Position numbers and translations under genes: made by a program
NCBI GenBank assembly: GCA_021818955.1
Contig: JAKASR010000030.1
Span: forward strand, 1-39,620
DNA length: 39,620 nt
Source: Acidobacteriota bacterium
Lineage (GTDB): Bacteria > Acidobacteriota > Terriglobia > Terriglobales > SCQP01
Reading direction: 5' to 3'
In this document: in pieces, positions 1 through 39,620 of the stretch
How positions within the stretch are numbered: position 1 is the first letter of the stretch
Layout: every line of letters begins with the position of its first letter
Notes under the pieces: generated by a model
What the model saw: only the letters and a program-made list of their open reading frames with translations
What the model was told of the DNA's origin: nothing
Databases searched by the model: none

Positions 1-236
1 ATCAATCGGTGTCGACTGAACCTGTTTATTTTCATGGATTTAATTATTCCGAGAGTCAGCCTGCCCGCCTGTAAATAAAATCAACGCCTGCCTATTATTG
101 CCTCTAAATGCCTAAACGTGCCTATTGATTTAATAAGGGTGCTTAAGGCCCAATGCCGGATTGGGATTAGCGCCAGTGGTATCGTCGCAAGTTTCCGAAC
201 TATGCCTAAGGATCAAACCGTAATCGAGAGGTGAAT
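1..236. other. AT-rich upstream region of the first gene
   Basis: No gene was recognised in this stretch. It is clearly more AT-rich than most of the window. It holds four 10-bp-spaced TGCCT repeats (listed separately), a run TTTAATAAGG near 127-136 that could form a -10 region, and a further TGCCTAAG at 205-212. The GAGAGG just before the ATG at 237 is the likely ribosome binding site. Any gene lying upstream is cut off by the window edge. Confidence 0.5.
89..128. repeat. Four phased TGCCT direct repeats, 10-bp period
   Basis: TGCCT occurs at 89-93, 99-103, 109-113 and 119-123, each copy followed by five mostly A/T bases. The period is exactly 10 bp, so all copies lie close to one face of the helix. 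Ordered direct repeats of this kind are typical of cooperative activator or repressor sites. The array is about 110 bp upstream of the first gene. No regulator in the window can be tied to it. Confidence 0.55.
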
Positions 237-965
237 ATGACTAAGTCGATAGCCAATACCAACTCACGCACCTTTAGGATCATTTTTTCGATTCTAGGGG
301 CTGCCTGTTTTTCGTTTTCTTCCGCTTACGCAAGATCGAATTGGAAGAAAACAGACCAGGAAGCCTTACGGAAATTTTATCCTCTTTCGAAGCGAGCAAT
401 GTTTGCTCCCGATCGGATTACGAAAGAAGGCATAATTCTGACGATCGAGAAACCGGGGATTGCAGCGGATCCTTCCTCCGATATGCGTTTTTCTGTCACC
501 TACGTGAAAGATGGCATCATCAGTGAACAAGGCGGGTTTGTAGCAGCAATGTTCACCAAAAAGAATACGCGCGTATTCAATGTAGGTGAAAAAGTATATG
601 TCATTGGGATCAAGGTGGACGATAATAAACTCATGATGCAGATAATGTCTCAAAATATGTTTAATTTTGAAAAACACGGCTCAACACATCAAATTCGTTA
701 CAAAGCCGCCGTCATCTTTAAATTTAAAAAACATGAATTACAACAAATGTCTATCCCTCAAATCGAAACCACCGTTGCTCAAGTGCTGGCAACCGGCTCT
801 CAAGCCGCGCAACACAACACCATTTCTTTGGGACAAACTGTTCAGCAGGTTCAGTCGAATTTTGGCCCGCCGCAGCGCATTATCGATTTAGGCATAAAGA
901 AAATCTTCTTTTATAAAGACATGAAGGTCATCTTTAAAAACGGGAAAGTAACCGATGTCGAATAA
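237..965 (+). CDS. Hypothetical exported protein with SmpA/OmlA-like C-terminal domain
   Basis: Protein of about 242 residues of unknown function. The ATG at 237 is preferred over an in-frame GTG at 231, because GAGAGG at 226-231 is then a well-spaced ribosome binding site. Residues about 14-33 form a hydrophobic signal peptide ending at A-Y-A-R, so the product is probably periplasmic or surface-associated. The last about 45 residues (ISLGQTVQQVQSNFGPPQ and then KVIFKNGKVTDVE) follow the pattern G-x-T-x-x-Q-V-x-x-x-x-G-x-P ... V-x-F-x-x-G-K-V of SmpA/OmlA-like domains. The protein at 25897-26607 ends in a similar domain. Codon usage is markedly AT-richer than the neighbouring genes, which suggests acquisition from elsewhere. 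Gene status is firm; function is unknown. Confidence 0.75.
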   Translation: MTKSIANTNSRTFRIIFSILGAACFSFSSAYARSNWKKTDQEALRKFYPLSKRAMFAPDRITKEGIILTIEKPGIAADPSSDMRFSVTYVKDGIISEQGGFVAAMFTKKNTRVFNVGEKVYVIGIKVDDNKLMMQIMSQNMFNFEKHGSTHQIRYKAAVIFKFKKHELQQMSIPQIETTVAQVLATGSQAAQHNTISLGQTVQQVQSNFGPPQRIIDLGIKKIFFYKDMKVIFKNGKVTDVE

Positions 966-990
966 ATTCATACCCGAGCGGTTCTGTGCC

Positions 991-1052
991 TTGTCGTGCA
1001 TCGGCGCGGGAGCTAAAAGGCGCCCCGCGCTGCGGCCCGCGGGCATTACTTG
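991..1052 (+). repeat. Composite intergenic repeat, fragment (copy L)
   Basis: The segment from TTGTCGTGCATCGGCGCGGG through AGCTAAAAGG and CCCCGCGC to GCGGGCATT matches the middle module of the dispersed repeat seen in full at 25206-25525. It lies between the convergent ends of the first gene and the aldo/keto reductase gene. Confidence 0.65.
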
Positions 1053-1053
1053 A

Positions 1054-2424
<1,371 letters not shown>

Positions 2425-2501
2425 ATAAGCGGATGAAAAACCCGTGGCGGAGGGTCTTTGCCATCCGCCACGGGCTTACCGAAGCAACACCGCCCTAAGC
2501 T

Positions 2502-5500
2502 TCAAAACGTCAGCCGGGCGGTGATTTGCAACATTCGCGGCGAGGCATCGCCGCCCAAAAACGAGCCCAGCACGCTGGTGGGCACGCTGACCGTGCGCAG
2601 GATGGTGCCAAACTGCGCGGTGTTGGCGATGTCGTTGACCGGTTGGTCGAAATTGGGATGGTTGAACAGGTTATAGGCGGACACGCCAATGCCCAACTGC
2701 GCCTGTTCCCAGCCGGGGATCTGGGTATTTTTGACGATGCTCAAATCGGTGTCGAAGAAGTTGGGCCCGCGGAACTGATTGCGGATCTGGTTGCCGAAGC
2801 CGGCCACGGCGGGCGAAAAGTCCGAAGCCGAGAGGCACGGCTTGGTGACCGCGCTAAGGTTGCACGGTTTCTGCGCGCCGCCCAGCCAATTGGCGAAGAG
2901 CGTGCCGCCGTAGTTAAAGCCGGCCAGGGTGCCAGTATCGGCGGTGTCAATCACGGTAAACGGCAGCCCGGTGCGGGCAAACAGCGTGCCGGAAACCACC
3001 CAACCTTGCCAGAGCTGGCTTGGGCCCCAGTGCACATAGGAACGGAAGGGGACCTCCCAGAGATAGTTGACCGAGCCGGAATGGCGCACGTCGTAGTCGG
3101 CGTTGCCGTAGTTGTAGCGCTTGAAGTTGTAAGGGTCTTGCGGGCTCAGGATGCTGGTGTCGGTGGTCGCGGTAAAGGGCAGCAAGCCACCGTTGGAGAC
3201 ATCGTCGAGCGCATGGCTCCAGGTATAGTTCGCCTGCAACTGGAAGCCGGCGGAGAAGCGGCGCGTGAGCGAAACGGTCACGCCGTTGTAGTTGGACACG
3301 CCCATGCTTTGCACCTGGGTAATGGTGCCGAAGCGGGCATCGGGGGGCGCGGCGGGCAGGCCGGCAAAACCGCCGGGACAGGCCGAGGCCGGACAATAGG
3401 CGTTGAGCCCGTTGTTGGCCACGGGAATGTGAATGCCGTGGTTGCCGACGTAATCGATGCTGAGCGAATTGTTGGCGCCAAACCCCTGTTGCAGCTCCAG
3501 ATTCCATTCCTGATAGCGGGGGGTGCGGATCACCAGACCGGGGGTATAGAAGTTGGGGGGGACGAAGGCGGGATTCGAAGCCATCATCGCCGAAACCGTC
3601 TGGCCGCTGGCGAAGCCGCTGAGGAAGGTCGAGTTGGCCGAGGCGGCGGTGCTCGCCATCGCGGTCAGCGGCACGCCGCTGACGACGAAGCTGTTATCGA
3701 AGGGCGGGTTTTGAGCAATGCTATCCACGACGAAGCTGGGGAAGGTGTCGTCGAACAAGCCGACGCCGCCGCGCAGCACGGTGGAAGCCTTCATTCCGAA
3801 CGGAGTCCAGGCAAAGCCGAAGCGCGGCTGCCAGTTCCAATGGTCGTAGCCCACGAAGGCCTGCGACAGCCCGGTCTGGATCACCTGATCATAAGGCACA
3901 TTGGCGTTGTGCGGCAGGCGGTTGAAGGGCGTGATCAGCCGCGAGAAGCAGTTGTAATTGCACACCGGATTGGAATTGTGATCGGCGCGAATCGAAAACG
4001 TCAGGTGCAGGCCGGGCGTCGCCGTCCAGGCGTCTTGCAGGTAGCCGCCGAGCGAATAGAGCTTCATCGGCTGGTTCAGCGATTTGGGGAACGATTGCAG
4101 ATAGACCGTGCCGATGCCGTTATAGAAATCGGTGAGATCTTCCGCGCCCAGGGTATAGCCGCTGTTAAAGAAGCCGAAGTCATGATCGCTGACATCGTCG
4201 CGCAGGAAATTGGCGCCGAAGCTGAGCGCATGCGCGCCCATCTGATGGGTGACGTCATCCACGAACTGGTATTGGGTGACGTTGCGGCCCTGGGGCCAGA
4301 CATAGAGCGAGCCGCCCAAAGGCTGGAAGACGCCGCCGGCGAAACCGAGCGTGGTGGGGAAGGTGGCGAGCGCGGCGCGCAGGTTGTTGGGCTGGAAAAT
4401 GGCGCTGTAGTAGGCGAAGGAGCCGATAAACTGGTTCACCGTCGCCGGCCCGAAGGTATGGGTTTCGTTGAATTGTCCCTGGTATTCGGGTTGGTTGCTA
4501 TCGGCGTTGAAGGCGGAGTTGATGGGATCGGTGTAGGTGGCCTGCAGCCCGTGATCGGTTTGCAGCCGCAGGAAGAAGTGATCGGCGCTGCCCAGGATCT
4601 GATCGTAGCGTCCCGACAGATACCACTCGTGGGTGAAGTTGCCGGCGGTGGAGCGGAATTGCAGGGCGCAAGTCGAAACTTGAGTGAAGCCCGAGGGACA
4701 GCCGCCGCCGGGCAGGACGTTGGCGGCGTTGGCGGCGCCGGGGGCGCTGTTGTACAAGCCGAAAATCTTTTTGTAGAAGGGAATCTCGCCGGGATTGACG
4801 GTGGCGAGATTGGCGAGCGTCGCAGCTTCAAACTGCGGGCTGGGGATATTGACCGGCTGGCTGGTGGGCAGCACGATGCGCAAGCCTTCCTGGTCGATGA
4901 AAAAGAAGCTGTGGTTTTTCACAATCGGGCCGCCGACCGACCAGGCCCACTGGTTGACATTGTCGAACGGGCGCTTGACGCCGGTGGCATTGTTGAAAAA
5001 ATCGTTGGAATTCAACGCCCGCCCGTTCCACCAATACACCGCGTTGCCATGCCAGGCGTTGGCGCCCGACTTGGTGACGTAATTGATATTGGAGCCGACC
5101 AGGTGTCCGTATTGGCCGGTGTAGCCGTTGTTGACCACGGTGGCTTCCTGGATGTCGTTCTGCCCCAGCAGCAAGTTGGTGGCGCCGGAGTTATTCAGGT
5201 TGAGGAAAGGATCATTGTCGTTCTCGCCGTCGACCGTGAACAGGTTGGAGGTGCCCGGCAGGCCGAAGGTTTCGAAGTTGCCGTAGCCGGATTGCGTGTT
5301 CATCACCGCGCCCGGCGAAGTCTGGGCGATGTAGCTGAGGTCGTTGCCGGGGTTGGGAACCATGGCAATTTGCTGCGCGGTGTAGGTGGTGGAGATGTTG
5401 CCATTGGTGGTTTGCACCACCGGCGCGGCGGAGGTGACGGTCACGGTCTGGGTCGAGGTGGTGACCTGCAATAAAGCGTTCAGCGCGGTGCCCTGCCCGA

Positions 5501-5840
5501 CGCTGACCGGCACGCGCCGCTCGACGGTTTTGAAGCCGTTGGCGGTGAACGTCACCAGGTAATTGCCCGGCGGCAGCAAGGCAAAATTGTAAAGGCCCGT
5601 ACTGTTGGTGGTGGACCGCACGGTTTGTCCAGTCGCGGTATTGCGCACGATCACCGTGGCACCGGGAATGGCCGCCCCGCTGGGATCATCCACCCGGCCG
5701 GACAGGCTGCCGGTGATGGTGCTGGTCTGCGCCGCCAGTCCCAGCGCCAGCGCCAGCGGAATCAGCATGGATAGAGGAAAGTGAACACGCCGGAAACGAA
5801 AACGCCGGAAAAGAAAATGGGATGAAGTCTGTAATTTCAC
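2502..5840 (-). CDS. Oar-like TonB-dependent receptor family outer-membrane protein
   Basis: About 1112 residues from a GTG at 5840, chosen because GCGGAGG lies 9 bp upstream and the encoded N-terminus is a complete signal peptide (basic RRFRFRRVHF, hydrophobic LIPLALALGLAAQ). An ATG at 5768 inside this region is the alternative start. Mature domains in order: a carboxypeptidase-regulatory-like beta-sandwich (GSLSGRVDDPSGAAIPGATV), a plug-like region around NPGNDLSYIAQTSPGAV and TVDGENDNDP, then a very long C-terminal beta-barrel rich in Gly/Asn/Tyr ending in an aromatic residue (ITARLTF). Acidobacterial genomes encode many such proteins, thought to take up large polymers or scaffold the surface; the substrate is unknown. 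Related to the receptor at 32879-36478. Single gene, no evident operon partner. Confidence 0.88.
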   Translation of the reverse strand: MKLQTSSHFLFRRFRFRRVHFPLSMLIPLALALGLAAQTSTITGSLSGRVDDPSGAAIPGATVIVRNTATGQTVRSTTNSTGLYNFALLPPGNYLVTFTANGFKTVERRVPVSVGQGTALNALLQVTTSTQTVTVTSAAPVVQTTNGNISTTYTAQQIAMVPNPGNDLSYIAQTSPGAVMNTQSGYGNFETFGLPGTSNLFTVDGENDNDPFLNLNNSGATNLLLGQNDIQEATVVNNGYTGQYGHLVGSNINYVTKSGANAWHGNAVYWWNGRALNSNDFFNNATGVKRPFDNVNQWAWSVGGPIVKNHSFFFIDQEGLRIVLPTSQPVNIPSPQFEAATLANLATVNPGEIPFYKKIFGLYNSAPGAANAANVLPGGGCPSGFTQVSTCALQFRSTAGNFTHEWYLSGRYDQILGSADHFFLRLQTDHGLQATYTDPINSAFNADSNQPEYQGQFNETHTFGPATVNQFIGSFAYYSAIFQPNNLRAALATFPTTLGFAGGVFQPLGGSLYVWPQGRNVTQYQFVDDVTHQMGAHALSFGANFLRDDVSDHDFGFFNSGYTLGAEDLTDFYNGIGTVYLQSFPKSLNQPMKLYSLGGYLQDAWTATPGLHLTFSIRADHNSNPVCNYNCFSRLITPFNRLPHNANVPYDQVIQTGLSQAFVGYDHWNWQPRFGFAWTPFGMKASTVLRGGVGLFDDTFPSFVVDSIAQNPPFDNSFVVSGVPLTAMASTAASANSTFLSGFASGQTVSAMMASNPAFVPPNFYTPGLVIRTPRYQEWNLELQQGFGANNSLSIDYVGNHGIHIPVANNGLNAYCPASACPGGFAGLPAAPPDARFGTITQVQSMGVSNYNGVTVSLTRRFSAGFQLQANYTWSHALDDVSNGGLLPFTATTDTSILSPQDPYNFKRYNYGNADYDVRHSGSVNYLWEVPFRSYVHWGPSQLWQGWVVSGTLFARTGLPFTVIDTADTGTLAGFNYGGTLFANWLGGAQKPCNLSAVTKPCLSASDFSPAVAGFGNQIRNQFRGPNFFDTDLSIVKNTQIPGWEQAQLGIGVSAYNLFNHPNFDQPVNDIANTAQFGTILRTVSVPTSVLGSFLGGDASPRMLQITARLTF

Positions 5841-5849
5841 GGGCGCAAA

Positions 5850-5856
5850 CCTCCGC
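5850..5856 (-). promoter_or_regulatory. Ribosome binding site fixing the GTG start of the receptor
   Basis: GCGGAGG on the minus strand, 9 bp ahead of the GTG at 5840. It decides between that start and the internal ATG at 5768. Confidence 0.55.
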
Positions 5857-6088
5857 TCAAGTGCTTTGCCCGCAATTGATGCAGTTTGCAGGCCAGTTCC
5901 CGGGCGGACGGGAACCCCTCGCATAACCATTACTTAGCGGAGAGTGGAAGCTTTCCAGCGGTCATCCACTTCAAATAATGAGAGTGGAGAAACATGGAAA
6001 AAACAAATTTCAGTATCCGCAGTTATAGCCGGCCAGAAAACATGCCACTACATTCCAATGCATTGCATACTAAAGCGCGGACAGCGAA

Positions 6089-7156
6089 ATGAAATCGGGT
6101 ACGCTCAGCACGATGGCGCGGCGCGTGGAATCGACCTGCCGCCGCTTTCAGATGCTGCGGCCCGGCATGCGGCTGGGAGTGGCCGTGTCGGGCGGCGCGG
6201 ATTCGATCGCCTTGTTACTTTTATTGCGGGAGCTGGCGCCGGCGTGGGGCCTGCAACTCGCCGTCTTGCACGTGCAGCATGGCTTGCGTCCGGAAGCGGA
6301 AGCCGAGGCGGAGTTCACGCGGCAACTGGCGGCGCGCCTGCAACTGGACTGGCGGGGTTTCAATCTGAAGCCGCCGGCCGGCGGCAACCTGGAGCAATGG
6401 GCGCGGCGCGAGCGCTATGCCTGCTTTCGCCGCTATTTGGATGAAACCGCCGCCGATGCAGTGGCCACTGGACATCAGCGCGACGATCAGGCGGAAACCG
6501 TGCTGTTGCGGCTGTTGCGCGGCGCCGGCCCGCGCGGGCTGGCCGGCATCTGGCCGGTCGTCTATCGCCAGCCCGGAAAAGGCAACGCGGCCGCAAACGG
6601 CCCCACCGCGCCGGGCGCGCCCGCCATTATCCGGCCGCTGCTGGAACGGAGCCGGCGCGAGCTGCGCGAATATTTGCAGAGCCGCGGCCAGGCCTGGATG
6701 GAGGATGCGAGCAATGCCTCCCCGCGCTTTCTGCGCAATCGCGTGCGGCAGGAACTGTTGCCCCGGCTGGAGCGCGAGTTCAACCCCGGCATCGTCGCCG
6801 CGCTAGCCCGGCTGGCGGAACAGATGCGGGCGGAAGAGCTGGATTGGCAAACCCGGGTGACGCCCTTGGCGGAGGAGCTCTGGCGTCCCGCGCCAGCCGG
6901 CGGCTGGCAGGCGGAAACCCGCCGGATCGCCGCCCTGCCCCTGGCTATGCGCCGGCGCCTGGTGCTGGCCGGGCTGGAAGCGGCGCGGGGCGGGCGGTTG
7001 CCAGCGGCCGGAGATGCGGTCGAAACCGTTTGCCGCTGGGCGGAAGCCGCCGCCACTACCAACGTTCCCCCGCGCCGCCGCGAGTTGGCAAGGCTGCGGA
7101 TAACGGTGGGGCGCCGCTGGATCCTGCTGCAAACCACTGAACAAGCGAGGCGATAA
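6089..7156 (+). CDS. tilS: tRNA(Ile)-lysidine synthase
   Basis: 355-residue enzyme that ligates lysine to C34 of the CAU-anticodon isoleucine tRNA using ATP, converting its decoding from AUG to AUA. The N-terminal PP-loop ATPase motif SGGADS is at residues 34-39, preceded by the usual G-x-R-x-G-V-A-V strand. The signature GHQRDDQAET is at 128-137, and the DASNASPRFLRNRVR region near 208-222 is typical of TilS. The family often has a further C-terminal domain; here about 100 poorly conserved residues follow. The 248-bp spacer before it (5841-6088) is divergent with the receptor gene and shows no clear promoter. tilS next to ftsH is a common bacterial arrangement. The ribosome binding site is weak; an in-frame ATG at codon 9 is an alternative start. 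Confidence 0.93.
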   Translation: MKSGTLSTMARRVESTCRRFQMLRPGMRLGVAVSGGADSIALLLLLRELAPAWGLQLAVLHVQHGLRPEAEAEAEFTRQLAARLQLDWRGFNLKPPAGGNLEQWARRERYACFRRYLDETAADAVATGHQRDDQAETVLLRLLRGAGPRGLAGIWPVVYRQPGKGNAAANGPTAPGAPAIIRPLLERSRRELREYLQSRGQAWMEDASNASPRFLRNRVRQELLPRLEREFNPGIVAALARLAEQMRAEELDWQTRVTPLAEELWRPAPAGGWQAETRRIAALPLAMRRRLVLAGLEAARGGRLPAAGDAVETVCRWAEAAATTNVPPRRRELARLRITVGRRWILLQTTEQARR

Positions 7157-7226
7157 ACGTCGCATAGCTGCGGCGGCATTTCTCAAGCCATTTCTTCGAA
7201 TCTCAAACAATTTCTTCGAAATTGCA
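7145..7226 (+). repeat. Composite intergenic repeat, fragment (copy K)
   Basis: AAGCGAGGCGATAAACGTCG at 7145-7164 reappears almost exactly at 10167-10186. It is followed by TTTCTTCGAA and CAATTTCTTCGAAATTGC, the palindromic module found at 25435-25455. It overlaps the last codons of tilS and lies between tilS and ftsH. Confidence 0.6.
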
Positions 7227-7310
7227 TCATGCCGCGCGCTGCAAATTAGGGCAGTGCGGGGGAATCCGCGCAGGAAACGCCCGCCGCCACGTTCCCATGT
7301 ATAGGTCGGA

Positions 7311-7316
7311 TATAAT
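7311..7316 (+). promoter_or_regulatory. Consensus -10 hexamer upstream of ftsH
   Basis: A perfect TATAAT at 7311-7316, about 68 bp before the proposed TTG start of ftsH. No good -35 hexamer is seen at the expected spacing (the bases there are CACGTT), so this is only a probable sigma-70-type promoter. Confidence 0.4.
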
Positions 7317-7383
7317 AAGTTATCCACCTAAGGGGATTCCCGGCTGCCTCCGCTGCAACCGGGGAGAAGCCGAGGAAGCGCTT

Positions 7384-9300
7384 TTGAACTCAACAGTAAA
7401 AACGATTTTGCTTTGGCTGGTATTGATCGCGGCCGTGGTGTTGCTCTGGCAGATGGTCAAAGGGAACACCGGCTCCGGGCCCATGCAGCAGTGGGCCTTT
7501 TCCGATTTCATGAATCAGGCCCAGGCGGGCAACATCAGCCAGGTCACCATCAATATCGCCACCGACGTGGCGCACGGCACGCAGAAGGGCACCAATAACC
7601 GCTTCCGCACCGTCATTCCCAACAATTATCCCGACGTTTACAAAGTGCTCACCCAGAAGGGGGTGGCGGTGACCATCAAGCCGCCAACGAACAACTCCTG
7701 GCTGAACATGATGATTAACGTGCTGCCGATTCTGATTCTGATCGCACTCTGGATCTTTTTCATGCGACAGATGCAAACCGGCGGCAACAAAGCGCTTTCT
7801 TTCGGCAAAAGCCGCGCCCGCCTGCTCTCGACCCAGCAGAAAAAGGTCACCTTCAAGGATGTGGCCGGGGTGGATGAGGCCAAGGAAGAACTGCGCGAAA
7901 TCATCGACTTCCTGCGAGAACCGCAAAAGTTTCAGAAGCTGGGCGGGCGCATTCCCAAGGGCGTACTGCTGATCGGGCCGCCGGGCACCGGCAAGACGCT
8001 GCTGGCGCGCGCCATCGCGGGCGAAGCCAACGTGCCCTTCTTCTCGATCTCCGGCTCGGATTTTGTCGAGATGTTCGTCGGCGTCGGCGCCAGCCGGGTG
8101 CGCGACCTCTTCGAGCAGGGGAAAAAGAACGCCCCTTGCATCGTCTTCATCGACGAAATTGACGCCGTCGGCCGGCATCGCGGCGCCGGCCTGGGCGGCG
8201 GCCACGACGAGCGCGAGCAGACGCTGAATCAACTGCTGGTGGAAATGGACGGCTTCGAGAGCAACGAAGGCGTCATCCTGATCGCCGCCACCAACCGGCC
8301 CGACGTGCTCGACCCGGCGCTGCTGCGCCCCGGCCGCTTCGATCGCCGCGTGGTGGTGCCGCGCCCGGACGTGAAGGGCCGCGAAGAGATCCTGCGAGTA
8401 CACTCGCGCAAAATTCCCCTCTCCGACAATGTCGATTTAAGCGTGCTGGCCCGCGGCACTCCCGGCTTCAGCGGCGCCGATCTGGCCAACCTGGTCAACG
8501 AAGCCGCGCTCAATGCCGCCCGCCAAAACCGCAAGACGGTGCTGATGGGCGATTTCGAGAGCGCCAAAGACAAAGTTCTGATGGGAGTCGAGCGCCGCTC
8601 GCTGATCATTTCCGACGAGGAAAAGCGCGATACCGCCTATCACGAGGGCGGGCACGCCCTGGTGGCCACCATGCTGCCTCATGCCGACCCGCTGCACAAG
8701 GTCACCATCATTCCGCGCGGCATGGCGCTGGGCGTGACCATGCAGTTGCCGGTGGACGACAAGCACACCTACTCGCGCGAATACCTGGAAGCCCGGCTGG
8801 CCATCGCCATGGGTGGCCGCGTCGCCGAAGAACTTTACATGAACCACATGACCACCGGCGCCGGCAACGATATCGAGCAGGCCACCGACCTGGCCCGCAA
8901 GATGGTGTGCGAGTGGGGCATGAGCGCGCTCGGGCCGCTGACCTTCGGCAAAAAAGAAGAGCAGATTTTCCTCGGCCGCGAGATCGCGCAGCATCGCGAT
9001 TTTTCCGAAGATACCGCCATCCGCATCGATCAGGAAGTGCGCCGCCTGGTGATGGATGGCTACGAGAAGGCCCGCCAGATTCTGACCGATCATGGCGATA
9101 TCCTGCACAAGCTGGCCGAGGCGCTGCTGGAGCGCGAGGTGCTCGACGCCAGCGAAGTGAAGCTGATCGTCGAGGGCAAGCCACTGCCCGCCTTAGTCGC
9201 GCCGCCGCCCAGCGGCGATACCGGCGCCGCCCAGCAGGTGCTGCGCCCCGAGCCCGGACGCCCGGTTCCCGGTACGCAGCCCGGCCCGCAGCCGGCCTAA
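7384..9300 (+). CDS. ftsH: ATP-dependent zinc metalloprotease FtsH
   Basis: 638-residue membrane-anchored AAA+ protease that extracts and degrades membrane and short-lived cytosolic proteins. The start is a TTG at 7384 ([10 protein letters not shown]): GAGG lies 8 bp upstream and this gives the usual family length and a first membrane segment at residues 8-24. The in-frame extension upstream is not FtsH-like. A second membrane segment spans about 112-127, leaving a small periplasmic domain between. Walker A GPPGTGKT is at 198-205, Walker B IVFIDEID at 253-260, arginine fingers R315 and R318 are in LRPGRFDRR, the zinc motif HEGGH at 420-424, and the third zinc ligand D496 in [14 protein letters not shown] replaces the commoner HEAGH. 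A Pro/Ala/Gly-rich tail ends the protein. Confidence 0.97.
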
Positions 9301-9329
9301 GCCGAATTCACCTCCTGTTACCCGTTGCC

Positions 9330-9352
9330 GGCCGCGCGAGGAATGCGCGGCC
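9330..9352. terminator. Hairpin between convergent ftsH and bshB1
   Basis: GGCCGCGC (9330-9337) and GCGCGGCC (9345-9352) form a perfect 8-bp stem with a 7-base loop in the 60-bp spacer between two convergent genes. There is no long T tract on either side, but a bidirectional terminator is the simplest role. Confidence 0.55.
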
Positions 9353-9360
9353 GTTGCGGT

Positions 9361-10125
9361 TTAATACGGCGTGATCAGGCCGCCGGTGGTGAAAGTATCG
9401 AAGTCGAGGTCACGCAAGTCGCCGGCGCGCAGCGGGGTGGGCGCAATGAAAGGCTCGCCGTAGCGCGCGCCGATCATCATGCCGTAATAGCGCGCCAGGG
9501 CTTGCAGGCGCGGCAGGATGTCGGATGCAGGGGGAAAGATGGCCGCGCCCGCCGCCTGATCGGCATATTGCGAACGGTAAGCCAGCAGCGCCTCGACGCG
9601 GCGCTCGAATTGGGCGGTGATATCCACCACCAGGGTGGGCGAGCGGCGGGCGTAGAGCGAGGCATAGAGCACGGTGCGCGGGCGGAAGGCCGGTTCGCCG
9701 CCGGGCAGCTTGAGCTTGCCGAGACCGGCGAGAAAGGCGGCGCGGTAGCCGAGCGCGCCGGCGGTGGCGTGGTCGGGATGGCGGGCGCGGGGATAGGGCA
9801 GCAGCAGCAGGCGCGGCCGCAGGCGGCGGATGGCCGCGGCTGCGGCATGCACGTAGGCTTCGCGTAGATCGAGGCCGCCATCGGGCAATTCGAGGTTGCC
9901 GCGCCAGGCCAAGCGCAGGCAGCGGGCGGCGGCTTCGGCCTCGCGAGCGCGGCTGAGCGCATCGCCGCGCGTGCCCAGCTCGCCGGCCGTCAACTCCAGC
10001 GCCCCGGTGCGCGCGCCCGCTTCGGCCAGGCGCAGCAGCGTGCCGCCGCAGGTCTGCTCGACATCGTCGCGGTGCGCCGCCAAGGCCAGCGCATCCAGCG
10101 GCGCATGAATTGAGGTTTTCGGCAT
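9361..10125 (-). CDS. bshB1: LmbE/PIG-L family deacetylase, BshB1-like
   Basis: 254-residue zinc-dependent deacetylase. The family removes the acetyl group from GlcNAc-malate during bacillithiol synthesis. The metal-binding motif is A-H-R-D-D-V-E at 17-23 and the second motif HPDH is at 116-119. The segments TAGELGTRGDALSRAREAEA and NLELPDGG are characteristic of BshB1 rather than other LmbE proteins. The motif normally reads A-H-P-D-D; the proline is replaced by arginine (CGC), while the metal-binding His and Asp remain. No bshA or bshC is in the window, so the pathway assignment rests on similarity alone. The gene is convergent with ftsH. The ATG at 10125 has only a weak purine run upstream. 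Confidence 0.82.
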   Translation of the reverse strand: MPKTSIHAPLDALALAAHRDDVEQTCGGTLLRLAEAGARTGALELTAGELGTRGDALSRAREAEAAARCLRLAWRGNLELPDGGLDLREAYVHAAAAAIRRLRPRLLLLPYPRARHPDHATAGALGYRAAFLAGLGKLKLPGGEPAFRPRTVLYASLYARRSPTLVVDITAQFERRVEALLAYRSQYADQAAGAAIFPPASDILPRLQALARYYGMMIGARYGEPFIAPTPLRAGDLRDLDFDTFTTGGLITPY

Positions 10126-10164
10126 AGAGATGATGACTCAGCTATCAGCTTACTCCGGGGCGGG

Positions 10165-10445
10165 AAGCGAGGCGATAAGCGTCGATCTGCCACAAGCGGC
10201 AGGCCGCTTTTACTTTTAGGCGCTGACGCTTTCGCAAAGGTCCGGCCAAAGCCGGACGCATGGCGAATGCTCATGGCTGCCGGGCATTGCCGGGCGCAAT
10301 TCCTGCGGAATTGCTTGGTATTGTCGTTCCCAGGCGCGGACCTAAAAGGAACCCCGCGCAAACCCGGCCGGCGGGCATGGCTAGAGGCAATTTCCCTGAA
10401 ATTGCCAATGACGAAAACTGCTATCCGACTCGGCCGTTAACGCTT
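10165..10445 (+). repeat. Composite intergenic repeat, near full-length copy B
   Basis: Modules in order: GCGAGGCGATAAGCGTCG (about 10169), GCGGCAGGCCGCTTTTAC (10196-10213), TTTTAGGCGCTGACGCTTTC, the hairpin GTCCGGCCAAAGCCGGAC, GGCGAATGCTC, the palindrome GCAATTCCTGCGGAATTGC (10296-10314), TTGTCGTTC, GGCGCGGACCTAAAAGGAAC, GGCGGGCATGGCT, GGCAATTTCCCTGAAATTGCC (10386-10406), then AATGACGAAAACTGCTATCC and CTCGGCCGTTAACGCTT. It lies between the divergently transcribed bshB1 and SDR genes. No coding capacity is credible; reverse-strand reading gives the recurrent peptide ASGFGRTFAKASAPKSKSG. Confidence 0.85.
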
Positions 10446-10771
10446 CTGGAATGATTGAATAACCACTCACCAAGAACATGGTCAAAATTGCTTGCATTGC
10501 CGCCATGGGCCACTTAAGTAATTTAAATTGTTGAATTTACCTATGGCGGCAAATTAAAATTTGCCGCCATGTTACCGCCATATGGCCACCACCGCGCCGC
10601 CTCCATTCCACCCCTGAGTACAATGCAGTTTTCCGGAAGCTAAATTCTGAATATTTGAACACTGGAAACACACGGCTAAGAACGAGGACTTGAAGACGAA
10701 AACTACCACCCGACGCGGCCGTTAACGCTTTTCGAAACTTCGAATTCAAAACTCATTTACGATAACTGCTT
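10446..10771 (+). promoter_or_regulatory. AT-rich spacer with candidate promoter and hairpin ahead of the SDR gene
   Basis: No gene is seen here. A possible sigma-70-type promoter is TTGAAT (10531-10536), 18 bp, TAAAAT (10555-10560). It overlaps a long inverted repeat: ATGGCGGCAAATT at 10543-10555 and its complement at 10558-10570, separated by two bases. GCCGCCAT also occurs near 10498-10505, and a related ACCGCCAT at 10575-10582. A fragment of the composite repeat lies at 10695-10732. Confidence 0.4.
10695..10732 (+). repeat. Composite intergenic repeat, 3'-end fragment (copy J)
   Basis: GACGAAAACTACCACCCGAC followed by GCGGCCGTTAACGCTT matches the terminal module found at the ends of copies B, C and D. 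It is an isolated fragment just upstream of the SDR gene. Confidence 0.6.
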
Positions 10772-11551
10772 ATGGCCCGTAAATTTCCCCAGGCGGTCTT
10801 GCCCGTGTCCGGCGGCCCGCGGCCTTTAGAGGGGCAAGTGGCGTTGATCACCGGCGGGGCGCGGCGCATCGGCCGCGCCATCGCGCTGGATCTCGCCGCC
10901 GCCGGCGCCCGCATCGCGCTCACCTATCGCAGCTCGCGCGCCGACGCGGAACACACGGCGGAGCTGGTGGCCGGCGCCGGCGGCGAGGTCTGGCTGCGCC
11001 GGCTGGATGTGACGCGTGAAGCCGCCATCGCCGCCACCCTGCGGCAACTGGAAAAAAAATGGGGACGGCTCGACCTGCTGGTCAACAATGCCGGCTTGTA
11101 CGAGGCCGGCGACCTGGCCACGCTGCCGCGCGCGCGCTGGGATCGCATGCTGGCCGCCAACCTGACCGGCCCGTTTCTGGTCAGCCAGGCGGCTTTGCCG
11201 CTTTTGCGCCACGCCCGTCCGGGACGCATCATTCATCTCGCCTCGCTGGGCGGGGTGCACGCCTTTTCCCAGCATCCGCATTACAGCGTCTCCAAGGCCG
11301 GACTGATACACCTGACCAAGGTGATGGCGCGGGCGCTGGCGCCCGCCATCCAGGTCAATGCGGTGGCTCCCGGACTGATTTCCACCGTCTCCGCGCCGCG
11401 CGGCTGGGAAGCGCGGCTGGTGGCGCGCACCCCCGCGCGGCGCGCCGGCGCGCCGGGGGATGTCGCCGAAGCCGTGCGCTTTTTTGCCACCTGCAGCGCT
11501 TTCATCACCGGCCAAGTGCTGCTGGTGGATGGCGGGCTCAGCCTGGTATAA
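10772..11551 (+). CDS. Short-chain dehydrogenase/reductase, pteridine-reductase/FabG-like
   Basis: 259-residue classical SDR using NAD(P)H in the cytoplasm. Cofactor motif TGGARRIG is at 27-34, NNAG at 105-108, and the catalytic residues are S158, Y171 and K175 (Y-S-V-S-K). The TGGARRIG variant with two arginines and the T-Y-R-S-S segment after the second strand are common in pteridine-reductase-like and NADPH-preferring members, but the substrate cannot be set from sequence. The ATG at 10772 has no clear ribosome binding site; about 20 residues precede the Rossmann fold, so a start a few codons downstream is possible. The gene is followed after 68 bp by the Zn-ribbon gene. Confidence 0.88.
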   Translation: MARKFPQAVLPVSGGPRPLEGQVALITGGARRIGRAIALDLAAAGARIALTYRSSRADAEHTAELVAGAGGEVWLRRLDVTREAAIAATLRQLEKKWGRLDLLVNNAGLYEAGDLATLPRARWDRMLAANLTGPFLVSQAALPLLRHARPGRIIHLASLGGVHAFSQHPHYSVSKAGLIHLTKVMARALAPAIQVNAVAPGLISTVSAPRGWEARLVARTPARRAGAPGDVAEAVRFFATCSAFITGQVLLVDGGLSLV

Positions 11552-11594
11552 AAGCGCGGCTCGACCGGCCCGCGCTCCGCGAGACGGCGCGGCG

Positions 11595-11603
11595 TGTTAC
11601 ACT
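11595..11603 (+). promoter_or_regulatory. Extended -10 element before the Zn-ribbon gene
   Basis: TGTTACACT (TG-N-TACACT) ends 16 bp before the ATG at 11620. No -35 hexamer is visible, as is common for extended -10 promoters. It would give a very short leader. Confidence 0.3.
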
Positions 11604-11619
11604 AAACAAGCAGCGCGAC

Positions 11620-12369
11620 ATGGATACGAATCTCGCAGTTCTATTACAGCTCCAGTTCCTGGAGCAGCGGATTAAACAGCTTCATACCCAACTTGCAGCC
11701 GGACCGGCCAAACAGGCCGTCATGGAACGGGAGCTGGCGCCCGCGCGCGAAGAACTGCGCCAGCGCCAGGCCACGATCGAGGCCAACCAGAGCGAGCGCC
11801 AGCAGATGGAGCAGCAAATTCAGGAGTTTCGCCAGAAAATCAGCAACTTCCGCTCCCACTCCGCCGAAGTCAAAACCAACCAGGAATATCGCGCCCTGCT
11901 CGACGAAATCAGCTACGCCGAGCGCGAAATCCGGCAGCGCGAAGACCGCATTCTGGCGTTGATGGAGCAGTCGGAAGAAGCCGAGAAGCAGGCATTGGCG
12001 GCGAGCGAAGCGCTATCGGCGCAGGAAGCCCGGATGAAGGAATGGCTGCAGGCCTGGGAACAGGAAGCGGCCGAGGTCCAGGGACAGCAGGAGCAGTTGC
12101 ATGCCCAGCGAGAGCAGTTGCGCGTGCAGGTGGATAGCAGCCTGCTGAATCGTTATGACCGCGTGGCGAAGTTGCGCGGCAATGCCCTTGCCGAGCTGGA
12201 AAACGAGACCTGCGGCGCCTGCCGCGTGCGCCTGCGCCCGCAATTCCTGCAAGAGCTGAGCAATCATCCCGAGCGCGTGTATTTTTGCGAGTACTGCGGG
12301 CGCATACTCTATCACCAGCCCGCCGTCGAGCCTCCGTTTACCGGGGATATCGAGCTGGCGCACGGGTAA
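11620..12369 (+). CDS. Coiled-coil protein with C4 zinc ribbon (DUF164 family)
   Basis: 249-residue cytoplasmic protein. Residues 1-175 are an almost unbroken antiparallel-type coiled coil rich in Gln, Glu, Ala and Arg. The C-terminal zinc ribbon has ligands C198, C201 (CGAC), C223 and C226 (CEYC), with the usual N-H-P-x-x-V-Y-x-C lead-in. This layout is the DUF164/C4-type zinc ribbon family, whose members are thought to bind nucleic acid or ribosome-associated partners; the precise role is not settled. The start M-D-T-N-L at 11620 is chosen because the coiled coil begins there; the same frame is open far upstream only as a shadow of the SDR gene. Repeat copy H follows the stop codon by 12 bp. 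Confidence 0.88.
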   Translation: MDTNLAVLLQLQFLEQRIKQLHTQLAAGPAKQAVMERELAPAREELRQRQATIEANQSERQQMEQQIQEFRQKISNFRSHSAEVKTNQEYRALLDEISYAEREIRQREDRILALMEQSEEAEKQALAASEALSAQEARMKEWLQAWEQEAAEVQGQQEQLHAQREQLRVQVDSSLLNRYDRVAKLRGNALAELENETCGACRVRLRPQFLQELSNHPERVYFCEYCGRILYHQPAVEPPFTGDIELAHG

Positions 12370-12381
12370 AGCTGCAGAGAA

Positions 12382-12420
12382 GCGGCGCGGCCGCTTTTAC
12401 TTTTAGGCGCAAATGCGCCG
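12382..12420 (+). repeat. Composite intergenic repeat, head module (copy H), probable terminator
   Basis: GCGGCGCGGCCGC (12382-12394) is followed directly by TTTTACTTTTAGGCGC, the head of the dispersed repeat. A second small hairpin, GGCGCAAATGCGCC, follows. It lies 12 bp past the stop codon of the Zn-ribbon gene and has the stem-plus-T-tract shape of an intrinsic terminator. Confidence 0.65.
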
Positions 12421-12515
12421 CGGCGGATGAAAACGCATGGATGCCGCCGGTAGATTTCGTTTTTGCTTTTTATTTTTCCAGGCCATACTAATTTCGGGTT
12501 TTGACCGCGGATCGA

Positions 12516-13079
12516 ATGGAACGATACACGCTCTATGTGGATGGCGGATCGCGCGGCAACCCCGGCCCCGCCGGCTATGGCGCCGTCATCGTGGATGCCG
12601 GCGGCCAGGAGCATGACCGGCTGATGGGCGCGCTGTCCAAAAAAACCAACAACGAAGCGGAATATCTCGGCCTGATCGCCGGCTTAAAAGCGTTGCGGGC
12701 CATTCCGGCACGGCGCGTGCTGGTGCGGGCCGACTCGGAATTGATGGTGCGCCAGATGCAAGGCCGCTATCAGGTGCGCAGCCCGCAACTGCGTCCGCTC
12801 TATGCGGAAGCCAAGGAGTTGGCGGGCGAATTTGACGCGTTTGAAATCGAGCACATTCCCCGCGAGCGCAATCACGAAGCCGACCGATTGGCCAATCTCG
12901 CCATGGATCGCGCCGCAGCGGGAAAAACCGCCGCAGCGGGCGCAAGCCCGCCTAGCGGCGCGCCAGCACGCCGGACCACGCCGGAATTCATTGCCGGCGT
13001 CATCGAGGCGGGCGCGGTGCGGCTGCTCGATGCCCCGCCCTGGCCCGAGGGCACGCGGGTGCGGGTGCGCAAGGCCTGA
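12516..13079 (+). CDS. RNase HI-like protein with short C-terminal extension
   Basis: 187 residues from the ATG at 12516; an in-frame TTG at 12501 is an alternative start. The RNase H fold degrades the RNA strand of RNA-DNA hybrids. Catalytic residues are visible: D9 in YVDGGSRGNPG, E49 in TNNEAEY, D73 in RADSEL and D123 in NHEADRLAN. It lacks the basic protrusion of E. coli RNase HI and resembles the shorter RnhA/YpdQ-like group. After the domain (about residue 135) come an Ala/Pro linker and about 30 residues, GVIEAGAVRLLDAPPWPEG, resembling the small AF2212-like (DUF104) strand unit; this part is tentative. It is followed after 3 bp by rsmI, so the two are very probably co-transcribed. Confidence 0.87.
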   Translation: MERYTLYVDGGSRGNPGPAGYGAVIVDAGGQEHDRLMGALSKKTNNEAEYLGLIAGLKALRAIPARRVLVRADSELMVRQMQGRYQVRSPQLRPLYAEAKELAGEFDAFEIEHIPRERNHEADRLANLAMDRAAAGKTAAAGASPPSGAPARRTTPEFIAGVIEAGAVRLLDAPPWPEGTRVRVRKA

Positions 13080-13082
13080 AGC

Positions 13083-14009
13083 ATGCCCGGCGCGGCGCAT
13101 CCGGCGGGTCAGCTTTGGGTGGTGGCCACCCCGATAGGCAATCGCGAGGATATATCCGCGCGCGCCTTGCGCGTGCTGGGCGAAGCCGATGTCATTGTTT
13201 GCGAAGACACACGCCATAGCGGGACATTGCTGGCCGGCTACGGCATTCATAAGCCGCTGATCAGCTTTTACGAGGCCAACGAGCAGCAGCGGCTGCCGGA
13301 ATTGCTGGCGCGGCTGGCCGGGGGCGAGCGTCTGGCGCTGATCAGCGATGCCGGCACCCCGGCCATCGCCGATCCCGGGTACCGGCTGGTGGCGGCGGCG
13401 GCGGCGCAAGGTGCGGCGATCGTGCCCGTGCCCGGCGCCTGCGCCGCCCTGGCCGCGCTGATGGCTTCCGGGCTGCCCACCGATAGCTTTACCGTCATCG
13501 GATTTTTACCCTCGCGCCCGGGGGCGCGCCGCCGCCGTTTACAGGAACTCGCCAGCCGCGCCGAAACCTTAATCTTGTTCGAAGCTCCCCATCGCCTGGC
13601 CGCCTGTCTGGCCGATATGGAAGCGGAATGGGGCGGCGGCCGCCCGCTGGCGATTGCCCGCGAAATGACCAAATGGCATGAAGAAATCCAGCGCGGCCGC
13701 CTGGCGGAGTTGGCCGCCGCCTGGCGGGAACGCCCGCCCAAGGGTGAATTCACCCTGGTGGTGGGCGGCGCCGGCGCGCCGGCGGGCGCGGAAGAGGCCG
13801 CCAGCGGCGTATCCGGCGCATCTACCGCGCAATCGCGCGCCCTGGAGCGCATGGGCGCGCTGCTAGCCTCAGGCTACGAGCCCCGGGCTGCGCTGAAACA
13901 GGCCGCGCGCGAATGGGGCGTCCCCCGCAGCGAGCTTTATCGCGAGTGGCTCAACCGCAAGGCAGCACCAGCGAAACCGGCAGCCGAGCGGCGGAAAGGC
14001 CGTATTTAG
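13083..14009 (+). CDS. rsmI: 16S rRNA (cytidine(1402)-2'-O)-methyltransferase
   Basis: 308-residue SAM-dependent methyltransferase that modifies C1402 in the ribosomal decoding centre. Family blocks in order: LWVVATPIGNREDIS, VIVCEDTRHSGTLL, ISFYEANEQQR, LISDAGTPAIADPGYRLV, VPVPGACAALAALMASGLPT, GFLPSRPGARRRRL, ILFEAPHRL, and AREMTKWHEEI-type residues. This is the tetrapyrrole-methylase fold. A Lys/Ala/Arg-rich tail of about 60 residues contains the helical YEPRAALKQAAREWGVPRSELY seen in many RsmI proteins. It overlaps nothing but follows the RNase HI-like gene by 3 bp. Repeat copy E begins right after the stop codon. Confidence 0.95.
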   Translation: MPGAAHPAGQLWVVATPIGNREDISARALRVLGEADVIVCEDTRHSGTLLAGYGIHKPLISFYEANEQQRLPELLARLAGGERLALISDAGTPAIADPGYRLVAAAAAQGAAIVPVPGACAALAALMASGLPTDSFTVIGFLPSRPGARRRRLQELASRAETLILFEAPHRLAACLADMEAEWGGGRPLAIAREMTKWHEEIQRGRLAELAAAWRERPPKGEFTLVVGGAGAPAGAEEAASGVSGASTAQSRALERMGALLASGYEPRAALKQAAREWGVPRSELYREWLNRKAAPAKPAAERRKGRI

Positions 14010-14155
14010 GGCGGCACGGCCGCATTTATTTTGTAGGCGCTGACGCTTTCGCAAACGTCCGGCCGAAACCGGACGCATGGCGAAAACTCAACCTAAAGGC
14101 ACGCCGCGCGAACCCCATCCGCGGGCGCGGCTTGCCCGAATCGGCCGATAACGCT
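14010..14155 (+). repeat. Composite intergenic repeat, copy E
   Basis: GCGGCACGGCCGC at 14011-14023, one base after the rsmI stop codon, is followed by ATTTATTTTGTAGGCGCTG, ACGCTTTCGC, the hairpin GTCCGGCCGAAACCGGAC, GGCGAAAACTC, ACCTAAAGGC and a degenerate tail ending CGGCCGATAACGCT. The central palindromes of the longest copies are missing. Confidence 0.8.
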
Positions 14156-14182
14156 CACCGCAGCATTGCTACATTCAGCAGC

Positions 14183-14228
14183 TTGACATAAAATTTATAC
14201 TAGTGCTGTGTATTACCTTTACAGCACT
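14183..14228 (+). promoter_or_regulatory. rpsU promoter region with AGTGCTGT-N11-ACAGCACT palindrome
   Basis: A consensus -35 TTGACA is at 14183-14188. An exact 8-bp inverted repeat, AGTGCTGT (14202-14209) and ACAGCACT (14221-14228), covers the expected -10 and start-site region. The best TATA-like string, TATACT at 14196-14201, is too close to pair with this -35, so the exact -10 is unclear. The palindrome could be an operator or, if transcribed, a leader hairpin. Confidence 0.45.
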
Positions 14229-14275
14229 CAATGCGGGTATGGAAAATATTGAGCCAGGAAAGCAGGTGATGGGGC

Positions 14276-14473
14276 ATGGCGGAAGTGCGACTACAAGAAG
14301 GCGAGTCGCTGGAAAACGCTTTGCGGCGTTTTAAACGCAAGGTACAGCAGGAAGACATCATCAAGGAAGTGAAACGGCACTCGTATTATTTGAAACCGGG
14401 CGAGAAGATGCGCATCAAACAAGCGCTGGCCCGTAAGCGCAATCGCAAAAAGATCAAGCGCGAGTCCGATTAA
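14276..14473 (+). CDS. rpsU: 30S ribosomal protein bS21
   Basis: 65-residue basic ribosomal protein placed near the anti-Shine-Dalgarno end of 16S rRNA, involved in initiation. The sequence matches the family throughout: V-R-L-Q-E-G-E-S-L-E-N-A-L-R-R-F-K-R-K at 5-23, then V-K-R-H-S-Y-Y-L-K-P and a Lys/Arg-rich tail. GGTGATGGGG precedes the ATG. It is transcribed from its own promoter region (14183-14228) and followed by a hairpin at 14483-14514. Confidence 0.97.
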   Translation: MAEVRLQEGESLENALRRFKRKVQQEDIIKEVKRHSYYLKPGEKMRIKQALARKRNRKKIKRESD

Positions 14474-14482
14474 AGACGGAAT

Positions 14483-14514
14483 GCCGGCTGCCGCTTACCA
14501 GTGCGGTAGCCGGC
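14483..14514 (+). terminator. Hairpin after rpsU
   Basis: GCCGGCTGCCGC (14483-14494) pairs with GCGGTAGCCGGC (14503-14514) across an 8-base loop with one G-T type mismatch. It starts 10 bp after the rpsU stop codon. No T tract follows, so termination may need Rho or be partial. Confidence 0.5.
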
Positions 14515-14792
14515 GCAAAACGGTCCGCGGCCGGCCAACTCCGGCCAGGGATCGGCAGCAAGCCTCCAATCCCAACCGGCTTGAGGCTTGCGCGCCTGAA
14601 TCAATGGGCACACTGGTGCTGGCCGTCTTGGCGGCCAGAGCAGCATCGGGCCCCCGCGGAGTCGGTTTGTCAACCAGGCAGGCCGAACTGCCCCCGCCGC
14701 GGGCAGGTTTTCGCCACAGACCCTCCGCATCCCGCGCTGCGGGATTATGGTGCCGCCCAATGAGCAGCACCACCGGCAACGGAGGGGCGCTC
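14515..14792 (+). other. GC-rich spacer with several perfect hairpins, possible structured RNA
   Basis: With the preceding hairpin this makes a 319-bp stretch without a convincing gene. It contains GCAAGCCTC (14558-14566) pairing perfectly with GAGGCTTGC (14583-14591), and CTGGCCG/CGGCCAG separated by six bases near 14619-14638. The open frames crossing it read as low-complexity protein and are not conserved-looking. GGAGGGG at 14781-14787 is the ribosome binding site of the next gene. It could be a 5' leader or a small RNA; no known RNA family was recognised. Confidence 0.35.
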
Positions 14793-15098
14793 ATGGAATT
14801 TCAAGACCGCCGGTTGCTATGCCAGGATTGTGGCCAGGAATTTGTTTTTACCGCCGGCGAGCAGGTCTTTTTCTCTCAACGCAAGTTTCAACACGAACCC
14901 AAACGCTGCAAAAGCTGCAAAGCGAAGCGCAACCAGGCGATGGGGCTGAAGGTTCGCCCACGCACTGAAACCACGGCGGTCTGCAGCGAATGCGGCAAGC
15001 CCACCTCCTTGCCCTTCAAGCCTACCCAGGGACGGCCGGTGTTTTGCCGGGAGTGCTTCGATAAGCAGCTCAGGATGAAAGCCGAAAGCGGGCGCTAG
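14793..15098 (+). CDS. Small double zinc-ribbon protein (zf-trcl / CxxC_CxxC type)
   Basis: 101 residues. The ATG at 14793 follows GGAGGGG by 5 bp, which fixes the start. Two zinc ribbons are visible: CQDC (residues 10-13) with CKSC about 30 residues later, and CSEC with CREC near the C-terminus. The segment FVFTAGEQVFFSQRKF between the first pair is typical of the 'probable zinc-ribbon' zf-trcl family. Such proteins are widespread, small and uncharacterised; nucleic-acid or protein binding is the usual guess. The region downstream carries repeat copy I and the convergent dnaG end. Confidence 0.85.
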   Translation: MEFQDRRLLCQDCGQEFVFTAGEQVFFSQRKFQHEPKRCKSCKAKRNQAMGLKVRPRTETTAVCSECGKPTSLPFKPTQGRPVFCRECFDKQLRMKAESGR

Positions 15099-15117
15099 CC
15101 GCCGGCGCCCATTTTCA

Positions 15118-15157
15118 GCGGCTCGGCCGCTTTTACTGTTCGGCCCGATTCGGCCAT
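15118..15157 (+). repeat. Composite intergenic repeat, head module (copy I), probable terminator
   Basis: GCGGCTCGGCCGC (15118-15130) followed by TTTTACTGTTCGGC. It begins 19 bp after the stop codon of the zinc-ribbon gene and runs up to the dnaG stop codon. The stem plus T-rich tract fits an intrinsic terminator for the plus-strand gene. Confidence 0.6.
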
Positions 15158-16927
15158 TTAATGCGTTTCGCGCTTGCCCAGATCCAGGTGAAAGGCTTCC
15201 TGCGCCAGCTTTTTGCGTTCCAGATAGGCGGCCTGCATTTCCTCCAGGCTTTTACCGGTTTGCTGGCTGGCCAGAATCTCGCGCCGGCGCAGCCGCAAGG
15301 CCTCAATCGCTTTTGTGACCTCGAGGGGATCGGCAATCAGGCCGGACATAAACTGGGTATCGAGCCAGAGCCGGCGGTCGGCATCGTTGCAGTGCTCGGA
15401 AATCTCCAGCCAGTTATCTAAGGCGGGGGCGGGGGCGCGCAGCAGTTCGGCAAACAGCGATGCCGAGGCCAGGCCTTCGAGTAAATTTTCCTGTTCCAGG
15501 ATGGCGGCCAGGCGAGGACGGCCCTCGGGCTCCTCGGCCCAGGCCCGCAGCAGGACGCGTTCGGCGGGCAGCGGCTCCGCCGCGGGGGCATCGCGCCACT
15601 CCGCGCGCCGCTCGCGCACCGCCTGCAGGAAGCTGCGGCGCAGCACGGCGCTATCCACTTGCAGCGCGCCGGCCAGCTTATCGGCGGTGGCGGCGCGCAG
15701 AATGGGGTCGTGAATGCGGGTGCAATAGGGCAGCAGCATTTTCAGCGCGGCGGATTTGCCCTCGGGCGAGGCGAGTTGATAGCGCTGGCGGGCGCGCGCC
15801 AGCAAATAATCGAAGTAGGGCAGGCTGGCTTCGAGCGCGCGGGCATAGGCGTCGCGCCCCTGGCGCCGTAAAAACAGATCGGGATCGAGGCCGGCCGGCA
15901 ATTGCAGCACGCGGATGCGCAGGTTTTCTTCCAGCAGCAAGCCAATCGAGCGCTCCGCCGCCGCCGCGCCGGCCCCATCCGGATCGTAGCTCACCACCAC
16001 GTTGCGGCTGTGGCGGGCAAGCAACTGCACCTGGCCCGCGCTCAAAGCCGTGCCGCAACTGGCCACGACATTTTCAAAGCCGGCCATGAAGACCGCCAAA
16101 CAATCGAAATACCCTTCCACCAGAATGGTGTAATCGTAGCGGCGGATGGCGTCGCGGGCGCGATTGAGGTTATACAGGACGCGATGCTTGGCATAGATCG
16201 GCGAATCGGGCGAATTCAGGTACTTGGGTCCGGCGGCCTCGTCCAGCCGCCGGCCGCCAAAGGCGATGGTTTTGCCGGCCTCGTTTTGGATGGCAAACAG
16301 CAAGCGGTTGCGAAAGCGGTCGTAGGCCTGGTCCCAGTCGTTTAAAGAGTCAGGGAGAGCGGCTTCGGAACTGGCGCGGCGGGGCTGGACCAGGCCGGCG
16401 CGCAGCGCCACCTCCGGGTTGATCTTTTGGCCGCGCAAATGCTGCACCAAAGCGCGTCCGGATTCGGGCGCGTAGCCCAGCCCAAAACGTTCCCACAGCG
16501 GCTCCGCCACGCCGCGGCCGGATAAATGGGCGCGCGCGGCGGCGGCTTCCGGCTGGCGCAGGCAGCGCTGGTAAAACCCGTCCGCCAGCTCGTGTACGCG
16601 CAGCGCCTCGCGATACCCGGCGTCCTGCCCCTCAAGACCGGCGCCGGCGGGCACGGCCACGCCGCAACGTTCGGCCACCGCCGCCACCGCCTCGCTGAAG
16701 CCGATCTTCCGCCGCTCCATCAGGAAACGATAGACATCGCCCTTGGCCTGGCAACCGAAACAGTAGTAAAACCGCCGGGCGGCGTGTACGTGAAAGGAAG
16801 GGGTTTTTTCCTGGTGAAAGGGACAAAGGCCGATCCAATTGGCGCCCGCCTGGCGCAGCTTGACACTCTCGCCGATGATCTTGACGATATCGGCCTGCTG
16901 CTTCAGTTGATCGGAAAAGGCGGACAT
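15158..16927 (-). CDS. dnaG: DNA primase
   Basis: 589-residue primase that makes RNA primers at the replication fork together with DnaB helicase. The N-terminal CHC2 zinc finger has ligands C35, H38, C56 and C59 (CPFHQEKTPSF ... YYCFGCQAKGD). The RNA-polymerase core follows, with the NRLLFAIQNEAGKTIAFGGR block at about 207-226. The TOPRIM centre shows E271 in LVEGYFDC and the acidic pair D315 and D317 in SYDPDGAG. The C-terminal helicase-binding region is short and divergent. It starts 8 bp after a small zinc-ribbon gene on the same strand, so the two probably form an operon. The usual dnaG-rpoD pairing is not seen; rpoD is not in the window. Confidence 0.96.
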   Translation of the reverse strand: MSAFSDQLKQQADIVKIIGESVKLRQAGANWIGLCPFHQEKTPSFHVHAARRFYYCFGCQAKGDVYRFLMERRKIGFSEAVAAVAERCGVAVPAGAGLEGQDAGYREALRVHELADGFYQRCLRQPEAAAARAHLSGRGVAEPLWERFGLGYAPESGRALVQHLRGQKINPEVALRAGLVQPRRASSEAALPDSLNDWDQAYDRFRNRLLFAIQNEAGKTIAFGGRRLDEAAGPKYLNSPDSPIYAKHRVLYNLNRARDAIRRYDYTILVEGYFDCLAVFMAGFENVVASCGTALSAGQVQLLARHSRNVVVSYDPDGAGAAAAERSIGLLLEENLRIRVLQLPAGLDPDLFLRRQGRDAYARALEASLPYFDYLLARARQRYQLASPEGKSAALKMLLPYCTRIHDPILRAATADKLAGALQVDSAVLRRSFLQAVRERRAEWRDAPAAEPLPAERVLLRAWAEEPEGRPRLAAILEQENLLEGLASASLFAELLRAPAPALDNWLEISEHCNDADRRLWLDTQFMSGLIADPLEVTKAIEALRLRRREILASQQTGKSLEEMQAAYLERKKLAQEAFHLDLGKRETH

Positions 16928-16935
16928 AGTCGGCT

Positions 16936-17220
16936 TTACTTGCGCGGTTTGCGCCCGCGGGCCGGCGGGGCTTTTGGCGACGGCGCCTCGCCCGCCTGGG
17001 TGGCGAGAATGCCGGCCAGCACCTGGTCGAAGGCGGATTGCCGGGCCGAGGCTTTTTTGCGCTCGGGTTCGCGCCCGTGCTTATAAGCATGCTCGCGGTT
17101 GCAAGTGCGGCAGAGCACCTTCACCACATCGCCGTTCACCAGGGCGGCGATGGAATGGTCGAGCAGATGCCCGCAATGCGGGCAATAGTCTTCAATAATA
17201 TCGCCAAGACGGGCTTGCAC
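16936..17220 (-). CDS. Small zinc-ribbon protein upstream of dnaG
   Basis: 94 residues of unknown function. GTG start at 17220, strongly supported by GGGGAGG on the minus strand (17226-17232), 5 bp upstream. Residues 13-16 (CPHC) and about 37-40 (CRTC) make one zinc ribbon, with an N-R-E-H segment next to it. The C-terminal half is a Lys/Arg/Ala/Pro-rich tail (PPARGRKPRK) that would suit nucleic-acid binding. It precedes dnaG by 8 bp and is divergent from rpmB across 110 bp. The family is not recognised; similar short proteins with CPHC/C-x-x-C and basic tails occur widely in acidobacteria as hypotheticals, but that is recollection, not a search. Confidence 0.78.
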   Translation of the reverse strand: MQARLGDIIEDYCPHCGHLLDHSIAALVNGDVVKVLCRTCNREHAYKHGREPERKKASARQSAFDQVLAGILATQAGEAPSPKAPPARGRKPRK

Positions 17221-17225
17221 CGGTA

Positions 17226-17232
17226 CCTCCCC
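17226..17232 (-). promoter_or_regulatory. Strong ribosome binding site supporting a GTG start
   Basis: GGGGAGG on the minus strand, 5 bp before the GTG at 17220. It establishes that the small zinc-ribbon gene ahead of dnaG is translated. Confidence 0.65.
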
Positions 17233-17330
17233 GCCCCGGGCGCCGGCCGGGAGCGCTTTTCTGCTAGACTGAAATATACCCGCGGGCCTACCCGGCCGCG
17301 GATTTACCGTTTAAAAGAGAAGGATACGAC

Positions 17331-17519
17331 ATGGCACGCGTCTGTGAGCTCTGCGGCAAAGGGCCGCAATTCGGCAACCGCATCAGCCACGCCCATAATG
17401 TCACCAAACGGCGCTGGAACGTCAACCTGCAGCCGGTCCACATTCGCGTGGGCGGCAGCGCGCGCCGGGCGCGAGTCTGCGCCCAATGCCTGAAATCGGG
17501 CAAAGTTGCCAAAGCCTGA
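17331..17519 (+). CDS. rpmB: 50S ribosomal protein bL28, four-cysteine form
   Basis: 62-residue large-subunit protein. The sequence [12 protein letters not shown] and the [18 protein letters not shown] block match bL28. Cysteines at 5, 8 and in CAQC near residue 51 form the zinc-binding (C+) version; many bacteria also have a C- version used under zinc limitation, of which none is seen here. AGAAGGA precedes the ATG by about 6 bp. The repeat head of copy G begins immediately after the stop codon. Confidence 0.96.
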
Positions 17520-17669
17520 GCGGCACGGCCGCTTTTACTTTTAGGCGCTGACGCTCACCCCATCAAGCCACCCCTCCAACTACAGGCGGCTCGACCGCTT
17601 TTACTTTTGGGCGCTAACGCTTTCGCAAAGGCCCGGCCGAAGCCGGACGCCTGGCGAATACTCGCGGCC
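17520..17669 (+). repeat. Composite intergenic repeat, two tandem head modules (copy G)
   Basis: The first unit is GCGGCACGGCCGC at 17520-17532, adjacent to the rpmB stop codon, followed by TTTTACTTTTAGGCGCTGAC. A second unit starts at 17586 (GCGGCTCGACCGC, then TTTTACTTTTGGGCGCTAAC) and continues with CTTTCGCAAAG, the hairpin GCCCGGCCGAAGCCGGAC and GGCGAATACTCG. It lies between convergent rpmB and ridA. The duplicated head implies repeated insertion or local duplication. Confidence 0.8.
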
Positions 17670-17686
17670 TTCAACCTTACCGCGCT

Positions 17687-18076
17687 TTAATCCGCCAGCG
17701 CCACCGCTTCGATTTCCACCTTTACGTTAGAAGGCAGCCGCTGCACTTCAACCGTCGCCCGGGCGGGCGGATTGGAGGGAAAAAAGCGGGCATAAACCGC
17801 ATTCATGGCGGCAAATTCGTTCAAGTCGGCCATAAAAACGGTGGTTTTGACCACCTTCTCCAAACTGCTGCCGGCCGCTTCCAAAATCGCCTGCACATTG
17901 CGCAGCGTGCGTTCGGTTTGCGCGGCGATATCCGCATCGGCCAGGAGCTGGCCGCTGGCCGGATCCACGGCGAGCTGTCCCGCGACAAATAAAAACCCGC
18001 CGGCGCGGACGGCTTGCGAGTAGGGTCCGCGCGCGGCAGGCGCCAGCGCGGTGGCGATGATGGTCTTGTCAGGCAT
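17687..18076 (-). CDS. ridA: RidA family enamine/imine deaminase
   Basis: 129 residues. RidA hydrolyses reactive enamine/imine intermediates released by PLP-dependent dehydratases, protecting metabolic enzymes from damage. Family hallmarks: GPYSQAVRAGGFLFVAGQ at about 17-34, Q-T-E-R-T-L-R-N-V-Q-A-I-L in the middle, VVKTTVFMADL, and PPARATVEVQRLP with the substrate-carboxylate-binding arginine. The length is typical of the trimeric family. It is encoded 139 bp downstream of the rel start-side gene on the same strand, with no obvious shared function. Confidence 0.95.
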   Translation of the reverse strand: MPDKTIIATALAPAARGPYSQAVRAGGFLFVAGQLAVDPASGQLLADADIAAQTERTLRNVQAILEAAGSSLEKVVKTTVFMADLNEFAAMNAVYARFFPSNPPARATVEVQRLPSNVKVEIEAVALAD

Positions 18077-18215
18077 GCAGGTTCGTCTCCGGCGGCCAGG
18101 GTAAGTTCCAGCAAGCCCAGCCTAGCGAAATCGCTCCAGGCGCGCAAGGCGCGAAGCCGCTGCCGGGATGCCTATTTCAGCCGCGGACGCGTTGCGAAAA
18201 CCCGATGACTCATCA

Positions 18216-20456
18216 TTAATCAGCGCTTTCCGGCGGCGGGGGCAAGGCTCCGGGACGGCGCAGGCGCAGGGCTTCATGCACGCCGGAGATTTTTTTCAAT
18301 CCGGCCAGAATGCGGTCGAGCTGCTTCATGTCGGAAACCGAGACGATCAGTTCAATCGTGGCCTGGCCTTCGGCGGTGCGCGCGCCGACGTTCTGGATAT
18401 TGGCGCCGTAGTCGGCAATGACGGCGGTGATGGAAGTCAGCAGCCCGGCGCGATCGTCGGTGCGCAGCAGCAGCTTCACCGGCTGGGCGCTCTGGGGCTG
18501 CGCCGCCCACTGCACGTCAATGCGGCGGTCGGATTGATACAGCAGGTTCTGGACATTGGCGCACTGCTCGGAATGCACCGCGACGCCCTTGCCGCGGGTG
18601 ATATAGCCGACAATCGGTTCCCCATGCAAGGGAGAGCAACAGCGGGCGCGATACACCATTAAGTCATCGAAACCGCGCACCAGAATGGGGCTGCTGTCGC
18701 GCCCGCCGACGGCGGAAAGCAGGCGCTTCACCGGGCGCTGCACGTCGCGCGGCTCCGGCAAGTTCTGGCCGGGAGGCAGCAGGCGGCCCAGCACATGGCG
18801 GGCGGAGAGCTGCCCGAAGCCGATATGGGCCAGCACGTCTTCCGGCTTTTGCAGGCCGTTCTCCTGCCCCACCCGCTGGTAATCGGCGTCGGAGAAATTT
18901 TTCAGCGGGACATCGCAACGGCGGGCCTCGCGTTCGAGCGCGCGCCGGCCGATTTCGATTGCGCGCTCGCGCTCGCGGGCATTGAGCCAGTGCTTGATTT
19001 TCTGCCGGGCGCGCGAGGTGGTGACGAAGCTCAGCCAGTCCCGGCTGGGGTTATGGCCGGCCTGGGTCAGGATCTCGACCATATCGCCGTTTTGAATGCG
19101 ATAGCGCAACGGCACGATGCGGCCGTTGACTTTGGCGCCGACGGTATGATAGCCGACCTCGGTATGAATGGCGAAGGCGAAATCCACAGTGGAGGCATCG
19201 CGCGGCAAAGTAATGACCTGGCCTTTGGGGGTGAAGGCGTACACCGCCTCGGGGTAAAGGTCCACCTTGAGCACGGAGAGAAACTCGGCCGGATCGCGCA
19301 TCTCCTGCTGCCAGTCGAGCAGGCGGCGCAGCCAGGCGATGCGCTCGTCGTCGGGCGCGGGAACGCCCCCTTCCTTATATTTCCAATGGGCGGCGATGCC
19401 TTCTTCCGCCATGCGATGCATTTCCTCGGTGCGGATCTGCGCCTCAAACGGCTGGCCGGATTCATGCACGACGGAGGTGTGCAGGCTACGGTAAAGGTTG
19501 GGCCGGGGAACGGCGATGAAATCCTTGAATCTGCCGGGCACGGGATGCCAGGTGTTATGGATCACGCCCAGGGCGGCATAGCAGTCGCGCACCGACTGGG
19601 TGATGATGCGCACCGCTAGCAAGTCATAGACCTGGTCGATATTGGTATTCTGCCGCTGCAGTTTTTGCCAGATGCTGTAGAAACGCTTGATGCGGCCTTC
19701 GACCCGGGCGGAAATGCCGGCTTCGACGAGCAGGCGGGCGATGCGCTCGCGCACCTCGTCCAGAAATTGCTGGCTGGGCTTGCGCTTGCTCTCCACCGCT
19801 TCCTTGACTTGCTGGTAGGCGGCGGGTTCGAGGTAGGCGAAGGCCAGGTCCTCGAGTTCGCCGCGCATTTTGCCCATGCCCAGGCGGTGGGCCAGGGGGG
19901 CATAGATTTCGCGGGTTTCAAGCGCAATCTGGCGTTGTTTTTCTTCCGGCAGATGTTGCAGGGTGCGCATGTTGTGCAGGCGATCGGCGAGCTTGATGAG
20001 GATGACGCGAATGTCATCCACCATCGCCAGCAGCATCTTGCGCATGTTTTCCGCTTGCGAAACGCCCTGGCTGGTGAAATCGAGGCGTTCGATCTTGGTA
20101 ACGCCCTCGACCAGATGGGCCACGACCGGGCCAAACTCGCGCTCGATGTCTTCGCGGGTGGCGGAGGTGTCCTCGACCGCGTCGTGCAGCAGGGCGGCGG
20201 CGATCCCGGTGGCGTCCATGCGAATATCGGTCAGGATCGCCGCCACTTCCAGCGGATGCACGATGAAGGCTTCGCCGGAGCGGCGCTTTTGGTTTTGATG
20301 CAGGCGGGAGGAGAAGGCGAAGGCGCGGCGCAGCAGTTCGGGATCATCTTGCGGGCGGGCCTGCCGCAAGGCGTCAATCAGCGCCTGCAAGCGCTGTTTG
20401 GGCGTGGTTTCGTGCAGTTTGAAATGCCAGCCGGATGAAGGCAATGTGGGCGGCAT
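18216..20456 (-). CDS. rel: Bifunctional (p)ppGpp synthetase/hydrolase (Rel/SpoT)
   Basis: 746-residue stringent-response enzyme. The N-terminal HD hydrolase has H67 (VHPLE), H91-D92 with E95-D96 (HDAVEDT) and D158 (LADRLHNMR), so hydrolysis looks intact. The synthetase domain has RFKD at 309-312, the signature of bifunctional rather than RelA-only enzymes, and FEAQIRTEEMH with the catalytic Glu. The usual N-G-Y-Q-S-L-H is N-L-Y-R-S-L-H here (320-326), a change near the nucleotide pocket. TGS (AVYAFTPKGQVITLP), a conserved-Cys/helical region and a C-terminal ACT domain follow. The ATG at 20456 lacks a clear ribosome binding site, so the start is uncertain. It is divergent from the LOG-family gene across a spacer holding an 18-bp palindrome. 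Confidence 0.95.
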   Translation of the reverse strand: MPPTLPSSGWHFKLHETTPKQRLQALIDALRQARPQDDPELLRRAFAFSSRLHQNQKRRSGEAFIVHPLEVAAILTDIRMDATGIAAALLHDAVEDTSATREDIEREFGPVVAHLVEGVTKIERLDFTSQGVSQAENMRKMLLAMVDDIRVILIKLADRLHNMRTLQHLPEEKQRQIALETREIYAPLAHRLGMGKMRGELEDLAFAYLEPAAYQQVKEAVESKRKPSQQFLDEVRERIARLLVEAGISARVEGRIKRFYSIWQKLQRQNTNIDQVYDLLAVRIITQSVRDCYAALGVIHNTWHPVPGRFKDFIAVPRPNLYRSLHTSVVHESGQPFEAQIRTEEMHRMAEEGIAAHWKYKEGGVPAPDDERIAWLRRLLDWQQEMRDPAEFLSVLKVDLYPEAVYAFTPKGQVITLPRDASTVDFAFAIHTEVGYHTVGAKVNGRIVPLRYRIQNGDMVEILTQAGHNPSRDWLSFVTTSRARQKIKHWLNARERERAIEIGRRALEREARRCDVPLKNFSDADYQRVGQENGLQKPEDVLAHIGFGQLSARHVLGRLLPPGQNLPEPRDVQRPVKRLLSAVGGRDSSPILVRGFDDLMVYRARCCSPLHGEPIVGYITRGKGVAVHSEQCANVQNLLYQSDRRIDVQWAAQPQSAQPVKLLLRTDDRAGLLTSITAVIADYGANIQNVGARTAEGQATIELIVSVSDMKQLDRILAGLKKISGVHEALRLRRPGALPPPPESAD

Positions 20457-20528
20457 AAATGCGAATGGCCAGGCCGGATCGCCGTTCCTCTTCGAGACCG
20501 GATACCCACACCGGGCCGGGGAGGCCGC

Positions 20529-20546
20529 AGCGCGGAATTCCGCGCT
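20529..20546. promoter_or_regulatory. Perfect 18-bp palindrome between rel and the LOG gene
   Basis: AGCGCGGAATTCCGCGCT is exactly self-complementary and lies in the spacer between the divergent rel and LOG-family genes, about 73 bp before the rel start. It could be a dimer-binding operator. The remainder of the 259-bp spacer shows only an AT-rich TATTATAAAA at 20651-20660, a possible -10 for the LOG gene. Confidence 0.4.
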
Positions 20547-20715
20547 ACTTCATGACAAAGAACTTTCGGCGCCCATTAGCGATTGCAACGATCCGGCTTC
20601 GGGCAAGAAACTAGCGCCTCAGTTAAAAAGCGACTGCGCCGCCTTTAAGCTATTATAAAACCCTTGAGCGATGCGGCCCGAACGCGCGGCGGCGCGGGGG
20701 CGGCAAAAACGCGAT

Positions 20716-21636
20716 ATGGAATCCAAGCCGGACAACTCCGCGATCGAACATGCGCTCGGCGCTTCCGCGCTGGCCTATTTGAATGCCCCGTTTCTCAACA
20801 CCCCCGATGCCCGGCCCTTGCGCTTTTTGGCCGAGTATCTGGAGCCGCTGCGGCGGCTGCGGTTTGAAAACGTCCACGACACCATCGTTTTTTTCGGTTC
20901 GGCGCGGATTAAAAGCGCGGCGCAGGCCAAAGCGGCGCTCGATGAGTTCGATTACCAGAACCGAGTGGCGGCGCTGCGCGAAGGCCATCCGCCCGATCAG
21001 GTGCTGGCCGAGGCGCGGCGGCGGGTGCAGCTCAAAGCGGTGGAGTTTTCCCGCTATTACGAAGACGCGCGCGCGCTGGCGTCGCGGCTGACCACCTGGG
21101 CGCGAGGGCTAAAGCATCCGCGGCATCGATTTGTCATCGCCTCGGGCGGCGGGCCGGGCATCATGGAGGCCGCCAATCGCGGCGCCGCCGAAGCCGGCGG
21201 AAAGACCATCGGCTTCAACATCCAACTGCCCTTCGAACAGCACCCCAACGACTACATCACCCCCAACCTGAACTTCCAGTTTCATTATTTTTTCATGCGC
21301 AAGTTCTGGTTCGCCTATCTGGCGAAGGCGCTGGTGGCGTTTCCCGGCGGGTTTGGCACGCTCGACGAGGTGACCGAACTGTTGACCTTGTCGCAGACCC
21401 AAAAACTGGCCAAGAAGATCGTCATCGTGCTCTACGGCAAATCGTACTGGAACGAGGTTCTGAACCTGGACGCGCTAGTCGACTGGGGCACCATCTCGCC
21501 CGCCGACCTCGATCTGTTCCGCTTCACCGACTCGCCCGAGGAGGCAGCCGAATATTTGACGGAATCGCTGACCCGCATTTATCTGCAGCCGCCAGCGGAA
21601 GAAGAAGGGCCGCCGGCTATCGCCAAAACCCGCTAA
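20716..21636 (+). CDS. LOG family (lysine-decarboxylase-like) nucleotide phosphoribohydrolase
   Basis: 306 residues from the ATG at 20716; an upstream in-frame ATG at 20671 encodes a low-complexity leader and is less likely. The family cleaves nucleoside 5'-monophosphates to base plus ribose 5-phosphate; plant and microbial LOG enzymes activate cytokinins. The motif GGGPGIMEA is at 144-152 and PGGFGTLDE at 210-218, which together form the active site. The N-terminal about 100 residues go beyond the minimal LOG protein and match the larger TIGR00730-type members with an extra helical segment (F-F-G-S-A-R near 59-64). The preferred nucleotide is unknown. It is followed after 33 bp by kdsB. Confidence 0.88.
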   Translation: MESKPDNSAIEHALGASALAYLNAPFLNTPDARPLRFLAEYLEPLRRLRFENVHDTIVFFGSARIKSAAQAKAALDEFDYQNRVAALREGHPPDQVLAEARRRVQLKAVEFSRYYEDARALASRLTTWARGLKHPRHRFVIASGGGPGIMEAANRGAAEAGGKTIGFNIQLPFEQHPNDYITPNLNFQFHYFFMRKFWFAYLAKALVAFPGGFGTLDEVTELLTLSQTQKLAKKIVIVLYGKSYWNEVLNLDALVDWGTISPADLDLFRFTDSPEEAAEYLTESLTRIYLQPPAEEEGPPAIAKTR

Positions 21637-21669
21637 GCCGCCGCCCTCGCATAGCAGGAGCCTTTTCCC

Positions 21670-22431
21670 ATGCAGCCGACGAACAGCGTCATCGGTTTTA
21701 TCCCGGCACGGCTGAACTCGACGCGTTTGCCGCGCAAGCCGCTGCTGCCCATTGCCGGCCGGGCGATGATCGAGCGCGTCTATGAAGGCGCACGCCCCTG
21801 CCGGCGTTTGAGCGAACTCTGGATCGCGACCGATTCGGAGGAAATCGCCGAATACTGCCGCGCCCGCCAAATGCCGGTCAAGCTGACGTCGACGCGGCCC
21901 CGCTCCGGATCGGATCGCATTCTGGAAGCGCTGGCCGGCATGCCGGCCGAGGCCGTGGTCAATATCCAGGGAGACGAGCCGATGGTCCGGCCGGAGATGA
22001 TCGATTGCCTGCTCGACGCCCTCTTCGCCCGCCCCGAAATGGAGGTGGCCACGCTACGTACCCGCATGGGCGAGGCGGCCAGCGGCAGCGCGCCGGCCGC
22101 GACCGAAGCGGCATCGCCGGCCGCGGTGAAGGTCGTCTGCGACCGCCGCGGCCAAGCGCTCTATTTTTCCCGCTCCACGATTCCCTTTCCGCGCGGCGGC
22201 GCGGCGACCTGGTGGAAGCATCTCGGCTATTATGCCTATAGTCGGGCGGCGCTCGAGCGATTTGCCGAGTTGCCCGCGGGCGAGCTGGAAATTGCCGAGC
22301 AACTCGAGCAATTGCGCTTTCTCGAGAACGGCATCGGGATCGCGGTGGGTGACTCGCCTTGCGATACGGTCGGGGTGGATACGCGGGCCGATCTGGAGCG
22401 CGCCGAGCGATACTTTCGCCAGCAGCAATAA
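21670..22431 (+). CDS. kdsB: 3-deoxy-manno-octulosonate cytidylyltransferase
   Basis: 253-residue enzyme making CMP-Kdo from CTP and Kdo, the activation step before Kdo transfer to lipid A. Motifs: [17 protein letters not shown] at 8-24 (nucleotide loop), [14 protein letters not shown] near 97-110 (metal-binding Asp), and [13 protein letters not shown]. The length is normal. AGGAG precedes the ATG by about 11 bp. Its presence implies an LPS-bearing outer membrane. The stop codon lies two bases before the msrB start, suggesting co-transcription. Confidence 0.95.
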
Positions 22432-22433
22432 AC

Positions 22434-22838
22434 ATGGCCAAAATCGTTAAAAGCGACGATGAATGGCAAGAGCAATTAACGCCGGAACAGTATGCCGTCA
22501 CCCGGCGTCATGGCACCGAACCGCCCTTTACCGGCAGATACTGGAACCTGCACGAGCCGGGCCGTTACGCCTGCGTGTGCTGCGGTCAACCTTTATTTAA
22601 TTCCAGCGAAAAGTTCGATTCCGGCAGCGGCTGGCCCAGCTATTTTCAACCGGTCCAGCCTGAAGCCGTGCGCATGGAAGAGGACACCAGCTTCGGCCTA
22701 AAGCGGATGGAAGTGCTCTGCTCCCACTGCGACGCGCACCTGGGGCATGTTTTCCCCGACGGGCCGCCACCCACCGGCTTGCGCTATTGCATTAACTCCG
22801 CCGCATTGAACTTTTTACCGGCAAACAAAGAAAAATGA
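22434..22838 (+). CDS. msrB: Peptide methionine-R-sulfoxide reductase
   Basis: 134 residues from the ATG at 22434; the frame is open upstream only within kdsB. It reduces methionine-R-sulfoxide in proteins with thioredoxin. The catalytic cysteine is C119 in [12 protein letters not shown]. Zinc-binding pairs are C47/C50 (in CVCC) and C96/C99 (CSHC), the zinc-containing form. G-S-G-W-P-S-Y and [18 protein letters not shown] are family blocks. No signal peptide is seen, so it is cytoplasmic. It follows kdsB by 2 bp. Whether a resolving cysteine (often about 50 residues earlier) is present is unclear; S64 lies in that region, so thioredoxin may act directly. Confidence 0.95.
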
Positions 22839-23022
22839 AACCCTCTTCAAAGTCCATAGTTCTCAATAGCTTACCTCGCGGACTACGGGCTTGTCGCAGG
22901 ACTGGGAGTCCGGCCGGCGAAATCGAAAAACTGGATCAGGGTTAATTTTCGCCACCACTGACTCGGCACTGACTTATAGTGGATTTTTGACCTCTCGCAT
23001 TTCAAATATAGGGGAGTCGGGA

Positions 23023-25191
23023 ATGTCTCATTTGCGCCGCTTGCTATCCATCGTATTAGCATCCCTGTTTTACACGCTTGCGCTCGGAACCGGGCTGTGG
23101 GCTCAATCCAAGCCGCGCAACTATCATCCCCACCTGAACTCGCCGCGGGTCAAGGCAAAGGTGGATCAGCTCATGCGCAAGCTCTCCACGCGCGAAAAAA
23201 TCGAACTGCTGGCGGGCTACACGGGACCGGGATATCCGAACGGCATGTTTACCCATCCCTTCAAGCAGTTTGGCATTCCCGCGCTGAAGATGAGCGATGC
23301 TTCGGTGGGAGTGCGGGTGTGGGGGCCTTCGACGGCCTACCCGGCATCGGTGGCTTTGGCGGCCACATGGAACCCGGCCCTGGCGCGGCGCGAAGGCCGG
23401 GCGTTAGGCGAGGATGCGCGGGCGCGAGGCGTGAATATCGTGCTCGGTCCGGGCATGGATATTGTGCGCGAGCCGCAAGGCGGCCGCAATTTCGAGTACC
23501 TGGGCGAAGATCCGGACCTGGCCGGCCAGATGGGCGCAGCCTGGATCGAGGGATTGCAATCGGAACGCGTCGCCGCCTGCGCGAAACACTATGCCGGCAA
23601 CGAGCAGGAAGACAACCGCTCCACCATCAACTCCATCATTTCGCGCCGGGCGCTGGAAGAAATCTACTTGCCGCCGTTCCGCGACGCCGTCCGCAAAGGG
23701 CATGTCATGACCATGATGTGCGCCTATAACCGCGTCAACGGCGAATACTCCAGCGACAATCCCTTTTTACTGACCACCATGCTGCGCGACCATTGGCACT
23801 TCAAGGGACTGATGATGTCGGATTGGGGCGCCACCCATGCCACGCTGAGCGCCTTGAAAGCCGGACTCGACCTGGAAATGCCGAATAACGCGTACTTCAA
23901 CGCGAAGAAGATCGAGCCGCTGCTCGCCAGCGGCAAGCTGAGCATGGCGACCATCGATCAGCACGTCCGGCGGCTGCTGCGAGTGATGGTGGCAATGCAC
24001 TTCAACGATCGCCCGCAAACCGACCGCTCGTTGCCCAAAAATAATCCCCACAGCGCGGCGGTGGCTTTACAGGTGGAACGCGAGGCGGTGGTGCTGCTCA
24101 AAAATCAAGGCGGCATGCTGCCGTTGGCCGCGGACCGGCTGCATCGGATCGTGCTGGTCGGTCCGGATGTGTCGCCCGCCATTACCGGCGGCGCCGGCAG
24201 TTCCTACACCAAGCCCAATATCCCGCCGGTCAGCCTGCTCGAGGCGGTGCGCACGGCGGCCGGGCCGGGCGTTCAAGTGACGCAGATTCCCTATCCTTAT
24301 CCACTCCGCAGCATTCGCGCCTGGTGGATGCACCGCCCGCCGGCGGGCATTCAGGGACCGATGTTTACGGCGCAGGACCGGCAATTGATCCAAAGCGCGG
24401 ATGTGGTGATTGCCGGAATCGGCCCGCGCGAAGGCGAAGGCTGGGACCGCCATTTCCACATGCCGGCGCACCAGGATCAATACTTAAAGACGCTGGCGAG
24501 CATCAATCCTCACGTCATTGCCGTGCTTTATGCCGGCGCCAATGTCGCCATGAGCGCCTGGATCCACCAGGTTCCGGCGCTGCTGGATGCCTGGTATCCG
24601 GGGGAGAATGGCAATACCGCGGTGGCCGAGATCCTGTTCGGGAAACTCAACCCCAGCGGCAAACTGCCCGATAGTTTTGAAAAACACTGGCGCGACGCCC
24701 CCGCCTACGGGCATTACCCCGGACACGACGATCACGTGCACTTTGCCGAGGGCATCTTCGTGGGCTATCGCTGGTTCGACAGCAAGCATATCGCGCCGCG
24801 CTACCCCTTCGGTTTCGGCTTGTCCTACACCCAGTTCCACATCCATGGCATCGCCGTCCAGGCCAGCGGGCAAGGGCGCAGGCGGCAGGTGGTGGTTACC
24901 GCCGAGATCACCAATACCGGCGAGCGGGCCGGCGGCGATGTGGTGCAATTGTATGTGCGCCCGCCGCACACCTCCGGCGTGGTGCGCACATATCAGCAGT
25001 TGCGCGGCTTTCAGCGGGTGGAGTTGAATCCGGGGCAGACGCGCACGGTCAGCTTCCATTTACACTGGCGCGACTTCGCCTACTACAACACCGGCGCCCA
25101 CGGGTGGCGCGTCCCGGCGGGACGCTATGGCCTGGCCGTAGGCGATTCCAGCCGCAATATTGCCGGCGCGCCTTCGGTGCAAATGCAATAA
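23023..25191 (+). CDS. Secreted GH3 family beta-glucosidase
   Basis: 722-residue glycoside hydrolase. The start is the ATG at 23023 with GGGGAG 6 bp upstream; it yields a clean signal peptide (basic MSHLRRLL, hydrophobic core, cleavage near LWAQ-SK at 28). The GH3 N-domain carries K188-H189 (CAKHYAGNE) and the nucleophile D267 in MMSDWGATHA. The C-terminal alpha/beta domain and a fibronectin-III-like domain (GGDVVQLYVRPP ... RGFQRVELNPGQTRTVSFHL) follow, the usual beta-glucosidase/beta-xylosidase layout. The substrate is probably a beta-linked oligosaccharide from plant or microbial polysaccharide. It is a lone gene, 184 bp after msrB; candidate -10 TATAGT at 22975-22980. Repeat copy C follows the stop codon. 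Confidence 0.94.
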   Translation: MSHLRRLLSIVLASLFYTLALGTGLWAQSKPRNYHPHLNSPRVKAKVDQLMRKLSTREKIELLAGYTGPGYPNGMFTHPFKQFGIPALKMSDASVGVRVWGPSTAYPASVALAATWNPALARREGRALGEDARARGVNIVLGPGMDIVREPQGGRNFEYLGEDPDLAGQMGAAWIEGLQSERVAACAKHYAGNEQEDNRSTINSIISRRALEEIYLPPFRDAVRKGHVMTMMCAYNRVNGEYSSDNPFLLTTMLRDHWHFKGLMMSDWGATHATLSALKAGLDLEMPNNAYFNAKKIEPLLASGKLSMATIDQHVRRLLRVMVAMHFNDRPQTDRSLPKNNPHSAAVALQVEREAVVLLKNQGGMLPLAADRLHRIVLVGPDVSPAITGGAGSSYTKPNIPPVSLLEAVRTAAGPGVQVTQIPYPYPLRSIRAWWMHRPPAGIQGPMFTAQDRQLIQSADVVIAGIGPREGEGWDRHFHMPAHQDQYLKTLASINPHVIAVLYAGANVAMSAWIHQVPALLDAWYPGENGNTAVAEILFGKLNPSGKLPDSFEKHWRDAPAYGHYPGHDDHVHFAEGIFVGYRWFDSKHIAPRYPFGFGLSYTQFHIHGIAVQASGQGRRRQVVVTAEITNTGERAGGDVVQLYVRPPHTSGVVRTYQQLRGFQRVELNPGQTRTVSFHLHWRDFAYYNTGAHGWRVPAGRYGLAVGDSSRNIAGAPSVQMQ

Positions 25192-25205
25192 GGCGAGCGC
25201 CACGC

Positions 25206-25525
25206 CGCGGCTCGGCCGCTTTTACTTTAAGGCGCTGACGCTTTCGCAAACGTCCGGCCGAAACCGGACGCTTGGCGAAAACTCGAGGATCCCCGACTCT
25301 TTACCTTGCTTGACGCAATTTCCGCGGAATTGCCGGCTGGCTTGATGCAATTCCCGCGGAATTGCTTTGTTTTTCCATTTTTAGGCGCGGGACCTAAAAG
25401 GCAGCCCGCGCTTCAGCCCGCGAGCCTGACTGCAGGCAATTTCTTCGAAATTGAGCAGGCTGCAGGCAATTTCTTCGAAATTGATAATGACGAAAACTGC
25501 TGTCCGACGCGGCCGTAAACGCTTA
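25206..25525 (+). repeat. Composite intergenic repeat, longest copy C
   Basis: The 337-bp spacer between convergent genes is almost entirely this element. Order: GCGGCTCGGCCGC (25207-25219) then TTTTACTTTAAGGCGCTGAC; the hairpin GTCCGGCCGAAACCGGAC (25252-25269) flanked by TTCGC and GGCGAA; palindromes GCAATTTCCGCGGAATTGC (25315-25333) and GCAATTCCCGCGGAATTGC (25347-25365); GGCGCGGGACCTAAAAGGC; CAGCCCGCGAGCC; two GGCAATTTCTTCGAAATTG units (25435-25453, 25465-25483); then AATGACGAAAACTGCTGTCC and CGGCCGTAAACGCTT. No gene is present. It serves as the reference copy for the family. Confidence 0.88.
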
Positions 25526-25528
25526 ATG

Positions 25529-25777
25529 TTATCCGCGCTGCGCCTTGCGGCGGGTCGCGGCGGAAGCCCGGCCCCGCTTGGGCGCGCCGACTTTCACCCC
25601 CGAGCGCCGCGCCTTGGATAAGCCAATCGCAATCGCCTGGCGGCGCGACTTGACCGGATGCTTGCCCGAACGCTTGTGATGCATTTCTTCGCGGACGAAT
25701 TCTCCGGCTTGCGTGGTAGCGGCCTTGCCCTGGCGAGCGTCGCGGCGGGCGCGCGCGGTAGTCCGTTTTTCCGGCAT
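25529..25777 (-). CDS. Small basic DUF6496-like protein
   Basis: 82 residues starting at the ATG 25777, where a near-perfect TAAGGAGGT (25786-25794) lies 8 bp upstream; this excludes the longer frame. Strongly basic: R-A-R-R-D-A-R-Q-G-K near the N-terminus, then T-Q-A-G-E-F-V-R-E-E-M-H-H, S-R-R-Q-A-I-A-I-G-L-S-K-A-R-R-S-G-V-K and a Lys/Arg-rich tail. The pattern resembles the DUF6496 family of small proteins, whose Q-A-I-A-I-G-L-S-x-A-R helix is typical. Function is unknown; nucleic-acid binding is plausible from charge. Divergent from the gene at 25897. Confidence 0.82.
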   Translation of the reverse strand: MPEKRTTARARRDARQGKAATTQAGEFVREEMHHKRSGKHPVKSRRQAIAIGLSKARRSGVKVGAPKRGRASAATRRKAQRG

Positions 25778-25785
25778 CGGTAAAT

Positions 25786-25794
25786 ACCTCCTTA
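25786..25794 (-). promoter_or_regulatory. Near-perfect Shine-Dalgarno of the DUF6496-like gene
   Basis: TAAGGAGGT on the minus strand, 8 bp from the ATG. It is among the strongest ribosome binding sites in the window and suggests high expression. Confidence 0.7.
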
Positions 25795-25896
25795 AAAAAT
25801 CAGATGCCGGCCGCGGCTCGCGGGTAGTGCCGCCGGGCAGGCGGGATTTCTTCACCCACGCATCCCGATGAACCGCGGCCGTATTAAGCTGATGGC

Positions 25897-26607
25897 ATGC
25901 ATCGCCAGAAAATTCAACTCTTCCTGGCGCTGGGGCTGCTGGTGGCAGGCCTCCGCCTGGCATATATCCTGTACCAGCGTCATCAGGAAGCGCATGCCAA
26001 ACTGGCGCTGCCCACGGCAGCGAAATTGAATACCGTGCCGGATGATTACGCCTATTTGCCGTCCAGCGGGGTTTATGACGCCCATTCGGCGCGCAACCTG
26101 ATCGGCAAAACCGTTTGGGTGCGGCTGGGATACAGCAGTTCGGCCTATCGTGTCGCCGGCGGAAGAGTCCTGCCCGCCAGCCAAGCCCAGGCGCTGCCGC
26201 TGCCGCCCCTGACCGAACTTCGCCTTCGCGGCGTGCTGCGCCAGAACTGGCAGGGGGCGCGCGGCATTTTCTACACCTTTGATTATCAGGGCGCGTTGCG
26301 CGCGGTCGAGATCGGCATTGAAAATCCGGATGGCAGCGCGACCATGCAGGTGGACAACTTATTTTTTATGGCCGATCCGCACCAGATTTACAATTTCTGG
26401 CCAGCCCGGATCTGGAATCTCATCGCCCATCATCAAGTGGCGATCGGCATGACCCAGGCGCAGACGATGCTGGCCTTGGGCGGCGCCCAAACCGTTTCGC
26501 TGGGAGTCACTCATCAAACTTTCCTTTTTCCCGGCCAGCACCCGCCGATGGAAGTCACCTTCGCGCATCGCCATGTGATCAGTTTTCATGCGGTCCAAGG
26601 AAAGTGA
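25897..26607 (+). CDS. Hypothetical membrane-anchored protein with SmpA/OmlA-like C-terminus
   Basis: 236 residues of unknown function. An N-terminal hydrophobic helix at about 8-25 (L-F-L-A-L-G-L-L-V-A-G-L-R-L-A-Y-I-L) is probably an uncleaved anchor. Two further parts: a middle region with repeated short strands (IGKTVWVRLGYSSSAYR, TELRLRGVLRQNW) and a C-terminal about 55 residues (VAIGMTQAQTMLALGG ... MEVTFAHRHVISFHAV) following the G-M-T-x-x-Q ... V-x-F pattern also found at the end of the protein at 237-965. It probably sits on the periplasmic side of the inner membrane. The ATG is unsupported by a strong ribosome binding site. Divergent from the DUF6496-like gene over 119 bp; followed by repeat copy D. 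Confidence 0.75.
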   Translation: MHRQKIQLFLALGLLVAGLRLAYILYQRHQEAHAKLALPTAAKLNTVPDDYAYLPSSGVYDAHSARNLIGKTVWVRLGYSSSAYRVAGGRVLPASQAQALPLPPLTELRLRGVLRQNWQGARGIFYTFDYQGALRAVEIGIENPDGSATMQVDNLFFMADPHQIYNFWPARIWNLIAHHQVAIGMTQAQTMLALGGAQTVSLGVTHQTFLFPGQHPPMEVTFAHRHVISFHAVQGK

Positions 26608-26621
26608 CAACAGCCCCGGCA

Positions 26622-26870
26622 GGCGGCACGGCCGCTTTTACTTTTAGGCGCTGACGCTTTCGCCCAGGTCCGGCCGAAACCGGACGCAGGGCGAATACTC
26701 ATGGATACCGAAAGTTTATTGTCGTAAATAGGCGCGGAACCTAAAAGGAACCCCGTGCTTCGGCCTGCGGGCATGGCTTCAGGCAATTTCTCCGAAATTG
26801 AGCAGGCTGGAGGCAATTTCACCGAAATTGCCAATGACGAAACTACTGTCCGACTCGGCCGTTAACGCTT
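26622..26870 (+). repeat. Composite intergenic repeat, near full-length copy D
   Basis: GCGGCACGGCCGC at 26623-26635, 15 bp after the preceding stop codon, then TTTTACTTTTAGGCGCTGAC, GTCCGGCCGAAACCGGAC, GGCGAATACTCATGG, TTGTCGTAAATAGGCGCGG, ACCTAAAAGGAACCCCGTGC, GCGGGCATGGCTTCA, GGCAATTTCTCCGAAATTG, GGCAATTTCACCGAAATTGCC (26812-26832), ATGACGAAACTACTGTCCGA and CTCGGCCGTTAACGCTT. The GCAATTCCCGCGG palindrome of copies B and C is deleted. It occupies most of the 338-bp spacer; the last 75 bp before the next gene show nothing recognisable. Confidence 0.85.
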
Positions 26871-26945
26871 ATTGACCAATGCCGCCATAGCCGCGCAAAT
26901 CGCCTGCTAACAATCAATGGACCTGGAATGCGGCAAACTTGATGC

Positions 26946-27557
26946 ATGCTGGAATCCAATTTTGATGCAAGGCGGGCGCTGGAAGCGCGGCTGACTCGTC
27001 TGGAGCGGCAAAACCGGCAGTTAGGCCGCGGCTTGCTGGCGCTGGCGGCCGGCGTATGCGTGGCGGCCGGAGCGGGCTGGCTGGCGCCTGCTCGCGCGCC
27101 GAAGACGCCGGCCGTACTCACGGCGCGCCGCTTTGTCGTGCGCGACGCGCGGGGGCGGCGACGGATCGAACTGGGCGTGGGCCGGCACAGCGGCAGCAAT
27201 TACGTGCGGCTTTACACCCGTCACGGCCTACTCGCGGCCGAACTGGCGGTCTGGCCGCGCGTGGGGCCGGCGCTGCGCCTGCTAGATGGACGCCGCACGC
27301 CGCGAGTGGATCTGTCGTATTTACCCGGCGTGGGCTCCTCGCTGGAATTATTCGACGCGCATGGCCATCCCCACCTGGTGCTGCACCAGAACGGCCGGGA
27401 TCGCCCTTCCATCCGCCTCAGCGACGCCGAGGGCCGCGGGCTGCTCCTTGGCTGCGCGCGCGTACGCCTCAAGCCCAAGCAGCCGCCAGAGCGAACGCCC
27501 GCCAATTCCCTGCTCAAGCTGGGCGCGCGGGGCCGGGTGCTTTGGCAAGCGCCTTAA
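26946..27557 (+). CDS. Hypothetical membrane-anchored beta-repeat protein
   Basis: 203 residues of unknown function. Residues 1-27 form a charged helix with heptad character (A-L-E-A-R-L-T-R-L-E-R-Q), followed by a transmembrane segment at about 30-50 and a periplasmic part. The latter consists of repeated short strand pairs with a D-x-x-G-x-x-R/H turn: ARRFVVRDARGRRRIELG, LRLLDGRRTPRVDLSY, SLELFDAHGHPHLVLHQ and SIRLSDAEGRGLLLG. Proteins with such 'D-x-x-G' strand repeats behind a coiled coil and anchor are frequent hypotheticals in acidobacteria, but no function is known to me. Start is the first ATG of the frame; the ribosome binding site is weak. Confidence 0.72.
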   Translation: MLESNFDARRALEARLTRLERQNRQLGRGLLALAAGVCVAAGAGWLAPARAPKTPAVLTARRFVVRDARGRRRIELGVGRHSGSNYVRLYTRHGLLAAELAVWPRVGPALRLLDGRRTPRVDLSYLPGVGSSLELFDAHGHPHLVLHQNGRDRPSIRLSDAEGRGLLLGCARVRLKPKQPPERTPANSLLKLGARGRVLWQAP

Positions 27558-27600
27558 GCCGCGGCGCAGAATGCGCGGCACGGCGGAATCGCTTACCACT

Positions 27601-27677
27601 CGCGGCACGGCCGCTTTTACTTTTAAGCGCTGACGCTTTCGCCAAGGTCCGGCCGAAACCGGACGCAGGGCGAATAC
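27601..27677 (+). repeat. Composite intergenic repeat, head modules (copy F)
   Basis: GCGGCACGGCCGC (27602-27614), TTTTACTTTTAAGCGCTGAC, CTTTCGCCAAG, hairpin GTCCGGCCGAAACCGGAC, GGCGAATACTT. The copy ends at the stop codon of the TPR remnant on the other strand. It is the last copy seen; none was found from here to the window end. Confidence 0.8.
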
Positions 27678-28063
27678 TTAATGCGCGGCCGCATGATAGT
27701 CAGTTGGGACGGCGCCGACGAGTTGCCGCAGCGTAGCCTGCGCCACCGCGGCGTTGTGGCCCCGCGACCGCCGCTGCCAATATTTTTTCAGCGCAACGAT
27801 AGCTTCAGGCGAAGCCTGAATGCGGCCGTTTTAGGGTCCACGGCAGCGCTCGACAGCAGCGCTATGCCGCGCAGGCACCCGGCTTCGGCAAGGCTGGGGT
27901 CGAGTTGGAGCGCGGCCCCCAGCGCGCCCGCGGCCAGGAGCATACGCGACTGGTTATAGAATTTCACGCCTTCGTTGAAGCGGGCGATATTGGCCTGGCT
28001 GGGATTAACGCCGCGCCCCTGGCAGGCCGCGCGCGCGCCGGCTCCAGAAGCCAGGGTGCAAGT
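27678..28063 (-). pseudogene. Truncated, frameshifted TPR protein remnant
   Basis: On the minus strand, reading from about 28020, a TPR-like stretch is visible: NPSQANIARFNEGVKFYNQ, then L-L-A-A-G-A-L-G-A-A-L-Q-L-D-P-S-L-A-E-A-G-C and ALLSSAAVDPKTA. After that the frame runs into TGA at 27788-27790. A different frame takes over at about 27825 with IQASPEAIVALKKYWQ, then RSRGHNAAVAQATLRQLVG and ends at TAA 27678-27680, a typical TPR-protein C-terminus. A stop codon at 28064-28066 closes the first frame upstream and there is no start codon. A single indel plus loss of the 5' end explains this. It lies just downstream of the VWFA-related gene, in line with the TPR genes further up. Confidence 0.7.
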
Positions 28064-28081
28064 TCAAAGACATGGCATGGC

Positions 28082-30289
28082 TTATTTCTGCGCGGTAGCG
28101 GCGCGCGGAGCAACCACCGCAAATTGGGTGCTGCTGTTGCCCACCGCATTCCCGGCCTGCACCTTGAGCGTCAACTGATACTGGCCCGGCGGGAAAGCGG
28201 CGGCAGGCAGGTTGGCGATATAGGAGATCCGGCCCTGGGCATCGGGAGCGGGCAACTTGGCCACCGGGCTGGCGTAGGGCACGCCGGCGGCGCTAAATTG
28301 CATCGTCACGGTGGCCGGCGGCAGGCCCTTGGGCACGTAGGCTACGAAGTAAAAACCGATGTTCTTGCTTTTGGAAGGCGCCATGGCATGCGAGAGGTTG
28401 GGTTCCAGGTGCATGTTCTGGTAATCCAGCGGATCGCCGCCTTTGGCGGCGCCTTTCATGCCAACCGCGCTTTGAATAATCACAATGCTGCTGACCCGGA
28501 TTTGACCAGGCGCGGCGGCGGCGACTTTGATCGGCTCGCTCAGCACGCTGGCGGCCTTGTTGAACGGCTCATAGACGGCGGTGCGGATGGTATAGCTGCC
28601 CGGCAGGAGATAGGCGCGGCGCGAAAATACCAGATTTTCATGCAGCAGCTTCGTCATTTGGGCGGCCGGAGCTTCATAAGGGTATTCGTGACTGAATTCG
28701 CGCACCACTTCGCCGGAGCCATCGAGAATCTGTTGCAAGACCACGAATTGCAGCATCTGCTTGCCCTGCAAGGCGGGATTGGCCTTGGTTTCGGCAAGGG
28801 TGACGGCGCGCGGGGTCAAGTCGGCCAGCGGCACGCGGGTCACCAGGTCGAGCATGGGCAGTTTGGGGTTAATGGGAAATTGCAGGGCGCGGCTTTCCAG
28901 CGCCAGTTGCTGGGGCGGCGGCGTTTGCGAAAGCAGCGACATCACCGGCAGTTCGTATTGCCGCACCGGCCGACCGAGCGAGGGAACGGCATAGTAGCCT
29001 TTGCGGGCGCGCACGATCCAGTCGGGATGACCAATCACGCGGATGGCGATGGTGTGATAGGAGCCATTCAAGCCGCTGGAGGGGGCATAGGTCAATTCGT
29101 AGTGGTCGCGAATATCATCGGATACCTGCCGCATGAAAGGCGCAAGGTTGTTGGCATGCGCGGCCAGGAAGCCTCCCGTCGAGGCCGCCAGGGTGCCCAT
29201 GGTGGTCAAGCGTCCGGAATATTTCACATTGGTGACGGTGTCAAACTCATGCGCCTGGGCGGACGAAACCGTGCCGCGGCCGCCGGACATGGCGGTGGAC
29301 ATGGCGACGGAGTTGGCGTAATTCAGGCTGTTGCGCACGTCGGTGGCGCTGGAAGTCAGGCTGAGCCCATGCGGATCGACCGGATAAAAACTGACGCTGG
29401 CGCGGTTGGCGGCATTCATGAGATTGCGGTAGACGAAGCTGGTGTTGGAGTTAACGCTGAGATACTGGCTGAAATAGAGCACTTCCTTGCGCCCCGGCAG
29501 AGCTTGCAGCGAGTTGACGATGCTTTGCAAAGCGGTCAACGTGGCCCAACTCTGCTGCTCGCCGCGCATCGAGGCGGCATGCTGCAGGGCGCGCGCAATC
29601 ATCTCGTTCATCTTGGCCTCGGCCAAGCCGGCCGCGGCCGAGGTGGAGGGGCTGGAGCGGCCGACGCCCGCCATGGCGGCGGACACATTCTGCTCTTCCT
29701 GCATGGCCTGCGCCATCAACTGATCGCCCTTCAGGGCATCATGGCGGAAGGCGCGGGCGCTGCCGCCGGTGGCCAACCGGATCGCCTTGAGCAGCGCGGC
29801 ATGATCGGTGGTGAAGTTCTGCAGCGCATAGAGCACCTGGTCAATGTCGTAGACGGCGACGTAATCGCGCGGACCGAGATCGTGCTCGATCAACTGATCG
29901 GCGGTTTGCTGAGCCAGCACCCGGCCTCCGGCGCCGAGACGATCGAAAACCAGCACAATTAAATTGAAGGGTTGGGGCCGGATCAAGCCGGGCAGGCCCG
30001 CCTGGAGCAGGTCGGCGCGGGTGAGATGCACCGAAGCCGGCACGCGGCGGAAGCTGGCAATCTTCTGAGGCACATTGTCGTCGAGCACCTGCAGTTGCGA
30101 CGGCTGCACGCCTTTAATGATTTTGCCGTGGGCATCGGTCACGACGAGGTCAACCATCACTTCGCCGACGCGCTTGTGAATGGTTACCTTGGCGGCAGGC
30201 GTGACCGGCTGTTGCGCCCACACGGTCGCAGCCAAAACCAGCAGCGGCCACGAGGCGGGCAGACAACGCAAGCAACGGGAAGGGTTCAT
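28082..30289 (-). CDS. Acidobacterial VWFA-related domain protein
   Basis: 735-residue exported protein. N-terminal signal peptide (SWPLLVLAATVWAQQ near 13-27). Residues about 35-75 form a strand-rich lead-in (GEVMVDLVVTDAHGKIIKGV, then LQVLDDNVPQKIASFRRV), the hallmark of the acidobacterial 'VWFA-related' family (TIGR03436 type). The VWA-like core begins with FNLIVLVFDRLGAGGRVLAQ; the metal site motif D-x-S-x-S is absent (D-R-L-G-A), so metal-dependent adhesion of the classical kind is doubtful. The C-terminal 250 residues are beta-sandwich-like (LPGSYTIRTAVYEP, FPPGQYQLTLKVQAGNAVG). It lies 18 bp downstream of a TPR gene, in an apparent operon. Function unknown; probably protein-protein contacts in the periplasm or at the surface. 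Confidence 0.88.
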   Translation of the reverse strand: MNPSRCLRCLPASWPLLVLAATVWAQQPVTPAAKVTIHKRVGEVMVDLVVTDAHGKIIKGVQPSQLQVLDDNVPQKIASFRRVPASVHLTRADLLQAGLPGLIRPQPFNLIVLVFDRLGAGGRVLAQQTADQLIEHDLGPRDYVAVYDIDQVLYALQNFTTDHAALLKAIRLATGGSARAFRHDALKGDQLMAQAMQEEQNVSAAMAGVGRSSPSTSAAAGLAEAKMNEMIARALQHAASMRGEQQSWATLTALQSIVNSLQALPGRKEVLYFSQYLSVNSNTSFVYRNLMNAANRASVSFYPVDPHGLSLTSSATDVRNSLNYANSVAMSTAMSGGRGTVSSAQAHEFDTVTNVKYSGRLTTMGTLAASTGGFLAAHANNLAPFMRQVSDDIRDHYELTYAPSSGLNGSYHTIAIRVIGHPDWIVRARKGYYAVPSLGRPVRQYELPVMSLLSQTPPPQQLALESRALQFPINPKLPMLDLVTRVPLADLTPRAVTLAETKANPALQGKQMLQFVVLQQILDGSGEVVREFSHEYPYEAPAAQMTKLLHENLVFSRRAYLLPGSYTIRTAVYEPFNKAASVLSEPIKVAAAAPGQIRVSSIVIIQSAVGMKGAAKGGDPLDYQNMHLEPNLSHAMAPSKSKNIGFYFVAYVPKGLPPATVTMQFSAAGVPYASPVAKLPAPDAQGRISYIANLPAAAFPPGQYQLTLKVQAGNAVGNSSTQFAVVAPRAATAQK

Positions 30290-30307
30290 GATGGGTTCTC
30301 CGGAACT

Positions 30308-31525
30308 TCAGTGCTGGGTTACGGGTTTTTTCGAGATCCGCGGCAGAAAGGCCGAGGCGGGCAAGACGCCTTTTTGCATCAAGGAACTAGCCAGGGGACG
30401 GAGGCGAAGAAAAGCCTGCTGTTCTCGGCGAGCGGCGGCATAACGGTGCAGCCGCAGATAAGCTTGCGCCAAGGCATAACGAATCTGGCTGTCGTCGGGG
30501 ACAATCATTTTGCTGATTTCAAGCTCGCGCGCCGCGGCGTGATAATGCTGTTGCTGCATCAGCAACTCGCCGCGCAGGTAATGCGCCGCGAAATTTTGCG
30601 GCTGCAATTTGAGCGCCTCGTCCAGATAGACGGCGGCATGCCGCAGATGATTGTTGGCCAAATTGTCAGACGCCAGTTGCAGGCGCGCCGGCACGCTCCG
30701 GGGATTGATTTGCAATTCTTCCCGGAAAGCCTGCAGCGAGGCCTGCTGCCGCCCCTGCGAAGCCAGGAAGACAGCCTGGACATAGTGCAGGTTGGGCGTG
30801 CGAGGATGGGCTTTGACCAGCCTGGAGATCAACTGCAGCGAGAGGGCGAATTTACGCTCGCCGGCCAGGAACTCCGCCCGTCCCACTTGGCGCACCAGTT
30901 GCAGGCGCGCGCCGCCAATGGTCTGAGGCAAGGTTTCGCTGAGCAGGGGAATGCGCAACGCCGCCAAGCCATAGGCGTAGAGCACGCCCGTGGTTTCATG
31001 CTGATGCATGGGGAAGTAGCGCAAGATCAGCATTGCCTGATCGTAGTCGCGCATGAGGATCAGATCCTGCGCCTGATGATAGAACGCCACCTGGCGCAGA
31101 TTCGGGTCGGGAGGCAGTCCCAGCGCGATCCCCTCCTGGATATGGAGCAGAGATTGGTTGAAGTCGCGCATCTCGAAGTCGCACAACCCGCGCAGCACCC
31201 AAGGCGCGCCCAGGCGGCGGTTCAGGCGGGTCAGATGGATAAAGGCAATGCGCGCGGCGGAGAATTGATGATCCTGATAAAGCAGGACGCCCAGCCGCCA
31301 CCAGCCTTCTTTCCATTTCGGATCGCGTTCCACCGCGCGCTGGAAAAGGTCCACAGCGCGGCGGGCATGGCGCCGCGCCAAGGCCGATTCCGCGTCCTTT
31401 TGAAGCCGGCTGAGCGGCGGCACGGACGCGGTTTGCGCCGGGGCGCGCAGGGCGAGGCCGGCGAGGGCCAGGGCGAGTGCTCCGGCGAAGGGCAGATAGC
31501 CGCGATATATCCGATGAGGGTTCAT
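30308..31525 (-). CDS. TPR-repeat exported protein
   Basis: 405 residues. Signal peptide at 1-31 (YLPFAGALALALAGLALRAPAQ). The rest is tetratricopeptide-like helical repeats: A-V-D-L-F-Q-R-A-V-E-R-D-P-K-W near 57-71, A-R-I-A-F-I-H-L-T-R-L, Q-S-L-L-H-I-Q-E-G-I-A-L-G-L, Q-A-S-L-Q-A-F-R-E-E-L-Q-I-N-P-R-S and A-A-V-Y-L-D-E-A-L-K-L-Q-P-Q-N. TPR scaffolds bind other proteins; partners are unknown. The start codon overlaps the stop codon of the preceding gene (ATGA at 31522-31525), so translation is coupled. It is part of the TPR-TPR-VWFA run. Confidence 0.88.
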   Translation of the reverse strand: MNPHRIYRGYLPFAGALALALAGLALRAPAQTASVPPLSRLQKDAESALARRHARRAVDLFQRAVERDPKWKEGWWRLGVLLYQDHQFSAARIAFIHLTRLNRRLGAPWVLRGLCDFEMRDFNQSLLHIQEGIALGLPPDPNLRQVAFYHQAQDLILMRDYDQAMLILRYFPMHQHETTGVLYAYGLAALRIPLLSETLPQTIGGARLQLVRQVGRAEFLAGERKFALSLQLISRLVKAHPRTPNLHYVQAVFLASQGRQQASLQAFREELQINPRSVPARLQLASDNLANNHLRHAAVYLDEALKLQPQNFAAHYLRGELLMQQQHYHAAARELEISKMIVPDDSQIRYALAQAYLRLHRYAAARREQQAFLRLRPLASSLMQKGVLPASAFLPRISKKPVTQH

Positions 31526-32760
31526 GACGGCTTGGGGGAGGATTGCGATGAGGACGGCAGAGGCGTCAGGCTGTGGCCCTCGCGCTCGCCCATAGCGGTG
31601 GCGCGCGCCTGCTGGCGGGCAATCAACCGGCGCACCGTCGCCTGCTCGCGCCGGCCGGCGGCGGGCTGGCCCAGCTCATAGTCAACTCGCCCGATCAGCA
31701 CATGCGCCTGAATCAAACTGCGGAGATCGCGGGTATTAAGCCGCGCGGCCGCGCGCAGCCGCCGCAAGGCGCGATGCGGATGGTGGGCATCCAGCTCGGT
31801 CATGCCCAATTGCAGTTGCGGCTGAAACGCCTCCGGCGACATGGCGATGGCGCGTTTTAGATACTGCACCGACTGGAGCCAATTGCCCTGTTGGCGATAG
31901 AGATAGCCGAGATAGAAATTGGTTTCGAAGTTATTGGGATTGAGGGCATACTCCGCCTGGAAATTCTTGAAGGCGCCGGCGGAGTTGCCCGACAGCAGTT
32001 GCGCCATGGCCAGGCGAAGGTGGGCCAGGGGCAGGCGCGGCGCCATGGCTATCGCCTGGCGGTATTGCGCGCGCGCCTGCTTAAGCTGGTGGCGCTGAGA
32101 ATAAGCGTCGCCCAGCATGAGATGAACGATGGGGCTGTTGCCGCGGGCCATGATGCGGTTGATCCAGCGCCCGCCGCGCTGGAGATGTCCTTGCCGGATA
32201 TAGGCCGTGCCCAGAATATAGGCCACGGCCAAGTTACCGGGCCGGCTCGCCGCCAGCGGGCGCGCGACTTGAATGGCCGCGGCATATCGGCCCAGCGACA
32301 AATCGCAACTGGCCAGCAGCAGCGAAGCTTGCAGCTCGGCCGGACGCGCCCGATGGAAAAGCGCCAGATCGCGCGCGGCGTCGGGAAGATTGCCGGTCTT
32401 GTATTCGGCCAAGGCCAGATCGAGACGCGGCGTCAAAAGCTCAGGGTCCAGCTTCAGCGCCTGGCGGTAGGCTCCAGCGGCCTGGCCCAAATCGCCCAAA
32501 TGGGCATAAGCGGCGCCCAGATTCACCAGGACCCGGGGCAGATTGGGTTCGAGCCGCAAGGCATGCCGGTACTGGCGCACCGCCGTTTTCCAATCCCCTT
32601 GGGCGGCCGCCGCCGCCGCCATCCGCGCCACTTGCGTGACGGCTTGGACAGGGGTGTCCACGGAGGGCGGGAGCGAACTGGCTGCTAACTGCGCCTGCGT
32701 GGTCAATCCAGCGCCGAGGACCAGGCATAGCCAAAAACCATAAAGCCGTACTGAAGGCAT
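31522..32760 (-). CDS. TPR-repeat exported protein, first gene of the TPR-VWFA operon
   Basis: 412 residues. Signal peptide at 1-25 (FWLCLVLGAGLTTQAQ). It then has about nine tetratricopeptide repeats, for example W-K-T-A-V-R-Q-Y-R-H-A-L-R-L-E-P-N, LGQAAGAYRQALKLDPELL, LKQARAQYRQAIAMAPRLP, SAGAFKNFQAEYALNPNNF and LQSVQYLKRAIAMSPEAF. AGGAAG lies about 5 bp before the ATG. It overlaps the next TPR gene by 4 bp. Transcription must start after the terminator at 32821-32855; a TACAAT at about 32783-32788 on the minus strand is the only -10-like string there. Confidence 0.9.
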   Translation of the reverse strand: MPSVRLYGFWLCLVLGAGLTTQAQLAASSLPPSVDTPVQAVTQVARMAAAAAAQGDWKTAVRQYRHALRLEPNLPRVLVNLGAAYAHLGDLGQAAGAYRQALKLDPELLTPRLDLALAEYKTGNLPDAARDLALFHRARPAELQASLLLASCDLSLGRYAAAIQVARPLAASRPGNLAVAYILGTAYIRQGHLQRGGRWINRIMARGNSPIVHLMLGDAYSQRHQLKQARAQYRQAIAMAPRLPLAHLRLAMAQLLSGNSAGAFKNFQAEYALNPNNFETNFYLGYLYRQQGNWLQSVQYLKRAIAMSPEAFQPQLQLGMTELDAHHPHRALRRLRAAARLNTRDLRSLIQAHVLIGRVDYELGQPAAGRREQATVRRLIARQQARATAMGEREGHSLTPLPSSSQSSPKPS

Positions 32761-32820
32761 GCTGCTTCCTGTGCTGCTTATTGTACGACGGCGGCACGAA
32801 GATATATTCGCTGTTAGTAA

Positions 32821-32855
32821 AATAAAAAAGAGGAAGCATCCGTGGATGCTTCCTC
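32821..32855 (-). terminator. Intrinsic terminator after the second Oar-like receptor gene
   Basis: On the minus strand GAGGAAGCATC pairs perfectly with GATGCTTCCTC (plus-strand 32830-32840 and 32845-32855) across a 4-base loop, followed by TTTTTTATT. This is a canonical Rho-independent terminator, 24 bp after the receptor stop codon. It separates the receptor gene from the downstream TPR-VWFA genes. Confidence 0.88.
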
Positions 32856-32878
32856 CATTCCTGCCCGCTTCACGGCAA

Positions 32879-35800
32879 TTAGAAAATGTACTTGATTTCC
32901 AATTCCATGATGCGGTGTCCGCTCTTTGAACTCAACATGCCCGGATTCAGATTTTTAACCGTTGTCATTCGGGAATTGTAATTTCTGAACGGAATCTGCG
33001 TATCCAGGCCGGAAGTGACCCAGTTGGCATGGTTGATGAAGTTGAAGCCTTCAATCCGAACCTGGAGTTTTTGCGATTCGCTTTTGCCGATCCCGAAATT
33101 CTTAAAGATGCCCAGGTCATTGTTCATGAACGAGGGGGTATGAATGTAGGGGATCTGATAGTCGCCGTTATTGCCAAAACTCGGCGACTTAAAGCAAGAC
33201 GGGTCGTAATACTGTTGCGGCTTCAGGTTCGCGGTCGGGTCGCAGACTACGAACATATGCACGGTGGAATCCGGCGTGCCGTTGATGTAGCTGGAGTTGA
33301 AGTTCGGCCCGGAGTTTGTCCCCGCAATTCCGCCGCCTTCAGAGACCATGCCCGGAATAAAGGGGGCGCCGCTCTGGAAGGTGCTGATGCCGCTGAACTC
33401 CCAGCCATTGAAAACGCCATCGGCGAGGAAATTATCACCCATGTATTTCCGGCCGATATCCGGCAGCAGGAAGTAATAATCCACGGAGAGCGTCTGGGTG
33501 CGATCCCAGGGCTCCGGCCCGTAGCTGCGGCCGCGTTGGTTGAACGGATCCACAATGCTGGTCAAGCCGCCATCGACAGGCTCGCCGATGCCCAGCACTT
33601 TGCCGAAGGTATAGGAAATCGCATACCCCAGCCGCGAAGTAGTGCGGTTCACGGTTACCTGCAGCGAGTTGTAGTTGGACGAGAGGGCGTGACCAGTGGT
33701 GCCAATATTCGCATAATTGACGTAAGGCCGATAGTTCTGGTCCACGATACTACCCGAGCCGCCCGGGCATCCTCCGGAGCCGGTAACGCCGCTGGAGCAA
33801 TCCTGCAGCCAAGCGGCCGATTCCGCGCCCCAGGGAACAGTATTGAAGTTATAACCGCCGTTTCCGCCCAGCGTCTGGTGGCTGGATTCGTTGCCGACGT
33901 AGGACACTTCCAATACGGTCTGGAAGGGAATCTTCTTCGACAGCGTGAAGCTCCAGTTATAAGTCACCGGGACGTGATTGTCGCCGAATTGCAATACATT
34001 CAGATTGCTAACCCCGGCGCCGGAAACGTTGGCCGGATTTTCCAGTTGGGCGAAGGTGTAGCCGCCTTGAATCGTCGAAGAGGACATGTACGGCGGATTG
34101 CCGATGGCGCCGAAGAATACGTTGCCTTGATCGCGGAAGAAGTAGGCGCCAAAGCCGCCGCGCAGGATGGTGGAGGCATGACCGGTCAGGTCGTAAGCAA
34201 AGCCAAAGTGCGGGCCCACGCTAAAAGCCGGGGTGGTAAAGCCGGATTTGGGCACGTTATGGGTCAGCGCATAGCTTTCCACGCCCGAATAGCTGGACAA
34301 ACTGGCCGAGCCGCCACCAAAGTTGTTATAGCCGCCGCCGCCGCCCTGATTGCAGCCGTAAAGTCCCGGATGGAAGCAGGTGGGGCCTTGATAGTCGGCA
34401 GGCACGAAATCGGCGATCCGGCCGTGCTTATCAAACATCCAGCCCATGTGATAGAGCCGCACGCCATAGCTGAGGGTCAGCCGCGACGAGGTTTTCCACG
34501 AATCCTGGATGTAGCCGTCAAACTCGTTGTCGGCCATGTTGCCGGTTAACTGCGTACTGGCTTGCGAATACCAGCCGACGTCGCCCAGCAGCAGGTTGGA
34601 ATAGGCATTACCGGTATTGGTGGTGCCGTTCCAAATGCCCCAGGGGGTGGTGCTGACTTCACCGCGCGGATCGCCAGTGGGTTGATCGTTGGTATCGTGT
34701 TCGTAGTACACGCCCATCTTCAGCAGATGGCTGCCCACCACCCAGGAAAGGTCGTCGCGCACATCGTTCAGCCACTTGTTGGCGAACGTCGCCGGGATGG
34801 TGCTGCCGCAGGCGTTGCACAGGGTCGCCTCGCCGCCTCCCCAGTCGGTAATCATCGGCATGTAATCGGTGCTGTTGTTACCGTACAGGCCGTGATAGGG
34901 AAAGCCGAGCGCGCTGCGGCTGTCTAAGTTAGAATTTTGCTCGCCGTTGGGCAGGTCGAGACGGCTAAGGCCATACTGCAATTCGTTGGTCAGCGTCGGG
35001 CTGAGCACGTTGATTAATGTGCCGGTGTACTGGATTGAGTGGTCGTTGGCGAACTCATTGCCCGGGAACGGCACGTCCGAACCGCCCCACCACAGGCCAT
35101 AGGGCATGAGCTGGTGCTCGCGGTCGTAGTCGAGCGTGACGTACAGCTTGGTGTTTTCGGTGAAGTCGTAATCCACGCGCCCGCGCAGGGTGTGATGGTT
35201 ATCCTGCGCGAGCGGGTCGACGATGTAATCGTACCCTTGATTCACCGCCGGATTTAATGTTCCCGTCGGATACATCTTCATGAAGGCCATGCCGCCGGGA
35301 TCGAACGAGGCGGAATTCAACACGCCCGGCCCGCTGCAATAACTGGCCAGGTTGCCTTTACTATCCGGCTGGCAGGGGACCGTGTTGATGTCATACCAGG
35401 GCAGGCCTTTAACGTCATTGAAGTTGCCCAATTTTTCCGCCGCCGTAGGCACATAGGCGCGGTGCACGCCATCGTCCTGCTGCTGCCTCATGTATTCGTA
35501 GCCGACAAAAAAGAACATCTTGTTGCGGTGCTTGTTGAATCCCGTGCCGGGAATCAGTACCGGGCCGCCGATGTTGAAGCCGGGGTAATAGTAATTCGCC
35601 AGCGGGCGGGCCGTGTGGGTGAAATTGGCTTCCCAATCATTGGCATTGAGCTGGTGCAGGCGGGTGGAGTAATAGGCTTCGCCATGGAAATCGCGCGTGC
35701 CGGCTTTGGTCGTGGTCGAGATCACCACCGGGCCTTTGGCATTTTCCGCGGAAAAGTTCGCCGTCTGGACTGTGACCTGCGAAATCATATCCACGTCGGG

Positions 35801-36478
35801 CGGCGCAACGTTGCTGCAGTTGCAGCCCGGATCGATGTTGTCGGCGCCGTCGAAAGTGATCGAGACTTGGTCGGAACGCGAACCGTTCACATTGAATGCG
35901 CCCACGCCCTGGTTGTAGCCGGCCACCTCGGCGTTATAGCCGTTGTCCACCACGCCGGGCAAAATCTTCAGCAATTCCACGGCACCGCGGCCCTCAATCA
36001 CGGTATTCGCGATCTGCTGCGAGGTGATGACTTCCTTTTTAGCGCCGGAGTTCAGCGGAACCGCGTAGTAGGCCGTGCCCTTGACGTTGATGGATTGCGT
36101 CACCGAGCCGGGCTGCAGCTTCAGGTTGGGGATTTCGACGTTGCCGAAGGAGTTAATGGCGATGTTGGTCTGATGCAGAGTGCTAAACCCTGTCTTCGAC
36201 ACCGTCACCGCATACCGGCCCTGCGGCACACCGACGAAAGTGAAAAAACCGGAACCGTTCGTTGTCGCCTGGCGCACTTCGCCGCTGGCTTCGTTGACCA
36301 GAATCACCTTGGCTTGCGGCACTACCCCGCCGGAAACATCATGGACGGTGCCGTTGACCGTAGCCAGGCCACCCTGCGCGCTCAACCGCCGGCTCAACAG
36401 CAGGAGCCCCACAGTCAGAGCGACTAAGGCAACGAAGATGACGCGGAAGAAACGCTGTTGAAAGAGTTGCTGCGACAT
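32879..36478 (-). CDS. Oar-like TonB-dependent receptor family outer-membrane protein
   Basis: 1199 residues from the ATG at 36478, preceded by AAGGGG at good spacing; a GTG two codons upstream is less likely. Signal peptide at about 12-36 (VIFVALVALTVGLLLLSRRLSAQ). Then a carboxypeptidase-regulatory-like domain (VNGTVHDVSGGVVPQAKVIL), a plug-like region (VIEGRGAVELLKILPGVVDN, FDGADNIDPGCNC, VVISTTTKAGTRDFHGEAY) and a long barrel with many Tyr/Asn/Gly strands, ending in a terminal aromatic residue (MELEIKYIF). The C-terminal aromatic is the expected BAM recognition signal. Paralogue of the receptor at 2502-5840. Substrate unknown; its context with exported TPR and VWFA-related genes suggests surface handling of large molecules. 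Its own promoter and terminator are visible. Confidence 0.9.
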   Translation of the reverse strand: MSQQLFQQRFFRVIFVALVALTVGLLLLSRRLSAQGGLATVNGTVHDVSGGVVPQAKVILVNEASGEVRQATTNGSGFFTFVGVPQGRYAVTVSKTGFSTLHQTNIAINSFGNVEIPNLKLQPGSVTQSINVKGTAYYAVPLNSGAKKEVITSQQIANTVIEGRGAVELLKILPGVVDNGYNAEVAGYNQGVGAFNVNGSRSDQVSITFDGADNIDPGCNCSNVAPPDVDMISQVTVQTANFSAENAKGPVVISTTTKAGTRDFHGEAYYSTRLHQLNANDWEANFTHTARPLANYYYPGFNIGGPVLIPGTGFNKHRNKMFFFVGYEYMRQQQDDGVHRAYVPTAAEKLGNFNDVKGLPWYDINTVPCQPDSKGNLASYCSGPGVLNSASFDPGGMAFMKMYPTGTLNPAVNQGYDYIVDPLAQDNHHTLRGRVDYDFTENTKLYVTLDYDREHQLMPYGLWWGGSDVPFPGNEFANDHSIQYTGTLINVLSPTLTNELQYGLSRLDLPNGEQNSNLDSRSALGFPYHGLYGNNSTDYMPMITDWGGGEATLCNACGSTIPATFANKWLNDVRDDLSWVVGSHLLKMGVYYEHDTNDQPTGDPRGEVSTTPWGIWNGTTNTGNAYSNLLLGDVGWYSQASTQLTGNMADNEFDGYIQDSWKTSSRLTLSYGVRLYHMGWMFDKHGRIADFVPADYQGPTCFHPGLYGCNQGGGGGYNNFGGGSASLSSYSGVESYALTHNVPKSGFTTPAFSVGPHFGFAYDLTGHASTILRGGFGAYFFRDQGNVFFGAIGNPPYMSSSTIQGGYTFAQLENPANVSGAGVSNLNVLQFGDNHVPVTYNWSFTLSKKIPFQTVLEVSYVGNESSHQTLGGNGGYNFNTVPWGAESAAWLQDCSSGVTGSGGCPGGSGSIVDQNYRPYVNYANIGTTGHALSSNYNSLQVTVNRTTSRLGYAISYTFGKVLGIGEPVDGGLTSIVDPFNQRGRSYGPEPWDRTQTLSVDYYFLLPDIGRKYMGDNFLADGVFNGWEFSGISTFQSGAPFIPGMVSEGGGIAGTNSGPNFNSSYINGTPDSTVHMFVVCDPTANLKPQQYYDPSCFKSPSFGNNGDYQIPYIHTPSFMNNDLGIFKNFGIGKSESQKLQVRIEGFNFINHANWVTSGLDTQIPFRNYNSRMTTVKNLNPGMLSSKSGHRIMELEIKYIF

Positions 36479-36538
36479 CCACACACCCCTTTACGAGCCC
36501 AAAAAGTTGGACGCCCTGTATGAGTTGGCTCCTCTCTC

Positions 36539-36597
36539 AATAGCCTACTCATACTGGAATAGCCTAATCAGCATATACTAGGCAACTTGCTTGTCAA
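36539..36597 (-). promoter_or_regulatory. Promoter with 19-bp direct repeats for the second receptor gene
   Basis: On the minus strand, TTGACA (plus 36592-36597), 16 bp, TATGCT (36570-36575). Immediately downstream TAGGCTATT occurs twice with a 19-bp period (plus-strand AATAGCCTA at 36558-36566 and 36539-36547), each preceded by AGTAT a few bases earlier. The repeats overlap the expected transcription start and early leader, a position suited to repressor operators. Confidence 0.5.
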
Positions 36598-36865
36598 CAT
36601 AAAAAAATATGATCATATTCAATTTTCTTATCGCTTATATAAATAAAACCTAAAATATAGACACTGCGGGCGGCTTTACAGTCGAATGTTTTTCGTATTT
36701 GTTGGCGGCTTGAACCAATGGAAAACCCACTTAAGCACCCTGGAACATGAGGGTTGCAGCGCATTTGTTTGACGCTCGAACTAATAGGCGTCGGTTTGAG
36801 CCGATCCGCGGGCCGCGGTTCGGCCAAGCCTGGAATAAAATGACTAGCGAGCTGAGAGCCAAATT
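36598..36865. other. AT-rich divergent spacer before the cytochrome gene
   Basis: With the promoter segment this spacer is 387 bp. Its left part (36598-36660) is very AT-rich. No credible gene is found; the minus-strand frame across it has no ribosome binding site or protein-like composition. TTGACG at 36769-36774 might be a -35 for the cytochrome gene but lacks a good -10. A 9-codon frame (ATG 36840 to TGA 36867-36869) overlaps the cytochrome start and could couple translation. Confidence 0.35.
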
Positions 36866-38008
36866 TTGAAACGCCGTCTCATTCCGATTTGCTTGTTGTT
36901 GTGCGGCGGACTTTTGTGGCTATCCGCGATAGGGCAGCAGGACACGAAAGCCGTTTCCGCTACGGTCAGCGATTTCAGCCGCAACTGGTTGCCCAGCCGG
37001 GGCGCGCCGGCGGGGTTGCACTATGTCGGCGCGGCCGTGTGCGCCAGTTGTCATGTTTTTGAAGCCGCGGAGCTCAAGACGCCGATGGGCGAAGCTTCCT
37101 TATTACCCGCTCAAAACAAGGTCTTGAATCATCAACCGCGGCTGAGCGCGCGCAACGGCGCGGACATCTATCGATTGGCGCGGCTTTCGAACGGGGACGA
37201 GATTTATAGCGTCACGGCCGGCGGGCAAACCGCGCAGGCGACGTTGCAATGGGCTTTTGGGCTGGGCTACGCCGGGCAGACCTATTTATACCAAGCCCAA
37301 CACATCTGGCATGAAAGCCGGGTGAGCTATTTCAAGCAAATCCATGGGCTCGACACCACTATCGGTTATTCGCCGCGGCCGCCGCGCAACCTTCACGCGG
37401 CGCTGGGACGGCGCATGGGACAGGATGAGGCGCGGGCCTGTTTCGTCTGCCACACCACCGGGGCGGTGCGGACGGGACAATTTCTGCCGGCCCAAGCCAC
37501 GCCCGGGGTCACCTGCGAGCAGTGCCACGGTCCCGGCTCGGCGCATGTGGCGGCGATGCGGGCGCACCGTTACGCCCAGCCGCAGATATTCAATCCCGCC
37601 CAGCTCTCGCCGGGACGGCAAGCGGATTTTTGCGGCAACTGCCATCGCACCCTGATGATGGTGATGCAAATGGGGGTCAGCGGCATTCTGGACGTTCGTT
37701 TCCAACCCTATCGGCTGAGCTTAAGCAAGTGTTACAACCCGTCCGACGCCCGCATTACCTGCCTGGCCTGCCACGATCCGCACCATGCGCTGGTCAAAAA
37801 AATCTCCTGGTATGACGACAAATGCCTGGCCTGTCATATCCATCGCGGGCAGAAAACGAGCTGGCAGATGCCCGGCCAGGCTTGTCCGGTGGCGCAGCGG
37901 CGATGCGTGAGTTGCCACATGCCGAAGCTGGCGTTACCGGGCGCGCATCATCTTTTTTCCGATCATTACATCCGCATCGTCAAGCCAGGCGCGGCCTACC
38001 CGGATTAA
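36866..38008 (+). CDS. Seven-heme c-type cytochrome, exported
   Basis: 380 residues from a TTG at 36866; the encoded signal peptide KRRLIPICLLLCGGLLWLS begins right there and no ATG occurs until residue 74. Seven CXXCH heme motifs: 59-63, 192-196, 217-221, 256-260, 299-303, 320-324 and 347-351. A heme-free region of about 130 residues lies between the first and second motif. The closing block CVSCHMPK ... GAHHLFSDHYIRI is common in multiheme cytochromes related to cytochrome c554/c-prime types. It should be periplasmic and carry electrons; donor and acceptor are unknown. Divergent from the receptor gene. A hairpin terminator follows at 38093-38117. Confidence 0.9.
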   Translation: MKRRLIPICLLLCGGLLWLSAIGQQDTKAVSATVSDFSRNWLPSRGAPAGLHYVGAAVCASCHVFEAAELKTPMGEASLLPAQNKVLNHQPRLSARNGADIYRLARLSNGDEIYSVTAGGQTAQATLQWAFGLGYAGQTYLYQAQHIWHESRVSYFKQIHGLDTTIGYSPRPPRNLHAALGRRMGQDEARACFVCHTTGAVRTGQFLPAQATPGVTCEQCHGPGSAHVAAMRAHRYAQPQIFNPAQLSPGRQADFCGNCHRTLMMVMQMGVSGILDVRFQPYRLSLSKCYNPSDARITCLACHDPHHALVKKISWYDDKCLACHIHRGQKTSWQMPGQACPVAQRRCVSCHMPKLALPGAHHLFSDHYIRIVKPGAAYPD

Positions 38009-38092
38009 ACGCCCGGCGGAGTGGAATCTGCGGGCGAACGCGGGCGGCCTTTAATCTCCCCCTAAACCACCCTGGCTTCCGGCGCAACAGCC

Positions 38093-38117
38093 GGCGCTCC
38101 AGGCATCCTGGAGCGCC
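38093..38117 (+). terminator. Hairpin terminator after the cytochrome gene
   Basis: GGCGCTCCAGG (38093-38103) and CCTGGAGCGCC (38107-38117) form a perfect 11-bp stem with a CAT loop, followed by GCTTTCCTATT. It lies 85 bp past the stop codon and 42 bp before the next gene. Confidence 0.7.
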
Positions 38118-38158
38118 GCTTTCCTATTCCGAAGTAGCAGGCAGGCAGCCATAGACGC

Positions 38159-39289
38159 ATGCCGGAACGGATACTCATTACCGGAGGGGCCGGCTTCATC
38201 GGCTCCCATCTGGCCGATGCCCTGATCGAGCGCGGGCAACCGGTGCGGGTGCTCGACAGCCTGGTGGCGCAGGTGCATGCGGCGGCGGAAGGCGAAGCGC
38301 GGCCGCGGCATCTGCACCCGGAGGCGGAGTTCATGCACGGCGACGTGCGCGACCGGGCGCGGTTGGAGCGCGCGCTGGAAGGCGTGGACGCAGTGGTGCA
38401 CCTGGCGGCGGAGGTGGGCGTGGGGCAATCCATGTACGCGATTGAGCGCTACATGGCCGGCAACACCCTGGCGACGGCGGTGTTGCTGGAAGCGCTGGCG
38501 GCGCGCCGCCGCCAAATCCGCAAGCTGGTGGTGGCCTCTTCCATGTCTATCTATGGCGAAGGCGCCTATCGTTGCCCGGCCTGCGGCCCGCGTTATCCCC
38601 GCCTGCGTTCCAACGAGCAATTGCAGCGCCGGCAATGGGAACTGGCTTGCGCCGACTGCGGCGCGCGGCTGGAGCCGGCGCTGACCGCGGAAGACAAGCC
38701 GCTGTACCCGGCCTCGGTATATGCCATCGGCAAGCAGGACCAGGAACAGTTGGCGCTGGTGGCCGGCCAGGCTTACGGCATTCCGGCGGTGGCGCTCCGG
38801 TTATGGAATGTCTATGGGCCGCGGCAGGCGTTATCGAATCCCTACACCGGCGTGGCGGCGATCTTCTCCGCGCGCCTGCTGAACCGGCAGCCGCCGTTGC
38901 TGTTTGAAGATGGCGAGCAGCAGCGCGATTTTGTGCACGTCAGCGATGTGGTGGCGGCCTTCCTGCTGGCGCTCGACCGTTCCGGCGCGGATGGCTGCGC
39001 GCTCAACGTCGGCAGCGGCGCAGCCGTCAGCGTGCGCCGCCTGGCCGAAATGCTGGCCGCCGGCCTGGGTTGCGATATTGCGCCGCAGGCGTTCGGCCGC
39101 TTTCGCGCCGGCGATATCCGCCATTGCCTGGCCGATATCAGCCAGGCCCGCCAGCGCCTGGGCTACGCCCCCCGCCGCCGCTTAAGCGAAGGCATACCCC
39201 AACTGCTGGACTGGGTGCGCTGGCAAACCGCCGCCGATCGGCTAGAAGGCGCCGCCGCCGAGTTGGCCGCGCATGGGCTGATGGGATAA
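38159..39289 (+). CDS. Extended-SDR nucleotide-sugar epimerase with Zn-ribbon insert
   Basis: 376 residues. NAD-binding motif GGAGFIG at 9-15, catalytic Y188 and K192 (YAIGK) and the serine/threonine region VVASSMSIYGEG at 124-135 mark an extended SDR such as UDP-glucose 4-epimerase. The block VHLAAEVGVGQSMYAIERY and the S-S-M-S-I-Y-G-E-G sequence are like those of dTDP-L-rhamnose 4-epimerase-type enzymes, so a deoxyhexose substrate is a fair guess. Between the serine region and the YxxxK motif there is an insert with C139, C142 (CPAC) and C164, C167 (CADC) that looks like a zinc ribbon close to the active site. It probably serves surface polysaccharide synthesis. The ribosome binding site is weak. 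Confidence 0.85.
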   Translation: MPERILITGGAGFIGSHLADALIERGQPVRVLDSLVAQVHAAAEGEARPRHLHPEAEFMHGDVRDRARLERALEGVDAVVHLAAEVGVGQSMYAIERYMAGNTLATAVLLEALAARRRQIRKLVVASSMSIYGEGAYRCPACGPRYPRLRSNEQLQRRQWELACADCGARLEPALTAEDKPLYPASVYAIGKQDQEQLALVAGQAYGIPAVALRLWNVYGPRQALSNPYTGVAAIFSARLLNRQPPLLFEDGEQQRDFVHVSDVVAAFLLALDRSGADGCALNVGSGAAVSVRRLAEMLAAGLGCDIAPQAFGRFRAGDIRHCLADISQARQRLGYAPRRRLSEGIPQLLDWVRWQTAADRLEGAAAELAAHGLMG

Positions 39290-39310
39290 AACGCCCGGCA
39301 CCAAACAAAA

Positions 39311-39335
39311 GCGGCGGAACGAATCGTTCCGCCGC
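39311..39335 (-). terminator. Hairpin terminator between convergent genes
   Basis: GCGGCGGAACG (39311-39321) and CGTTCCGCCGC (39325-39335) form a perfect 11-bp stem. On the minus strand it is followed by TTTTGTTTGG, so it chiefly terminates the gene at the window's right end; it may act in both directions. Confidence 0.75.
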
Positions 39336-39363
39336 GGGAGGTTGTGAAGCTCGGTTAAAAGAT

Positions 39364-39620
39364 TCAGTACGACGGGCTGACAGTGCAACCAGTGCACTCA
39401 GTGGCCTTGTGCACGATAATGCCGGTCACCACGCCGGTCACGACCGAAGAAACCACCGCGATGGCAATCGCGCGTCCCTTCGATACCGTGCCTCCGCCCG
39501 TAGCGGCCGCCGAGGTCGTCTGCAGTTCCATCGCGCCGCCGGCGGGAACGGTGTAGTTCTTCGCCCCGCGGATGGAAACCGCGCCGCGCGTCGCGCGCAC
39601 CAGGATCATGCCCGGCATGC
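39364..39620 (-). CDS. C-terminal part of a small exported or membrane protein (cut by window edge)
   Basis: At least 84 residues; the 5' end probably lies beyond the window, although an ATG at 39618 is in frame. Visible parts: a short strand-rich segment (GAVSIRGAKNYTVPAGGAMEL), a Thr/Ala/Gly linker, and a Gly/Ala/Val-rich hydrophobic helix (IAIAVVSSVVTGVVTGIIVH) followed by E-C-T-G-C-T-V-S-P-S-Y. Acidobacterial hypotheticals often end in this manner with a glycine-zipper-like helix and 'V-S-P'. The C-x-x-C in the tail might form a disulphide. Function unknown. Confidence 0.6.
   Translation of the reverse strand, partial: MPGMILVRATRGAVSIRGAKNYTVPAGGAMELQTTSAAATGGGTVSKGRAIAIAVVSSVVTGVVTGIIVHKATECTGCTVSPSY

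Follow-up and report, generated by a model that had tools for sequence, protein, structure and literature searches.

A recurrent acidobacterial gene set with a predicted Oar-type transporter, TPR and VWA proteins and a divergent heptaheme cytochrome gene

Introduction

The Acidobacteriota, one of the commonest groups of bacteria in soil, have numerous Oar-type transporters. To our knowledge, the substrates of most of these transporters are unknown, and we know of no settled bacterial role for CRTAC1. Among multiheme cytochromes, MccA reduces sulfite. In the available part of PMC6434023, a CarboxypepD_reg domain and a Plug domain are the defining features of the Oar subclass, and Oar of M. xanthus is a TonB-dependent transporter required for secretion of the protease PopC. 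The available parts of three further papers describe OcwA as reducing nitrite and hydroxylamine (PMC6703420), propose a porin-multiheme cluster in bog Verrucomicrobia (PMC5615132) and report a CRTAC1/FG-GAP gene accompanying exported hydrazine-synthase-like heme proteins (PMC12758564). A description of the gene set analysed here was not found in the open-access literature, and subscription papers may hold one; the parts seen of papers on Granulicella WH15 omics, granite xoxF clusters and Solibacter do not describe it.

Gene order and control region

The window, a stretch of 39,620 nucleotides from the genome of a soil acidobacterium, carries on its minus strand a series of genes for an Oar-type transporter, two TPR proteins (TPR-A and TPR-B) and a TIGR03436 VWA protein and, across a gap of 381 bp, a divergent gene that encodes seven CxxCH motifs:

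28082-30289, minus strand: VWA protein gene, 735 aa, long-type TIGR03436
30308-31525, minus strand: TPR-B gene, 405 aa, TPR families
31522-32760, minus strand: TPR-A gene, 412 aa, TPR families
32829-32856, minus strand: terminator-like hairpin, 12 pairs with a T-rich tail, in the gap between Oar and TPR-A
32879-36484, minus strand: Oar gene, 1201 aa, GTG start, CarboxypepD_reg, Plug and OMP_b-brl_4
36485-36865, no strand: divergent control region between the Oar and cytochrome genes
36570-36597, minus strand: sigma-70-like promoter for Oar, TTGACA-16-TATGCT
36866-38008, plus strand: heptaheme c-type cytochrome gene, 380 aa, TTG start, OcwA/MccA-like predicted fold
37100-37417, plus strand: predicted lipocalin-like barrel of the cytochrome, residues 79-184, seven strands

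All five genes lie where the initial annotation had placed them, four on one strand and the cytochrome gene diverging, and the overlap it had seen between the TPR genes is borne out at 4 nt; 18 nt separate TPR-B from the VWA gene and 118 nt TPR-A from Oar. Read by eye, all five protein sequences begin with a signal-peptide-like stretch and none contains a classical lipobox. The gap between Oar and the gene next after it, TPR-A, contains a hairpin of 12 pairs and, after it, TTTTTATTTT (32856-32829, minus strand), and because this hairpin is terminator-like, the four minus-strand genes need not form one simple operon. The block that holds the putative Oar promoter is conserved in the nearest relative (G001), and the four sigma-70-like sites in the stretch are at chance level (3.5 expected). 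In relatives the gap between Oar and cytochrome holds a regulator gene, which is XylR-type in L050 / G006 and LacI-type in L055, L067 and L086.

The Oar product matched CarboxypepD_reg (PF13620; 61.6 bits, residues 42-123), the OMP_b-brl_4 barrel (452 bits, residues 258-1157) and, weakly, Plug (PF07715; 25.2 bits against a cut-off of 23.9) in a Pfam profile search, and by these three domains it is assigned to the predicted Oar-type TonB-dependent transporters. ExbD is present in the source genome. Oar genes number about 15 or more there, and most of them adjoin neither a VWA nor a cytochrome gene. The second Oar gene of the window (2502-5930) falls on a long branch in the tree and was set aside as unrelated to the cluster. 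Both TPR proteins matched mostly TPR families of Pfam. The VWA protein matched no Pfam family and scored 204.3 bits with TIGR03436 (curated cut-off 81.25). In metal-binding VWA domains the canonical MIDAS motif is DxSxS; this protein retains the aspartate (D116) and lacks SxS, so that we reject a canonical metal-binding VWA, and the same holds for the aligned long VWA proteins (aspartate kept in 13/13, SxS in 0/13). Sequence searches of Oar and the VWA protein against solved structures gave no match at E 0.1. The structure model of the VWA protein was poor (mean pLDDT 55.4, pTM 0.43, 5 sequences) and no conclusion is drawn from it.

Sequence and predicted fold of the heptaheme cytochrome

The seven CxxCH motifs lie at residues 59, 192, 217, 256, 299, 320 and 347. 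Neither Pfam nor NCBIfam has a model of its own for this family that scores above cut-off, and the protein reaches 36 bits with the DmsE/MtrA-type model, for which the cut-off is 192. Its sequence matches were to MtrCAB chain A, OcwA and c554, those to MtrA and OcwA being local. Structural comparison of the predicted model by VIA-align gave Z 13.5 over 273 residues with OcwA of Thermincola potens, Z 12.6 over 252 residues with the undecaheme S-layer cytochrome of Carboxydothermus ferrireducens, Z 9.0 with MccA and Z 5.3 with NrfA, the first three of these clearly higher than the Z 5.5 of unrelated rows, while Foldseek returned nothing significant (best MccA, E 0.28). On the first three Z values, and with a Foldseek E that is not significant, the modelled heme core resembles the fold of the OcwA/MccA/HAO multiheme lineage. 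Identity with OcwA is rejected, since the protein has seven CxxCH motifs rather than nine hemes and the model contains no C-terminal three-helix bundle, nor any long C-terminal helices.

Between heme 1 and heme 2 the model inserts a seven-strand lipocalin-like barrel; this part (model residues 55-160) gave only low-Z matches with many such barrels, and 'lipocalin-like' is the limit of the assignment. A CHMP heme motif is invariant, and because 38 sequences share only three invariant distal-type histidines for seven hemes, open heme sites are possible. Neither a CxxCK active-site heme nor a CX(n)CH long heme motif was seen in the cytochrome. By likeness only, that of the predicted cytochrome to OcwA and MccA, a redox role would be expected.

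Recurrence of the gene set

The initial annotation had named a lack of synteny in any relative among its refuting conditions; instead, the same gene order is kept at 9/9 full-length TPR-B sites, in 7 of the 14 family genomes, as far as the contigs reach. Fixed order and 4-nt overlaps recur within the family, and the cytochrome gene diverges from Oar at five loci (window, G002, G010, G006 and G007), probably six. The association between cytochrome and cluster is not obligatory, since a cytochrome paralogue in the source genome (C29) lies next to a tRNA-synthetase gene and has neither an Oar nor a TPR gene nearby, and a second Oar-TPR-TPR-VWA set of the same genome is without the cytochrome, as is the G001 copy on C76. 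Both of these cytochrome-less copies contain CRTAC1 (L040 324-2087 in the source genome), which is absent from the window cluster.

Of the 149 good genomes of the phylum, only 11 have a close cytochrome. In Acidobacteriota and neighbours together, 23 named loci have one, and Oar, TPR or CRTAC1 lies within four genes in 21 of them, against 36/250 random genes, which were drawn from 20 stretches and are not independent. TPR accounts for 17/23 loci (4/250 controls) and CRTAC1, recognised as FG-GAP plus UnbV_ASPIC, for 13/23 (0/250), both by profiles built partly from cytochrome loci and hence biased toward finding partners there; Oar accounts for 10/23 (32/250), and 10 Oar genes were counted among 331 control genes. 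Several of the 23 loci are truncated at contig ends. The count omits L060, L069, L074 and L085 (repeat family-set genomes or fragments), with partners present in L074 and absent in L069 and L060, and four further loci of 80 had no cytochrome above threshold. Partners were found at 5/6 held-out cytochrome loci. At L052, L076, L078, L080 and L196, all in other genomes, a TPR-B relative is the immediate neighbour of the cytochrome gene, and TPR repeats are fused to the cytochrome in 6/6 scanned long relatives. The proposal of the initial annotation, a possible surface machine with redox coupling by the cytochrome, is partly supported: the order is conserved and the cytochrome accompanies Oar, TPR and CRTAC1 beyond the family, but the cytochrome link is not obligatory. 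The initial annotation had overlooked CRTAC1, the sugar-type regulators that lie between Oar and the cytochrome gene in relatives, and the hairpin after Oar.

Near the cytochrome loci of relatives, regulators of the LacI or XylR type are frequent, as are glycoside hydrolases. Of the 19 large neighbours in family f2, 8 are glycoside hydrolases; in a random set of 64 large genes at least 6 are (p 0.002; 0.04 if the control were 12/64), the control value being a lower bound (at least 5/32 and at least 1/32) among 25 Pfam families listed. These 19 are the f2 members of 47 large neighbours; seven of the eight hydrolases come from one scan and the GH16 of L055 from another, an alpha-amylase match being taken as a separate protein. 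The neighbour scan comprised 93 of 101 listed proteins (8 repeats omitted); for the controls, 64 large genes out of 65 were scanned (longest omitted). The window's own cluster directly contains neither a glycoside hydrolase nor a sugar regulator; the nearest glycoside hydrolase is a GH3 at 22891-25191, which lies about 3 kb past the VWA gene and is encoded on the opposite strand.

Discussion

We tentatively favour, at somewhat less than even confidence, a reading of the set as a sugar-regulated, TonB-dependent nutrient-handling module of the acidobacterial cell envelope with a redox arm. The substrate would most likely be a plant or microbial glycan or a compound derived from one. Oar would be the outer-membrane TonB-dependent transporter of the module, TPR-A its binding or adaptor partner in a SusD-like role without being SusD, and TPR-B may connect the heptaheme cytochrome with the transporter group. 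Binding or adhesion outside the cytoplasm would fall to the VWA protein and, in sister clusters, to CRTAC1. The cytochrome would be an electron-transfer protein or reductase of the OcwA/MccA lineage engaged in substrate-linked redox chemistry, and its transcription would be set from the divergent region it has in common with the transporter, where relatives carry a sugar-type regulator. A more specific version, in which this is a redox-coupled nutrient-acquisition locus of Acidobacteriota where Oar has TPR, VWA and CRTAC1 proteins as partners and a dedicated lipocalin-barrel heptaheme reductase reduces or oxidises the substrate at the surface before uptake, we consider doubtful.

Transport might also run outward, with Oar exporting the VWA protein, CRTAC1 or the cytochrome, the TPR proteins acting as periplasmic chaperones and a surface adhesin and redox layer as the product. 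The domain make-up equals that of M. xanthus Oar, shown to act in secretion (available part of PMC6434023), the neighbours appear exported and free of a lipobox, and the predicted cytochrome fold is nearest to the surface cytochromes OcwA and that of the C. ferrireducens S-layer. We nevertheless judge export unlikely, as the sugar-type regulators and glycoside hydrolases of relatives suit uptake better and most of the many Oar genes of the genome have no VWA or cytochrome gene alongside. That there is no machine at all, and exported families numerous in Acidobacteriota merely co-locate while serving separate roles, would fit the abundance of Oar, which 32 of 250 control genes have within four genes, the hairpin and separate promoter permitting separate expression, and the cytochrome-less copies; the excess of TPR and CRTAC1 at cytochrome loci, the family-wide order with its 4-nt overlaps and the TPR-cytochrome fusions make it improbable.

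Two further readings centre on the cytochrome. An extracellular electron transfer conduit, in which the cytochrome would sit inside the barrel or bind to it in porin-cytochrome style for respiration of humics or metal oxides, could draw on the three sequence matches named above, on the OcwA fold match and on the cluster proposed in bog Verrucomicrobia, yet the barrel is of the plugged TonB type rather than an MtrB-type porin, the fold match is to OcwA/MccA with a local MtrA match, and an inner-membrane quinol oxidase partner was not seen in the cluster (search over part of the window); we hold it to be very unlikely. Little credence, too, is given to a detoxifying reductase for a small nitrogen or sulfur oxyanion that is merely co-regulated with the transporter: the activities of OcwA on nitrite and hydroxylamine and of MccA on sulfite are compatible with it, and the histidine pattern allows open heme sites, but it leaves the persistent company of TPR and CRTAC1 unexplained.

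The recurrent partner set offers a handle on Oar substrates through joint gene deletions, regulator type and a purifiable cytochrome. The redox arm, if true, would tie glycan acquisition to surface electron transfer in a dominant soil phylum. The cluster also gives a home and a partner list to a heptaheme family for which no specific Pfam or NCBIfam model scores above cut-off, and to CRTAC1.

Comparison with known systems

M. xanthus Oar and the window Oar share a CarboxypepD_reg N-terminal extension, a Plug and a large outer-membrane barrel, whereas the window Oar is paired with TPR and VWA genes opposite a heptaheme cytochrome. Sus-type loci of Bacteroidota likewise place a TonB transporter beside an exported TPR-containing protein and, as in relatives of the window cluster, have sugar regulators and glycoside hydrolases nearby, but the window cluster shows no SusD family or lipobox and does have a heptaheme cytochrome; with no SusD family in TPR-A or TPR-B at E 0.001, SusCD or Sus-type membership is rejected. 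An outer-membrane barrel gene adjoins a multiheme cytochrome gene in MtrCAB and the bog Verrucomicrobia clusters as well. The window barrel, in contrast, carries Plug and CarboxypepD_reg, and its cytochrome is a seven-heme OcwA/MccA-like protein by prediction, not MtrA-like or octaheme; a plugged barrel and seven hemes instead of an MtrA-like decaheme lead us to reject membership of the MtrCAB-type porin-cytochrome systems.

The window cytochrome is like OcwA and the C. ferrireducens S-layer cytochrome in predicted fold and local sequence match, and differs from them in heme number (seven against nine and eleven), in the inserted barrel and missing long C-terminal helices of its model, and in its Gram-negative host. 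With the MccA/NrfA lineage it shares the invariant CHMP heme motif and fold matches at Z 9.0 and 5.3, but not the heme number, the CxxCK heme or the CX(n)CH motif. The heme proteins of the CRTAC1 clusters in PMC12758564 are different from it, and the available part of that paper mentions no Oar or TPR partner. New here are CRTAC1 as a frequent extra partner, the regulators and glycoside hydrolases nearby, the likeness of the cytochrome model to the surface and NrfA-lineage reductases OcwA and MccA, its predicted inserted barrel and the hairpin after Oar.

Gene organisation and control region

The surrounding draft genome (G000) comprises 3.80 Mb in 47 contigs and is 96% complete; the window is its contig C42. 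All five genes that the initial annotation had grouped into a cluster were recovered in place by gene calls and domain searches (first five lines).

32879-36484, minus strand, Oar-type TonB-dependent transporter (Oar), 1201 aa
31522-32760, minus strand, TPR protein (TPR-A), 412 aa
30308-31525, minus strand, TPR protein (TPR-B), 405 aa
28082-30289, minus strand, TIGR03436 VWA protein, 735 aa
36866-38008, plus strand, cytochrome with seven CxxCH motifs, 380 aa
36515-36557, divergent control region, imperfect inverted repeat (16-nt arms, 11-nt spacer) and 13-nt direct repeat
22891-25191, strand opposite to the VWA gene and about 3 kb from its end, GH3 family glycoside hydrolase
2502-5930, another Oar-type transporter gene, only distantly related, no TPR or VWA partners

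Transcription on the minus strand runs from Oar through TPR-A and TPR-B to the VWA gene; the two TPR genes overlap by 4 nt, the VWA gene lies 18 nt further on, and the cytochrome is 381 bp from the Oar start. For the GH3 gene, the top NCBIfam models were arabinopyranosidase and glucosidase types, both below cut-off. In a domain search the window Oar showed the sequence features of the Oar subclass as delimited in PMC6434023.

Oar and TPR-A are separated by a hairpin (12 pairs, T-rich tail). Hairpins of similar strength and different sequence occupy this junction in G002 (L047), G010 (L048), G007 (L154) and a second copy of the set in G001 (contig C76, L147); that of the second copy in G000 (L040) is weaker, and none was found there in L146 and L050. 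The minus-strand genes may therefore be read with Oar in excess over TPR-TPR-VWA. A promoter-like TTGACA-16-TATGCT for Oar sits inside a block conserved with G001, the count of such sites in the stretch being at chance level. The repeats at 36515-36557, a possible operator, are not retained as such in G001. Between Oar and cytochrome, G006 has a complete ORF whose Peripla_BP_3 and AraC-type helix-turn-helix domains match the architecture of XylR; L055, L067 and L086 have a LacI-family gene in this position.

Conservation in the family

A TPR-B search of all 14 genomes of the family gave nine full-length matches above 280 bits in seven genomes (next match 40 bits) and none in the other seven; TPR-B of L050 (in G006) and L146, passed over by the ORF picker, was placed by this search. 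The gene order was kept at all nine sites as far as the contigs reach: a VWA gene follows TPR-B at 9/9, in G001 C76 after an inserted opposite-strand gene for CRTAC1 (an FG-GAP plus UnbV_ASPIC protein), TPR-A precedes TPR-B at 8/8 and Oar precedes TPR-A at 7/7 sites reaching that far. Trees of the cluster parts broadly agreed; their deeper forks were weak.

The cytochrome diverges from Oar in the window, G002, G010, G006 and G007 (contig C119). In G001, 354 bp lie between the Oar start and the upstream end of contig C58, and the best cytochrome match (66% identity) lies 288 bp from the start of contig C15; since these two ends share a 17-bp string, G001 is probably a sixth case. The second copies (G000 C18, G001 C76) lack the cytochrome. 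The former (L040, 324-11973) encodes Oar, TPR-A, TPR-B and a long VWA protein, then a CarboxypepD_reg-bearing TPR protein and a CRTAC1 protein. A heptaheme paralogue of 56% identity (L042, G000 C29, 7995-9194) adjoins a class II tRNA-synthetase gene, has an orthologue at the same place in G001 (L046) and has no Oar or TPR neighbours.

In G000, 25 stretches match Oar, corresponding to about 15 or more genes; the genome also has 13 TIGR03436 matches above cut-off, ExbD, and nine UnbV_ASPIC matches, of which one lies in the C18 copy. VWA genes of the long type (profile >1000 bits) are restricted in G000 to both Oar-TPR-TPR-VWA copies and a pair on C14 (L041, 5123-13021), which lies close to a contig end and apart from the Oar clusters. 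All 13 aligned long VWA sequences keep the MIDAS Asp and lack SxS, so that metal-dependent binding, judged from sequence, is doubtful.

Cytochrome partners beyond the family

An alignment of 17 cytochromes, used to scan named genomes, yielded 80 loci. Most are in Acidobacteriota, and Planctomycetota, Bacteroidota, Gemmatimonadota and other groups contributed more distant ones. Close cytochromes (profile score >400) left 23 loci once four repeats or fragments had been removed. Up to four genes away we found TPR at 17 of these loci, CRTAC1 at 13, Oar at 10, LacI at 4 and long or other VWA at 3, and at least one of Oar, TPR and CRTAC1 at 21. Among 250 unlabelled control genes from 20 evenly placed stretches in seven sister-family genomes, the corresponding counts were TPR 4, CRTAC1 0, Oar 32 and any 36 (one-sided Fisher: TPR 1e-18, CRTAC1 2e-16, Oar 7e-4, any 3e-14). 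Two caveats apply: part of the profile training came from cytochrome loci, and the control genes, drawn from common stretches, are not independent. Five of six later loci outside the training set had a partner; among these six, L198 is close to a previously seen locus. Held-out loci include G128, from another family, which groups VWA, cytochrome, TPR-B, CRTAC1 and TPR-A, and G067, with CRTAC1, TPR-B, TPR-A and a VWA gene. In L198 (G029, 8742-9870) the cytochrome gene occupies two overlapping frames (matches 2710879-2711535 and 2711514-2711963), likely a frameshift or assembly error. More distant loci had a partner in 25/52 cases. On one strand of L080 lie genes for TPR-B, cytochrome, TPR, CRTAC1 and a long VWA protein, next to Oar and another CRTAC1 on the opposite one. 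With a close cytochrome in 11/149 good genomes across the phylum, the protein is widespread yet not common.

Some distant relatives are 600-720 aa long, and all six long ones scanned contain TPR repeats, N-terminal in L090 and L099 (both Planctomycetota) and C-terminal in L051, L055, L113 and L123; heme 1 and heme 2 are about 130 residues apart in nearly all long relatives. These fusions make TPR and cytochrome a natural pair. Sister-family cytochrome neighbours include GH31, GH92, GH30 with CBM6, GH16, GH29, GH2, and GH3 with an FGGY kinase. Glycoside hydrolases made up 8/19 large cytochrome neighbours versus at least 6/64 large control genes (Fisher p 0.002, or 0.04 if the control count is 12), which is moderate evidence because sister-family genomes are rich in such enzymes.

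Proposed function and comparison with known systems

We tentatively propose a TonB-dependent nutrient-handling module: the Oar cluster would handle a nutrient under a sugar-type regulator, and the cytochrome would perform redox chemistry tied to the module's substrate. Clustering, fusions and regulators were observed; we infer where the products reside, the substrate, the direction and the electron route. One main rival, export by Oar, we consider unlikely. That the genes merely cluster is similarly improbable; the partner counts, fusions and conserved order are the observations to be set beside it.

The cytochrome model, built from 38 sequences, was confident (mean pLDDT 89, pTM 0.87). Foldseek alone gave no significant match with it; VIA-align matched it to OcwA over 273 residues (Z 13.5, rmsd 4.2, 22% identity). 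The undecaheme S-layer cytochrome of C. ferrireducens followed at Z 12.6, ahead of MccA at Z 9.0 and NrfA at Z 5.3. When solved structures were searched with a profile, OcwA, MtrCAB chain A, the same S-layer cytochrome and c554 matched locally. Across the 38 sequences only three non-CxxCH histidines (227, 306, 367) are invariant, which may leave some hemes with no conserved distal histidine; Met352 is also invariant and the non-heme cysteine pair 289/340 nearly so. According to PMC6703420, OcwA is a terminal reductase at the cell surface and a relative of NrfA, HAO and MccA; two of its hemes are open, and it is weakly active on nitrite and hydroxylamine. In our model, residues 79-184 are predicted to fold into a lipocalin-like barrel of seven strands, an insertion between hemes 1 and 2 not demonstrated in OcwA.

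CRTAC1 genes have been noted next to hydrazine-synthase-like heme proteins in work on anammox enzymes (PMC12758564), and porin-multiheme clusters have been proposed in bog Verrucomicrobia (PMC5615132); the accessible portions of both do not describe the Oar-TPR-VWA-cytochrome set. The families of the set are already known; our search of open-access literature found no description of their recurrent Oar-TPR-VWA-CRTAC1-cytochrome combination.
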